A DNA stretch of 41,725 nt from a virus, in the IMG/VR virus record IMGVR_UViG_3300025030_000218, positions 1 to 41,725 of that record; one strand, 5' to 3'. The notes below the pieces were generated by a model that searched no databases, was not told the origin of the DNA, and worked only from the letters and a program-made list of their open reading frames with translations. This document shows positions 1 to 41,725 of the stretch, one piece after another. The position numbers were made by a program, and so were the translations under genes. The number at the start of each line of letters is the position of its first letter. Positions within the stretch are counted from its first letter, which is position 1.

Positions 1-52
1 TATTCCTAACTACATTCATTTCTTCTGTAGTTAATTCAATTTTATAAATCAT
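1..52 (-). CDS. 5' end of an unidentified gene, cut by the window edge
   Basis: A minus-strand ATG at 52 follows the ribosome binding site AAGGGAGAG and opens a frame reading MIYKIELTTEEMNVV before the window ends. Only 17 codons are visible, so no function can be assigned. It lies 21 bases downstream of the stop of the preceding small gene and is probably in the same operon. Confidence 0.6.
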   Translation of the reverse strand, partial: MIYKIELTTEEMNVVRN

Positions 53-73
53 AAATTTACTCTCCCTTCTTTT

Positions 74-338
74 TTATTCTTTAGATTTATTTTCAATCAG
101 AAATTCGATAGTATCAAATAAATCTTTGACTAAATTATAATAATCTTCTCTTACTGAAATTGGATAGTATTTTAAGCACATTTCTTTATATTTACATTCA
201 TTATCTTCATTTTCTTCAGGTATACATTCAGAACATTGTTCAGTAAAATAATAATCTGTATTATAAGAATCTGAAATTGATGGTTCTTCTAATATAAACT
301 TTTTTTAATTTATCAAATTCTTTTAAATTAATTATCAT
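74..338 (-). pseudogene. Small cysteine-containing protein, frameshifted in an A-run
   Basis: The ATG at 338 follows a GAAAGGAG site. The frame reads MIINLKEFDKLKK and then stops after 25 codons. If one A is dropped from the seven-A run near 300-306 (or two are added), the reading continues FILEEPSISDS, then a Cys cluster (CSEC and CKYKEMC), and ends at the TAA at 74. The sense of the second frame and its acidic, Tyr-rich composition match the neighbours, so this is one gene of about 87 residues with an indel. The cause may be a mutation, slippage on the A-run, or a read error. Function is unknown. Confidence 0.55.
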
Positions 339-354
339 GGGTTAATCTCCTTTC

Positions 355-1605
355 TTATAACCAATATATTTTATTAAATCTCCAAATTAATTTACATGAT
401 TTAATTCCATATCTACGTAATATTCTCCCATTTAAGGTTGTAAAATTAATTGTTTTTCTTTGAGGTTGTAAACTAGTAATCCAACCTATATATATTTCTC
501 CAGATTTTTTAGTATATTTAATTAAATCTCTATGTTTAAACCCTAGTATTTCTTGATAAATTGCTTTACTCTGTCTCCTCATGGGTTTAATAGACCATTC
601 TTTAATATCACAAATATCAGGTTTTAATCCAGTTATAACAATAGCATCATTACTATGGCTCTTTTCAATATTCCAATCTATTCTTTTATTTGCAGTTTCA
701 CCTCCAGTAGTTAATTCTAATTTTGCAATTTTACTTAATTCCTGTCTCAAATAATTTTTACCTTGCATAACGTGTTGAGCATAATCAAACCTAATACTTT
801 TACCTTTAATTCTATTTTGGTATTTATTAATAAATTTTTCTTCATTATTTTTAGTTTTATCATGACATTTATCACATAAAGTAATAAGATTATTTATAGT
901 GTTAGAACCTTTTAAACGTCTAGGTACTATATGATGAGCTTCTAACTTACAATCTCTTTTACCACATTCTTGGCAAGTATAATTATCTCTCATTAATGTA
1001 GCAATTCTAAGGTTTTCATCTAATCTATTAGATTTCTGATATTGCCATTTATATAATTTATGACCTTCTTGTAATGCTCTTATATCTATTTGTACATCTT
1101 CAAGTATTATTTTGTCAATTTTACACCATTTATTTAATCTATTAACTACTCTCAATATTGCTTGTTTCTTTTGTTTAATAGTTGGTGCCAATTTACCTTT
1201 TCTTTTAGATGAATTACGATTATTAAATCTTACAGGTCTATATCTTTTATGTTTTCTACGATATTTTCTATAATTTCTTCTATTATCTATTAAATATTTA
1301 ACATCTTGTCTTTGTTTTATAGTACCTTTAAATATTATTTTATTTTTAGTTTTACATTTTTGTACTATAGCAATTCCTACATATTTTGAACCATCATCTA
1401 CTCCACAAATAAACTCAGATTCATTTTGATCATTAGTTTTAATTTCTTTTTTAAGTTTAATAATCATTGGATATTTAGAAATTAATATTGCTTTTTGTTT
1501 TCTAATAAAATACCAAGCATTATTAATAGGAGTAGGAGATAATTTTTTATTATTTTTATCTAATACAAAACAATATTCTTTTTGTTTTTGTAAAATTGTA
1601 GTCAT
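355..1605 (-). CDS. iscB: IscB-like RNA-guided RuvC/HNH nuclease
   Basis: A 416-residue protein in the domain order of IscB, the IS200/IS605-associated ancestor of Cas9. It has an N-terminal PLMP-type segment (FVLDKNNKKLSPT), RuvC-I with Asp70 (GVDDGSKYVGIA), and an arginine-rich bridge helix at residues 109-135. RuvC-II follows with Glu169 (IILED), then an HNH domain with CxxC pairs at 211/214 and 244/247 and the HHIVPRR core at 224-230. RuvC-III has HSNDA (Asp320), and the C-terminus carries the GFKHRDL...GEIYIGWI pattern of the target-recognition region. All catalytic positions are present. I chose the ATG at 1605 because the PLMP segment follows it and GAGAGG lies upstream; the frame is open to 1665, but that stretch belongs to the leader RNA. 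No TnpA is nearby, so it may be domesticated or act as a homing-type element. Confidence 0.85.
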   Translation of the reverse strand: MTTILQKQKEYCFVLDKNNKKLSPTPINNAWYFIRKQKAILISKYPMIIKLKKEIKTNDQNESEFICGVDDGSKYVGIAIVQKCKTKNKIIFKGTIKQRQDVKYLIDNRRNYRKYRRKHKRYRPVRFNNRNSSKRKGKLAPTIKQKKQAILRVVNRLNKWCKIDKIILEDVQIDIRALQEGHKLYKWQYQKSNRLDENLRIATLMRDNYTCQECGKRDCKLEAHHIVPRRLKGSNTINNLITLCDKCHDKTKNNEEKFINKYQNRIKGKSIRFDYAQHVMQGKNYLRQELSKIAKLELTTGGETANKRIDWNIEKSHSNDAIVITGLKPDICDIKEWSIKPMRRQSKAIYQEILGFKHRDLIKYTKKSGEIYIGWITSLQPQRKTINFTTLNGRILRRYGIKSCKLIWRFNKIYWL

Positions 1606-1835
1606 TTCTGACCAACCATCCTCTCGGAGAATTTTTCTTCTTGTCAATGACAATATAATGCACATGTATTTCGGTGTTTGACTTCAGGATAATAGAAGTC
1701 GGTCATCCTTTGTACTCACAGAGCAACAGACTGAAGATTACATCTATTGGTGTGTTTTTAGCATTTATATAATCGTAGTTCATCGCACAATTTAGTTTTC
1801 ACTATACGGCACTCACTTAGACTTGAATACTATAA
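1606..1835 (-). ncRNA. Probable omega-RNA (HEARO-type) of the IscB nuclease
   Basis: Immediately upstream of iscB is a 200-plus-base non-coding leader, less A/T-monotonous than other gaps in the window. On the minus strand it contains a hairpin GACTTC...GAAGTC near 1682-1702, a TTGTC-ATT-GACAA hairpin near 1643-1655, and CTCCGAGAG near 1619-1627. A segment GACCGAC (near 1697-1703) can pair with GTTGGTC just before the start codon, giving a long-range closing helix. Known omega-RNAs lie at this position, overlap the ribosome binding site and carry the guide at their 5' end. Here the guide would fall around 1815-1850. The exact 5' end and guide are inferred, not seen. Confidence 0.6.
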
Positions 1836-1898
1836 ATAATTCATAAATAATAGAATATCTATCCACTATTAATTATTATATAATTATTTATAATATAT

Positions 1899-2024
1899 TT
1901 AATATTCCATTGCATTTTCTAATACTAATTCTTTTGCTATTTTAATTGCTTCATCTTTATTTTTTGCTTCTACAGTTAAACTAGCACAAAATCCTACTGC
2001 CATTTCTACTACATAATTTTTCAT
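1899..2024 (-). CDS. Small protein, 41 residues, function unknown
   Basis: The ATG at 2024 follows AGAAAGGA and opens MKNYVVEMAVGFCASLTVEAK..., ending NAMEY. The pattern of a beta strand, then an AKNKDEAIKIAKEL helix, resembles small phage proteins with a strand-helix fold, but I do not recognise a family. It lies just upstream of the omega-RNA and so may contain or adjoin the sequence that the IscB guide matches. Confidence 0.6.
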   Translation of the reverse strand: MKNYVVEMAVGFCASLTVEAKNKDEAIKIAKELVLENAMEY

Positions 2025-2076
2025 AGTTTTAATTTTCCTTTCTAAAGTTTGAATAAAACTAAATTTTTATAATCTT

Positions 2077-2232
2077 TTATTCTAATGCTTTAATTAATTT
2101 ATTTTCTAAATCATTTATAATTTCCATTCCTTTTTTATCACCTTCATCTTTACACATATAATAAAAACTTTCTAAAGCATTTCTAATTATATCATATTCT
2201 CTTAAAGTTAAAATTAAATTAATTTCTTTCAT
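2077..2232 (-). CDS. Small helical protein, 51 residues, function unknown
   Basis: The ATG at 2232 is preceded by AAAGGAGAAAA. The product, MKEINLILTLREYDIIRNAL...KLIKALE, is predicted to be mostly helical, with no cysteine pair or transmembrane stretch. It sits between the coiled-coil gene at 2256 and the gene at 1899 with short gaps, consistent with one operon. No family recognised. Confidence 0.6.
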   Translation of the reverse strand: MKEINLILTLREYDIIRNALESFYYMCKDEGDKKGMEIINDLENKLIKALE

Positions 2233-2255
2233 AAATAAATTTTCTCCTTTAAATT

Positions 2256-2564
2256 TTAATAGTAATATTCTCTAATATTAGAAATATGAAATTCCATCAT
2301 AAATAAATCCATATTATTAAATGAAGCAAATATAGAAATATAATTTGTTCTTTCTATTGTAAATCCATAAATTTTTATTTTATTTAATAATTTAATTCTC
2401 CAAGGTAATCTATTTTTAATCAATCTTTTACATATGTTGCCATTATTATTGAAATCAAAACTTAATTTATCATATACATCATGTGTTTCTTTGCTTGCTT
2501 GTTCAGATTGTTGTTTCTCTTCTAGTATCTCTTTTTCTAATTCATTTTTAATTTGATTATACAT
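2256..2564 (-). CDS. Unknown protein with N-terminal coiled coil; start uncertain
   Basis: From the ATG at 2564 the product is 102 residues: a charged Glu/Lys/Gln helix (NQIKNELEKEILEEKQQSEQ), then a basic middle and an aromatic C-terminus ending REYYY. The ATG has no ribosome binding site. The same frame stays open about 70 bases upstream and reads KQIKNTIRNNLETTINSLND, which continues the coiled coil and suggests the true start is further 5'. No ATG, GTG or TTG exists there. Either a non-standard start or a small frameshift near the short ATG frame at about 2645 is possible. Confidence 0.45.
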   Translation of the reverse strand: MYNQIKNELEKEILEEKQQSEQASKETHDVYDKLSFDFNNNGNICKRLIKNRLPWRIKLLNKIKIYGFTIERTNYISIFASFNNMDLFMMEFHISNIREYYY

Positions 2565-2635
2565 ATCATTTAATGAATTTATTGTTGTTTCTAAATTATT
2601 TCGTATGGTGTTTTTAATTTGTTTGCTTTTTATAA

Positions 2636-2827
2636 TTAATCATCTTCTTCCTTCTTATATTTTTTACATTCATCAAAATTACAACCTAGATGTTCCATGT
2701 AATCTAAAGCAGAATTATTTGCAATACACCAATCGAATACTTGACCATATCCATAATAATATGATATACAATACAATTCTGCTTCGCTTATTTCTGTTTT
2801 ATTAATGCAAGTATCGCATTTTTGCAT
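2636..2827 (-). CDS. Small cysteine-rich protein, 63 residues
   Basis: The ATG at 2827 follows GAAAGGTAAG. Six cysteines are present, including an N-terminal CDTC, and the sequence ends in an acidic KKYKKEEDD tail. Paired cysteines suggest a small metal-binding (probably zinc) fold, a type very common in this window. Function unknown. Confidence 0.6.
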   Translation of the reverse strand: MQKCDTCINKTEISEAELYCISYYYGYGQVFDWCIANNSALDYMEHLGCNFDECKKYKKEEDD

Positions 2828-2848
2828 GTTAAATACTTACCTTTCTTT

Positions 2849-3061
2849 TTAACAATTATATTCTAATTCTTCAAATTTATATCTACATTCGTTACATTCA
2901 TATTTATTATATAAATTATAATGTGAATGATACATCACACTCCAACTACCACCAAGACCAAACCATCCTTCTTCTTTAGTTGTATGTCTATTTCTTTCTT
3001 CTTCGCCAATCTTATTCACATTAATACTCTTACATTTGTCACAACAAATTATCTTTGCCAT
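2849..3061 (-). CDS. Zinc-ribbon protein, 70 residues
   Basis: Two cysteine knuckles frame the protein: CCDKC at residues 6-10 and CNEC near 56-59, the layout of a minimal zinc ribbon. Between them lies a Gly/Trp/Tyr-rich loop (EGWFGLGGSWSVMYHSHYN). The ATG at 3061 has an AAAGGAGAAATC site. It may bind nucleic acid or protein, but nothing in the sequence settles this. Confidence 0.6.
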   Translation of the reverse strand: MAKIICCDKCKSINVNKIGEEERNRHTTKEEGWFGLGGSWSVMYHSHYNLYNKYECNECRYKFEELEYNC

Positions 3062-3073
3062 ATGATTTCTCCT

Positions 3074-3622
3074 TTATTTAAATTCAGAATAAATATCTAA
3101 TCCCTTATTCCTTCTCTCACATTCATCTAAAGCATTTTTATGACCAAAATGCAATAATTTATCTATTTCCATGAAAAAACACTCTTTATCTTCCCAATAT
3201 CTTAATTCACCATCTTCATCTCTATCAATTTTATCTATTGAGATTAATTTCTTAGACACTTCCCATTTTTGTTTAGTTTTATTATGTATACCTTTACCGT
3301 TACATTGAGTACATTTTTCATCCACTTGACCATTACGATAACATTTATTACAGACTACTTTTATTTTGTAGTCTTGTAATTTTATTTGATACATTTGAAG
3401 GTTAGTATTATAGTAGAGATTATTTTTATTATCTTCTTTTGTTTCTTGATTTTCTTTTATAATTTCATAATCTTCTTTTAAAATATAATGGCTATAATAT
3501 TCAGATTCATCATCAATAACTATATAATCTACAGCACCACTCTCTTCTACTTCAAATTCTTCTCCGATATGCTTACTATACCAATAATCATCATATGTTG
3601 GTCTTATAATTTTAATTTTCAT
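3074..3622 (-). CDS. Protein with a DnaJ-like CxxC zinc centre, 182 residues
   Basis: The N-terminal third is strand-rich (MKIKIIRPTYDDYWYSKHIGEEFEVEE), like small barrel domains that sense or bind ligands. The middle has CNKCYRNGQVDEKCTQCNGKG, which is half of the CxxCxGxG zinc module of DnaJ. A KWEVSKKLISIDKID segment and a helical tail follow. The ATG at 3622 has an AAGGAGAATC site. It starts downstream of the candidate small-RNA region at 3663-3770. Not a chaperone by itself; function unknown. Confidence 0.6.
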   Translation of the reverse strand: MKIKIIRPTYDDYWYSKHIGEEFEVEESGAVDYIVIDDESEYYSHYILKEDYEIIKENQETKEDNKNNLYYNTNLQMYQIKLQDYKIKVVCNKCYRNGQVDEKCTQCNGKGIHNKTKQKWEVSKKLISIDKIDRDEDGELRYWEDKECFFMEIDKLLHFGHKNALDECERRNKGLDIYSEFK

Positions 3623-3662
3623 ATTGATTCTCCTTATCTATTATTTACCATCTTATAAATAA

Positions 3663-3691
3663 TTGTATTATTGATTTTAATATGTTACAAT
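3663..3691 (+). promoter_or_regulatory. Possible plus-strand promoter
   Basis: TTGTAT at 3663-3668 and TACAAT at 3686-3691 are separated by exactly 17 bases on the plus strand. A start near 3698 would lie just before two hairpins and a U-run. The -35 box is weak, and in DNA this AT-rich chance matches are common. Confidence 0.3.
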
Positions 3692-3697
3692 AAACTT

Positions 3698-3770
3698 GCC
3701 CAAAGATTATATCTTAGGGAATTTATCCAGTTAGAGAGAGGAAGTGGAGTCCTTCTCTCTTTTAATTTTT
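3698..3770 (+). ncRNA. Candidate plus-strand small RNA ending in a terminator
   Basis: The plus strand has a hairpin CCCAAAGAT-TAT-ATCTTAGGG (3699-3719). A second hairpin, AGAGAGGAAG...CTTCTCTCT (about 3735-3760), runs straight into TTTTAATTTTT, the form of an intrinsic terminator. The T-run is on the plus-strand side, opposite to all genes here. With the upstream promoter-like boxes this fits a roughly 75-base RNA antisense to the surrounding operon. It could instead be a terminator element for minus-strand transcription. Confidence 0.35.
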
Positions 3771-3785
3771 GTAATAAATTTTTAT

Positions 3786-4334
3786 TTAACTTTTCCATGC
3801 CTTACCTTGTTTTTGAGCATTAATGATATTTTTAATCTGATTTGCAATTATTTCTGTACTTGTTTTTTCACCTTTAATGATACTATATTTAATACCAAAA
3901 TTATCTAACATTTTTCTTAATTTAATATCATCTTGTTTTGCTTCTTCTGCTGTTTGGAATCTACCTTTAGGATTATAAGGTTTAACACGTTCAATAAAAT
4001 AGTTTATATTATTAAATTTATTAAATTCGTTTAATACATGTTGATTAAATGTTTCATTTATAGGATTATTGTAAAATGCTGATAATAGTATAGGTGAATC
4101 TGTAATCACTACATCTAATTTTCCTACTAGACGTTGAATATTATAATGTTGTTTTCCAAATATGTAATTTTGGTTTTGAAAAGGTGCTGTACGTTCTTCC
4201 CAAACCATCATCTTGCACCATTCCGCAACATACTCGGTATTTATTCCCATCCATTTTAATTCAGAAAATACTCCAGTTGACATACTACTTTTTCCTCCAC
4301 CTGCTCCACAAAAGAAATTTACAATTAATGTCAT
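3786..4334 (-). CDS. P-loop NTPase, kinase-like (AAA_28/NadR-type)
   Basis: A 182-residue protein that opens MTLIVNFFCGAGGGKSS, a Walker A motif at residues 9-17. It continues with a segment EYVAEWCKMMVWEER and a Walker B-like DVVITDSPILL at about 75-85. A lid-like region RVKPYNPKGRFQTAEEAKQDD then resembles the base-binding lid of small nucleotide or nicotinamide kinases. The layout matches the phage ATP-binding proteins grouped as AAA_28/NadR-like. The substrate is not evident; a role in nucleotide or NAD salvage would suit a phage that also encodes a PARP, but this is inference. Confidence 0.65.
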   Translation of the reverse strand: MTLIVNFFCGAGGGKSSMSTGVFSELKWMGINTEYVAEWCKMMVWEERTAPFQNQNYIFGKQHYNIQRLVGKLDVVITDSPILLSAFYNNPINETFNQHVLNEFNKFNNINYFIERVKPYNPKGRFQTAEEAKQDDIKLRKMLDNFGIKYSIIKGEKTSTEIIANQIKNIINAQKQGKAWKS

Positions 4335-4335
4335 G

Positions 4336-4614
4336 TTAATTTTCCTCCTTATTTTTATATTTTATAATTAGAATACATAATAATCCTGATAATAATAGTG
4401 ACATTGAATTAGTGATTAAAAACATATAACCTGTTTTATTAATTGCTAGATTGATAGCATATATTTCCATACATAAAATACCGATAAAAACAGATGTAAA
4501 AGTTTTTAAATTTAAATCGTTTACTGATTTAGTTTTCAATATTTGAATTACTTGAAAAACATACCCAAACGATAATATACATCCACCAATTAATTGTAAT
4601 AAGTTAAATATCAT
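4336..4614 (-). CDS. SemiSWEET/PQ-loop-like small membrane protein
   Basis: Ninety-two residues with three hydrophobic helices (about 3-23, 37-56 and 66-86). The first helix ends YVFQVIQILKTKSVNDLNLKTF, which is close to the SemiSWEET/PQ-loop signature (PQ...TKS...LS) with Phe in place of the Pro. SemiSWEETs are three-helix units that dimerise into small-solute (sugar) carriers in the cell membrane. Length and helix count fit one unit. The stop lies one base from the P-loop gene at 4334. A phage copy is unusual, and the substrate cannot be read from sequence. Confidence 0.65.
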   Translation of the reverse strand: MIFNLLQLIGGCILSFGYVFQVIQILKTKSVNDLNLKTFTSVFIGILCMEIYAINLAINKTGYMFLITNSMSLLLSGLLCILIIKYKNKEEN

Positions 4615-4624
4615 GTTTTCTCCT

Positions 4625-4825
4625 TTAGTCTATTTTAACATCTGTTTTTATTATTAAATTTTTTACTTCTTCTGATGTGCCAATTTGATCTTCTAACATC
4701 TCTTTAAAATCATTAGATACTACTTTTTTATAATCCTCTATAGTTATATTTTCTTTTTCTAAAAGATTATAAAATATTTCTTCTTCTACATCATAAGAAA
4801 TAGTATTAACTATTGTAAATTTCAT
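4625..4825 (-). CDS. Small acidic protein, 66 residues, function unknown
   Basis: The ATG at 4825 follows AAAGGAGGTAAATTAAT, a strong site. The product MKFTIVNTISYDVEEEIFYNLL... starts with a beta strand and continues as acidic helices. No cysteines or membrane segments; no family recognised. Confidence 0.6.
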   Translation of the reverse strand: MKFTIVNTISYDVEEEIFYNLLEKENITIEDYKKVVSNDFKEMLEDQIGTSEEVKNLIIKTDVKID

Positions 4826-4881
4826 ATTAATTTACCTCCTTTCTAAAGTCATTATGAAACCTATATTTTGTTATGATATTG

Positions 4882-4920
4882 GTATTCACAAACCCAATAA
4901 TAACAAGGATTTATGAATAC
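4882..4920 (-). terminator. Strong hairpin downstream of the D12 methyltransferase
   Basis: In minus-strand RNA, the arms at 4907-4920 and 4882-4895 pair over 14 positions with two G-U wobbles; the plus-strand version would have A-C mismatches instead. So the structure is favoured in the transcript that leaves the methyltransferase gene. No clear U-run follows, so it may be a processing or attenuation element rather than a classical terminator. Confidence 0.45.
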
Positions 4921-4936
4921 GTAATATTTGATTATA

Positions 4937-5704
4937 TTAATAATTTGTAATAATCACATGAGAATTTTTCTTTTCACTTTTAGCATTACATTTATAATCT
5001 TTTCCGTAAGATTCTTTAATAAATTCATTAAAAGTATTTATTATGTATTTATTCTCTTTAACTACTAACATACATTTGCATTTAGATTCTTTCATAAAAT
5101 CATATATGTATTGATAAATATTTTCAAATTTCTGTGAAGGTGTATAAAGTGTATCACAATCTAAATATGGTGGATCGAAAAATATAAATGTTTTATTATT
5201 ATTTTTATATTGTTTTATTACTTCTTTATAATCTTTGTTTAGGATAATTGTATTTTGCAATAATGGAATAAATTCATCAGTTAAATTCTTGTAATTTTCA
5301 TTTTTATAACTACCATATCCAACATTAAAATGTCCTTTTAAATTGACTCTCCATACACCACTAAATGCAGTTTTATTTAAATAGTAAAATATTGCTGCTT
5401 GTTCAATATTATTTTTGTAAGATTTAGTATTCAATTGATTAATTATCTTACGATATTCTTCTATTGTATTTATATAAGGTTGCAATTCATTTTTTAATTC
5501 ATGATAATTATTTTTTAATACTAAATAAAAATTTATTAAATGTTCATTAATATCGTTTATTATTGCATTTTTAGGTTGAAGATGCCAATATAAAGCACCT
5601 CCACCTACAAATGGTTCAACATATGTATTAAATTGTGGGATATACTTTTCAAAATATTTTATTTCTTTGCGTTTTCCACCTATCCATTTAATAGGACTTT
5701 TTAT
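4937..5704 (-). CDS. D12-class DNA adenine methyltransferase (Dam-like), AUA start
   Basis: A 255-residue N6-adenine methyltransferase of the alpha (D12) group. The N-terminus reads IKSPIKWIGGKRKEI, the conserved SAM-site opening. EPFVGGGALYW (motif I, FxGxG type) follows, then INDINEHLINFY and the catalytic IFFDPPYLDC (motif IV). The first in-frame TTG (5485) lies after motif I, so it cannot be the start. The only start that fits is an ATA at 5704, seven bases after AAAGGAGG, with a TGA just upstream. It may modify phage DNA to escape host restriction, or act as an orphan methylase. No cognate nuclease is seen. Confidence 0.85.
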   Translation of the reverse strand: MKSPIKWIGGKRKEIKYFEKYIPQFNTYVEPFVGGGALYWHLQPKNAIINDINEHLINFYLVLKNNYHELKNELQPYINTIEEYRKIINQLNTKSYKNNIEQAAIFYYLNKTAFSGVWRVNLKGHFNVGYGSYKNENYKNLTDEFIPLLQNTIILNKDYKEVIKQYKNNNKTFIFFDPPYLDCDTLYTPSQKFENIYQYIYDFMKESKCKCMLVVKENKYIINTFNEFIKESYGKDYKCNAKSEKKNSHVIITNY

Positions 5705-5744
5705 AGTTACTCCTCCTTTTGAATATCATTATATATTTTCTATT

Positions 5745-5867
5745 TCATGATCTCTTTCTAATACTCCCAATAATATTTGCCATTCCATCTAATGTGATTC
5801 CTAATAATATAACAGTACCTAACCAAATCCAAAAATTACTAAATATATATTTTAATATTTCTAGCAT
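5745..5867 (-). CDS. Single-pass small membrane protein, 40 residues
   Basis: The ATG at 5867 follows AAAGGAGTAAAT. The product MLEILKYIFSNFWIWLGTVILLGITL... has one hydrophobic helix at about 10-26 and a basic tail RKRS, then TGA. It sits 40 bases upstream of the methyltransferase start. Similar tiny membrane proteins are frequent in Firmicute phages; function unknown. Confidence 0.6.
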   Translation of the reverse strand: MLEILKYIFSNFWIWLGTVILLGITLDGMANIIGSIRKRS

Positions 5868-5895
5868 TATTTACTCCTTTTATCTAATATTTAAT

Positions 5896-6795
5896 TTAAA
5901 ATAATAAATTATCTTTTACTTCTTCCCTAACAAACTCTGCATTATCAGGCAATAATTCTTGATGACTTTCTGGTATTTCACCGTTGTACCATAAATTTGT
6001 ATTTATAATTTCTCTACCATCATGAAATTTTATTATATGTTTTCTTCCACTAAATCCACGAATTGTTCTATTATTAGTTTCTTCACCTATGTAATATTGG
6101 TTTTTATTTATTCTTGCGATTCTAGGATTGTCTTTTATTTCTACCATTTCATTCCAATAATTTACATGGAAACATTCACTACTACATAGAATAGCATTAG
6201 TAAATTCACTTTCTTCAATTTCTTTGTTGCAAACTATACAATTCATATTTATTCTCGATTTTACATTAATAAAATAAATACTATTCTTTGTACTAATTAC
6301 ATAATTCGTAGCATCAATATCATCAATAATCTCTACATTAATAACTTTAGATGTTGTAATATAACCATCATTTTCAGGAAACATAATTAAACTTACTCCT
6401 ACCTCAATATCTTCTGGAAATTCTACATTTAATCCAATCCAATTAGGATGTTTATTATCACCTTCTGAATCAGTAATTTTATCAATAACACCTTTCTTCA
6501 TAATAGTTTTGCCTTTTACTACATCACCTTGTTCGTCAACATAGATTTTATATAAAGGAGTGCCATTAATACTATACCATTTACCATTTAATTCTTTTCT
6601 CTCTTCTTCAGTTAATGGTCTACAATCTTCTTTTTTAAACTCAACGTTTATAAACCCAAATCCCTCTTCAAAATTACCTATATAATGTGTATCTGTTTCT
6701 TCATGTACTCTAATATGCTCATCATTTTCTCTACTAATATCACCTAATCTATGTATTGCTGGACTTCCACCTTTAAGCATCATTATTTTATTCAT
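5896..6795 (-). CDS. Two-part protein with a C-terminal zinc-knuckle phage domain, 299 residues
   Basis: Residues 1-180 are rich in strands, with short GKTIMKKGVIDKITDSEG-type segments typical of small SH3-like barrels. From about residue 183 a second module starts with MNCIVCNKEIEES and CSSECF (a treble-clef-like zinc site). It continues RIARINKNQYYIGEE, RGFSGRKHIIKFHDGREI and ELLPDNAEF. I recognise that module as a stand-alone small protein in other Firmicute phages. The internal Met at its start suggests gene fusion or a second initiation site. No enzyme motif. Confidence 0.6.
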   Translation of the reverse strand: MNKIMMLKGGSPAIHRLGDISRENDEHIRVHEETDTHYIGNFEEGFGFINVEFKKEDCRPLTEEERKELNGKWYSINGTPLYKIYVDEQGDVVKGKTIMKKGVIDKITDSEGDNKHPNWIGLNVEFPEDIEVGVSLIMFPENDGYITTSKVINVEIIDDIDATNYVISTKNSIYFINVKSRINMNCIVCNKEIEESEFTNAILCSSECFHVNYWNEMVEIKDNPRIARINKNQYYIGEETNNRTIRGFSGRKHIIKFHDGREIINTNLWYNGEIPESHQELLPDNAEFVREEVKDNLLF

Positions 6796-6828
6796 ACATA
6801 ATCTCCTTTTATTTTATTGATTTATTGA

Positions 6829-7107
6829 TTATATTTTATAAACTAATTTCTTTGTTTTCATACCTATATAATTATAAACATCACATGACAATGTTTTATC
6901 ATCATATTTAAGATTCACTATTTTTGCTTCTCTAGGAATTGAACAGCCACTTAAACATCCTAGAATTGAATTTCTTACTATAGTTTTACATTCTTTAATT
7001 TCTTCGATATAATCATTCCAATTTTCTATTTCTATTACTCTTGATTGATGGTCTACTATATTGTCGTTACTGTCTAAGGATAAATTAGTTTCGATTATTT
7101 TAATCAT
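6829..7107 (-). CDS. Unknown protein, 92 residues
   Basis: I place the start at the ATG at 7107 because AAAGGAGGAGAATATTTAAC precedes it. Reading from 7176 would run through the neighbouring gene in another frame. The product has the acidic HQSRVIEIENWNDYIEEIKE and a Cys pair in LGCLSGCSIP. Its start is two bases from the stop of the membrane protein at 7109, so the two are translationally close. No family recognised. Confidence 0.6.
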   Translation of the reverse strand: MIKIIETNLSLDSNDNIVDHQSRVIEIENWNDYIEEIKECKTIVRNSILGCLSGCSIPREAKIVNLKYDDKTLSCDVYNYIGMKTKKLVYKI

Positions 7108-7108
7108 G

Positions 7109-7309
7109 TTAAATATTCTCCTCCTTTTTATTTTTCTTATTGCTTGTAAATTTAGAGAATAAACAAAATGCTCCAATAATAAACATATGTAATGCTATAG
7201 TTATTTTACTTGGATGATAATAATTTAGTAAATATAAACCAGTATAAAGTAAAAATATACCACCACATGCGTTAAGAAACATATTCATAATTTTTTCAAA
7301 TTTAGTCAT
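7109..7309 (-). CDS. Two-helix membrane protein, 66 residues
   Basis: Two hydrophobic helices are visible (about 8-28 and 35-54), with a basic, charged C-terminus (SKFTSNKKNKKEENI) likely in the cytoplasm. The tail of the gene carries the ribosome binding site of the next one. Could be an accessory membrane protein; there is no holin-endolysin context to support lysis. Confidence 0.55.
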   Translation of the reverse strand: MTKFEKIMNMFLNACGGIFLLYTGLYLLNYYHPSKITIALHMFIIGAFCLFSKFTSNKKNKKEENI

Positions 7310-7314
7310 ATAAT

Positions 7315-8089
7315 TTATCCACCTTTCTTTTTTAATAGTCTTTTCAATGCTAATTCATTTTCTAATTCATATATCGCAAAATCTTCTATATTCATTACCT
7401 CTATTTTATTTTCACTATCTCTAACTTTAAACATTTCACAATTATAACATTGATGATACATTAAACCTCCTTCATAAATACCATTACTATTTCCAAATGC
7501 ACCAAATGGACATCTTGATTCTTTATAATTATCTTCATTATCTTCTTCGTCATCATTATATAACAATTTTTACTTTATCACAAACAGGAAATCTATCATA
7601 ATATGCATTTCTTTCTTCAGGAGAGTAATAACCATATTCATTACATTTTTCATGTGGTAAAATTCCTAACGCATAATCTATCCAATCCTGACCACTCATT
7701 AAATCAGTATTTAATTCTTTACCAAATCTAGCATAGAATAATTCCTGTCCTGAGAGTGGCATTTGATTTACGAAATCTAATATTTCTTTTTCGTATTTGT
7801 AATTTAATTGCATCATATTATATTCTGTGTATGATTTAATAATTTCTAAATTCCACCATATAGGGTTTGTAAGATTAAAGCATATTGGACAAAGCTGTAG
7901 ACGAGTTAAGAAATGTTCAAATTTACTGCCATGATTAAGTGTAGGAATATGGATTATATGAATTTGTGGGTGTGATTGTAGACAATTAAAACATATATTT
8001 TCTGGATTATCTATTACAATATGATGTGGATTTGTTGAATTATTAGTTTCAGTTAATTCCGTTGTGATTAATTCGTTTGATTCTGTCAT
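7315..8089 (-). pseudogene. Zinc-binding protein split into two overlapping frames
   Basis: The upstream part (ATG at 8089, 177 residues to TAA at 7556) has ICFNCLQSHP and CPICFN knuckles, then PLSGQELFYARFGKELNTD and YYSPEERNAYYDRFPVCDKVKIV. The second part, entered through the +1 frame at about 7566, reads LYNDDEEDNEDNYKESRCPFGAFG and CYNCEMF. As I remember this Firmicute family, VCDKVKI...DGS..RCPFGAFG is one continuous protein. So a one-base change near GTTATATAATG split the gene. The second part lacks a good ribosome binding site. Function unknown. Confidence 0.55.
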
Positions 8090-8133
8090 AAATTATCCCC
8101 TTACATAATATATTATATTATTAGTTTATTTGA

Positions 8134-8796
8134 TTATTTAATTAATTTTAAATTGCCGTATTGCGTTTCAGTTTCTAACCTATCTAATTCTTCTTGTAAT
8201 TCTGAAATTTTATCTTTTAATTCATTTTTCTGTTTCTCTAATTTATACTTTTCTACTTCTATATTTTTATTTTGTTCGTTTGCTTTAAATTGCTCTTTAT
8301 ACTTCCAATATTCTTTTTCTGAGTATCCCCAACAACTATATCCAAGATTAGTTTCTTTAATTAATCTAAATGCTGGTGCTGAAAAGTCACAATTTTCACC
8401 ACAACAACCATATTTTTCATTGTAGTCTTTATCACTAGGAGAACATTGACATTCTCCATAAGCTCTTTCATCTTGTAAAAATTTTATATAATATTTATGA
8501 TTGCAAAAGTTATTAATATATTCGTATTTTTCTTTATCATTTGTCTTCTCAATTAATATTTGAATCTCCCCATTTGTATAACCATCATACCAATCATCTT
8601 TATAATCATCAATTTTATATGTATGATTGGTAATATCGTCTATAAATTCTTTGTAATTTTCAATTTGTTGGTCAATTGCTGAAACTAAATAGCATACATC
8701 TAAAAGTTTTTTATTATTGTTAATTCTGTTCTCATTCTCATCGTTTAATGTATCAATTAGATTTTGTATAAATTGGTCTTTAGTAGAAATTGTCAT
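8134..8796 (-). CDS. Cysteine-cluster and coiled-coil protein, 220 residues
   Basis: Three zones are visible. The first is a helical N-terminus. The second is a Cys-rich centre (CQCSPSDKDYNEKYGCCGENC, residues about 118-138) followed by DFSAPAFRLIKE. The third is a long C-terminal coiled coil (KQKNELKDKISELQEELDRL). The Cys-rich centre suggests a metal site and the coiled coil suggests oligomerisation. The ATG at 8796 has a GGAGAGATT site. No family recognised. Confidence 0.6.
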   Translation of the reverse strand: MTISTKDQFIQNLIDTLNDENENRINNNKKLLDVCYLVSAIDQQIENYKEFIDDITNHTYKIDDYKDDWYDGYTNGEIQILIEKTNDKEKYEYINNFCNHKYYIKFLQDERAYGECQCSPSDKDYNEKYGCCGENCDFSAPAFRLIKETNLGYSCWGYSEKEYWKYKEQFKANEQNKNIEVEKYKLEKQKNELKDKISELQEELDRLETETQYGNLKLIK

Positions 8797-8848
8797 AGTT
8801 TAATCTCTCCTTTAATATATTATTTTTTATTTTATTATTCTTTTAAAG

Positions 8849-9103
8849 TTATTCTTGATTATTTTTAATTAAACTTTCCAATCCATCTAAATAATCATAC
8901 TCTTTGACTAATGTTGCTATTTTACAAGTTAATTCTTCTTTTTTATTTGGTATTTCCGATAGACCATAACAATTATCTAGTAAGACGTATTTACTAATTA
9001 GTTGGCATGTTTCGAAGTAATTGTCTGATTCGTGGTAGAATTTACACTCCCATTTTATACATTTTAATTTATTTGTTTCTTCTTTAGATTCTTTTTCTTC
9101 CAT
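8849..9103 (-). CDS. Small cysteine-rich protein, 84 residues
   Basis: The ATG at 9103 follows AAAGGACAAACTGTGA. Five cysteines occur in KCIKWECKFYHE, ETCQLI, DNCYGL and LTCKI, suggesting a small metal-binding fold. It is the first gene after the promoter at 9131-9159, so it probably heads a transcript that runs left from here. Function unknown. Confidence 0.6.
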   Translation of the reverse strand: MEEKESKEETNKLKCIKWECKFYHESDNYFETCQLISKYVLLDNCYGLSEIPNKKEELTCKIATLVKEYDYLDGLESLIKNNQE

Positions 9104-9130
9104 TCACAGTTTGTCCTTTCTTGTGTTTAT

Positions 9131-9159
9131 ATTTTACAATTATATTTATATTTTGTCAA
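9131..9159 (-). promoter_or_regulatory. Sigma-A-type promoter
   Basis: On the minus strand TTGACA (9159-9154) and TAAAAT (9136-9131) are exactly 17 bases apart, a near-consensus housekeeping promoter. It points at the gene starting at 9103 and lies in a gap just after a strong hairpin, so transcription appears to be reset here. Confidence 0.7.
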
Positions 9160-9236
9160 GATATTATTTCCATTATTTCTTTGTATTTATTTTATTTATT
9201 GTTGTTGGTTTAATTTATTTTGGTTTATTGTAGGAT

Positions 9237-9264
9237 TAGCAGAGAGAAACTAAACTCTCTGCTA
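9237..9264. terminator. Hairpin after the dUTPase gene
   Basis: A perfect 10-bp stem, TAGCAGAGAG (9237-9246) with CTCTCTGCTA (9255-9264), and an 8-base loop. It follows the dut stop by 15 bases in the direction of transcription and precedes a promoter. No long U-run follows on either strand, so termination is likely but not certain. Confidence 0.55.
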
Positions 9265-9278
9265 AATTAATTGCTTGA

Positions 9279-9779
9279 TTATTTATTTGTACTATCTAAA
9301 CATCCCATACCTCTTTCAGATTTAAATGTTTTTAGTGTTTTATAATCAATTTCGTCAAATATGATTTTTGGCACAGGCAATAAAACTGCCTGACAAATTG
9401 CTTTTTCGTATGGATAAACTATACTTAAATCTTTAAGTATAGTTAACATTTTTTCATCTTTTTCTTTTGTAATAATTATAGGTATATTATTATGATTTGT
9501 AATAGGTATAAACCATTCGTTTCTATATCCAGAATCTATAACTCCGCATCTTTGACCCATACCTTTTGTTCCTGTAGACCCTCTTTCAAATAATTGAAAA
9601 TAATAATCTTCTGAACAAACACTAGCAATTCCCGTAGAAATCATTTTTGTTTCGTGAGGTTTAATAACAATATAATCTTCTTCAAAACAACAATAAATAT
9701 CCATACCTGCATTTTCGTTAATTTTAGAAGGTATAATTGCATTTGGTTTAATTTTTGCAAATCTTATAGTAGTTTTCAT
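9279..9779 (-). CDS. dut: dUTPase (trimeric dUTP diphosphatase)
   Basis: Hydrolyses dUTP to dUMP and pyrophosphate, keeping uracil out of phage DNA and feeding dTMP synthesis. The five conserved motifs are visible in order: NAGMDIY (24-30), ERGSTGTKGM, GVIDSGYRNEWFIPITN with the catalytic Asp, KAICQAVLLPVP, and the C-terminal SERGMGCLDSTNK. The 166-residue length is within the family range. It has a good ribosome binding site and sits six bases from nrdG, so it belongs to the nucleotide-metabolism operon. Confidence 0.92.
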   Translation of the reverse strand: MKTTIRFAKIKPNAIIPSKINENAGMDIYCCFEEDYIVIKPHETKMISTGIASVCSEDYYFQLFERGSTGTKGMGQRCGVIDSGYRNEWFIPITNHNNIPIIITKEKDEKMLTILKDLSIVYPYEKAICQAVLLPVPKIIFDEIDYKTLKTFKSERGMGCLDSTNK

Positions 9780-9784
9780 GTAAT

Positions 9785-10447
9785 TTATTCTCCTTTTCCA
9801 ATATATTTATTTATTTTATATGGAACATTTTTTTTATATTTAACATTTAATTCTTCTATATATTTTTTATTATCTTCAAATACATTATTATCTAAAAATG
9901 GATATTTAACAGACCTTATTTGATTTAATCCTTTATCAAATTGTACAGTGTATTGTAAGGATAGTAACATATTTTTAATAATTTTTCTAGATATATTTAC
10001 ACCGAGAGTTTTGAATATAATATCTTTATCAATATCATGTTTTAAATATTGATAAGGTAATTTCATATCTGTATGTATTCCATCTACTATATTACATTGT
10101 AATATTTTTTGTATTTTCAATGGGAAAGTACCATTGGTATATATAATTAATGGCGAATTTATTATATTTTTTATCTGTTTTATATCAAATAATATTTCTT
10201 CTATATCGTTGATTAAATACTCTCCACCACTTATAACTATATATTCATAAAGATAAGCATTTAATTTCAATAATTCAATAACTTGATTAATATTGTAATA
10301 ATTTTTATGTTTCTTAATTATTAATTCTTCATAATTAATGCAGTTATAACATTTTAAGTTACAACCACACAAACTATGAATTATCAATGTTGGTGAATTA
10401 TTTATTTCTGATATTGATGTAGTAAATTTATCATAGTATTTTATCAT
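9785..10447 (-). CDS. nrdG: Anaerobic ribonucleotide reductase activating protein (radical SAM)
   Basis: Radical-SAM activase that makes the glycyl radical on NrdD. The CNLKCYNC triad (CxxxCxxC, residues about 29-36) binds the 4Fe-4S cluster. IVISGGEYL corresponds to the GGE SAM-binding motif, and PLIIYTNG is typical of the activase. At 220 residues it is longer than the minimal 150-160. The ATG follows the nrdD stop directly, so translation is coupled. Confidence 0.88.
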   Translation of the reverse strand: MIKYYDKFTTSISEINNSPTLIIHSLCGCNLKCYNCINYEELIIKKHKNYYNINQVIELLKLNAYLYEYIVISGGEYLINDIEEILFDIKQIKNIINSPLIIYTNGTFPLKIQKILQCNIVDGIHTDMKLPYQYLKHDIDKDIIFKTLGVNISRKIIKNMLLSLQYTVQFDKGLNQIRSVKYPFLDNNVFEDNKKYIEELNVKYKKNVPYKINKYIGKGE

Positions 10448-12376
10448 CTATAAATCTGACTCAGTGAATTTTTTTCTTATATTCCAATCATATCTTCTTG
10501 CTTTACTCCAAAAATTATACTTACCTTCATATATATTAGATTTATTTAATTTTATATTTTTTCTAGAAATCATTTTTACATATCCAATAACTCTTGAAAA
10601 TGTTGCTATATCATCACTACCGCATATATCACATATTTCAATATTTTTACCATCAGTAGCTACAAACTTTTGACCACAATTCATACAACTAGTTAATGTT
10701 GGTGTAAATGTAATATAATTGATTGGTTTATTAAATAATTTATCTAAATATTTTGCTAATTTAATAGGTTCAATTTTTGATTCAATAAAATGGTGTAAGA
10801 TTGAACCACTTGTTGCGTAACCTTGATATTCTGCTGCATTTTCTATTTGTTGAGTAAAATCCTCTTCACTAAATGGTAACATACATCCAGATGTTAGATA
10901 TACATCTTTACCAACACCTTGAACAAATATTTTTTTATTATTTTCTTTTGCCCATTTTAAATCATTTCTAGCTAATTTAATTCCCGCATTTTCTGCAGGT
11001 GCGTATTCGATCCCACAAGCTACTTGATCACGAATAATAAATTCATTTATAATTTCTGTAATATATTGCATTATTTCATGAGCAAATAATTTACCTTCTT
11101 TATTTTTAAGTCCGTTTTCATACCTTATATTAATTAATGCTTCGTGCATACCAGTTACAGCAAATACATTAAAATAATTTTTTAAATCTTTATTAAATGA
11201 AAAAAATGTAGGATATAATTCTTTATTTTGCTCAATAAAATTTCTTTTAGCCATATGACCTTCTTGCATTATTTCAAAATATTCACGTATTTTTAATTTT
11301 AATAATTCTTTATTATGACCAAATTCAATAAATACTCTATTTAAATTTAAATTAAGAACTTGAATAGCACCTGTGTTACCTATAGAAGAACCAAATATTC
11401 CTCCTCCTAATTTTGACAATAAAGAAATGTCTAGGCATAATCTACAGCATAAACTTCTTGATACTTCTGGATCTTTAGATTTAATATTAGGATTCAATTT
11501 CCTATAATACTCATCTTCAAAAGGTTTGGTTTTGAAATTTTCAAAATAAACTCCACCCCATGAATACATTTTATCTAATAAATACAAAAATAATTCATTT
11601 TCATAGTTAAAATTGTCATCAATTTGTACAGTAATTAATGGGAATGTAAATGGAATTCCTGTTCTTGTTCCTTCTGCCATTACATCAATAATAGCTTTAT
11701 TAATTCTGTCAAAATATTGCGATGGAATTTCTGAATATGTAAAATCACTAACATCTCCACTAATCACTACTAATTCATCTTTTATTTCTTCTGAAGGTTT
11801 ACCGAATTCCATTGTTAAATTTGAAAAAGCACTTTCACTACCAGAACGTAATGGTAAGTTTAATTCATAAATTAAAGATTTAAACATTCTTCTAAGTTGT
11901 TTATCTGAATATTTAATACCATTCATTTCTTCATTGTATAAATAAGAAGCAGAAATTGTTGTCATTTGAGATAGCATTACTGCACCAGATACTTGCTGTG
12001 ACATTAAAACAACTACATTACTAAAGTGCCTTAATAATACTTCTAAACTAGAACAAGGTTCTGATTCTAACATATTTTTTGCACGACTTGGTATTCCTAA
12101 TGTAGCAATATCTTTACAAGAAACTGACTGACAATATGAACTTAATTGTTTATCATGTATGTATATAACTCCATCTTTATATAAACCAACAAGTTTTTTA
12201 GGGAATATTTTCGTCATTAAATATTCTTCTTCTGACATATTACAAATATTTTTTCTTAATAATGGTAGTGAATATACAAAATTACTATTTTCTCTTTTTA
12301 AATAATCTGACTTGATATCATCATCATTGGTGATAAATTTATTAATTAAATCATTTGTATTTTTAAACATCGTCAT
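10448..12376 (-). CDS. nrdD: Anaerobic ribonucleoside-triphosphate reductase
   Basis: The class III enzyme reduces NTPs to dNTPs without oxygen, using a glycyl radical made by NrdG. The 642-residue chain shows RSLCCRLCLDIS, GGIFGSSIGNTGAIQVLNLNLNR, EYAPAENAG and VYLTSGCMLPFSE. The C-terminal zinc site is SCMNCGQKF...CDICGSDD, and SRVIGYV carries the radical glycine. I choose the ATG at 12376 after AAAGGAGAT rather than 12400, which lies inside the preceding gene. Its presence implies an anaerobic host. Confidence 0.92.
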   Translation of the reverse strand: MTMFKNTNDLINKFITNDDDIKSDYLKRENSNFVYSLPLLRKNICNMSEEEYLMTKIFPKKLVGLYKDGVIYIHDKQLSSYCQSVSCKDIATLGIPSRAKNMLESEPCSSLEVLLRHFSNVVVLMSQQVSGAVMLSQMTTISASYLYNEEMNGIKYSDKQLRRMFKSLIYELNLPLRSGSESAFSNLTMEFGKPSEEIKDELVVISGDVSDFTYSEIPSQYFDRINKAIIDVMAEGTRTGIPFTFPLITVQIDDNFNYENELFLYLLDKMYSWGGVYFENFKTKPFEDEYYRKLNPNIKSKDPEVSRSLCCRLCLDISLLSKLGGGIFGSSIGNTGAIQVLNLNLNRVFIEFGHNKELLKLKIREYFEIMQEGHMAKRNFIEQNKELYPTFFSFNKDLKNYFNVFAVTGMHEALINIRYENGLKNKEGKLFAHEIMQYITEIINEFIIRDQVACGIEYAPAENAGIKLARNDLKWAKENNKKIFVQGVGKDVYLTSGCMLPFSEEDFTQQIENAAEYQGYATSGSILHHFIESKIEPIKLAKYLDKLFNKPINYITFTPTLTSCMNCGQKFVATDGKNIEICDICGSDDIATFSRVIGYVKMISRKNIKLNKSNIYEGKYNFWSKARRYDWNIRKKFTESDL

Positions 12377-12381
12377 ATATA

Positions 12382-12582
12382 TTATATCTCCTTTACCCAT
12401 TTAATTGCTTCATTAAAATTCATAACTTCTCCATCTACTTCTAGCATGGGGACACTCAAAAATTTCTTCTCCATCATAATATCAATATCATTACATTCTT
12501 CATAAACCACTTGTTTTTCATCTAATTTCATTTTTAAAATTTTACATTTAGCACACCCATTAGAATATAACGTAATCGTGAT
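12382..12582 (-). CDS. Glutaredoxin/NrdH-like thiol protein with non-standard start
   Basis: About 66 residues: TITLYSNGCAKCKILKMKLDE, with a CAKC redox site after the first strand. SVPMLEVDGEVMNF follows, with the cis-proline of the thioredoxin fold, then a final helix. It probably supplies electrons, or keeps thiols reduced, for the reductase encoded next. AAAGGAGGG precedes the frame, but no ATG, GTG or TTG lies before the active site. The candidates are ATC at 12582 or ATT at 12576. Its stop overlaps the nrdD ribosome binding region. Confidence 0.72.
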   Translation of the reverse strand: MTITLYSNGCAKCKILKMKLDEKQVVYEECNDIDIMMEKKFLSVPMLEVDGEVMNFNEAIKWVKEI

Positions 12583-12616
12583 AAAACCCTCCTTTTATCA
12601 TGTTTTTTGATTTTAT

Positions 12617-12640
12617 AAACCCTTGATTTATAAGGGTTTG
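12617..12640. repeat. Intergenic palindrome AAACCCTT/AAGGGTTT, copy 1 of a repeated motif
   Basis: AAACCCTT (12617-12624) pairs with AAGGGTTT (12632-12639). The stretch TTGATTTATAAGGGTTTGT (12623-12641) recurs exactly at 20811-20829. A shorter form, TTTATAAGGGTTT, is at 17469-17481. All copies lie in gaps between genes, in front of a start codon on the minus strand. Could be a regulatory or replication-protein site. Confidence 0.5.
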
Positions 12641-12680
12641 TTGACTATCCATTTTTATAACTTTTATTTATTTTATCATT

Positions 12681-12851
12681 TTAACACTTATTTAACATTT
12701 TTACCTCTAAAAAATACTCATAACCATTATTCTCATCACAATCATTTTTCCCATCCATATAACTTTGATATTTATCTGGTTTTGCCAGAAACCTAAGACA
12801 ATTCTGTGCTTTCTTGCAATCATCATTCCTATATAAAGTTAAATCACACAA
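12681..12851 (-). CDS. Small cysteine protein, 56 residues, TTG start
   Basis: TTG at 12851 lies eight bases after GGAGG and opens LCDLTLYRNDDCKKAQNCLR, continuing DKYQSYMDGKNDCDENNGYEYF and ending LNKC. The CDLTLYRN...C...C opening resembles a small phage protein I have seen in other Firmicute viruses, likely metal-binding. It is the first gene after the promoter at 12895-12923 and upstream of the glutaredoxin gene. Confidence 0.6.
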   Translation of the reverse strand: MCDLTLYRNDDCKKAQNCLRFLAKPDKYQSYMDGKNDCDENNGYEYFLEVKMLNKC

Positions 12852-12894
12852 AAACTTCACCTCCTTTATTTAATCATTTTTAATCTATTATTAT

Positions 12895-12923
12895 TTTAAC
12901 ATTTTGTTACTTGCTTGTCAAGT
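12895..12923 (-). promoter_or_regulatory. Sigma-A-type promoter
   Basis: Minus-strand TTGACA (about 12923-12918) and TAAAAT (about 12900-12895) are separated by 17 bases. It faces the gene starting at 12851 and would drive that gene, the glutaredoxin-like gene, nrdD, nrdG and dut as one transcript, ending at the hairpin at 9237-9264. Confidence 0.7.
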
Positions 12924-12961
12924 ATAATATTTGCTTTTTTTTATATTATAAGTTTATAAGT

Positions 12962-13378
12962 TTATTCTTCTCTCGGTCTACAACAACCACATTCAGGATT
13001 ATAAAATTTACAGCACCATTTGCCTTTGAAATGCCAATAATTATCTTCACCTAAATAAAAATCATCTTTGTCACCAATATAACATTTATTATTTCTTAAT
13101 AATTCACATTCGTAATTTATATATTCATCTCCTGTATATATACATTTTCCTAATATTTCCTCATTTTCTTTCTCAAAATAGTCTCTAAAATTGTCAACTG
13201 GACAATTAGTAAGGTTTATATCAATATTATCATGCCAATCTATTTCAACTTCTTGTGCATTAAAAGGAATAAGACTGCAATCTGTAGAATTTCCTATGTC
13301 ATGCATAATTTCTTTTATATTGCTATATTTATCGTTATAATCTATAATATATAACTCTACTTTGTGTAATTTTGCCAT
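12962..13378 (-). CDS. Cysteine-rich unknown protein, 138 residues
   Basis: The ATG at 13378 has an AAAGGATAGT site. The N-terminal part MAKLHKVELYIIDYND is strand-like. The rest is acidic, with Cys clusters at CIYTGDEYINYEC and a terminal WCCKFYNPECGCCRPREE. The Cys density suggests metal binding or a tightly folded small domain. It precedes a promoter, so it is the last gene of its transcript. No family name recognised. Confidence 0.6.
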   Translation of the reverse strand: MAKLHKVELYIIDYNDKYSNIKEIMHDIGNSTDCSLIPFNAQEVEIDWHDNIDINLTNCPVDNFRDYFEKENEEILGKCIYTGDEYINYECELLRNNKCYIGDKDDFYLGEDNYWHFKGKWCCKFYNPECGCCRPREE

Positions 13379-13407
13379 AATTTACTATCCTTTCTTATTT
13401 ATTATTT

Positions 13408-13513
13408 TTAATTAATTTCACCATAAAAACAATCAAAGCAAGACGAAGTACAACAAAGTTAAACCTACATACGGACATTTAAAGTTTTAATATTAAGGAC
13501 AATTTTCTGGCAT
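13408..13513 (-). pseudogene. Remnant of a small cysteine protein
   Basis: From the ATG at 13513 (site AAAGGAG) the frame reads MPENCP and stops. Past two stops the same frame gives NFKCPYVGLTL. After a one-base shift it gives CCTSSCFDCFYGEIN and a stop at 13408. The pieces together look like a cysteine-rich peptide of about 35 residues broken by several changes. Alternatively this is untranslated sequence; support is modest. Confidence 0.35.
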
Positions 13514-13516
13514 AAT

Positions 13517-13696
13517 TTATATTTCTCCTTTCTTATTGCATTCATTACAATAATATTGTGCTGTTGTATTTTCAAAATAATTTCCACATTTCATACAATT
13601 TGTAGTATATAATATTTTATGATTATCTCCATCATATGTAATATCAATACCAAATTTATAAGATTTTAATGCTAATTGAACAGATATTGAATTCAT
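13517..13696 (-). CDS. Small zinc-ribbon protein, 59 residues
   Basis: The ATG at 13696 follows AAGGAGTAAAATAAT. A strand-rich start is followed by CMKCGNYFENTTAQYYCNEC, two CxxC knuckles 13 residues apart, which is a minimal zinc ribbon. The tail carries the ribosome binding site of the broken gene downstream. Function unknown. Confidence 0.6.
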   Translation of the reverse strand: MNSISVQLALKSYKFGIDITYDGDNHKILYTTNCMKCGNYFENTTAQYYCNECNKKGEI

Positions 13697-13725
13697 ATAT
13701 TATTTTACTCCTTCCTTAAATTATA

Positions 13726-13962
13726 TTAAAAATTCTCTACACTTTCTATAATCATATTGCCTTTAAGATATTCTTCATAATCATATTTAACAACACAACT
13801 ATAATCTTTACTATTAGGAGATGCAATATCTACAGATAATACATATTTTTCAGGACAACAATTTGCTTTATTATAAATATCTATATATTTAAGTTTCCTA
13901 TCTTCTGATAATGATTGATAATTTATATGAGATTTATTTTCACAAATTATTTCTTCAATCAT
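13726..13962 (-). CDS. Unknown protein, 78 residues
   Basis: I take the ATG at 13962, after AAAAAAGGAGTGTATCGT; the longer reading from 14022 has no ribosome binding site and overlaps the nuclease gene. The product opens MIEEIICENKSHINYQSL and includes NCCPEKYVLSVDIASPNSKDYSC. The VDIASPNSKDYSCVV stretch resembles the start of an RNase H-like fold (as in phage terminase nucleases), but the protein is far too short for that. Function unknown. Confidence 0.5.
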   Translation of the reverse strand: MIEEIICENKSHINYQSLSEDRKLKYIDIYNKANCCPEKYVLSVDIASPNSKDYSCVVKYDYEEYLKGNMIIESVENF

Positions 13963-13978
13963 ACGATACACTCCTTTT

Positions 13979-14584
13979 TTATAATCCCTCAATTTTAATC
14001 TCACTTTTCTTGAATATATCATTTACTGTATTGCGATATGCTATTTTTCTCAACACATTAAATGTATCTACTCTAAATATATCATCTCTCTTATATATCT
14101 CTTTCCTCCTACTAGAACATTGTTTGACTGTCGTAATACCTTTAAATTCAAATTTATTTTTCAACCTTATTTTATAGTTTGAAAGATCGACAGTAATTAA
14201 CCCTATGCCTTTAGGTAATCTATCAATAGATATAATCCCTATAGGAGCAATCACATATGTATATTCACATTGAGTACAAAATCCATTTAGAAAATCAGAA
14301 TAAGATGCCTTTGCTTCTATTCCCATTATTTTGTATTTATCTACTGTATTTTCTCTAAGATTTAATAAATTACCTTTAATTCCTATTACGTCTATAGTAT
14401 TTTTAGTTACTGCCTTACCATTAAACCATTCATAATCTTTAAGATAGTAGGATTGTTTTGAGAATTGTACTTCTGTTGCTATGCAATTGTAACCTTTAGA
14501 ATATAGGATATATTTTGAAATTTGCTTTAATTCGTAATGTTCTTTTGACTCATTTTTATTATAATTTTCATTTAATAATATTAT
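13979..14584 (-). CDS. PD-(D/E)XK-type nuclease candidate, AUA start
   Basis: About 201 residues. The pattern is a helix (EHYELKQISKYILYSKGYNC), then IDVIGIKG with an Asp, then KIMGIEAKASYSDFLNGF, where GIEAK is an ExK motif on a strand. VIAPIGII...LPKGIGLITVDL follows. This D...ExK layout is that of PD-(D/E)XK nucleases, close to bacterial MmcB/VRR-type proteins. The only ATG (14326) lies after the Asp motif, so the start must be upstream. GAGGTG followed after six bases by ATA (14584) is the sole fit. Role could be DNA repair, recombination or restriction. Confidence 0.6.
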   Translation of the reverse strand: MILLNENYNKNESKEHYELKQISKYILYSKGYNCIATEVQFSKQSYYLKDYEWFNGKAVTKNTIDVIGIKGNLLNLRENTVDKYKIMGIEAKASYSDFLNGFCTQCEYTYVIAPIGIISIDRLPKGIGLITVDLSNYKIRLKNKFEFKGITTVKQCSSRRKEIYKRDDIFRVDTFNVLRKIAYRNTVNDIFKKSEIKIEGL

Positions 14585-14597
14585 GTATCACCTCACT

Positions 14598-14912
14598 TTA
14601 TTTTATTGGTCTTTTAAATATTAATCCACAATCAGGACATCTCCAACTTTGTTCAAATTCATCTTGACCTATAAAAACATAATTACTAGCAAAGGCATTT
14701 TTATGTTTGCAATCATTTTGAATTGTTTCTTTAATTTTACTAGTTATTTCTTGTATTTGTTTATTTATTTTATTCTTTTCATTAACTAATTTTTCAATTT
14801 CTTTATTGCCATATTCCATAGCACATTCACCACATAGAAAACCTAATTGCCTAATAAATAATGTAGAATTAGTTGGTGAATTACATTCAGCACAATAATT
14901 AATAATAATCAC
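14598..14912 (-). CDS. Zinc-binding coiled-coil protein, about 104 residues
   Basis: Two knuckles start the protein (YCAECNS and LCGEC). A coiled coil follows (KEIEKLVNEKNKINKQIQEI), then a C-terminal WRCPDCGLIF ribbon. The GTG at 14912 lies inside the GAGGTG ribosome binding site itself, so initiation at one of the next in-frame ATT codons (14906 or 14903) is more likely. Probable nucleic-acid or protein adaptor; unproven. Confidence 0.6.
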   Translation of the reverse strand: MIIINYCAECNSPTNSTLFIRQLGFLCGECAMEYGNKEIEKLVNEKNKINKQIQEITSKIKETIQNDCKHKNAFASNYVFIGQDEFEQSWRCPDCGLIFKRPIK

Positions 14913-14925
14913 CTCACTTTTTATT

Positions 14926-15011
14926 TTAGGTTTTAAAAATCATCCAATAATAACCTATTCCACAAATATGACATGCCTTATTTTATTTAAACATATATTA
15001 CAATTTGCCAT
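14926..15011 (-). pseudogene. Frameshifted small zinc-ribbon gene
   Basis: ATG at 15011, after AAAGGAG, gives MANCNICLNK. Near AATAAAATAAGG the useful frame shifts by one base. The other frame continues KACHICGIGYYWMIFKT to a stop at 14926. The two halves supply the two CxxC knuckles of one zinc ribbon of about 28 residues. A slippery-looking heptamer is present just upstream, but a -1 slip there would hit a stop at once, so a plain indel is the better explanation. Confidence 0.4.
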
Positions 15012-15023
15012 AATTTACTCCTT

Positions 15024-15191
15024 TTATTCATACAAATTTAAATATTCTTCAACCATATCACCTGATTGCGAAGTAAAATAATGTTTATTATTACATTCAG
15101 GACATATATAATATTGATAATATAAACCTTCATTTTCATCATATTCTTGTTCTTTTAGTTTAACTATTGGTTCACATATTAAACAATACAT
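15024..15191 (-). CDS. Small zinc-ribbon protein, 55 residues
   Basis: The ATG at 15191 follows GAGGTGTTAAATAT. It begins MYCLICEPIVKLKEQEYD and has YICPECNNKHYF, giving two CxxC pairs about 30 residues apart. An acidic helix ends the protein. The stop is 12 bases before the next start, so it is in the same operon. Function unknown. Confidence 0.6.
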   Translation of the reverse strand: MYCLICEPIVKLKEQEYDENEGLYYQYYICPECNNKHYFTSQSGDMVEEYLNLYE

Positions 15192-15222
15192 ATATTTAAC
15201 ACCTCATTTAAAATAAATTAAT

Positions 15223-15645
15223 TTATTTATTTTCTTCTATATAATAAGGACATAATGGATAACTATTATTATCATATATTATATTTATTTCTTCTTTTAT
15301 TTTTAGATTTATAATTTCCTTATTAACACATGGTAATTTACTATATCTTATATAAATACAATCTTGTTCACAATAATATGTTTTTATATTTATATTCAAT
15401 GCTCTATCCCAACATTTTCTACACTGTTTTAATTGTTCTTTAGAATCTATTCCCACATTTTCTATTTCACAATCTCCAGTAAAATCATCTAATCCAAACG
15501 CACTAGGACAATGATCATAAAAATAATTTATATCACTTTTATCTCTCAATGATTCTCTAATATCTATACATGCTTGCAAGTGGTCTATATCACCTGTTTT
15601 AATATTATCACAATAATCTAATATTATTTCTTTACCTGTCTTCAT
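15223..15645 (-). CDS. Cysteine-rich clostridial/phage-type protein, 140 residues
   Basis: The ATG at 15645 is used because GAGGAGGAAG lies just upstream; the ATG at 15666 is part of that site. The core HCPSAFGLDDFTGDCEIEN...CRKCWDRAL is a pattern I recognise from small proteins of Clostridium prophages, with a C-terminal CPYYIEENK. Cysteines are likely metal ligands. Function unknown. Confidence 0.6.
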   Translation of the reverse strand: MKTGKEIILDYCDNIKTGDIDHLQACIDIRESLRDKSDINYFYDHCPSAFGLDDFTGDCEIENVGIDSKEQLKQCRKCWDRALNINIKTYYCEQDCIYIRYSKLPCVNKEIINLKIKEEINIIYDNNSYPLCPYYIEENK

Positions 15646-15646
15646 A

Positions 15647-15787
15647 TTAAATTTCTTCCTCCTCATCGCAATTATATATAGGGTGATATTCTATATTTAA
15701 ACAATATATGCATATATTACAAATATTCTTCTTTTTACAGTTATAACATAAGCAATCTTCACATTCTAATGGGATATTTTTATTTAT
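15647..15787 (-). CDS. Small cysteine-rich protein, about 46 residues, non-standard start
   Basis: An open frame reads INKNIPLECEDCLCYNCKKK, then NICNICIYCLNIEYHPIYNC and an acidic end, with nine cysteines in CxxC spacing. It overlaps the ribosome binding site of the gene at 15645 and ends three bases before its ATG, as in translational coupling. No ATG, GTG or TTG is in frame after the TAA of the upstream gene. ATA at 15787 is the best candidate, but its distance from AGAAAGGA is long (about 13 bases), so the start is unsure. Confidence 0.5.
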   Translation of the reverse strand: MNKNIPLECEDCLCYNCKKKNICNICIYCLNIEYHPIYNCDEEEEI

Positions 15788-15811
15788 ATAATAATTATTT
15801 TCCTTTCTAAT

Positions 15812-16126
15812 TTACAAAAACTTAATCACATCTCTTAAAGCAAAATTTCTTTCACCACATTTATCAACATCATACGCATGTAGCAAATATTGTTCTTCTT
15901 TATGGAATTCCGTACTACCAAACCAAATCTTATATGGAATAACTTTTCTTATACTTGTTTCACCTTTCCAATTCTTGTATTCAAATTTTAATATTGGTAT
16001 GTATTCTGTTTTCTTAGATTCCCAAATTTCATACTCAACACATTCATTTTTATCTCTACAATTTTTACAATTAAATCCTTTACCTTTACATCTTAATCCA
16101 TTGTCATACATTATTTGTGTAGTCAT
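15812..16126 (-). CDS. Zinc knuckle fused to a WYL-like barrel domain, 104 residues
   Basis: The first 30 residues hold RCKGKGFNCKNCRDKNEC, a compact Cys cluster. The rest, LKFEYKNWKGETSIRKVIPYKIWFGSTEF...YLLHAYDVDKCGERNFALRDVIKF, has the pattern of a small SH3-like/WYL-type domain found alone in many phages. That suggests nucleic-acid or ligand sensing. The start has a GGAGATTATAATTAAT site. No catalytic residues seen. Confidence 0.6.
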   Translation of the reverse strand: MTTQIMYDNGLRCKGKGFNCKNCRDKNECVEYEIWESKKTEYIPILKFEYKNWKGETSIRKVIPYKIWFGSTEFHKEEQYLLHAYDVDKCGERNFALRDVIKFL

Positions 16127-16147
16127 ATTAATTATAATCTCCTTTTA

Positions 16148-16333
16148 TTATTTTTGTTCACAAACAATATTTAGTATTTTATAATTATGTTTCAACTTAA
16201 ATTCATCTTTATTAATTTCTTGTAAAATTGCAATTTTAGCATCTTCTATATTATTAAATATTATTACTGTGCTAGGATAGGATTTACATAATAACAATTC
16301 TTCTCCTCCACAACTATAACTTACAAAATACAT
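16148..16333 (-). CDS. Unknown protein, 61 residues
   Basis: Start at the ATG at 16333, directly after AAAGGAGGAATAATTAAT; the longer frame from 16378 overlaps the neighbour and lacks a site. The product MYFVSYSCGGEELLLCKSYP...IEDAKIAILQEINKDEF has alternating strands and a helix, like small alpha/beta phage proteins. Function unknown. Confidence 0.55.
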   Translation of the reverse strand: MYFVSYSCGGEELLLCKSYPSTVIIFNNIEDAKIAILQEINKDEFKLKHNYKILNIVCEQK

Positions 16334-16338
16334 ATTAA

Positions 16339-16638
16339 TTATTCCTCCTTTATATCCCAATCTAATTTCTGCCCACAATTACAACAATATTTCATATCCT
16401 TGACAGTTTCACCACATGAAAAGCAATATGTAACTAACTTATTATATTGACCATCTGCATTAATTGGGTGTTTTACTTTCATTGGTATTTGTTTTTCAAG
16501 TGCTATAATTGCTGTATTATAAAATTCAGTCATTCTTGGATTTTCGTCAGCAAAAGCAAATTCTTTTGAAATTTTGAATTGTTTTAATGCTTCTTGATAT
16601 GCTTCTCGTTCAAATCTACTTTCACAAAACTTACACAT
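16339..16638 (-). CDS. Protein with C-terminal zinc ribbon, 99 residues
   Basis: An N-terminal CKFC and helices (REAYQEALKQFKISKEFAFADENPR) precede CFSCGETVKDMKYCCNCGQKLDW, a clear paired-CxxC ribbon. The layout suggests a phage regulator or adaptor. Stop and next start are separated by five bases. No specific family recognised. Confidence 0.6.
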   Translation of the reverse strand: MCKFCESRFEREAYQEALKQFKISKEFAFADENPRMTEFYNTAIIALEKQIPMKVKHPINADGQYNKLVTYCFSCGETVKDMKYCCNCGQKLDWDIKEE

Positions 16639-16672
16639 ATAAATTATTGCCTCCTGTTATAAATTTAGATAT

Positions 16673-16894
16673 TTACTTACTTAATTTTTCCATATCATAA
16701 TTTTCTCTGATATAGTCAATAACTTTACTTATTTCTGTTTGAATGTATTTATCACCTTTTAATTCAGGATGAATTTTAATCATGCATGAATTTTTCGCAC
16801 CATTTGTTTTATACTTATTTAAGTCAAATTCCACCAATAATAAAGGTACTTCAGTGTAGTTTTTAGTAAACTTTCTATTTAACCATTTAAACAT
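16673..16894 (-). CDS. Unknown protein, 73 residues
   Basis: The ATG at 16894 follows AGAAAGGATATGAC. A basic start MFKWLNRKFTKN is followed by strands (EVPLLLVEFDL) and a helix (KVIDYIRENYDMEKL). No motif, membrane segment or cysteine pair. Likely a small soluble phage protein. Confidence 0.55.
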   Translation of the reverse strand: MFKWLNRKFTKNYTEVPLLLVEFDLNKYKTNGAKNSCMIKIHPELKGDKYIQTEISKVIDYIRENYDMEKLSK

Positions 16895-16914
16895 ATGTCA
16901 TATCCTTTCTAATT

Positions 16915-17262
16915 TTATAATACTCTACATTTTAAATATTCCATTTCTTCTTGAAAATCTACCTTTTTATTTTTATTTGTTTTTAAAATTCTAAAAGTAT
17001 AATCTTCTCTTTTATAATTCCTAGTCCAATTAAGTAATCTAAATATTACATCATAGTTATCAAAATCTTTAACATCTTCTATTAATTCATATTTTTTATT
17101 TACAATGTTTAATCCATAAAATATATTTGCTTCTAATGAAAAGTCTAATCCTACATTGTACATATTGGGTATATTTGTGTCATTAAATTTATCTTTTACT
17201 AAACTATCATCTACAATTATTTCCATATATTTTTCAAGTTTATATGCTCTTACTAATTCCAT
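16915..17262 (-). CDS. Unknown acidic protein, 115 residues
   Basis: The ATG at 17262 follows AAGGAGGTTATATT. The protein mixes charged helices and strands (MELVRAYKLEKYMEIIVDDSLVKDKF... and YDVIFRLLNWTRNYKREDYTF). Its 5' leader is the long structured gap at 17263-17508, so its translation or transcription may be controlled there. No family recognised. Confidence 0.55.
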   Translation of the reverse strand: MELVRAYKLEKYMEIIVDDSLVKDKFNDTNIPNMYNVGLDFSLEANIFYGLNIVNKKYELIEDVKDFDNYDVIFRLLNWTRNYKREDYTFRILKTNKNKKVDFQEEMEYLKCRVL

Positions 17263-17316
17263 AATATAACCTCCTTAATTTTACCAGAATATTTTATACT
17301 ATCTATGGTTATAATT

Positions 17317-17416
17317 TTATTAGAGAGGTTGGTGAGAGAAGCTGTAATATATAATTAGTAAATAATCCTTCGGAAGAATATTTCATTTTTATGTATTATG
17401 CCAACTTCTCTAATAA
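17317..17416. ncRNA. Structured intergenic element with a 16-bp closing stem
   Basis: TTATTAGAGAGGTTGG (17317-17332) pairs with CCAACTTCTCTAATAA (17401-17416). The one imperfect position is a G-U pair in plus-strand RNA and an A-C mismatch in minus-strand RNA. Inside is a small hairpin around TCCTTCGGA with flanking AAATA/TATTT pairing. A second GAGAAG copy near 17335 offers an alternative pairing for the right arm, as in switches. It may be a plus-strand RNA or a leader element for the gene at 17262. Confidence 0.4.
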
Positions 17417-17468
17417 ATTAATACAAAATGTCGGTTTGGACACGATTTTGATGCCTACAAACTCTTTA

Positions 17469-17481
17469 TTTATAAGGGTTT
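17469..17481. repeat. Intergenic motif TTTATAAGGGTTT, copy 2
   Basis: The motif is embedded in AAACTCTT...TAAGGGTTT (a stem with one G-U). It is flanked by CACGATTTTGATGCC and TTTTACGTAATATATCG, which resemble sequences at 39715-39743. It lies between the DUF488 gene and the structured element. Confidence 0.45.
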
Positions 17482-17508
17482 CCGTTTTTACGTAATATAT
17501 CGTATTTT

Positions 17509-17886
17509 TTAAATTTCTCTCCACTCAATACCTTTACTCTCTAAATATTTTGCTATTAAATACCTATGACAATGAATGTAATCTTTTTCATAACATATTA
17601 AAGCATAGCTATGACCTTGAGATAATTTTAAATATAACTTATCTAAATAATATCCCATTATATGATCTTCTTGCATTTGCTTATTAAATCTTTCAACATA
17701 TTTATTCCAATCATTATCTTTTTTATATTCTAAAAGTGTTTCTGCATAAGGTGCTAATTCTTTTACGATATATGTATTAGGATATTTATTTACATCAAAC
17801 CATTTTGGAGGAAATCTTGTGATTATAAGTTTCTTAGTTTCTTCTGGTAATTGATTTATTTTATGAAAATATGTTATGTATAACAT
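17509..17886 (-). CDS. DUF488-family protein
   Basis: The 125-residue protein ends YALICYEKDYIHCHRYLIAKYLESKGIEW, the conserved LxCxEKxxxxCHRxxxA core of DUF488. MLYITYFHKINQLPEETKKLIITRFPPKWFD fits its N-terminal part. DUF488 proteins are small soluble proteins of unproven function, common in bacteria and phages. The ATG at 17886 has an AAAGGAGGG site. Confidence 0.75.
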   Translation of the reverse strand: MLYITYFHKINQLPEETKKLIITRFPPKWFDVNKYPNTYIVKELAPYAETLLEYKKDNDWNKYVERFNKQMQEDHIMGYYLDKLYLKLSQGHSYALICYEKDYIHCHRYLIAKYLESKGIEWREI

Positions 17887-17898
17887 GGTTGCCCTCCT

Positions 17899-18339
17899 TT
17901 AATTCCATTGATCTTTTTCTACTAATAATTCAATTTCATAATCTATATAATCTTTAATAACATTTAATACTTTATCACCATCATATTGTTTTCCATGAAT
18001 TTGAATATTTCTAAAATACTCATGCAATTTTGTATCTGAGATTGCATCCCTAATATCAAAAGTATTGTCTAAATGTCTATGTTTAATTTGTGTATATGTA
18101 ATATTTTTTATTTTATCAATTTCATTAAATATTATTTGTAAACTATTTTCTACAATTTGTTTTATAGTATTAGTATCATCATTTGTATTATTGATTGTAT
18201 TAGGAGTTTTATCAATAGTATTCATATTATTAATACAATCAATAATTTCTTCTATTTTCTTACATATAACACTTTGATCTGGCAATCTTAACCCACCTCT
18301 ATTTAGTTTCTCATAATGGAATTTTTTAATCTTTTTCAT
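17899..18339 (-). CDS. Unknown helical protein, 146 residues
   Basis: A basic N-terminus (MKKIKKFHYEKLNRGGLRLPD) is followed by helices, an Asn/Thr-rich linker (NTINNTNDDTNTIKQ) and more helices. The ATG at 18339 is preceded by AAGGAGAATATTTAT. No motif recognised. Confidence 0.55.
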   Translation of the reverse strand: MKKIKKFHYEKLNRGGLRLPDQSVICKKIEEIIDCINNMNTIDKTPNTINNTNDDTNTIKQIVENSLQIIFNEIDKIKNITYTQIKHRHLDNTFDIRDAISDTKLHEYFRNIQIHGKQYDGDKVLNVIKDYIDYEIELLVEKDQWN

Positions 18340-18357
18340 ATAAATATTCTCCTTAGT

Positions 18358-18666
18358 TTATTTATAATCTTCACCAAAATCAATAAAATCTCTTCCATCT
18401 TCATATCCTTCAAATAGTAAATCAAAAACATTATCAAATGCTTTAGACATTGGAGAATCACCTGTTTCACTATCTAAACGTTCTTCTATAATTTGTTTTG
18501 CTACAAATTCAGCAAACATTTGTTTTTTACCTTTTTTAACTTTTGATTCATTATAATTATTAGGATAAAGTTCAAATGCTTTTACTAAAATATTAATTGG
18601 GATTTCAATTGTTAATTTTTTATTTGTAAGTTTTGTTGTAAAACTAAAGTTTTCAAATTTTTTCAT
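18358..18666 (-). CDS. Unknown protein, 102 residues
   Basis: Opens MKKFENFSFTTKLTNKKLTIEIPINILVKAFELYP, two strands and a helix. Later come the KKGKKQMFAEFVAKQIIEERL helix and an acidic C-terminus (EGYEDGRDFIDFGEDYK). The ribosome binding site AAAGGAGAATAATT is good. The composition suggests a soluble regulator, with no supporting motif. Confidence 0.55.
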   Translation of the reverse strand: MKKFENFSFTTKLTNKKLTIEIPINILVKAFELYPNNYNESKVKKGKKQMFAEFVAKQIIEERLDSETGDSPMSKAFDNVFDLLFEGYEDGRDFIDFGEDYK

Positions 18667-18711
18667 AATTATTCTCCTTTTATATTTTCACAACTAATAA
18701 TAGTCAATTTA

Positions 18712-18837
18712 TTAATTATCAATACATTCATTCACGATTTCTCTTATGTAATCTTCAATATTAAATTCTTTTTCATTCCAATAAATCGAAAAACTATAGG
18801 TAGATAGATTGGTTTCAAATCCTTTTAGTAAGCACCT
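18712..18837 (-). CDS. Possible small gene without a recognisable start
   Basis: An open frame from a TAG at about 18838 to the TAA at 18712 reads LLKGFETNLSTYSFSIYWNEKEFNIEDYIREIVNECIDN (described here in parts: YSFSIYWNEKEF, then NIEDYIREIVNECIDN). Codon use and composition match neighbours, but no ATG, GTG or TTG is in frame; a TTG lies one base out of frame after AAAAGGA. It may be a broken or non-standard-start gene. Confidence 0.3.
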   Translation of the reverse strand, partial: RCLLKGFETNLSTYSFSIYWNEKEFNIEDYIREIVNECIDN

Positions 18838-18974
18838 CTATTTAGATTATTAACTTCTTCATCAATAACATTTTTAATTTTTTGTAATAATTCTTTATTT
18901 TCATTTTCAAATTTAACCATAAAACGTATTTCATTTTCTTTTGTTTTATTTTTTATTTCATTAATATTAAACAT
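18825..18974 (-). CDS. Unknown charged protein, 49 residues
   Basis: Start at the ATG at 18974, after AAAGGAGAATAATATTAAT. The upstream extension to 19058 is an overlap with the neighbouring gene. The short product, MFNINEIKNKTKENEIRFMVKF plus a charged helix, has no motif. Confidence 0.5.
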   Translation of the reverse strand: MFNINEIKNKTKENEIRFMVKFENENKELLQKIKNVIDEEVNNLNRGAY

Positions 18975-18981
18975 ATTAATA

Positions 18982-19380
18982 TTATTCTCCTTTATTATTT
19001 TCTTTTTGTTTCTTTTTAACCTTCTTAATCTCCGTTGCAATCTTACTATAGTTTTCATTTCCTTCTTTTTTATCTTTCTTATCCTTATTTAATTTTTTAT
19101 CACACCATTTAATATTACCACAGCACCCTATATTCCCTTTCATACTTTTCTCTTTAATATCTTTACAACTGTATTTAGGATACTCCATATACATTTCATA
19201 TCCATCTTTTGCTGTCCATGTCTTTTTAATTATTTCTCTGATTAAGTTTGGACAATTATTTTTATTTGCAGAATCTTCATTACTTGAATCATCTTCGTCT
19301 TCTATGTATTGTTTTTCATTTTCTATTTCTTCATCATCTTTGTGCTTATCATCTATTAAACTACTTTTAATTTTTCTTAT
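18982..19380 (-). CDS. Lysine-rich and acidic protein, about 132 residues, AUA start
   Basis: The frame starts best at ATA 19380, eight bases after AAGAAGG. It gives an acidic low-complexity half (DDKHKDDEEIENEKQYIEDEDD), then NNCPNLIREIIKKTWTAKDGYEMYMEYPKYSCKD, a CCGNIKWC cluster and a very basic tail. The first ATG (19194) falls in the middle of the conserved-looking core and has no ribosome binding site. Function unknown. Confidence 0.5.
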   Translation of the reverse strand: MRKIKSSLIDDKHKDDEEIENEKQYIEDEDDSSNEDSANKNNCPNLIREIIKKTWTAKDGYEMYMEYPKYSCKDIKEKSMKGNIGCCGNIKWCDKKLNKDKKDKKEGNENYSKIATEIKKVKKKQKENNKGE

Positions 19381-19410
19381 GATTAATTCCTTCTTTCTTA
19401 TGTAGATTTA

Positions 19411-19746
19411 TTAAAATATATCTAGAACAAATCCTTCAAATATTGGGAAATAACCCATAGGTGTTTTTCTTAATAATTTTATGTACATTTTATTTCTTGG
19501 ATACCCATATTGTTGTGCATTAATTGTATTAAGCATCTTATTAGTAATTTCTTTATAATCACCATTATACTCATCTAATATACAGTCTATATCTCTAACA
19601 GAATAGTCATTGCAATGACTATAAAATATAAGCCTATACCCTTTATCATCAATTCTTTTATTAATATACCATATACCTTCTTTTTCAATCCAATATTTTA
19701 CCTGATCTTTAGTATAGTTTTTATATATAATATTTATATATTCCAA
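19411..19746 (-). CDS. Unknown protein, 111 residues
   Basis: Strand-rich opening MEYINIIYKNYTKDQVKYWIEKEGIWYINKRID, then YRLIFYSHCNDYSVRDIDCILDE, and a KLLRKTPMGYFPIFEGFVLDIF end. The ATG at 19746 has an AAAGGAGAATAAATTC site. No family recognised. Confidence 0.55.
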   Translation of the reverse strand: MEYINIIYKNYTKDQVKYWIEKEGIWYINKRIDDKGYRLIFYSHCNDYSVRDIDCILDEYNGDYKEITNKMLNTINAQQYGYPRNKMYIKLLRKTPMGYFPIFEGFVLDIF

Positions 19747-19814
19747 TGAATTTATTCTCCTTTATATTCTGCTTTAACCATTATAACAATTTGTTTATCC
19801 TTCTTTATATTATT

Positions 19815-20072
19815 TTAATCTAGTATATAATATTTACCTTTCATGAATTCCTTTCCTAATCTAACTTCATCCATATTATTATTTACTATAACTACTTTAT
19901 CACCAAAAACACCTTGAATTATCTTTCCATTAGACCATGCAGTTAATGCTTCTATAAAAGTTACTTCTTTAGTTTTTTCACTTTTTAATTTAATTAATTG
20001 ATTAAACCATTCTTTATCTTTAATATCTAATGCAATATCAATTAAATCATCATAGATAGTAGTATTTTTCAT
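19815..20072 (-). CDS. IDEAL-like small protein, 85 residues
   Basis: The opening helix pair, IYDDLIDIALDIKDKEWFNQLIKLK, resembles the IDEAL domain (short helical motif of Firmicute regulators). A strand-rich tail (KIIQGVFGDKVVIVNNN) follows. The AAGGGAGG site upstream of the ATG at 20072 is strong. The similarity is short, so the call is tentative. Confidence 0.45.
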   Translation of the reverse strand: MKNTTIYDDLIDIALDIKDKEWFNQLIKLKSEKTKEVTFIEALTAWSNGKIIQGVFGDKVVIVNNNMDEVRLGKEFMKGKYYILD

Positions 20073-20119
20073 AATTTTTATTTACCTCCCTTATAATTTT
20101 AATTATCTTTCTCATAATT

Positions 20120-20542
20120 TTAATCTGCACAACTATCACATTTACCTGTATCATAATAATCAGCAAATAATTTTCCGCATACTGAACAAACACTTAAACA
20201 ATCGTCACAAAAATATTCATCAAAACTTTTATCTTTATTATGAGATTTTAATTCTGAAGGTTTTAATATTTTACCACAACCTCTGCAATATATTTCTAAT
20301 GTTTCAATTTCTATTTTAACTTTAACTTTACTATCTTTACTAAAAATATCATCAGGGTACAATCTAACCTTATCTCCTATTGGTTTATAATTATCAAAAT
20401 CTGAATCATCTATTTCGGAATAATCAAATATATCTGGTTCTTTACCTTTTATTCTTTTAAATGTTTCTATATCAACTTCCCAACAAAAACATTCATAATC
20501 TCCAGAATTGATTGCTGTGAATTCTATTGTTTTATTTTTCAT
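20120..20542 (-). CDS. Double zinc-ribbon protein, 140 residues
   Basis: The N-terminal 85 residues form strands (KTIEFTAINSGDYECFCWEVDIETF...VRLYPDDIF). Two or three cysteine knuckles follow: CRGCGKIL, CDDCLSVCSVCGKLF and CDSCAD. Such tails bind zinc and usually contact nucleic acid or protein. Adjacent genes are co-directional and closely spaced. Function unknown. Confidence 0.6.
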   Translation of the reverse strand: MKNKTIEFTAINSGDYECFCWEVDIETFKRIKGKEPDIFDYSEIDDSDFDNYKPIGDKVRLYPDDIFSKDSKVKVKIEIETLEIYCRGCGKILKPSELKSHNKDKSFDEYFCDDCLSVCSVCGKLFADYYDTGKCDSCAD

Positions 20543-20543
20543 A

Positions 20544-20732
20544 TTAGTTGATCTCCTTTAACTTAATTTTTAAAAACATATTTAACAAATAATAAATTTC
20601 TTCTGCGTTTTCTAATAAATCATAAGCATTAAATCCAAATGTATGATTATTTTCTCTAAGTTCATCTAGTGCATTATATATTTCTGTAACTTCTGGGTTA
20701 TTTTCAATCAATGAATAAGTACTCTTGTTCAT
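20544..20732 (-). CDS. Unknown acidic helical protein, 62 residues
   Basis: Start at the ATG at 20732 after AAAGGAGATTAATT; the reading from 20777 would run through the repeat-bearing gap. MNKSTYSLIENNPEVTEIYNALDEL and a helical hydrophobic C-terminus. Its leader contains the third copy of the intergenic repeat and a GTGACAAAAC box. No family recognised. Confidence 0.5.
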   Translation of the reverse strand: MNKSTYSLIENNPEVTEIYNALDELRENNHTFGFNAYDLLENAEEIYYLLNMFLKIKLKEIN

Positions 20733-20767
20733 AATTAATCTCCTTTTATTAAATTTTGGTAAATCGT

Positions 20768-20829
20768 GACAAAACATCGATTTCGTGTTGATTTTGGAAA
20801 TTAGAAAGTGTTGATTTATAAGGGTTTGT
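20768..20829. repeat. Repeat-bearing intergenic gap (copy 3 and GTGACAAAAC box)
   Basis: GTGACAAAAC near 20767-20776 matches GTGACAAAAC near 39744-39753. TTGATTTATAAGGGTTTGT (20811-20829) is identical over 19 bases to 12623-12641. Between them lies ATCGATTTCGTGTTGATTTTGG. The combination in a short gap upstream of a gene suggests a phage-specific control or replication site. Confidence 0.45.
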
Positions 20830-20856
20830 GGAATTAGGGATTTTTGATATTTTAGA

Positions 20857-21186
20857 TTATAATGTATATTTTTCTAATATTTTTGCATGAGATTCAAATT
20901 TACCAACAATATTATCAAAATGTTTATCATTAAGGATAGAACCACATATTCCAGTATTTAAAGTATTAGTACTTTCGTTAATATTGTAAATACATTCAAA
21001 TTCATTATACTCTAAATCTACTATTATATTTATTATAGGTATTCTTTTTCGTGGTAATGTATTTTCTTTATAATGAATATCATACATATGAGAAGATATA
21101 AATTGTATTTTTGCTTTTCCTATGTTTGCATATACAGTAAATCCACGTTCTTGCATTTTATGTATCAATTCTTGTTTATCTAGCAT
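20857..21186 (-). CDS. Unknown protein, 109 residues
   Basis: Opens MLDKQELIHKMQERGFTVYANIGKAKIQFISSHMYDIHYK, helix then paired strands, with RIPIINIIVDLEYNEFECIYNI later. The first gene after a perfect sigma-A promoter and a leader hairpin, so it is likely strongly expressed. No family recognised. Confidence 0.55.
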   Translation of the reverse strand: MLDKQELIHKMQERGFTVYANIGKAKIQFISSHMYDIHYKENTLPRKRIPIINIIVDLEYNEFECIYNINESTNTLNTGICGSILNDKHFDNIVGKFESHAKILEKYTL

Positions 21187-21216
21187 TTATATTCTTTCTC
21201 CTTTACTTTAATTAAA

Positions 21217-21266
21217 AGGAAGAGAGAGAATTTTAAATATTTTATAATTATATCTACTCTCTTCCT
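21217..21266 (-). terminator. Hairpin with U-run between replication genes and the accessory block
   Basis: AGGAAGAGAG (21217-21226) pairs with CTCTCTTCCT (21257-21266); in minus-strand RNA the second arm runs into TTTTAATT. It is placed downstream of the ERCC4 nuclease stop, but also just after the promoter at 21277-21305. It may end replication transcripts and also form the 5' leader of the new transcript. Confidence 0.5.
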
Positions 21267-21276
21267 GTCTGTTTAT

Positions 21277-21305
21277 ATTATAAATGATGATGGATTAAAT
21301 GTCAA
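21277..21305 (-). promoter_or_regulatory. Consensus sigma-A promoter
   Basis: TTGACA (21305-21300) and TATAAT (21282-21277) are separated by exactly 17 bases on the minus strand, the full consensus. It drives the gene at 21186 and the accessory block to its left. Confidence 0.8.
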
Positions 21306-21315
21306 GTTATTTATT

Positions 21316-21849
21316 TTAGTATTTTATTAAATTTCTTAAATAATAATAGAATGTCGCCCAAATATATAGTCCACTATATTGACTATTTGGCATAAACATA
21401 ATAGATAAATTATACCTATTAGAAAAACTATGTAAACTTCCTAAATATGATTTTTTATTATATTCAGTTTTATAATTGCCATTGCAAATATCTTCATAAT
21501 TTGAATTCTCAATTAATAAATACATTTTCCCTTTATAAAGACCAAATTCTTTCTCAAATCTATCTCGATGTTGAGAAAAATTACCACTTAATTCTTCAAG
21601 AGACATTTTTCTTTCTATAGCAATTTTTTTATCAAAATATAAATCTCTAGGAATTGATAATTCAATATTTTGTGGCAAGAAGAAACTATAATCACCATAA
21701 TCTAATGTTTTTTTATTATATCTTATCTTTTTCTTTTCAAAATAATCAATAATATTTTTATTTTCTTTTTCTCTTGTGTCTACAATAATTGTAATAGATG
21801 ATAATAATTCTTCTTGTTGTTTATCTGTGTATTTATATTGATTAATCAT
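21316..21849 (-). CDS. ERCC4 (XPF)-type nuclease
   Basis: 177 residues carrying the ERCC4 nuclease core: IIVDTREKENKNI, then LDYGDYSF and KKIAIERKMSLEELSGNF (the GDxnERKxxxD-type active site), and a QHRDRFEKEF helix. Such phage proteins cut branched or flap DNA structures. It overlaps the polymerase stop by eight bases (ATGATTAA), so the two are coupled. It may trim recombination or replication intermediates. Confidence 0.85.
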   Translation of the reverse strand: MINQYKYTDKQQEELLSSITIIVDTREKENKNIIDYFEKKKIRYNKKTLDYGDYSFFLPQNIELSIPRDLYFDKKIAIERKMSLEELSGNFSQHRDRFEKEFGLYKGKMYLLIENSNYEDICNGNYKTEYNKKSYLGSLHSFSNRYNLSIMFMPNSQYSGLYIWATFYYYLRNLIKY

Positions 21850-24800
21850 ATTCTACCTCACTTTGAAATTTATAAGATATATTCTGATATTTTGGCATCC
21901 AAAATTCTTCAGTACCTTCTACTTCTCTATAAATTTTCTTTCCTGTTTCTAAATTAATTTCCCCAGTAGGAGACTTTTGTGGTTTGATATCAAAGTTTTT
22001 TACATATAAAAAATCACTTTGTTGAAAGTTATTTCTATTATATTGATTAGTCCATAATTTAATTTCTAATATAGTACCATTACTAATTTGATACAAATTA
22101 ACTTTTACTATTGATTTCATAACTTCTAAATTAGAAACATAATAAATATCATCTGAATATGATTTATCAATATAAGTAATAATACCTAAAATTTCTTTTT
22201 GATTATCTATAATTTCTTTTACTGTTAATGGAATATTTTTTATATTTTTTATTATATCTTGCAATAATTCTTTGCTTTTAAGTTTTGTGATTTTTTTTGC
22301 AGTTTCATTTCCATATTGAATTACAAATTTTAAATCTAATCCGTAATTTTCAATTTTAGATTTTGAAATTTCTTTTGCATCTCTAAATATATCATACCAT
22401 TTAATAATTTCTAATAAGGTATTCACTTCTCCAAATTTTTTAAAATAATTTAATTTAACTAATTTATCTATAATAGTTTTATTTATTTTAAGACCTTTTA
22501 ATGAATCTAAAAATTCTACAAAACTTTTAAATTCATTACTACCTAATTCATATAGTATTTGTACTACCCCTTCACCAAATCCTTTTATGCTAGATAGATT
22601 AGGATATATAATTTTATTTTTTTCATCAATATTAACTCTTCTATTATCTTTACCAAATTCATAATCACCTAATCTATAACCATAAAATGATAATGCTTCT
22701 TTTACAAGAGCATCAATTTTATCTTTTTTATTTTTATCTTGATAATGATTTATTGCTACTTCATAAAATTTTGCTGTATGATGTGCTTTAAACCATGCTT
22801 GATAAGCACTATCTCCTCCCATCGATAAAGCATGAGGAGCATTAAAAGCATAAAAAGCAGATGCTTCTATTACTTTCCATATTTTTTCAAAATTATCTAG
22901 ATTCCCAATTATATTCATCCAATTTTCTTTCAATTTTTTTTGAAGGTCATCTAATTGTTTTCCTTTTAATTTTTTCTTAGATATTGCTTTAAGAACTCCA
23001 TATGCTTCCCCCATTGTTAATCCTAAATATGATAATAATTTCATAATTGATTCTTGATATAACATGAAATGATAACTATCTTCTAATATTCTATCTACTG
23101 TTTCTTCTCCTGTTGTATATTTTTCTCTTGCTAAAAATGTTCCGATGAGAGATTTAAATCCTGGTCTAATTCCTGCAATAAATGCACTAGATTCTGCTAA
23201 TGTTGTTGGTTTGTATTGTTTTACTTTTTTTGTTGTAGATTCTTTTTCCACCTGATTTACACAACAAGTAATTCCTTTAGCATATATATCCCATGTTAAT
23301 TTATCTCCATCAATCATTTCTCTTAATTCATCAAAACTAGGAACATCTTTATTAATACTTTGAAAAAATTTATGAGTTAAATGAACACTATCAACTATAA
23401 GGTAATCATTTTTTACATAACCAAATTCATCTAGATAATTCCCTTCAATACAAGCACATAATGTACGTTTTCCTGTTGTTTCTGATACTGCATTTATTAA
23501 ACCAATTTTTCTTCTTATATCTCCTTCTAGAAGTAAATATCCACAAGCATGACATTTTAAATTTATTACAATACCTTGATATTCTAAACTACCTTTATAA
23601 ATATCTATATATTCTTCTGGAATAAAATCTTCAATATTTATAAATTCTCTATCTATTTCATCTGCATATTTTATTTTTTCATTATATTTATCAATGAATT
23701 TAGAAATTTCATTTGCATGTTCAGGTGTAACATCATTTGCCCCTGCATATAATTGCCATGCTGCTTTTTCTTTTAATTTTCCAATTGCCATAAGAGGATA
23801 ACAACTATGTTCCCCTATTAATTCTCTTGTAGCTTCTACAAATGGTTCTGCTATAGCTAAATTATAGTCAATATCTGGCATTTGCCCACTTAATACTCTT
23901 TCTTTTGTAAGAAATCTTTCTGGATAAATAGGTATTTCACAATTAAATCTATCAATCGTAGTAAATCTTAATAATTTATTTACAATAAAAGATGCTGAAC
24001 TTCCTCTTGAAGTTGTAGTTAAAATACCACCTTTTTCATTAACAGCCTTATTAATAATTTTATCATTTGTTAAAAAATAATCTACAACTCCACTATCAAC
24101 AATCTCTCCTACTTCATATTTTATTCCTTTTACTTTTTCAGATGTTTTTAATTTTTCTTCTTTATATCTTTCATTTAATATTTTTTTAAAAATCTTTACT
24201 TTTTCTTCATATGTTTTATCTTGATATAAACAAGGTATTTTAAAATGTTTATCAAATATTATATCTTCACATTCATTAATAAATATATTTGTATTCATCA
24301 TTGAAGTTATAATTTCTTCATCATTTAATATACCTTGGATTTTAAATCTATTAAATATTTCTTTACCATCTGGAAAATCTAAATACCATCCTTCTTCATC
24401 TTCATATATAATTCCTTTATATTTTAATATTTGATCTCTTTTAATGGTATTCTCTGGTTTAACATAATGACTATCCAAGCCACAAATAATTTGAATATTA
24501 TGCTTTTTAGATATTTCTAAGATTTTTTTGTTTAATAATTTTTGACTTTTTGTATTATGATTTTGTATTTCTAATAAAAAATTATCACCAAAATAATTAT
24601 GTATTTTCAACCATATATCTTCTGCATCTTCATATTTCCATCCTGCAATACAATTATGAACAGAAATTCCTTCTATTCTAAAAGAAGGTGTATTTTCTAC
24701 ACTTAAACAATATACATAATCATTATAATCATATGTTTCAATTTTTCTTACTCTTCTATGTATATAATTTACCCCATCTATGTATACAGGCTTTTTTGAA

Positions 24801-26368
24801 TTCCATCCTATATGTTTAAAATCATATTTTTCGTTTGATTCTAAATATAATTTCCAGTATTGATAGAATTCTTTATTATTAATCTCAATCACATAAACTT
24901 TATTATGATGTATATTGTTTTTATCTATTTTCTCATTTCTAATCGAACAACAACTTTTTAAACCATTTCTTTCTAATATATAACCAACTTCATATGCTAA
25001 TTGCTCTGATATTGTTACATAATTTACTCTGTTTAAATTTTTAGCAATATGTCCATCTCCTAAAAACAAACCTTTTATATATTCCATTTGTAAAAATGGA
25101 GGTAATCTTAGAATAAAATTAGGTGTTTTTTTATTAATTGACCCTGATGGAATTAAATAAGAAAATAATAATGCCATTTCTTTGCTATGAATTAAAACAG
25201 ACATTCCATTTGTATTTTTTTTATCTTGGATAATAGCAGGTTTATTTAAATATTTTAAACTAAATTCATTAATTAAATTATATAAATTATTTTCTTTTTT
25301 ATTAATAGTAAAACAAATATAATTATTTTTTTTATTTATATTCCCTTCTGCTACATATAAACCTAATATTTGTAGAAATAAATTATCTACTTCTATTTTA
25401 GATTTTATAATAGGAGATTTTAATGGTCTACCTAAATTACAATTTTCTCTATAGTTATTTAAAATTAAATCAACATCGATATGCTCTGTAATTTCTATAG
25501 TCCCATCTATTGCACTTAATATTCTATCTTCTGTTGTTAATTCACTTGCTTTTTTCCAAATTATTTTTTTCGTTACATCTGAATGTGTTTTATTTATTGT
25601 TGGAAATTTATGATCTTTAGTACATTTTATACTTTCAAAACAACCTTCAATAAACAAATTATACATTTCACCATTATATTCTCTTTTTGTTGGTACAATA
25701 ACTTTTTCCCAAGTTCCTTTATGTGTAAGAACAAAATCACCTGATCTTACATCTTGAATATTTTTAATTTCGTTTTTTGTTAATACTTTAGTATCTTTTT
25801 CAAAACAAGCAGAAGTGATTATAATATTATCTTTTGGAATATTTAATAATAATTCTAAATCAATTCTTGGTTTATAATAATAACCATCAATATTAGCCAG
25901 AGAGAGAATATAGTTAATATCTTCTCTCCCTTCAGGATTTTTAGCTGTAAGACATATATGACAATTTGTTTTATCTTTATATGTTTTAATTTCTCCTGTT
26001 TTTGTATCTATTTTATATTCTCCAGTTTCTTTATCAATTTCAGGATATTCTTTTAATCTATCTTTTACCCAATATGCTTCAACTGAATGTCTATATTTTA
26101 AATTATATTCTTCTGCTAATTTATAAACTTCAAATTGATTCCCTTGATTCCCATGCTCACCACTAAATAAACATTTTCCTTTATATTCAATAGTTTGTTG
26201 TGCATATGTTTTCATAGATTCAGGACTATCTGCTACTGAGGTATTACTAAAAAATGAATGCTTATGGTAATTTTCACAATATAAATTTTCTGAATAATCT
26301 TCAATAGTATATGGGAATTTAAATTTTAATTTAGGAATAATTTTTTCAATAATTTTTTTCATTGGCAT
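21842..26368 (-). CDS. dnaE: DnaE-like DNA polymerase III alpha subunit containing an intein
   Basis: 1508 residues in precursor form, about 1123 after splicing. The N-terminal PHP domain has NYHKHSFFSN (35-44) and GLDSHYV. It is interrupted by an intein at residues 188-572. The C-family palm motifs follow: TTSRGSSASFIVNKLL (785-800) and MPDIDYNL (830-837), where the two catalytic aspartates are kept. A helix-hairpin-helix-like SSIKGFGEGVVQIL and a C-terminal OB-type region end the protein. The replicative polymerase of the phage. It starts inside the end of the homing endonuclease gene. Confidence 0.9.
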   Translation of the reverse strand: MPMKKIIEKIIPKLKFKFPYTIEDYSENLYCENYHKHSFFSNTSVADSPESMKTYAQQTIEYKGKCLFSGEHGNQGNQFEVYKLAEEYNLKYRHSVEAYWVKDRLKEYPEIDKETGEYKIDTKTGEIKTYKDKTNCHICLTAKNPEGREDINYILSLANIDGYYYKPRIDLELLLNIPKDNIIITSACFEKDTKVLTKNEIKNIQDVRSGDFVLTHKGTWEKVIVPTKREYNGEMYNLFIEGCFESIKCTKDHKFPTINKTHSDVTKKIIWKKASELTTEDRILSAIDGTIEITEHIDVDLILNNYRENCNLGRPLKSPIIKSKIEVDNLFLQILGLYVAEGNINKKNNYICFTINKKENNLYNLINEFSLKYLNKPAIIQDKKNTNGMSVLIHSKEMALLFSYLIPSGSINKKTPNFILRLPPFLQMEYIKGLFLGDGHIAKNLNRVNYVTISEQLAYEVGYILERNGLKSCCSIRNEKIDKNNIHHNKVYVIEINNKEFYQYWKLYLESNEKYDFKHIGWNSKKPVYIDGVNYIHRRVRKIETYDYNDYVYCLSVENTPSFRIEGISVHNCIAGWKYEDAEDIWLKIHNYFGDNFLLEIQNHNTKSQKLLNKKILEISKKHNIQIICGLDSHYVKPENTIKRDQILKYKGIIYEDEEGWYLDFPDGKEIFNRFKIQGILNDEEIITSMMNTNIFINECEDIIFDKHFKIPCLYQDKTYEEKVKIFKKILNERYKEEKLKTSEKVKGIKYEVGEIVDSGVVDYFLTNDKIINKAVNEKGGILTTTSRGSSASFIVNKLLRFTTIDRFNCEIPIYPERFLTKERVLSGQMPDIDYNLAIAEPFVEATRELIGEHSCYPLMAIGKLKEKAAWQLYAGANDVTPEHANEISKFIDKYNEKIKYADEIDREFINIEDFIPEEYIDIYKGSLEYQGIVINLKCHACGYLLLEGDIRRKIGLINAVSETTGKRTLCACIEGNYLDEFGYVKNDYLIVDSVHLTHKFFQSINKDVPSFDELREMIDGDKLTWDIYAKGITCCVNQVEKESTTKKVKQYKPTTLAESSAFIAGIRPGFKSLIGTFLAREKYTTGEETVDRILEDSYHFMLYQESIMKLLSYLGLTMGEAYGVLKAISKKKLKGKQLDDLQKKLKENWMNIIGNLDNFEKIWKVIEASAFYAFNAPHALSMGGDSAYQAWFKAHHTAKFYEVAINHYQDKNKKDKIDALVKEALSFYGYRLGDYEFGKDNRRVNIDEKNKIIYPNLSSIKGFGEGVVQILYELGSNEFKSFVEFLDSLKGLKINKTIIDKLVKLNYFKKFGEVNTLLEIIKWYDIFRDAKEISKSKIENYGLDLKFVIQYGNETAKKITKLKSKELLQDIIKNIKNIPLTVKEIIDNQKEILGIITYIDKSYSDDIYYVSNLEVMKSIVKVNLYQISNGTILEIKLWTNQYNRNNFQQSDFLYVKNFDIKPQKSPTGEINLETGKKIYREVEGTEEFWMPKYQNISYKFQSEVEYD
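24653..25807 (-). other. Intein with LAGLIDADG domain inside the polymerase PHP domain
   Basis: The intein is 385 residues, from Cys188 (CFEKDTKVLT) to Asn572 (GISVHN), followed by the +1 extein Cys of CIAGWKY. The B-block TxxH is visible as CTKDHKF. Two dodecapeptide motifs (LQILGLYVAEG and EYIKGLFLGDG) form the homing endonuclease domain. The splice ends (Cys, His-Asn, Cys) are intact, so it should splice. The insertion lies after IITSA in the PHP domain, away from the polymerase active site where most DnaE inteins sit. Confidence 0.85.
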
Positions 26369-27576
26369 ATACCTATTATATTACTGATATTTTCATTATT
26401 TTTAAATACTCTTTGCCATGTACTTTTGTAATCTAAATTATATTTTTTACATAAATCTGTAAATAATATTTCTTCATTTTTATATTTAATATAAATTTTT
26501 TTTTCTTCTCCATAAATATTTTTATTTTCTGTTATTTTATATTTAATAATATCTAAATCATTAGGAATATTATTTAATATAATTTTATCTATTTTTCTAG
26601 AAGATGGAGCATCAAATCGTAAATATCTAATATCTTTTTCTTGCCAGCAAATTAATTCAAATTTTTCTTTAAAAATATTTATAGCATAATCAATATCATC
26701 TTGAGTATATTCTGCAACACATAATTCCCAATTAGACTTATCTCTATAACCATCATCTAACATCCAAATTGAAAATGAAAATTTATTCATTAAATTTAAT
26801 AAATATGTATATGATTTTCCTCTATATTCTAATAAACAATCATGTATTCTTGTAGATAATCTATATTGTGGTTGACATAAATACATTTTACCATTAAATT
26901 CTCTATAACATGCTTCTTTCCTAACAGGAGAAATATTACAGAATTCCTTAAGATTATTATATTTATAATATAAATAATCTTTTTGATTTTCTGCATGTGA
27001 TTCTATAAATATAGGTTGATCTTCTCTCTTATCAATATGACCATCCCCTAACATTGAACCAATAATTAAATCTTTTTGTTTTTCATTTAATTGCTTATTA
27101 ACTTGTCTATATTCTTGAGTTATTCTATGTATTTCGGTACACCATTTTTCAATCACTCTTTTTGTACATTTTGCTTCTTTTGCCATTTCTTTATGACTTA
27201 AACCTTCAACCATATATTTTTGATAACACCAATTATAATCTTGATATATAGCTTTAAATTTATTGCTATTTTTATATTTTGTTTTTATTCCCATTTGATT
27301 TACTTTACTATTAATTGATGTAACACTTTTATGTAATATTTCTGCAATCTCTTTATATGGAATTATTTTTTCTACTAATTCTATTAATTTATTTTCTTCT
27401 TCTGGTTTCCAATATATTCTCTTATCATTTATATCCGGTTGTGAAGAATCAATTATTTTACCATGATTCTTTATTTGCAAATAATGCTTGTTACATAAAT
27501 TTTTCCCATATTTACTATTTTTATTAAATCTTGATGTATTTAATTCTGATACACCACATATACTACAATATTGCAT
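26359..27576 (-). CDS. Free-standing LAGLIDADG homing endonuclease with SANT-like domain
   Basis: 405 residues from the ATG at 27576, right after AAGGAGGAATAAT. N-terminal cysteine knuckles (CSICGV, CNKH) and a Myb/SANT-like helix set (WKPEEENKLIELVEKIIPYKEIAEIL) precede two LAGLIDADG motifs (DLIIGSMLGDGHI and FSIWMLDDGYRD). A C-terminal helix-turn-helix-like LFTDLCKKYNLDYKSTWQRVF follows. It sits directly upstream of the intein-bearing polymerase gene. It probably cuts polymerase-region DNA of competing phages to spread this segment. Confidence 0.85.
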   Translation of the reverse strand: MQYCSICGVSELNTSRFNKNSKYGKNLCNKHYLQIKNHGKIIDSSQPDINDKRIYWKPEEENKLIELVEKIIPYKEIAEILHKSVTSINSKVNQMGIKTKYKNSNKFKAIYQDYNWCYQKYMVEGLSHKEMAKEAKCTKRVIEKWCTEIHRITQEYRQVNKQLNEKQKDLIIGSMLGDGHIDKREDQPIFIESHAENQKDYLYYKYNNLKEFCNISPVRKEACYREFNGKMYLCQPQYRLSTRIHDCLLEYRGKSYTYLLNLMNKFSFSIWMLDDGYRDKSNWELCVAEYTQDDIDYAINIFKEKFELICWQEKDIRYLRFDAPSSRKIDKIILNNIPNDLDIIKYKITENKNIYGEEKKIYIKYKNEEILFTDLCKKYNLDYKSTWQRVFKNNENISNIIGICQ

Positions 27577-27595
27577 ATTATTCCTCCTTATTATT

Positions 27596-28408
27596 TTATT
27601 CAATTAAACACTTATCTCTAAAACTACATAAATTAACACAAAAGAAATCTTTTTCAGCATTATAATTTTTATTCCAAAATATAATATCTTTATCCAACAA
27701 TTCAATTTCATCTACTGTATTTGTCACATAATCTTCAATATCTTTTTTAGCAATATCATCATCATATTTTATTATTACTAATCCATCTGAGTAATCCTCA
27801 AATATACTACATTTATTTCTTTCAACTAATTTATTATTTTGAATTACGTACTTTAACATATTAAAATATAAATTAATCTTCATATTTGGATATTGTTTAC
27901 TTAAAGCATATGCATATAAATATAATTGTCTTTGTTTTTTAAGTAAATCTTTCTTACTATATTTACTACTTGTTTTTAAATCACATATATGTATTTTCCC
28001 ATCTTTAAAATACCATAAATCAATATATCCTTTCATCATAACTCCATTTACATTCACTTCAAAGTATTCTTCAATCTTAAAATCTTTTATTGCTTCGGAA
28101 ATATAATTTTCAAAAAAATGTGTAATACATTCTTTATAATTATTTTTAACTTTTTCACTAATCCATTCTAATCCAAGCATATCAGCATCATCTACTGCTT
28201 GAGTAAATTTTTCTACAGCACCTTCATTTGTTTCTTTATTCTCAATTATCCCTTGAGTTAATTCATGGCATATAGTACCTAAAAAACTATATATGTTTTC
28301 ACCACCTCTTTGTCCAAGAACATATGTATAAAAATAACTTCTTTTACAATTATGAAAACTATCTAATCTACTAAAGCTATATATTATTTTACTCAATATC
28401 ACACCCAC
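27596..28408 (-). CDS. PD-(D/E)XK nuclease with Fe-S-type cysteines (Cas4/AddB-like)
   Basis: About 270 residues. The opening YSFSRLDSFHNCKRSYFYTYVLG has the first cysteine. The core shows GYIDLWYFKDGKIHICDLKTS (Asp and DxK of the nuclease) and KKQRQLYLYAYAL. The end FFCVNLCSFRDKC supplies three more cysteines for a 4Fe-4S cluster. This layout matches Cas4/AddB-type exonucleases used in phage recombination. Start codon unsettled: GTG at 28408 lies within the ribosome-binding region, and TTG at 28396 is a likely alternative. Confidence 0.8.
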   Translation of the reverse strand: MGVILSKIIYSFSRLDSFHNCKRSYFYTYVLGQRGGENIYSFLGTICHELTQGIIENKETNEGAVEKFTQAVDDADMLGLEWISEKVKNNYKECITHFFENYISEAIKDFKIEEYFEVNVNGVMMKGYIDLWYFKDGKIHICDLKTSSKYSKKDLLKKQRQLYLYAYALSKQYPNMKINLYFNMLKYVIQNNKLVERNKCSIFEDYSDGLVIIKYDDDIAKKDIEDYVTNTVDEIELLDKDIIFWNKNYNAEKDFFCVNLCSFRDKCLIE

Positions 28409-29421
28409 TCTACATAATTATTTTTTAATTCTATAAATTTTTCTTTACCTAAATCTGTAGGACTCATTTTTGATTCTTTAGGTAATATTTTATTTTCTTT
28501 ATCTATGATATATCCCACTTTAATATCTTTAAATTTTAACATAGATTTTATTTTATTAATTTGATTTACAACAATTTCTTCCTTTAAACCTTCATCCATT
28601 CCTAAAATTATTTTTTGAGGTTGCAAATTTATTATATTTATTATTTGATGATAATGAATTGAATTACCACCCAATGCTAATCCAGTATATATATCCATAC
28701 TATCTAATTGCATTGCTCCCTTTTCAGATTCAAAAATATATAATTCTTCACATCCTTGAAGGTATTGGTAATTTTCTGTATAACCATATAATGTTTGAGA
28801 TTTTAGATGAGGAATTACTGGACACCATTTTAATGTATTATCCATTTCATAATCTCCTATATATCTTCCAGTAATACCAACTAAATCTCCTTCAAAACTC
28901 CACCAAGGACATGTAATTCTTTGTGATAATATATCAAATCCAATTTTAAATTTCTTTTGTGTTTGAAATGATATATTATCACGAAAAAACATAATATTAT
29001 ATTTATCCAAATATTGATTTAAAATATTCTCATCATAAGTTTTTAATTCTATAACATGTGCATTTTTAGATTTAATTTTATTATAGAATCCTCCAAATAC
29101 AGATTTTCTTTTCTTATAATAATAAAATGAATCAATTCCTAATTCTTTTTTAATAATATTAATAACTTCTTTAAATTCAACATTTTTACTTTTAATAATA
29201 AAACTGATAAAATCACAATTAATTCCTCTACCATAATCAGAAACATATAAATATTGATTATTATGTAATTTAATTCTTATTGATGTTTTATTAGTTTTTT
29301 CATTAATACCAGCACGAATCTCATGTGATTTGAGATCAATATTATGAAACTCATAATATTCTAATATATTTTTAATATGTATAGGATTATCTATGAGTTT
29401 TTGTTTGATTTCAGTTATCAC
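28399..29421 (-). CDS. dnaG: DnaG-type primase
   Basis: 340 residues; GTG at 29421 is chosen because TGGAG lies eight bases upstream, while the ATG at 29439 has no site. The N-terminal part (IRIKLHNNQYLYVSDYGRGINCDFISFI) resembles the zinc/DNA-binding front of primases. The TOPRIM core is visible as YIFESEKGAMQLDSM, ALGGNSIH and IILGMDEGLKEE. Makes RNA primers for the polymerase. It lies between helicase and nuclease genes, as expected for a replication operon. Confidence 0.82.
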   Translation of the reverse strand: MITEIKQKLIDNPIHIKNILEYYEFHNIDLKSHEIRAGINEKTNKTSIRIKLHNNQYLYVSDYGRGINCDFISFIIKSKNVEFKEVINIIKKELGIDSFYYYKKRKSVFGGFYNKIKSKNAHVIELKTYDENILNQYLDKYNIMFFRDNISFQTQKKFKIGFDILSQRITCPWWSFEGDLVGITGRYIGDYEMDNTLKWCPVIPHLKSQTLYGYTENYQYLQGCEELYIFESEKGAMQLDSMDIYTGLALGGNSIHYHQIINIINLQPQKIILGMDEGLKEEIVVNQINKIKSMLKFKDIKVGYIIDKENKILPKESKMSPTDLGKEKFIELKNNYVEWV

Positions 29422-29483
29422 AAAATTCGCTCCATCCATATAAATTATGTATTAATATCATATTACTTATATAATAATTTAAT

Positions 29484-31037
29484 TTATCCTCCAATCTTTC
29501 CATGTTTCGGTCTTGAATATGCAGATTCAGTAAATGTTCCTGTATTTCCATTAAATTTTAGAAGCATAGCTACTCCTGTATCACTTGAATTTTCACCATT
29601 TCTATTTTTTTCAAAGAATAACATTCTATAAACCGCTGTTGGATCTGGTTCATATTCTTCTTCACACCATTTATTTTGTATTTTTACTCTTTTAAATGGT
29701 TTACAATAATACTTACTACTTTTATCTAATTCATCTGAAAATACTGGTCTAATTAATAATAATGTTTCTAATATTTCTTTTATTTGTTTTGATTGACTTA
29801 ATGTTGAAGCATCTAAAAATAATATTCCAAATAATGCTTGTGCTAATTGAATATTTGCAAATCCTATAAGATTATATTTTTTAGCAAGTTTATCTAGTTC
29901 TCTAGAATCTTTAATTAAATTTAACCAGTTTTGATCTCCTTTCATATTTGTTAATTCTGATTTAAATGTATCATAAACAAAACAATCGAATCCATGAGAC
30001 AAAGCATAATATCTTACTTTCTTTTTTACTAAATTAATGTCTGCATCTGCTATTTGAATAAATTTAAAATATTTACTATATTCTTCATTCCATAATTTTT
30101 GTGCTTTTTTTATATATTCTTTGTCAATATCTGTTAATTCATTTTTATTTTTTATTTTTCTTTTAGTTACTTTAAAATACTTAAACTTTTTAGCAAGTAA
30201 CCATGTAATAAATTGAATCTTAAATACTGTACTTTTTTGTTCATTTGTAATAATTAATGTTTTTTTCCCTTGTGAAGCTAATGCCATTAATATTGTAATA
30301 ATTAATGTAGTTTTTCCAGAAGAACTAAAACCACCCAACATATGTAATGCTCCTGATAATAAACCTCCTATTTGATTGGATATATAAGGAAAACACATTA
30401 CATTATTTCCATCACAATCAATTCCACACGTATTAAATGGTACACCACTTTCTAATCCTGATTGTACTTCTTCAATAAATTCATCTGTAATATCAAGATT
30501 ACCTTCTTCTATAATTTTACTACTATTTCTAGTTGAAAATGTTGATAGTTTATTTTCATAATATTCAATAACACTTTCACTATCCATTTTTCTAAATAAA
30601 TCTAATGGAATAATATTTTTACCGTCTTCTTCTACAGCACTTAGCAAATTAAATCCATTATTATACAAATTAATTATAATGTTTTCTCTATATAAAATAT
30701 CTAGATATGTATCCCAATTTTTGTCATTAATTATGTCAATTAGGTTTTGTATTGTATTCCATCCACCTCTATTTTGAAAACTTTCTTCAATCATTTCAGA
30801 TATATTAGATAGAATAGTTACTTCATCAATAGAAGGGAATCCTTTAGATCTTATATTTTGAATTAAAGCAAAATAAAATCTACCATCTATTGACAAAAAA
30901 TCTTCAATTTTAAGATTACATTCATCAAGTAATAAAATGTCTTTAAATAAGCAAGAAATAACATTACCTTCTATGGTTATTCTTCCTTTAAGTAATTGTT
31001 CAGGATATTTACTGCAACCACTAATAAATTCACTCAA
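29484..31037 (-). CDS. dnaB: DnaB-family replicative helicase
   Basis: 517 residues. The N-terminal domain (residues 1-150, LLDECNLKIEDFLSIDGRFYFALI) is of the DnaB-N type. The RecA-like motor has Walker A in MLGGFSSSGKTTLIITILM, KTLIITNEQK, and Walker B FDCFVYDTF. FANIQLAQALFG and a C-terminal RMLFFEKNRNGENSS follow. Unwinds the fork 5' to 3'. TTG at 31037 follows GGAGGG with five bases spacing. The stop of the preceding gene is one base away. Confidence 0.85.
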   Translation of the reverse strand: MSEFISGCSKYPEQLLKGRITIEGNVISCLFKDILLLDECNLKIEDFLSIDGRFYFALIQNIRSKGFPSIDEVTILSNISEMIEESFQNRGGWNTIQNLIDIINDKNWDTYLDILYRENIIINLYNNGFNLLSAVEEDGKNIIPLDLFRKMDSESVIEYYENKLSTFSTRNSSKIIEEGNLDITDEFIEEVQSGLESGVPFNTCGIDCDGNNVMCFPYISNQIGGLLSGALHMLGGFSSSGKTTLIITILMALASQGKKTLIITNEQKSTVFKIQFITWLLAKKFKYFKVTKRKIKNKNELTDIDKEYIKKAQKLWNEEYSKYFKFIQIADADINLVKKKVRYYALSHGFDCFVYDTFKSELTNMKGDQNWLNLIKDSRELDKLAKKYNLIGFANIQLAQALFGILFLDASTLSQSKQIKEILETLLLIRPVFSDELDKSSKYYCKPFKRVKIQNKWCEEEYEPDPTAVYRMLFFEKNRNGENSSDTGVAMLLKFNGNTGTFTESAYSRPKHGKIGG

Positions 31038-31038
31038 A

Positions 31039-31521
31039 TTATCCCTCCAATTCTTCTATATATTCTGATAGATTCTTTTTACGTTCTTTTGATTTATAAT
31101 TAACTTCAATCATTTCAATATCTAATTGCTTAATTGGTTCAGGTTGTTTTAATTTATAATCTTGCAAATTATTATTAAGTATTGTCATAAAATACCTAAT
31201 CTTTCCATATTCACGACTAAATTCTTTAGACATAACTTTTTCTAAGAAACTGATGTTATCCATTAAATATAAATTAATTTTCTTATATGTATGAATTTCT
31301 GCAATCAATTTTAATTCTTTAAATAATGCTGTATTTGTTATCACATATCCAAATATTTTATTAATATTTTCTATACAATTTATCCTATTTTCTTTTTCTT
31401 CTTTAATTAATAAATAATCTTTTTCAGTACAATAGTATTCGTTTTTACCATTAATAATTACTTTAAATGCAGTATCTCTTTCTATTTTATTATTATCATG
31501 GCATTTACATTTTACTAATAT
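31039..31521 (-). CDS. Possible helicase loader or replication accessory protein, AUA start
   Basis: About 160 residues: LVKCKCHDNNKIERD (Cys pairs), EYYCTEKDYLLIKEEKENR, a helical body and a basic tail ending EYIEELEG. It directly precedes the helicase gene, where phages often place loaders, but there is no diagnostic motif. A GTG at 31530 is part of the GGAAGGTGG ribosome binding site. ATA at 31521, five bases after it, is a better placed start. Confidence 0.45.
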   Translation of the reverse strand: MLVKCKCHDNNKIERDTAFKVIINGKNEYYCTEKDYLLIKEEKENRINCIENINKIFGYVITNTALFKELKLIAEIHTYKKINLYLMDNISFLEKVMSKEFSREYGKIRYFMTILNNNLQDYKLKQPEPIKQLDIEMIEVNYKSKERKKNLSEYIEELEG

Positions 31522-31541
31522 AATATCCACCTTCCAATAGA

Positions 31542-31570
31542 TAATAGGGAGAATAATATTCTCCCTATTA
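31542..31570. terminator. 13-bp palindromic hairpin between Sak4-like gene and loader gene
   Basis: TAATAGGGAGAAT (31542-31554) and ATTCTCCCTATTA (31558-31570) form a perfect stem with a three-base loop. No U-run follows in the minus direction, so partial termination, RNA processing or stabilisation is as likely as full termination. Confidence 0.5.
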
Positions 31571-31576
31571 AATTAT

Positions 31577-32716
31577 TTATTCAAAAATATGTAATATTTC
31601 TTCAAATACTCTTGTTGGTAAGGCAAGATCAAATTTTGATGTACCATTTTTTTCTAATATATCTTTCACTGATTTTTTTTGTTCAGGATTGGCAGTTTTA
31701 TAATGACTAGTAATTTTCTTAACTAATTCTTTATTTTTCTCTTCATCTGATATATTATCTAAATCTTCTCTAATTTCTTGTACCTTTTCTTCTGCTTCAT
31801 TTATACGTTCAGTTTCTTGCTTTTCTTTTATTTGTTTTAATTCTTTATCAGAAGTCTTACCATGATATTTTTCATGTTGTTTTTTAATTGCAACAAGAAT
31901 AGTATCAATAAAAATATTTGTATCAAATTCAATTTTAGGTTCAATATCAATAAAATGTGATTTTACATCAATTGCATATTCTTCATCTCTAAATACAATC
32001 ACTCTACGTTCAGAAGCAATTCTACCTACTTGTTTATTTTTCTTGCTAAATGCATCCTTAACTGTTTCAATATCATTCATTTCTCTTTCTATGTATGCAC
32101 AAGCAACAATATTTACTTTATCTTTAATTGCATTATAGTATTTAGCTTCTAAATTTGAGGTAAGTTGTTCATATTCAATATCAGTCATAAGATCTTTTTT
32201 ATTTTTTTGTTTTGTATGACCAATAAAGAAAATACCATATTTAGCATCTCTTAACTTAAATACAGTAGAAATAACTAAATCTACTACTTTATTTTCTCCT
32301 CCCTGAAACCCACCATATGCTTGTTTAATTGATTTTACTCTTTTCTCTGGTATAACAGAAGCATTATATATCTCTACTACTTCTTCTTCTGCAAGTCTAA
32401 ATAATTCATCTACAGTATCTATTGCAATCATTTTTAAATTTTTATAATCTTCATTTCTATATGCAACTAGATCATCAACCATTTCTGTTAAATCTTCCCA
32501 TGTTCCTGCTCTATCAGATAAAACTCCTCCTAAATGATCTGGTTCAGGTTCTTGACCTACAGTTAAAATCATTATTCCATCTTCACCGTAAAGAGTTTTA
32601 CCAACTTCATATGCTAAAGTCGTTTTCCCGATCCCGGCGATTCCATCTAATAAATAACTATAATTAGCAAAATCAATTTTGACTTCTTTTCTTTTACCTA
32701 CTTTTCTTCTTGTCAT
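31577..32716 (-). CDS. Sak4-like RecA-fold ATPase (phage recombination)
   Basis: 379 residues: NYSYLLDGIAGIGKTTLAYEVG (Walker A about residues 26-33), MIAIDTVDELFRLA (Walker B), and YGIFFIGHTKQ. A Lys/Glu-rich coiled region ends the protein. The pattern matches the phage AAA/Sak4 ATPases that promote single-strand annealing and act with an SSB. The next gene upstream encodes an SSB-like protein, which supports the call. Good ATG with AAAGGAGATTAAAATTT. Confidence 0.75.
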   Translation of the reverse strand: MTRRKVGKRKEVKIDFANYSYLLDGIAGIGKTTLAYEVGKTLYGEDGIMILTVGQEPEPDHLGGVLSDRAGTWEDLTEMVDDLVAYRNEDYKNLKMIAIDTVDELFRLAEEEVVEIYNASVIPEKRVKSIKQAYGGFQGGENKVVDLVISTVFKLRDAKYGIFFIGHTKQKNKKDLMTDIEYEQLTSNLEAKYYNAIKDKVNIVACAYIEREMNDIETVKDAFSKKNKQVGRIASERRVIVFRDEEYAIDVKSHFIDIEPKIEFDTNIFIDTILVAIKKQHEKYHGKTSDKELKQIKEKQETERINEAEEKVQEIREDLDNISDEEKNKELVKKITSHYKTANPEQKKSVKDILEKNGTSKFDLALPTRVFEEILHIFE

Positions 32717-32750
32717 AAATTTTAATCTCCTTTTATATTATTATTTTATT

Positions 32751-32779
32751 AAAAGGGGAATTTCACCCCTTTATTTTTT
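32751..32779. terminator. Bidirectional intrinsic terminator-like hairpin
   Basis: AAAAGGGG (32751-32758) pairs with CCCCTTT (32766-32772). Minus-strand RNA continues TTTTAAT and plus-strand RNA continues ATTTTTT. It lies just past the SSB-like gene stop. Confidence 0.55.
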
Positions 32780-32781
32780 AA

Positions 32782-34020
32782 TTAGTCTAAATTTAAATCT
32801 AAATCATCAAATATATCTTCATTTTCTCCTTCTTTGTTTTTATTATCTTTTTCTTTTTTTATTTCTATTGGAACAATAACAAAATCTTTGTTTTGGTATA
32901 CTGTATCTTTTCTACCTTTTGTATACCCTTTAGCAGCATTAATAATTACCATTTCTCTTACAGGATCTCCATAAATGTTTCCACCAGTTTCTTTCATAAT
33001 ATCTTCTCTAATTTGATCCATCGTCATAGCTTCTAATTCAAGCATTTCACGTTGAAAATCATTTAGCATATCTTCTGTAATTTCCATTTTTTGAGCACCA
33101 TCAAGTATTTTTACTTTAACACCAAATTCTTTCCATGATTTATCTTTAACAGTAAATTGCTTTACAAATAAATCATTTACTTTTTTAACTTTTTCATCTT
33201 CATTTGAAAAGTCAATAGTTAAAATTACTGGACAAGGAATATTAGTTTTTCTTTGATTATCATAGTCTCTAACATATGTATTAACATAATATTTTTGTGT
33301 TTTCTTAAATAAACTATCATCTAAACTATCCTTATTAAAAAATAAAGTTAATTGTCCTGTTGAAACTGGTTGAGCATCTTTTTCTGCTAAATAAATTCTA
33401 GTAGGAACATTTTTCTTATAAAATTTTTCAGTTTTATCTGAATATGTATATACGATATTACCTAATACTTTAAACATTCTTTCATTAATTTTACCTGAAG
33501 AAATTACTTTATATAAATATTCTGCGAAATCAGATTCAGCAAGGAATTCTTTACGTTTTTTCTTACTATCTTCACATACTTTTTCAATATCTTCTACACC
33601 TAAATTTTTAAGTTCTTCATCTTCTAATGTTCCGTCTTTATATTTTTCTAATGCTTTTTCTAACTTAAATCTACGTCCAGGTTCTTCTAAATCAATAACA
33701 AATTTTTTAAATTCAGCTACATTAGCAATTTCTTCTGGTTTAAATCTATCTTTCCATGCAATTTCAAGTTTTTCACCTTTAACTTGATTACCTTCATCAT
33801 CTTTACCAGATTTTGAAAAGGAATATATTTTACCTTCACCATTAGCAAAATATCCACCTTTAGATTCAAGCATATGACGATTATCTCCTGCAATTACATT
33901 AAATAATAATCTGTTAGATACCCAACCACTAGGATAAGTTTCTGTAGTATAAGGTTTAAATTTTTCTGATTCTTTACCAATTGATAATTTTCCAACAAAT
34001 TCAAATGTGTTATTTGCCAT
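32782..34020 (-). CDS. Putative phage single-stranded DNA-binding protein
   Basis: 412 residues beginning MANNTFEFVGKLSIGKESEKFKPY, with OB-like strands (RLLFNVIAGDNRHMLESKGG; NIPCPVILTIDFSNEDEK). It ends in an acidic tail EDIFDDLDLNLD of the kind SSBs use to recruit partners. Large proteins with this start and tail are found next to Sak4-like genes in Firmicute phages. Assignment rests on tail, neighbours and general fold, not on a classic SSB motif. Confidence 0.6.
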   Translation of the reverse strand: MANNTFEFVGKLSIGKESEKFKPYTTETYPSGWVSNRLLFNVIAGDNRHMLESKGGYFANGEGKIYSFSKSGKDDEGNQVKGEKLEIAWKDRFKPEEIANVAEFKKFVIDLEEPGRRFKLEKALEKYKDGTLEDEELKNLGVEDIEKVCEDSKKKRKEFLAESDFAEYLYKVISSGKINERMFKVLGNIVYTYSDKTEKFYKKNVPTRIYLAEKDAQPVSTGQLTLFFNKDSLDDSLFKKTQKYYVNTYVRDYDNQRKTNIPCPVILTIDFSNEDEKVKKVNDLFVKQFTVKDKSWKEFGVKVKILDGAQKMEITEDMLNDFQREMLELEAMTMDQIREDIMKETGGNIYGDPVREMVIINAAKGYTKGRKDTVYQNKDFVIVPIEIKKEKDNKNKEGENEDIFDDLDLNLD

Positions 34021-34112
34021 ATGTAATATTATCTCCTTTATATATGTATTTTTTATTTTATTATTCTTACTAATTACTTAACTTACTAACCTATTAAACT
34101 AAACCTTATCAC

Positions 34113-34412
34113 TTATTCTTCTTCTCCATTATCACCACCCTTATCTTCATCCTTTTCCTCCTCACTCAATCTTAAACTTCCATCCTCCATTTCCAAAATA
34201 CTCCACGTTTCCTTGTGTTTACCATCACTTGGGATAAATTCTACTTCTACTTTCTCAGGTTTAGTACCTTTAAAACCAGTCACTACTCCTTGCTTTAATT
34301 CACCATTATCTTCGGTAACAAATCTAATTTTGTTTCCACTTGAAATAGTTTGAATTCCTACTTCTGTTTCTACTTCAATACTTTTGTACGGCACTTTTTT
34401 AACATCGATCAT
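34113..34412 (-). CDS. Small strand-rich protein with acidic tail, 99 residues
   Basis: Start at the ATG at 34412: the ATG at 34436 is inside the AAAAGGAGAAATG ribosome-binding region. MIDVKKVPYKSIEVETEVGIQTISSGNKIRF and GVVTGFKGTKPEKVEVEFIP suggest a small barrel, with an acidic EEEKDEDKGGDNGEEE tail. First gene of the replication transcript. Function unknown; may bind DNA or an SSB partner. Confidence 0.55.
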   Translation of the reverse strand: MIDVKKVPYKSIEVETEVGIQTISSGNKIRFVTEDNGELKQGVVTGFKGTKPEKVEVEFIPSDGKHKETWSILEMEDGSLRLSEEEKDEDKGGDNGEEE

Positions 34413-34485
34413 AAATAAATCATTTCTCCTTTTCATTTTAATTTTTTGTTTTTTGAATTTAATTCTTACTTCTTAATCCTTCATT

Positions 34486-34515
34486 ATTATAACATTTATA
34501 TTATCATTCTGTCAA
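34486..34515 (-). promoter_or_regulatory. Promoter with conserved spacer, for the replication operon
   Basis: Minus-strand TTGACA (34515-34510), an 18-base spacer reading GAATGATAATATAAATGT, and TATAAT (34491-34486). The spacer nearly matches the one at 37772-37801, which suggests a phage-specific promoter class. The -35 box lies inside the right arm of the terminator hairpin of the PARP operon. Confidence 0.7.
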
Positions 34516-34551
34516 GAGAAATTTTATTTATTTTTATTTTTCCCTTGACAG
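34509..34551. terminator. Inverted repeat ending the PARP operon
   Basis: CTGTCAAG (34509-34516) and CTTGACAG (34544-34551) are perfect complements, with further A/T-rich pairing inside. It follows the PARP stop by about 10 bases. It overlaps the -35 box of the next promoter, so ending one transcript and starting the next are interlocked. Confidence 0.45.
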
Positions 34552-34561
34552 AAATTAATAA

Positions 34562-35791
34562 CTACCTCAATTCAATTAAATATTTTATAGTACATTGTTC
34601 TTCTTTATATACTATTATTTCATCATTCTTTAATGTTGAATAACCAATATTTGCACCTGCATGTGCATGTAAACAATTACTACCAGGACACATTATTTGT
34701 AAGTTTTCATAGTTTAAATTATGATATTTACTATCAAATGTATAAACATCATAAGGTTTACCATAAGCAACATTAAATAATGCCATAAATCCTGAATTAC
34801 TATTACCTTTAACCCAATAACTTCCATTTAAAGATGTATATCCTAAACTTTTTCTAGCTTTTGGAGCAAAGTAAATACCATTCCCATATAATTTACCTGT
34901 GATTACTGCTGGAGGTCTAAGTGCTAGACCCATATTAATAATTGACCAGAAATTCTCTGATTTACTGCCATGCCATAATAACTTCATATTATTTATATTA
35001 TTGCTCTGTGTAAATTCATCAAATTTCTTTTGTGTCTTAATGTTAATTACTTTCCATGCTTGATAAAACTTATCACTAATACCACCAAGATTTTTCTTGA
35101 TTAATTCTTTTTCTTCCTGATTAATTTCTTCAAATTGCAATCCTAAGACTTCTAATATTGTTTGATTTGGCATTTCATATGTATCATTTTCATTATTTTC
35201 ATCTTTGACTATTGAATGCTGTACCACCTGCCCTTTCATTACATCAAGTAAATCTTGCTCTCTTTGAATAATCTCACTAAAATCTTTATCATCTTTTGCT
35301 AAGTAATCTTTAACTTTTCCCATTTTTCTAGGAATAGTTTTAAATAAATCAACTAATATCTTATTAAATAATTCAATATCATCTGTATCAATTAAATTAT
35401 TTAAAATTAATTGTGCTTCGTCAATCATTTGTTGTGTAACTTTATTAGAAGATATTGTATAATTATCTTTAATTGCTTGTCATGCCATTGATTGTAATCT
35501 TATTACAATTTGTGCGATTGAAGGAATAATAATATCAAGGTATTCTTTCTTTTTATTTTGAGGGATAATAGTTTCTGCAACTAATCTACTATTGTCCACA
35601 TAACCCTTTTTTATTTTACTTTTATACTGAGATTCCCATTTAAATATAGGATAAGTTTTTGTTTGATATCCTGAATTACCTATCCTACCATATTTACATA
35701 TAAAGTAACCATCTCCTTTATCCAACATCTGGTAATATTTATTATTATTCTCTCCTGGTTCTACTTTAACTAAATACAATGGATTTTGCAT
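34562..35791 (-). CDS. WGR-PARP ADP-ribosyltransferase, frame interrupted by one in-frame UGA
   Basis: From the ATG at 35791 the first 103 codons encode a WGR domain (YYQMLDKGDGYFICKYGRIG...KTYPIFKWESQYKSK). A TGA at 35480-35482 then interrupts the frame, which continues without shift (QAIKDNYTISSNK) into a helical PARP regulatory part and the catalytic domain. Its features are LLWHGSKSENFW, YGNGIYFAPKARKSLGYTS, ALFNVAYGKPYDV and NDEIIVYKEEQ. His, Tyr and Glu of the H-Y-E triad are kept (H153, Y197 and E270 counted from the ATG at 35428). PARPs use NAD+ to add ADP-ribose; WGR binds DNA breaks. Two polypeptides, readthrough, or a nonsense mutation are all possible. Confidence 0.82.
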
Positions 35792-35804
35792 ATATCCACC
35801 TCTC

Positions 35805-36224
35805 TTATAAATAACAAACTAGAATTTCAACATCAACATCCTCAAAAACTTCTTCAATTATTTCCTTAACAATGCTCCAATCTAATCTGTCCAAACCGCA
35901 TCCGATCAATGGAATCGCAATTTTTTCTACTCCTAAACTAATAACTTGCTCCATCATATCTACCAATGCTTCATTTAAACTATCATATGTAGGTTTATGA
36001 AATGCTCTTCTTTTAGTCACAAGATTAAATACATTATCAATAAGAATTGCACAATTATCAGATTTATATTCTGCAACTTCTTTTAACTTTTTACGCATAT
36101 TATATAACTCATTGAATTTAACTGCTATTCCTGCACCTAAAGCAAAATCACCTGAAATACAATGTGCAAAATAATAACCATGTGGTACTGAAAATAAATC
36201 TCTTTGTTCTTCTTTAATAATCAT
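35805..36224 (-). CDS. TARG1-like macrodomain ADP-ribosyl hydrolase
   Basis: 139 residues from the ATG at 36224 after AAAGGAGGAAATATT. The sequence YYFAHCISGDFALGAGIAVKF, NLVTKRRAFHKPTYDSL and IAIPLIGCGLDRLDW runs parallel to human TARG1/OARD1. Both its catalytic Lys (TKR) and Asp (GLDRL) are kept. TARG1-type enzymes remove ADP-ribose from glutamate and aspartate residues, and possibly from DNA ends. It lies 13 bases upstream of the WGR-PARP start, so eraser and writer are co-expressed. Confidence 0.85.
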   Translation of the reverse strand: MIIKEEQRDLFSVPHGYYFAHCISGDFALGAGIAVKFNELYNMRKKLKEVAEYKSDNCAILIDNVFNLVTKRRAFHKPTYDSLNEALVDMMEQVISLGVEKIAIPLIGCGLDRLDWSIVKEIIEEVFEDVDVEILVCYL

Positions 36225-36252
36225 AATATTTCCTCCTTTTAATTTGTTTATT

Positions 36253-37725
36253 TTAATTATAACTAGGAACAATCTTATCATCTCTATATTCAATCAATCT
36301 ACATAGTCTTAAATCCAATTCACCTTTTTCATTAACATTTTCATCAGTATACCTTACTTTAACAATTTTTCCCATTAATTCATCTTGATGATTCCAAATA
36401 TAATCTCTAACCATCCTATTATCATATTTTTCTGGATTATATTTTACTTTATATCCACACATTACTTTTGCTGGTTTACCTTTATAATCTATAATTATTT
36501 TACCTAAAGTATTTTCAAATTCCTTACCTTTTTCACCTTTTTCAAAACCAATAATAGCCACATCAGCTTCTTTCTCAGTTTTAACTTTTAACATTTGCTG
36601 ATATGATTTTTTACCATAATACTTAGCATCTAAAGGTAAAACCATAATGCCCTCATCATCTTGATCCATCATTTTTTCAAACCAATAATCAATTTGAGCA
36701 ATATTTTTTCCGATATAAAAAGAATCAACATTTTTAATTAAAGGTGAATTAATCTTATCAATCAATTCTTTTGCTAAATTCTTTCTATCTCTACAAGTCA
36801 TAGGATGATAACCTTTATAAAATCCATCATCAGGAATAAAATTAAATATATTAACTTCTATTCCATGCTTTTCTCCATCTTTCCTAAGAATAGAACCAGT
36901 TTTATTAAATCTCTCTATTCTAGACATTATATTTTCATTATCTGTTGCTAATAATTCACAAACAAATACTCCATGTGGTAAATCAGTTTCAGATAATATT
37001 TTTTCAATATCAACCAATTCTTTATAAATTTCTCCACCAGAAGACATTATTTTAACTTTATTATTTCCAATTTCTATTTCACTTCTGTATCCATCTAATT
37101 TTCTATAAATACCAAATTCCTTACCTTTAAGCCATTTAAAATGTTTTTCTTCTGCTACTTCGCCTTTCTCTAACTTGTGTATATAAATAAATTCATATCC
37201 GAAAGCAGAATTAACAGTTTTTTCTTTTAATCCACAACGTAAGTCTTGAAGTATAATTTTAATATACAATTCTTTCATATCTTCTTCTTGTTGAGATAAA
37301 AACTGTTGAATATTTGCAATTACTTCATCTGAACCAGTATTATGATTAGATAGATAATCTCTTAAATCATAGAAATTATTCATAATTACTGTTGGTTTAG
37401 AATTAACTTCCTTCTCAAGTTTTTTACGTTTAATACCTGTTTTAACTTCTAAAGTATTATAAACGAATGTAAGAATATCTTTGAATAGTTGATTGTTTTG
37501 ATTCTTTTTTAAGATAGATTCTTTTTCATTGCGACTACTTGTACTTGCTAATTGATTAACAATACTTAATACTTCTTGCATATATGTAACCTCCTTCAAT
37601 TCTTCCTTTATATATCTACCTTCTGAATATTCATGACATTTATCATTGTATATATCATCCAAACCATCACATTCTTCTAATACTTCATCTAAAAACCAAT
37701 GACAATTTGCACAACATTCTTTTAT
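36253..37725 (-). CDS. ATP-dependent DNA ligase, with an in-frame cysteine-rich N-terminal extension
   Basis: The ligase proper starts at the ATG at 37581 (site AAGGAGG; 442 residues). It has an N-terminal helical DNA-binding part, motif I FGIYRKLDGYRSEIE with the adenylated Lys, ELLATDNENIMSR, DDEGIMV and a MLKVKTEKEADV motif V. An OB-type end GKIVKVRYTDENVNEKGELDLRLCRL follows. The frame is open upstream to ATA 37725, eight bases after AAAGGAGG, adding ECCANCHWFLDEVLEECDGLDD...CHEY, a zinc-type module. Both forms may be made. Seals nicks; first enzyme of the operon with the macrodomain and PARP. Confidence 0.85.
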   Translation of the reverse strand: MKECCANCHWFLDEVLEECDGLDDIYNDKCHEYSEGRYIKEELKEVTYMQEVLSIVNQLASTSSRNEKESILKKNQNNQLFKDILTFVYNTLEVKTGIKRKKLEKEVNSKPTVIMNNFYDLRDYLSNHNTGSDEVIANIQQFLSQQEEDMKELYIKIILQDLRCGLKEKTVNSAFGYEFIYIHKLEKGEVAEEKHFKWLKGKEFGIYRKLDGYRSEIEIGNNKVKIMSSGGEIYKELVDIEKILSETDLPHGVFVCELLATDNENIMSRIERFNKTGSILRKDGEKHGIEVNIFNFIPDDGFYKGYHPMTCRDRKNLAKELIDKINSPLIKNVDSFYIGKNIAQIDYWFEKMMDQDDEGIMVLPLDAKYYGKKSYQQMLKVKTEKEADVAIIGFEKGEKGKEFENTLGKIIIDYKGKPAKVMCGYKVKYNPEKYDNRMVRDYIWNHQDELMGKIVKVRYTDENVNEKGELDLRLCRLIEYRDDKIVPSYN

Positions 37726-37771
37726 ATGTTTAACCTCCTTTTAATAATTTTCTAATTCTTAACCCTAACGT

Positions 37772-37801
37772 ATTATAACATTTATTTTACCATTCTGTCA
37801 A
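37772..37801 (-). promoter_or_regulatory. Promoter of the ligase-macrodomain-PARP operon
   Basis: TTGACA (37801-37796), an 18-base spacer GAATGGTAAAATAAATGT and TATAAT (37777-37772) on the minus strand. The spacer differs from that at 34486-34515 at only two positions. It overlaps the end of the upstream gene. Confidence 0.72.
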
Positions 37802-38000
37802 CTATTATTTTTTCATTCTTATAATATTCTTTCATATATTCTTCAGGTGTAAATCCACACTTAATCAAATAATTAATATATCCTTGTTTAATCTTTTCTT
37901 CATCTATAGTATTATTAATATGTTTTATATATTCCATTGTTAAATCATCTGGATATTCTTTATTGATAAATTCTAACTTTTTACAAATTTCACAAGACAT
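37782..38000 (-). CDS. Unknown small protein, 72 residues
   Basis: MSCEICKKLEFINKEYPDDLTMEYIKHINN... has an N-terminal CEIC pair and a helical body with one further cysteine (IKCGF). The ATG at 38000 has an AAAGGAGTAAAAT site. Its last codons overlap the promoter of the ligase operon. Function unknown. Confidence 0.6.
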   Translation of the reverse strand: MSCEICKKLEFINKEYPDDLTMEYIKHINNTIDEEKIKQGYINYLIKCGFTPEEYMKEYYKNEKIIVDRMVK

Positions 38001-38033
38001 ATTTTACTCCTTTTTAAAATAATTATTTTTATT

Positions 38034-38264
38034 TTACTTTTTCTTTCTCATTCTATAACATTCAGGATTTTCTTCAGTAACATAAATACACTTAGGAAAT
38101 TTAAAATATTTACATCCTTCAGGACTCGTATCGCAACCCATATATAATCTTTCTCCACATCTTAAACAGCGATAATGTTTTTCTAATTCAGAACCACAAC
38201 TACGAATTGCCGTTGCTTCATATTTCCAATCATGAATTCCTAATATGCAACGTATATCTTTCAT
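38034..38264 (-). CDS. Zinc-binding small protein, 76 residues
   Basis: Start at the ATG at 38264 after GAAAGGAGAATTGTAT. MKDIRCILGIHDWKYEATAIRSCGSE...HYRCLRCGERLY plus CKYFKFPKC gives several cysteine pairs. The LGIHDW...RCLRCG pattern recurs in small phage zinc proteins (an LGxHxW...CxxCG type). Likely structural zinc; function unknown. Confidence 0.6.
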   Translation of the reverse strand: MKDIRCILGIHDWKYEATAIRSCGSELEKHYRCLRCGERLYMGCDTSPEGCKYFKFPKCIYVTEENPECYRMRKKK

Positions 38265-38323
38265 ATACAATTCTCCTTTCCTAAAATATTAAAACCAAAG
38301 AGGAAATTGTTCTTAATTTTATT

Positions 38324-38366
38324 ACTATATGTAATGTATGTTTATTTTCTTAATACTACATATAGT
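38324..38366. repeat. Inverted repeat ACTATATGTA/TACATATAGT
   Basis: ACTATATGTA at 38324-38333 is the complement of TACATATAGT at 38357-38366. It lies in the gap downstream of the 55-residue gene. Related short palindromes ACTACA-TAT-TGTAGT (41119-41133) and ACTATATATAGT (41151-41162) occur near the methyltransferases. Confidence 0.4.
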
Positions 38367-38374
38367 TTATATTA

Positions 38375-38542
38375 TTATAAATTATTTGCTGATAATTTTT
38401 TACATTCTTCTAATAATCGTTTATACTCATTTATTAATTCTCCGAAAGTATCAAATAAGTTTTTAATTTCTTCTCTGGATAATTCATTGCCATTTAAAAA
38501 TGATAAATATAAACTATCAAATTCTTCTGGTTTCATTACCAT
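38375..38542 (-). CDS. Small helical protein, 55 residues
   Basis: The ATG at 38542 follows AAAGGAGAGAATTTAAT. MVMKPEEFDSLYLSFLNGNELSREEIKNLF, then FGELINEYKRLLEECKKLS: charged helices, possibly a short coiled coil. Downstream of the nucleotidyltransferase in the same operon. No family recognised. Confidence 0.6.
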   Translation of the reverse strand: MVMKPEEFDSLYLSFLNGNELSREEIKNLFDTFGELINEYKRLLEECKKLSANNL

Positions 38543-38580
38543 ATTAAATTCTCTCCTTTATTTATATTTATTCTTTATAT

Positions 38581-39126
38581 TTACTCTTTATATTTATATT
38601 TCAATCCAAAATCATTTGCCAATTTTAATCCTCTTTTATAATCCATACCTTCTACTGGATGCATATTTTTATTATTAATAAATATAACAGTACCTTCAAT
38701 AATTGCTTGATTAAATAATTTATCTTTATAATAATTCTTAGTTAAATTTATATATAGTCCATCAATATTAAATTTAATACTTGTATTAAAAATATCTTGT
38801 TCATCTTTACAATTCCATACATCAAATATAATCTCTTTATAAAATATTTTATATCCTCCAAAACTATTTAGATTTATTTTAAAACAATCTGGTAAATTTA
38901 ATTCAATTTTATTTGATGATTTAATAATAATATCATAATCTTTTGGTTTTCTATTAAAGAAAGCAATATCTTTTATTGCTCCTCCAATTAAATATACATC
39001 ACCGTATTTTTCACATTGTAAGAATAATTGTTGTATGTTTGGTTTGTATAATATATTATTAGATAAATAATCATATACCTTATTATATTTATCTTTAGTG
39101 AATAAAAATTGACTATGTATGTATAT
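38581..39126 (-). CDS. Nucleotidyltransferase-fold protein (CCA-adding head type), AUA start
   Basis: About 181 residues. VYLIGGAIKDIAFFNRKPKDYDIII matches the GG...(D)xD core of polymerase-beta-fold nucleotidyltransferases, closest to the head domain of tRNA CCA-adding/poly(A) polymerases. IIFDVWNCKDEQDIF, NIDGLYINL and HPVEGMDYKRGLKLANDFGLKY follow the same scheme. The large RNA-binding tail of true CCA enzymes is missing. No ATG is usable; ATA at 39126 comes five bases after AAGAAGGA and a TGA closes the frame upstream. Target may be tRNA, another RNA or a protein. Confidence 0.65.
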   Translation of the reverse strand: MYIHSQFLFTKDKYNKVYDYLSNNILYKPNIQQLFLQCEKYGDVYLIGGAIKDIAFFNRKPKDYDIIIKSSNKIELNLPDCFKINLNSFGGYKIFYKEIIFDVWNCKDEQDIFNTSIKFNIDGLYINLTKNYYKDKLFNQAIIEGTVIFINNKNMHPVEGMDYKRGLKLANDFGLKYKYKE

Positions 39127-39177
39127 TCACATCCTTCTTATTTAAATTTAATAATTAAATTTTTCTTTAGTAAATAC

Positions 39178-39519
39178 TTATAACATACTTTTTATTTTAT
39201 CTTTTAAAATATAAATTTCTTTTGCACTATGTAATTCATATTTTACTTCAAACCAATTATTACCTTCTTCTACTAAATTAATAGGAATATAAAAACAATT
39301 TTTAATTTTATCTATTTTTTTATTTTTATTGTCGTTATTAGATATATAACAAGTTAAATAATAACATCCAGCACAACGCATTATATTTCCTTCTTCAATT
39401 AAAAAATACTTATTACACTTAGGACATGATTTTTTATCTCCAAAATTTATTGCTACTGGTGTTTGAACTACTGTTCCATCTTCTTTTTTATGATATTGCC
39501 ATAATGAATAACTTATCAT
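39178..39519 (-). CDS. Zinc-ribbon protein, 113 residues
   Basis: Start at the ATG at 39519 after AAAGGTAAAATAATA. MISYSLWQYHKKEDGTVVQ, then SCPKCNKYFLIEEGNIMRCAGCYYL (two CxxC pairs, 15 residues apart), then a strand-rich C-terminus. Likely a nucleic-acid or protein adaptor; function unknown. Confidence 0.6.
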   Translation of the reverse strand: MISYSLWQYHKKEDGTVVQTPVAINFGDKKSCPKCNKYFLIEEGNIMRCAGCYYLTCYISNNDNKNKKIDKIKNCFYIPINLVEEGNNWFEVKYELHSAKEIYILKDKIKSML

Positions 39520-39537
39520 TATTATTTTACCTTTCAT

Positions 39538-39784
39538 ATTATTATCAATATTAATATATTAAAATACGATATTGTATAAATCATACCTATTTCATGACAA
39601 AATCTTTCTTTCGTCACAATATTTATATTATACTTTTATTTTACACATATAAATGCTCTCTAATCCTTATATATCAAGGGTTTATTGACATTAATATAGG
39701 TAAAATCAAATATATTACGATTTTGCGTAATTTTACCTATATTGTGACAAAACAGTAGTTTTATTCAAATATTATATTTGTATT
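39538..39784. promoter_or_regulatory. Non-coding region with nested palindromes and GTGACAAAA-type boxes
   Basis: AATATAGGTAAAAT (39693-39706) is exactly complementary to ATTTTACCTATATT (39730-39743). Nested inside is TTACG-ATTTTG-CGTAA (39715-39730). Boxes of the type TGACAAAAY occur at about 39594 and 39745, and an inverted form CGTCACAATAT at about 39614. An AAGGGTTTATTGACA near 39676 resembles the intergenic repeats at 12623, 17469 and 20811. It could be an operator, an origin or a divergent control region. Confidence 0.45.
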
Positions 39785-41057
39785 TTATATTACACTTTTA
39801 ATCCTATTTTTTGCAATTTCACAATAAGGTTCTTTGTCTGTATTTAATAACTCAATATTAATCCATTTTAAATTATATCCTTCATCTTTGTTTAATTCCT
39901 CACAACTTAATCCGTGTGTTCCACTTCCAGCGGTTACATCAATTGTTTTACCATCAATAGGAGTAACTAATTTTATCAACCATTTAATTAATTGTTTAGG
40001 TTTAACTGTGACATGAGTATTACCTTCGCCTTTTTCTTTCTTGGTTGCTTTTCCACAATAATAAAATGGTACAAAGTCATCTGTATTAATCTTTAAGAAA
40101 TACCTACTTGCTCCACCTTCACTTGCAGGTATATCTTTTTCTTGTGCTTTTCTACCACCATTGCGTTCATGATTAATATTCCCACTTTTCCAATCTGTAC
40201 CTGCTGGTTGACCTTTTTTAATTTCTCCACTTTGACTATCTAATATTTCTCCCATAGAAGAATCAAGAATAATATTAGCAGGGAATCTTCCTATCTCATT
40301 TGCTGGCATTGACTTATCTTCTGCATACGCACCATATATTTTATTTTCATTATCTGAATAATTAGTTGTTGGATTTTTAGATGCTTTTGCATTGATAATA
40401 TCTTTATCATCTTGTGAAGTAGGTATTCTACAAGCATCAATATTCATTGCACCACAATTATGTATACTTATATTATTAATATATGTACCTTCTAATGGTT
40501 TTTGAAAAATTGTAATAGATTCATGTGCTGGCTTTAAACCTGATGTCTTCCATCCATTCCATTGCTTTGCTTGTTCTGTTGAAGGTTCAGTAATATTATA
40601 CCCATCACATTTATAATTATCTCCAACAAAATTATTATCACCACTTCTAATACCCTTGCTATCATTTTTCCCAACAATTTTTCTTTCTTTATCTTTACCT
40701 GCTTTCTTATCAAACAATTTTCCTATATCTTGGTTTTTAGGAAATCCTGTACCATATAAATATTCAATTTCTTCTACTATTTGAAATCCAACATCTTCAA
40801 AGGCACATTTCATCCTAAGGATGTCCAAATATACAAACATAACCTCCTGGTTTAATTATTCTATATAAACCAATTGCTCTTTTATTACACCATTTATAAA
40901 AATCTCCTGTATTATCCCATTTCTTACCCATAAATTTTAAATCATAAGGAAAATCAGAAATACAACTATCATATGTATTATCTTTAATTTTCTCCATTAC
41001 TTCAATATTATCACCTTGAACAAGTTTACCATTGTCTGTTTTATAAATTAATTCCAA
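39785..41057 (-). pseudogene. Beta-class DNA methyltransferase broken by a frameshift
   Basis: TTG at 41057 (after GGGAG) opens MELIYKTDNGKLVQGDNIEVM. It continues through the catalytic SDFPYDLKFMGKKWD to KPGGYVCIFGHP and a stop at 40815. The next frame resumes RMKCAFEDVGFQIVEEIEYLYGTGFPKNQDIGK and runs to HVTVKPKQLIKWLI and IDVTAGSGTHG (SAM motif I), ending at 39785. FGHP...RMKCAFED is normally joined by a few residues, so a deletion near 40814-40824 of length not divisible by three broke the gene. Two separate chains could still assemble, but loss of function or an assembly error is more likely. Confidence 0.7.
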
Positions 41058-41172
41058 ACTTTTATCTCCCTTCTTTTTTAAAAATCATAACAAATCTGCG
41101 ATTTCATGCTGATATTTTACTACATATTGTAGTTATTAAAATGAATTACCACTATATATAGTAAAATATTAT

Positions 41173-41203
41173 TCTATATGTATTTATTTTATCATTCTAT
41201 CAA
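41173..41203 (-). promoter_or_regulatory. Weak promoter-like site of the conserved-spacer class
   Basis: Minus-strand TTGATA (41203-41198) is followed by GAATGATAAAATAAATAC, almost the spacer of the promoters at 34486 and 37772, and then ATATAG. The -10 box is poor. It overlaps the stop of the methyltransferase at 41200 and faces the broken methyltransferase gene. Confidence 0.4.
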
Positions 41204-41725
41204 ACATTTTCTATAACTTTTTCAATTCTACTTTTAGTAATTTCACATGCTTTATCTCCAATATCACAACCAATAAATCTTCTACCTAATTGAATAGCAA
41301 CTTCACCTGTAGTTCCACTACCCATAAAGCAATCTAATATAATATCATTTTCATTGCTAAACAATTTAATTACTCTTTCTAATAATTGTTTACTTTTTTG
41401 AGTTGGATAACCTGTATATTCTGACATTTTATAATTTAATACTTTTTCTATATCAATCCACCAATCTACTATAGGTGTACCTTCTTCTTTGCATCCGTAT
41501 CCTTTTGCTTGTTTATCAAATCCACAACCATTTCTAACTTTTACTTTATCGCTATATTCTTTAAATATTGGATTAAAAGTATAATTATCAGATTTAGTAT
41601 ACCATATTAAATATTCATGTTTTTTGGGTAAATATTTTCTAGTTGAACCTCCACTTAAATATCCCCATACTATTTCATTTTTGAAATTTTTATATCCAAA
41701 TATATCATCACAAATATTCCTAATC
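41200..41725 (-). CDS. C-terminal part of a beta-class DNA adenine methyltransferase, cut by the window edge
   Basis: The frame is open to the right edge. It reads EIVWGYLSGGSTRKYLPKKHEYLIWYTKS, YTFNPIF, YPTQKSKQLLERVIKLFS and DIILDCFMGSGTTGEVAIQLGRRFIGCDI (SAM-binding motif I). It ends in VIENV before TGA. The catalytic motif (D/N/S-PP-Y/W) must lie beyond the edge. The order, with catalysis before SAM site, is that of type III Mod and related N6-adenine enzymes. It neighbours another methyltransferase, so this end of the genome is a modification cluster. Confidence 0.78.
   Translation of the reverse strand, partial: IRNICDDIFGYKNFKNEIVWGYLSGGSTRKYLPKKHEYLIWYTKSDNYTFNPIFKEYSDKVKVRNGCGFDKQAKGYGCKEEGTPIVDWWIDIEKVLNYKMSEYTGYPTQKSKQLLERVIKLFSNENDIILDCFMGSGTTGEVAIQLGRRFIGCDIGDKACEITKSRIEKVIENV

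What the first reader, a model, noticed from the sequence alone, without database searches (positions are those of the whole stretch)
355..1835. Phage-borne IscB with a foldable omega-RNA leader and no transposase
The protein keeps all RuvC and HNH catalytic positions, and the leader contains hairpins and a 7-bp long-range pairing (GACCGAC with GTTGGTC) ending at the start codon. No TnpA or transposon ends are evident. A phage could use this as a homing nuclease, against competing phages, or against plasmids. The guide, expected near 1815-1850, would reveal the target.
Basis: partly seen in the sequence, partly recalled or inferred. Interest (0 to 1): 0.85.

Follow-up and report, generated by a model that had tools for sequence, protein, structure and literature searches.

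The report
Phage IscB with guide-carrying omega RNA
This phage carries an intact IscB, a small RNA-guided DNA-cutting enzyme related to Cas9, with its guide RNA directly upstream; comparison with sister phages that lack the insertion suggests that such elements copy their guide from wherever they sit, which would let them cut relatives lacking the insert and so spread.

Summary
The minus-strand ORF (355-1605; 416 aa from ATG 1605) is a full IscB with every RuvC and HNH catalytic position. It matches NCBIfam guided_IscB (294.6 bits) and HfmIscB of PDB 9k2z (543 bits). The leader is an omega-RNA: a covariance model built from 45 relatives without the window finds 1709-1825 at 115 bits, E 4.5e-26. 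Rfam HEARO itself scores only 24.8 bits (cut-off 83). No Y1 transposase is in the record.

The 7-bp pairing conflicts with two covarying hairpins. The 1815-1850 stretch is guide-adaptor hairpin and nexus, not guide. The guide lies upstream, most likely 1912-1897 (alternative 1924-1909).

Six occupied/empty pairs of Staphylococcus phages show insertion exactly at the guide/scaffold boundary; all six empty sites read A|GG, mostly in a Shine-Dalgarno. Elements up to 97.6% identical at different sites share almost no guide. One phage group carries a duplicated, synonymously recoded target.

Best reading: a TnpA-less, self-retargeting RNA-guided homing or maintenance element. Cleavage is inferred, not shown. 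Phage IscB itself is already known.

The parts
355..1605 (-). iscB coding sequence, 416 aa plus stop; start ATG 1605-1603
   Evidence: NCBIfam guided_IscB 294.6 bits; PDB 9k2z HfmIscB 543 bits; catalytic residues invariant
1600..1613 (-). 3' terminal hairpin GGUCA-GAAA-UGACU; the start codon lies in it
   Evidence: 92.8% of cells paired, covariation 0.427 against 0.170 shuffled, 0 of 500 shuffles as high
1709..1825 (-). conserved omega-RNA core (nexus, central stem, pseudoknot region)
   Evidence: model R1 built without the window: 115 bits, E 4.5e-26; Rfam HEARO subthreshold 24.8 bits over 1629-1830
1826..1896 (-). guide-adaptor hairpin P1 with GUGGAUA apical loop; preferred 5' end of the scaffold at 1896
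   Evidence: MFE stem ATATTATAAATAATT/AATTATTTATAGTAT; P1 arms of relatives pair with their own partner better than in all 10,000 permutations
1897..1912 (-). preferred guide, CAATGGAATATTAAAT (about 65%)
   Evidence: directly 5' of P1 as in OgeuIscB (PMC9640706); homologues L083 and L084 have a native GG exactly at this junction
1909..1924 (-). alternative guide, TATTAGAAAATGCAAT, if the scaffold starts at GG 1908-1907 (about 35%)
   Evidence: GGAATATTAAATA resembles the scaffold start of L007 and L066; joined flanks give an ATGA gene overlap
1899..2024 (-). small upstream gene, 41 aa, cut short at the insertion; homologues continue EYYNGNLEIE / EYYDGNLEIE
   Evidence: L083 and L084
336..352 (-). 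right junction: AAGGAG Shine-Dalgarno (GG at 350-349) and ATG 338-336 of the next gene, directly after the iscB stop
   Evidence: sequence; the same arrangement in most relatives

Best explanation
The locus is a TnpA-less OMEGA element: a guide taken from the left flank, an omega-RNA scaffold starting with the guide-adaptor hairpin, and iscB translated from the same leader. When the element sits at a new site, the 16 or so bases to its left automatically become its guide. IscB loaded with this RNA is expected to cut the element-free allele of that site, where the guide sequence is followed directly by GG (usually in the Shine-Dalgarno of the next gene). The occupied allele is spared because the element separates guide sequence and GG. 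Repair of the cut allele from the occupied one during co-infection or replication would spread or maintain the element, as homing endonucleases do. Shown: protein, RNA, scaffold boundary in relatives, insertion sites in relatives, guide turnover. Inferred: cleavage, GG as part of the target-adjacent motif, homing, and that the window copy behaves like its relatives. New-site jumps are not explained by homing and may need a TnpA in trans.
For: Intact IscB with all catalytic residues and a solved close relative. Omega-RNA found by an independent model with covariation. Six occupied/empty pairs with the junction at the guide/scaffold boundary and A|GG in the empty allele. Nearly identical elements at different sites with unrelated guides, e.g. 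L063/L069 97.6% identical, 2 of 16 guide positions shared. Synonymously recoded second target copy in Silviaviruses. Related behaviour, a nuclease-driven spread into element-free plasmids, is reported for TnpB (PMC11870625).
Against: No cleavage data. The window has no known empty allele, its P1 lacks the usual GG, and its right flank is rearranged. Near-identical elements at unrelated sites need an insertion mechanism that homing does not give. The recoded target could be a co-inherited diverged copy. Insertion at gene borders could partly reflect selection on where inserts are tolerated.
Confidence: 0.68

Rival explanations
1. Non-autonomous IS200/IS605-type transposon: the ends are moved in trans by a TnpA elsewhere, and IscB only re-cuts the donor site after excision so that the copy is restored. 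Spread between phages is a by-product.
For: Precise insertion without a consistent target duplication; right-end hairpins in L007, L046, L053 and L054; near-identical elements at unrelated sites.
Against: No Y1 transposase in the window or in 25 of 27 carrying records; the window, L010 and L011 have no right-end sequence after iscB, so they should not be excisable.
Confidence: 0.2
2. Domesticated weapon: the phage keeps IscB to cut competing phages, plasmids or the host, with a guide under selection for that target.
For: Phage carriage and an intact nuclease; a guide against the empty allele would also harm close relatives in mixed infection.
Against: Guides are the local flank in six of six tested sites and change with the site. 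Exact 18-base matches of the alternative window guide plus GG in other viral contigs lie in unrelated contexts.
Confidence: 0.05
3. The window copy is a decaying relic that no longer works, whatever the family does.
For: AU-rich P1 without the usual GG start, no right-end sequence after the stop codon, rearranged right flank; clear relics exist in other phages (L017, L018).
Against: Full-length ORF with all catalytic residues, a compensatory GUC/GAC change in the nexus stem and an intact start-codon hairpin.
Confidence: 0.15

Closest known systems
HfmIscB with omega-RNA (PDB 9k2z)
   Same: Full-length protein match, 543 bits, E 3.5e-162; best structural match of the predicted model
   Different: Studied as a purified complex; its native insertion site and target motif could not be looked up here
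OgeuIscB and its omega-RNA (PDB 7xht, 7utn; PMC9640706)
   Same: Domain order, guide directly 5' of a guide-adaptor hairpin, nexus and central stem
   Different: Only distantly alike in sequence (76 bits); structure solved with a GAAG target-adjacent motif, whereas insertion sites here point to GG
HEARO systems in viral genomes (PMC9755519)
   Same: IscB with HEARO RNA, often viral, rarely with TnpA, active RNA-guided nucleases
   Different: No insertion-site or empty-allele analysis was found in that paper's main text; the RNA here falls below the Rfam HEARO cut-off
TnpB of IS200/IS605 as a plasmid gene drive (PMC11870625)
   Same: A guide that records the insertion site and targets the element-free copy
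   Different: TnpB rather than IscB, transposon with TnpA, plasmids rather than phages; shown by experiment there, only inferred here
Phage homing endonucleases
   Same: Insert between genes, absent from sister phages at the same site, expected to cut the empty allele
   Different: Protein-encoded fixed specificity, whereas here the specificity is rewritten by the flank

Membership tests
IscB (OMEGA RNA-guided nuclease) | Curated IscB model passed over the full RuvC/HNH region | tested here: met
   NF040563 294.6 bits, cut-off 175, residues 32-344 of the long ORF
IscB (OMEGA RNA-guided nuclease) | Split RuvC with inserted HNH, catalytic residues present | tested here: met
   D70/D71, E169, H224/H225/H248, H317, D320 invariant
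IscB (OMEGA RNA-guided nuclease) | Omega-RNA upstream of iscB with conserved structure | tested here: met
   Model R1 115 bits in the window; covariation
IscB (OMEGA RNA-guided nuclease) | Guide at the 5' end of the RNA, from the flank | tested here: inconclusive
   Met in relatives; for the window two possible starts, 1896 or 1908
IscB (OMEGA RNA-guided nuclease) | RNA-guided DNA cleavage | not testable with these tools
   Needs an in vitro assay
Rfam HEARO (RF02033) | Score at or above the gathering cut-off | tested here: not met
   24.8 bits against 83 in the window; no hit at gathering in 14 relatives, although depositors annotate HEARO in Silviavirus records
IS200/IS605 transposon | Y1 transposase TnpA in the element | tested here: not met
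   PF01797 absent from the window and from 25 of 27 carrying records
IS200/IS605 transposon | Two recognisable ends | tested here: inconclusive
   Left end P1; right-end hairpins only in part of the family and not in the window
Homing element | Empty alleles at the same site in close relatives | tested here: met
   Six sites in related phages; none found for the window itself
Homing element | Recognition sequence interrupted by the insertion | tested here: met
   In relatives guide sequence and GG are adjacent in the empty allele and separated in the occupied one
Homing element | Biased inheritance in mixed infection, dependent on the nuclease | not testable with these tools
   Needs co-infection experiments

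The most novel reading that the evidence does not exclude
In phages, IscB/omega-RNA has become a stand-alone homing element whose target motif overlaps the Shine-Dalgarno sequence. It then lands harmlessly between genes, rewrites its own specificity at each new site, rebuilds the ribosome-binding site with its right end, and in at least one group protects its host copy with a synonymously recoded target.
Probability: 0.4. Interest if true: 0.75.

Novelty: new member of a known kind. Interest (0 to 1): 0.52.

Why it matters
IscB is the likely ancestor of Cas9, and what it does in nature is only partly known. The Staphylococcus phage pairs give ready-made carrier and empty alleles with predicted guides and a predicted adjacent motif, so RNA-guided homing in phages can be tested directly. 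The family's RNA also escapes the public HEARO model at its cut-off, so such elements are probably under-annotated in phage genomes.

Tried and rejected
Guide at 1815-1850: rejected, this is the P1 3' arm and nexus. 7-bp pairing: rejected, not conserved and competing with covarying helices. My own first reading, that the conserved sequence just 5' of CAAGCC was a fixed guide, was dropped once P1 pairing was seen. Scaffold start at GG 1908-1907 was first preferred because joined flanks then give an ATGA gene overlap; it was demoted after homologues L083/L084 and the P1 fold pointed to 1896. Searches for the window's empty allele gave nothing usable. A single-sequence structure prediction was useless (pLDDT 34); an 18-sequence one reached 75.7 and matched IscBs. 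No paper on HfmIscB or on phage IscB homing was found in the library.

Full report
What is there. The minus-strand ORF at 355-1665 encodes IscB. The family alignment puts the start at ATG 1605-1603, giving 416 aa. It matches NCBIfam guided_IscB at 294.6 bits, Pfam RRXRR and HNH, and HfmIscB of PDB 9k2z at 543 bits. All catalytic positions are present and invariant in eleven phage proteins. A structure predicted with 18 sequences (pLDDT 75.7) has IscB and IsrB structures as its best matches. The record is a 41.7-kb virus contig that may be a fragment, with phage replication genes.

The RNA. Rfam HEARO reaches only 24.8 bits against a gathering score of 83, and none of 14 relatives tested passes either. 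A covariance model built from 45 relatives, window excluded, finds 1709-1825 at 115 bits, E 4.5e-26; the next hit in the window has E 3.1. In a 36-sequence alignment, window included, 16 of 23 predicted pairs show double changes. In the nexus stem the window's GUC/GAC replaces the usual GCC/GGC. The AUG lies in a GNRA-capped hairpin that covaries (score 0.427 against 0.170 shuffled). For IsrB the terminal hairpin is known to hold the Shine-Dalgarno (PMC9581776), so competition between translation and RNA folding is plausible; that is inference.

Where the guide is. In OgeuIscB the guide is followed directly by the guide-adaptor hairpin starting at G1 (PMC9640706). In the relatives this hairpin (P1) starts with GG in 49 of 52 loci, a count that includes the alternative start of the window; the starts were chosen with P1 pairing and GG in view, so the count is descriptive. 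Cognate P1 arms pair better in sum than in all 10,000 permutations. Upstream of that point pairwise identity is about 0.3, apart from a preferred A at -1. The stretch 1815-1850 is therefore scaffold.

Natural experiment. Six insertions in Staphylococcus phages have sequenced empty relatives: JDF86 vs phiSA_BS1, Golestan vs PSU4, the Silviaviruses vs Romulus and LSA2308, RSM-J51Sa vs phiSA_BS2, 184DA vs EW3 and phage K, and L035 vs Twort. In each case left-flank homology ends at the guide/scaffold boundary, within two or three bases where GG or A runs are shared, and the empty allele continues with GG: GGAGAA, GGGGAT, GGTGAT, GGAGGA, GGATGA, GGAGAC. The occupied scaffolds start GGACTT in four cases, GTC in the Silviaviruses and GAAC in 184DA. 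AGG occurs at about 1.6% of positions, so six of six is far from chance for random sites. Selection for gene boundaries weakens this figure, but the Silviavirus site lies inside a gene and still reads A|GG. The left flank, hence the guide, equals the empty target over 16 bases in five cases and with a one-base offset in L010. RSM-J51Sa and 184DA carry deleted copies.

Guide turnover and escape. L063 and L069 are 97.6% identical over 1,553 bases but share 2 of 16 guide positions; L004/L067, L008/L009 and L030/L056 behave alike. The Silviavirus insertion covers the start of a RusA-like resolvase gene. The occupied allele carries a second copy of that start with AATAGTAAA changed to AATTCGAAG (L010) or AATTCGAAA (L011), encoding the same residues after a new start, beside an intact GGTGAT. 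This is what escape from self-cutting would look like; co-inheritance of a diverged copy cannot be excluded.

The window copy. Its strongest P1 starts at 1896. Two homologues of the small upstream gene (L083, L084) run on past this point and have a native GG exactly there if one base is allowed to be missing in the window. The preferred guide is therefore 1912-1897. An alternative start at GG 1908-1907 resembles L007 and L066 and gives a neat gene overlap when flanks are joined. I weigh these about 65:35, by judgement. The right flank is the Shine-Dalgarno of another gene, so under the preferred reading the site is rearranged, and no empty allele was found.

Mobility. Y1 transposase is absent from the window and from 25 of 27 carrying records (several are fragments), in line with the sparse TnpA association reported for HEARO systems (PMC9755519). 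The protein tree mixes viral and chromosomal loci (at least 8 label changes forced by supported branches); some chromosomal loci may be prophages, which was not checked. Homing explains spread into empty alleles but not jumps to new sites. Right-end hairpins in L007, L046, L053 and L054 hint at a TnpA acting in trans.

Verdict. Membership in IscB/OMEGA is secure; phage carriage is known (over 16% of HEARO fragments viral or prophage-derived, PMC9755519). What is added is site-resolved evidence that phage IscB elements take their guide from the flank, insert at A|GG, and are arranged as homing or maintenance elements would be. Cleavage remains untested.

Noticed in passing
window 34562-35428 (-): Protein with a PARP catalytic domain (PF00644, E 7.8e-24), a likely ADP-ribosyltransferase in the phage.
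   Followed up: no
window 338 to about 90 (-): The gene downstream of iscB is frameshifted at a run of A relative to its homologues in L019 and L020; sequencing error or a real frameshift.
   Followed up: no
window 4937-5485 and 39785-40840 (-): A D12-class adenine methyltransferase and a second DNA methyltransferase.
   Followed up: no
window 9785-12400 (-): Anaerobic ribonucleotide reductase large subunit next to a radical SAM protein, probably its activase.
   Followed up: no
L008 6709-7818: Golestan phage carries a TnpB-like protein (OrfB_IS605, Cas12f1-like TNB) about 1.4 kb downstream of its IscB, with no Y1 transposase in the record.
   Followed up: no
L017 722-1430; L018 about 1060-1170: Internally deleted copies of the IscB element that keep both junctions, in RSM-J51Sa and 184DA.
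   Followed up: partly
L009 8610-8842: Group I intron about 3.4 kb downstream of the JDF86 IscB.
   Followed up: no
L003-L006, L027, L030, L051, L056, L062, right ends: Conserved right-end sequence like ACACATTTGTCTATATTTAAACAC, partly complementary to the GUGGACA loop of P1; meaning unknown.
   Followed up: no

Follow-up and report, generated by a model that had tools for sequence, protein, structure and literature searches.

A putative reversible ADP-ribosylation module, a WGR-PARP and a TARG1-type macrodomain, among the replication genes of large phages

ADP-ribosylation triggered by DNA breaks, together with its reversal, is usually treated as eukaryotic signalling, and the PARPs scattered among bacteria are of unknown use. 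What, then, would a PARP, a macrodomain of the kind that removes ADP-ribose and a DNA ligase do side by side in a virus? They were noticed in a viral DNA of 41,725 nucleotides (IMG/VR record IMGVR_UViG_3300025030_000218, positions 1 to 41,725), which was analysed as a whole and is called the window below. A preliminary description, made from the letters alone, had proposed an operon of ligase, eraser and writer there. The features that matter are the following.

37772..37801, minus strand: sigma-70-type promoter, TTGACA-18-TATAAT with TG ahead of the second hexamer (12/12 match)
36253..37578, minus strand: ATP-dependent DNA ligase, 441 aa, ATG at 37578 (PF01068, phrog_114)
35805..36224, minus strand: TARG1-type macrodomain, 139 aa, ATG at 36224 (PF01661, 6.6e-6)
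35480..35791, minus strand: WGR part of the WGR-PARP gene, a 103-aa ORF ended by an in-frame TGA
35480..35482, minus strand: the premature TGA, codon 104 of the PARP frame
34562..35479, minus strand: remainder of the PARP frame, with the helical (HD) and ADP-ribosyltransferase domains; its first ATG is at 35428
34507..34553, no strand assigned: inverted repeat, arms of 15 bases, 17 bases between, 93% complementary
34486..34515, minus strand: second promoter, a near copy of the operon promoter, preceding 34436-34113
31577..32716, minus strand: Sak4-like ssDNA annealing protein in a replication/recombination neighbourhood (phrog_124, 3.8e-17)
21316..31037, minus strand: replication block (PHROG matches)

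The macrodomain is the clearest of the three products. It matches the human TARG1 structure (PDB 4j5r) with an E value of 6.5e-28, and its model (pLDDT 94.8) adopts the TARG1 fold, superimposing on 4j5r with a Z score of 24.6 and a deviation of 1.2 Å over 137 aligned residues at 41% identity. The equivalents of both catalytic residues of TARG1, Lys84 and Asp125, are present (the Lys in the TK of VTKRR, the Asp in CGLD), which bears out the resemblance to TARG1 that had been claimed. Among 73 TARG1-type partners of phage PARPs, the human row being subtracted, the Lys is invariant (73/73) and the Asp is kept in 60, being replaced in the other 13.

The ligase assignment stands as well. Its frame stays open upstream of the ATG, as far as 37725, and when read from there it matches PF01068 (1.5e-10; 41.5 bits, cut-off 26.2) and phrog_114 (1.3e-69), both of which indicate the nucleotidyltransferase domain of ATP-dependent ligases; a KLDG motif is present in the sequence.

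The PARP frame requires more care. Reading through the TGA, we found a WGR domain (PF05406, 25.3 bits, cut-off 22) followed by a PARP catalytic domain (PF00644, 2.4e-23). The H-Y-E triad is kept in the window; of 101 aligned PARPs, 100 have it in full (H 101/101, Y 101/101, E 100/101). The WGR domain is real but its name does not describe the letters, which are Y-G-R in the window; the first position is Y in 88 of the 101 rows, F in 8, W in 2, N in 1 and a gap in 2. Most bacterial PARPs are likewise reported to carry Y-G-R, Y replacing W (PMC5966428).

Thus the domains and triad that had been described are present, but not in one uninterrupted reading frame: the TGA at 35482-35480 separates the WGR piece (35791-35480) from the helical and catalytic piece (35479-34562). 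Another locus, L002, is identical to the window over 12,864 bases and carries the same TGA, and a further one, L007, differs by one base over the same 12,864 and has an open PARP frame. An assembly error is an unlikely source of the TGA. The L002 contig differs from the window at seven positions in total. When the window is reversed, the match is perfect from position 298 onwards, so that all seven should fall within the final 297 bases of the window, a stretch in which errors at a contig end may occur. Genetic recoding was considered and rejected, since only three of 40 tallied ORFs end in TGA (the WGR piece and two others) and nearly all relatives are open at this site. ARAGORN lists no tRNA in the window, so a suppressor tRNA is not seen there. 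Barring read-through of the stop, the window's own PARP is, judged from the sequence, probably inactive, while no stop interrupts the macrodomain or the ligase; the active writer of the preliminary description is therefore unsupported for this copy. Damage to the gene recurs elsewhere, the frame being broken in L002, L127-L129, L078 and L139 and ending early in L047, so that some phages can dispense with the writer.

Structure prediction, which had been proposed as a check, returned both the PARP and the macrodomain folds, and the active-site residues of both are kept. For the PARP, the modelled protein was the open twin; over its residues 1-409 it can be aligned with PARP-1 bound to a DNA double-strand break (4dqy; Z 26.4, 364 aligned), and break-bound PARP-1 heads both lists of structural matches. 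Few structural matches cover the WGR part, the majority spanning residues 84-409 only. The helical regulatory domain has no Pfam match in the PARP frame; its helices are present in the model and align, from residue 84-85, with PARP1/2/3 fragments that contain the domain. A predicted PARP fold does not by itself prove DNA dependence. Two bacterial WGR-PARPs are reported to auto-modify in vitro when given NAD+ and activated DNA (PMC5966428).

The operon promoter was found where it had been placed. The window contains three such perfect sites against 0.40 expected (three arise in 2 of 100 shuffles), and weaker promoter-like sites occur at chance level (81 found, 79.8 expected). The promoter at 34515-34486 is identical to that at 37801-37772 at 28 of 30 positions, and its −35 box is contained in one arm of the inverted repeat. 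This repeat had been read, at 34509-34551, as terminator-like, a reading that the sequence does not support: no T run follows it and, with the −35 box inside an arm, its appearance is rather that of an operator or promoter element. Our terminator scan was restricted to loops of 3-8 and so could not have listed it.

We then asked how far the gene order is conserved. In 92 usable loci (at least 450 bases upstream of the PARP), 72 have a macrodomain directly upstream in the same orientation and 9 have it at a distance of one gene; in 2 it lies elsewhere in the locus and in 9 there is none in the locus. Four of these nine do have one, but no closer than tens of kilobases. The pairing (81/92, direct or with one gene between) exceeds chance, and 59 of the 81 pairs remain when PARPs of at least 95% identity are merged. 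A macrodomain is present in all 28 large PARP contigs: Pfam detects it in 26 (E ≤ 0.001), 18 of these exceeding the cut-off, and in the other two an adjacent gene matches a custom model. As to a PARG partner, none of the 28 gave a match, but the control genomes were silent as well, so that this is not evidence of absence. The PARP and macrodomain proteins show a modest Mantel correlation (r 0.43). Within a single clade of PARPs (8 rows, SH-aLRT 97 in a quick tree), the slot of the TARG1-type protein is taken by another class of macrodomain; for the one member that was searched, the best match is SCO6735 (5e3b, 9.8e-12), and B. thetaiotaomicron BT1257 (2fg1, 2.8e-11) is almost as good. SCO6735 is reported to span the functional range of TARG1 without the Lys/Asp dyad (PMC9411070). 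The pairing of writer and eraser in phages, for which a survey had been suggested, is thus upheld by conserved adjacency, the exchange of macrodomain class in the same slot, kept active sites and structure models.

The three genes could be neighbours by history, merely sharing a replication cluster with no joint function, and the pair, often with a ligase of either type, does lie in or near replication genes. We regard this as very improbable, as the macrodomain-PARP junction is closed in 72 of the 92 loci while no other neighbour gene of the window adjoins the PARP in more than 15 of 96 rows.

The ligase is an optional member of the module. An ATP-dependent ligase exceeds the cut-off in eight of the 28 large contigs, and in every one of the eight such a gene lies about 3 kb or less from the PARP; the membership first proposed for it is partly supported. 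Nineteen of the 28 encode an NAD-dependent ligase and no ATP-dependent one over the cut-off. These numbers bear on the proposal that NAD+ depletion by the PARP starves the host's NAD-dependent ligase, which an ATP-dependent phage ligase, such as the one adjoining the PARP in the window, would bypass. In those 19 contigs NAD+ loss would hurt the phage itself, which contradicts the proposal as a general rule and leaves it barely credible; nothing was found in support of a role against NAD-based defence.

In the window the pair adjoins replication genes, as it does in five of the six distant loci inspected; the block at 21316..31037 encodes a DnaB-like helicase, a primase, an exonuclease, a D5-like/HNH protein, a DNA polymerase and an ERCC4-type nuclease. 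Since the pair often lies amid replication and recombination genes of large Bacillota phages, its likeliest use would be the control of DNA ends and of the proteins bound to them during phage replication. We favour, with somewhat better than even confidence, a phage-borne reversible ADP-ribosylation module linked to DNA replication and repair and probably triggered by DNA ends. The genes, their order and conservation, their predicted folds, the active-site residues and the genomic setting are observed here; activation by DNA ends, the substrates, the reversal and the benefit are inferred, and would be as follows. The WGR domain would bind DNA ends or nicks and thereby release the brake of the helical domain. 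The H-Y-E transferase would then transfer ADP-ribose from NAD+ to acidic residues of proteins in the vicinity, the PARP among them, and perhaps to DNA ends as well. The TARG1-type macrodomain encoded upstream would strip the mark and, in some lineages, the ligase of the same operon would seal the break.

Alternatively, the pair may serve anti-defence or host takeover, the PARP modifying host proteins to the phage's advantage and the macrodomain separately undoing ADP-ribosylation of phage DNA by the host (e.g. by DarTG); their common operon would then reflect no more than that each is an early counter-defence gene. TARG1 and SCO6735 are each reported to remove the thymidine adduct of DarT and rescue cells (PMC8501950, PMC9411070), and phage ICP1 to carry a functional antitoxin against DarTG (PMC11481870). 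Furthermore, of the 79 TARG1-type macrodomains whose downstream sequence is long enough, 17 lack a PARP in the vicinity, so the eraser has further uses as well, and none of the 13 named-phage records that it matches (e.g. LP65, LpeD and phage G) is among the 15 that match the PARP. However, throughout a wide clade the gene order relative to the PARP is stable, and this, together with the same-slot exchange of the macrodomain, points to a shared substrate. About 44% of phage ADP-ribosyltransferases are reported in contexts suggesting packaging into the head (PMC9503650), but the neighbours that we analysed include no head gene. We consider this alternative unlikely.

Tyrosine recombinases, present in 26 of the 28 large contigs, suggest that these are temperate phages, which would suit a toxin-antitoxin or superinfection-exclusion pair with the PARP as toxin and the upstream macrodomain as antitoxin. 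An antitoxin-first gene order and the repeated breakage of the PARP beside a still open macrodomain would fit this too, and phage sirtuin-Macro pairs have been predicted to be such systems (PMC9503650). Nevertheless, the architecture is that of a DNA-end-regulated enzyme and not of DarT, and the PARP is rare in bacterial chromosomes: of 391 genomes of R. bromii's class, two have a match. One of these is the centre genome, and the match of the second is weak, barely exceeding the cut-off (1.7e-6). A toxin role is accordingly doubtful.

A bolder form of the DNA-end reading is that the PARP caps 5′-phosphate ends of replicating or recombining phage DNA against host and phage nucleases, the TARG1-type enzyme uncaps them when needed and the ligase of the operon seals them. 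We rate it as improbable, though if it were true the eukaryotic DNA-break signalling toolkit would exist in compact form in such phages, which could be among its evolutionary sources. ADP-ribosylation of DNA ends has hitherto been described mainly in vitro. The phage pair offers a possible natural setting for it and, with writer and TARG1-type eraser together across dozens of large phages, a small system in which to test it.

No description of a conserved WGR-PARP/TARG1-like phage pair was found in the literature searched, which leaves the novelty first supposed for the operon uncontradicted. Its components and other phage writer/eraser pairs are already known, though, phage PARPs and viral TARG1-like macrodomains among them (PMC4245714, PMC9503650).

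PARPs of named phages (Cellulophaga phi17:2, Klebsiella 05F01, Xanthomonas XacN1 and Stenotrophomonas RAS14) share the architecture of the window's protein at 24–31% identity, with H-Y-E kept. None of these four annotated regions has a macrodomain directly beside the PARP; in 05F01 one lies about 4.9 kb upstream, and in phi17:2 a ligase is one gene away. In the unannotated L063, neither of two macrodomain models gave a match within 21 kb, and its ORF list covers frames of at least 80 aa over 6–16 kb.

Human PARP1/2/3 and the bacterial WGR-PARPs (HaPARP, CdPARP) have the same order of WGR, helical and H-Y-E transferase domains. Compared with PARP1, the phage protein lacks zinc fingers and a BRCT domain; compared with the human and bacterial WGR-PARPs in general, it is phage-borne, paired with a macrodomain and, in the window allele, interrupted. 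Human TARG1 (OARD1, C6orf130) shares fold and dyad with the phage macrodomain, which differs in being a stand-alone gene directly upstream of a PARP. The sirtuin-Macro pair of Streptomyces phage Moab and the ART-ARG pairs of Aeromonas phages are likewise reported as adjacent ADP-ribose writers and erasers (PMC9503650), but their writer is a sirtuin or another ART, whereas that of the window is a PF00644 PARP. DarTG also joins a transferase to an ALC1-class macrodomain, and the DarG macrodomain is the next structural match of the window macrodomain after TARG1 (Z 20.0). The transferase here, however, is a WGR-PARP and not of DarT type (Pfam at E ≤ 0.01 gives PARP and WGR only, and the predicted structure is PARP1-3-like), and the module sits in a phage replication region.

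The genes at issue lie in the window (41,725 bases of an IMG/VR virus record, 24% G+C), whose minus strand carries 41 of its 42 open reading frames of at least 100 amino acids. They sit at the upstream margin of a block for replication and recombination that encodes a DNA polymerase, a primase, a DnaB-like helicase, an exonuclease, an ERCC4-type nuclease and a Sak4-like protein.

ATG 37578 to 36253, minus strand: ATP-dependent DNA ligase, open frame
ATG 36224 to 35805, minus strand: macrodomain, open frame
Start 35791, in-frame TGA at 35482-35480, minus strand: PARP frame

An open extension (37725-37579) in frame with the ligase precedes its start and carries several cysteines (CCANCHW...C); by eye, a ribosome site stands before it, without a usual start codon.

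The preliminary description had named these products an ATP-dependent ligase, a TARG1-like macrodomain and a WGR-PARP. The first is borne out by its open frame and a Pfam match (DNA_ligase_A_M, 1.5e-10), and the second by a Macro match (6.6e-6) and by human TARG1 as the nearest solved structure in sequence (6.5e-28). The WGR-PARP assignment stands in that both domains are found in the read-through frame (PARP, 2.4e-23; WGR, 1.6e-5; nearest solved structure by sequence human PARP1, 3.2e-15) and the catalytic triad is kept across relatives, but in the window the frame is interrupted. The near copy L002 shares 12,864 identical bases with the window and has the same stop, whereas L007, with a single difference across that length, has an open PARP frame. 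The family-level claim therefore rests on the relatives, and the writer of the window allele is probably inactive.

Structure prediction, which had been proposed as a check, agreed with both assignments. The AlphaFold2 model of the window macrodomain (140 residues including one codon before Met; pLDDT 94.8, pTM 0.90) aligned with TARG1 (4j5r_A, Z 24.6, 1.2 Å, 137 residues aligned, 41% identity), with DarG as its next predicted neighbour (Z 20.0). The PARP model was built from the open L007 protein (pLDDT 82.7, pTM 0.78); re-examining Foldseek's list with VIA-align placed its residues 1-409 on PARP-1 in complex with a DNA double-strand break (4dqy_C, Z 26.4, 3.6 Å, 364 residues aligned, 21% identity). 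PARP1, 2 and 3 are tied as structural neighbours (50 listed matches within 2 Z), and the WGR part of the model is less tested because most structural matches span residues 84-409 only.

PARP relatives were collected by two IMG/VR scans (the second represented by its best 80 of 99 matches) and one GTDB genome scan. These yielded 10 genome loci and 85 different viral contigs, and the window brings the total to 96 rows. This first count retains two pairs that are apparently the same element in two collections (L077/L134 and L092/L131) and the near copies L002 and L007; four rows with less than 450 bases upstream were set aside. Among the matches listed, a co-oriented macrodomain lies directly upstream of the PARP in 72 of 92 loci (65 TARG1-type, 7 of another class). 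In 9 loci (8 TARG1-type, 1 of the other class) a single gene intervenes, in 2 the macrodomain stands elsewhere in the locus, and in the remaining 9 none was found there. The macrodomain-PARP adjacency, which the preliminary description had proposed to survey, is conserved; merging PARPs of at least 95% identity leaves 59 of the 81 listed pairs (51 TARG1-type, 8 of the other class). The intervening gene was inspected in four of the nine loci (L006 3923-4720, L012 4312-5628, L042 4769-5645, L131 7109-7993) and by eye it looks like a homing-type endonuclease in each, a different one in each of these separate lineages. One 290-kb contig, L123, carries tandem WGR-PARP genes (4071-5318 and 5968-7209), the upstream one with a lower family-model score.

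Active-site residues are largely retained on both sides of the pair. The 101 aligned PARPs, drawn from the 96 rows of the matches listed and five named-phage loci, all have the triad His and Tyr, and 100 have the Glu. All 73 listed TARG1-type partners (human row subtracted) retain the Lys and 60 retain the Asp, the others having Asn (9), Glu (2) or Gly (2). Ten partners (L012, L013, L044, L100, L103-L106, L111, L113) have no GAG-loop glycine, keep the Lys and sometimes have no Asp; they may act as binders instead of hydrolases.

One PARP clade (8 rows, SH-aLRT 97 in a quick tree with some long branches) carries a different macrodomain in the slot before the PARP. In the one member searched, L024, the best match is S. 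coelicolor SCO6735 (5e3b, 9.8e-12); BT1257 scores almost as well (2fg1, 2.8e-11), DarG follows (3e-8) and TARG1 comes far behind (0.0017). SCO6735 is reported to span the same functions as TARG1 despite lacking the Lys/Asp dyad (PMC9411070). The slot therefore accommodates two macrodomain classes, both with characterised relatives acting on the same substrates, and this swap is our best evidence that the macrodomain would serve the PARP. For the 51 pairs of TARG1 type, PARP and macrodomain distances are modestly correlated (Mantel r 0.43, a value reached in 0 of 2000 permutations), a result that common descent could produce by itself.

Seven of the 101 rows have an interrupted PARP frame, apparently through four events (the window and L002; L127-L129; L078; a frame break in L139), and each of the seven has an open macrodomain next to it; the L047 PARP stops early, without the Glu. 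Broken PARPs beside open macrodomains fit a writer that is costly or needed conditionally, and a toxin-antitoxin pair would likewise show this pattern.

The eraser also occurs outside the pair, both in contigs without a PARP nearby and in separate phage records. When the search was reversed and the macrodomain alignment served as query (best 80 of 167 matches), the PARP is directly downstream in 55, one gene further in 7 and not nearby in 17, and one contig ends too soon. TARG1-type macrodomains match 13 phage records under 9 names, including LP65, LpeD, phage G and Fnu1 (FLC9 weakly, 8e-4); no overlap was found between these and the 15 PARP-matching phage records.

The preliminary description had made the ligase part of the circuit. 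In 22 of 96 rows among the matches listed, the macrodomain has an ATP-dependent ligase directly upstream. In 28 of the 29 viral contigs above 100 kb (L112, 102 kb, left out), which may be fragments, it exceeds the Pfam cut-off in 8, and each of these 8 has a copy no more than about 3 kb from the PARP (G011 also has a distant second one); three sub-threshold matches sit on NAD-ligase frames. The ligase is an optional yet non-random companion of the pair. The two ligase types never occur together in these possibly fragmentary contigs, G018 having neither, and the NAD-dependent enzyme is present in 19 of 28, which contradicts starving a host ligase of NAD+ as a general purpose.

The operon had been described as enclosed by a promoter and a terminator. 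The promoter is an exact match at 37801-37772 and agrees at 28 of 30 positions with a second at 34515-34486. Its extended sequence also occurs in L002, L006, L007 and L014, so it may be a phage-specific regulated promoter. Promoter-like sites of weaker match are about as many as chance would give (81 found, 79.8 expected). The supposed terminator is an inverted repeat (34507-34553, outside the reach of the terminator scan, which permits loops of 3-8 bases only) with an arm holding the −35 box of the second promoter and without a downstream T run; it could be an operator.

All ten genome loci are titled Bacillota, and two of 391 genomes of R. bromii's class have a PARP match (the centre genome and a weak one), so the gene is rare in chromosomes of that class. 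An NrdD-like anaerobic ribonucleotide reductase (10448-12400) points to an anaerobic host of the window phage. Tyrosine recombinases in 26 of 28 large contigs and two PARP loci inside long chromosome contigs (L136, 3.1 Mb; L139, 2.2 Mb) suggest temperate phages; no tyrosine recombinase was found in G001, close to the window. Among ten hand-picked neighbours from six distant loci, a polymerase, primase, exonuclease, ERCC4 nuclease or ligase stands beside the PARP in five (L036, L043, L044, L105, L109), the only gene tested in L126 being a phosphatase. No head gene was found among the neighbours examined in the window and these six loci; about 44% of phage ARTs are reported in contexts suggestive of head packaging (PMC9503650).

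In a reversible ADP-ribosylation module, the WGR-PARP would be activated by DNA ends and modify protein or DNA, and the macrodomain would reverse the mark. PARP1-3 are reported to modify phosphorylated DNA ends in vitro, PARP3's mark being reversed by TARG1, and 5′ ends with ADP-ribose may undergo ligation or be protected from processing (PMC8385414). In the presence of activated DNA, the WGR-PARPs of H. aurantiacus and C. difficile CD160 modify themselves, and a Y in the WGR motif is usual among bacterial PARPs; the account of clostridial PARPs in the same source places them in the bacterial PARP tree and there mentions neither phage origin nor a macrodomain partner (PMC5966428).

The operon had also been held to be new. 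A conserved phage macrodomain-WGR-PARP pair was not found among the matches listed in titles and abstracts of the open-licence literature, although its parts are known: PARPs are reported from four dsDNA viruses, of which two are phages, and TARG1-like homologues from many viral genomes, although few of these homologues have every TARG1 residue (PMC4245714); PARPs are noted in jumbo phages (PMC7824862); and the PARP family is one of the commonest among viral ARTs, toxin-antitoxin function being predicted for a phage sirtuin-Macro pair and for an ART-ARG pair (PMC9503650).
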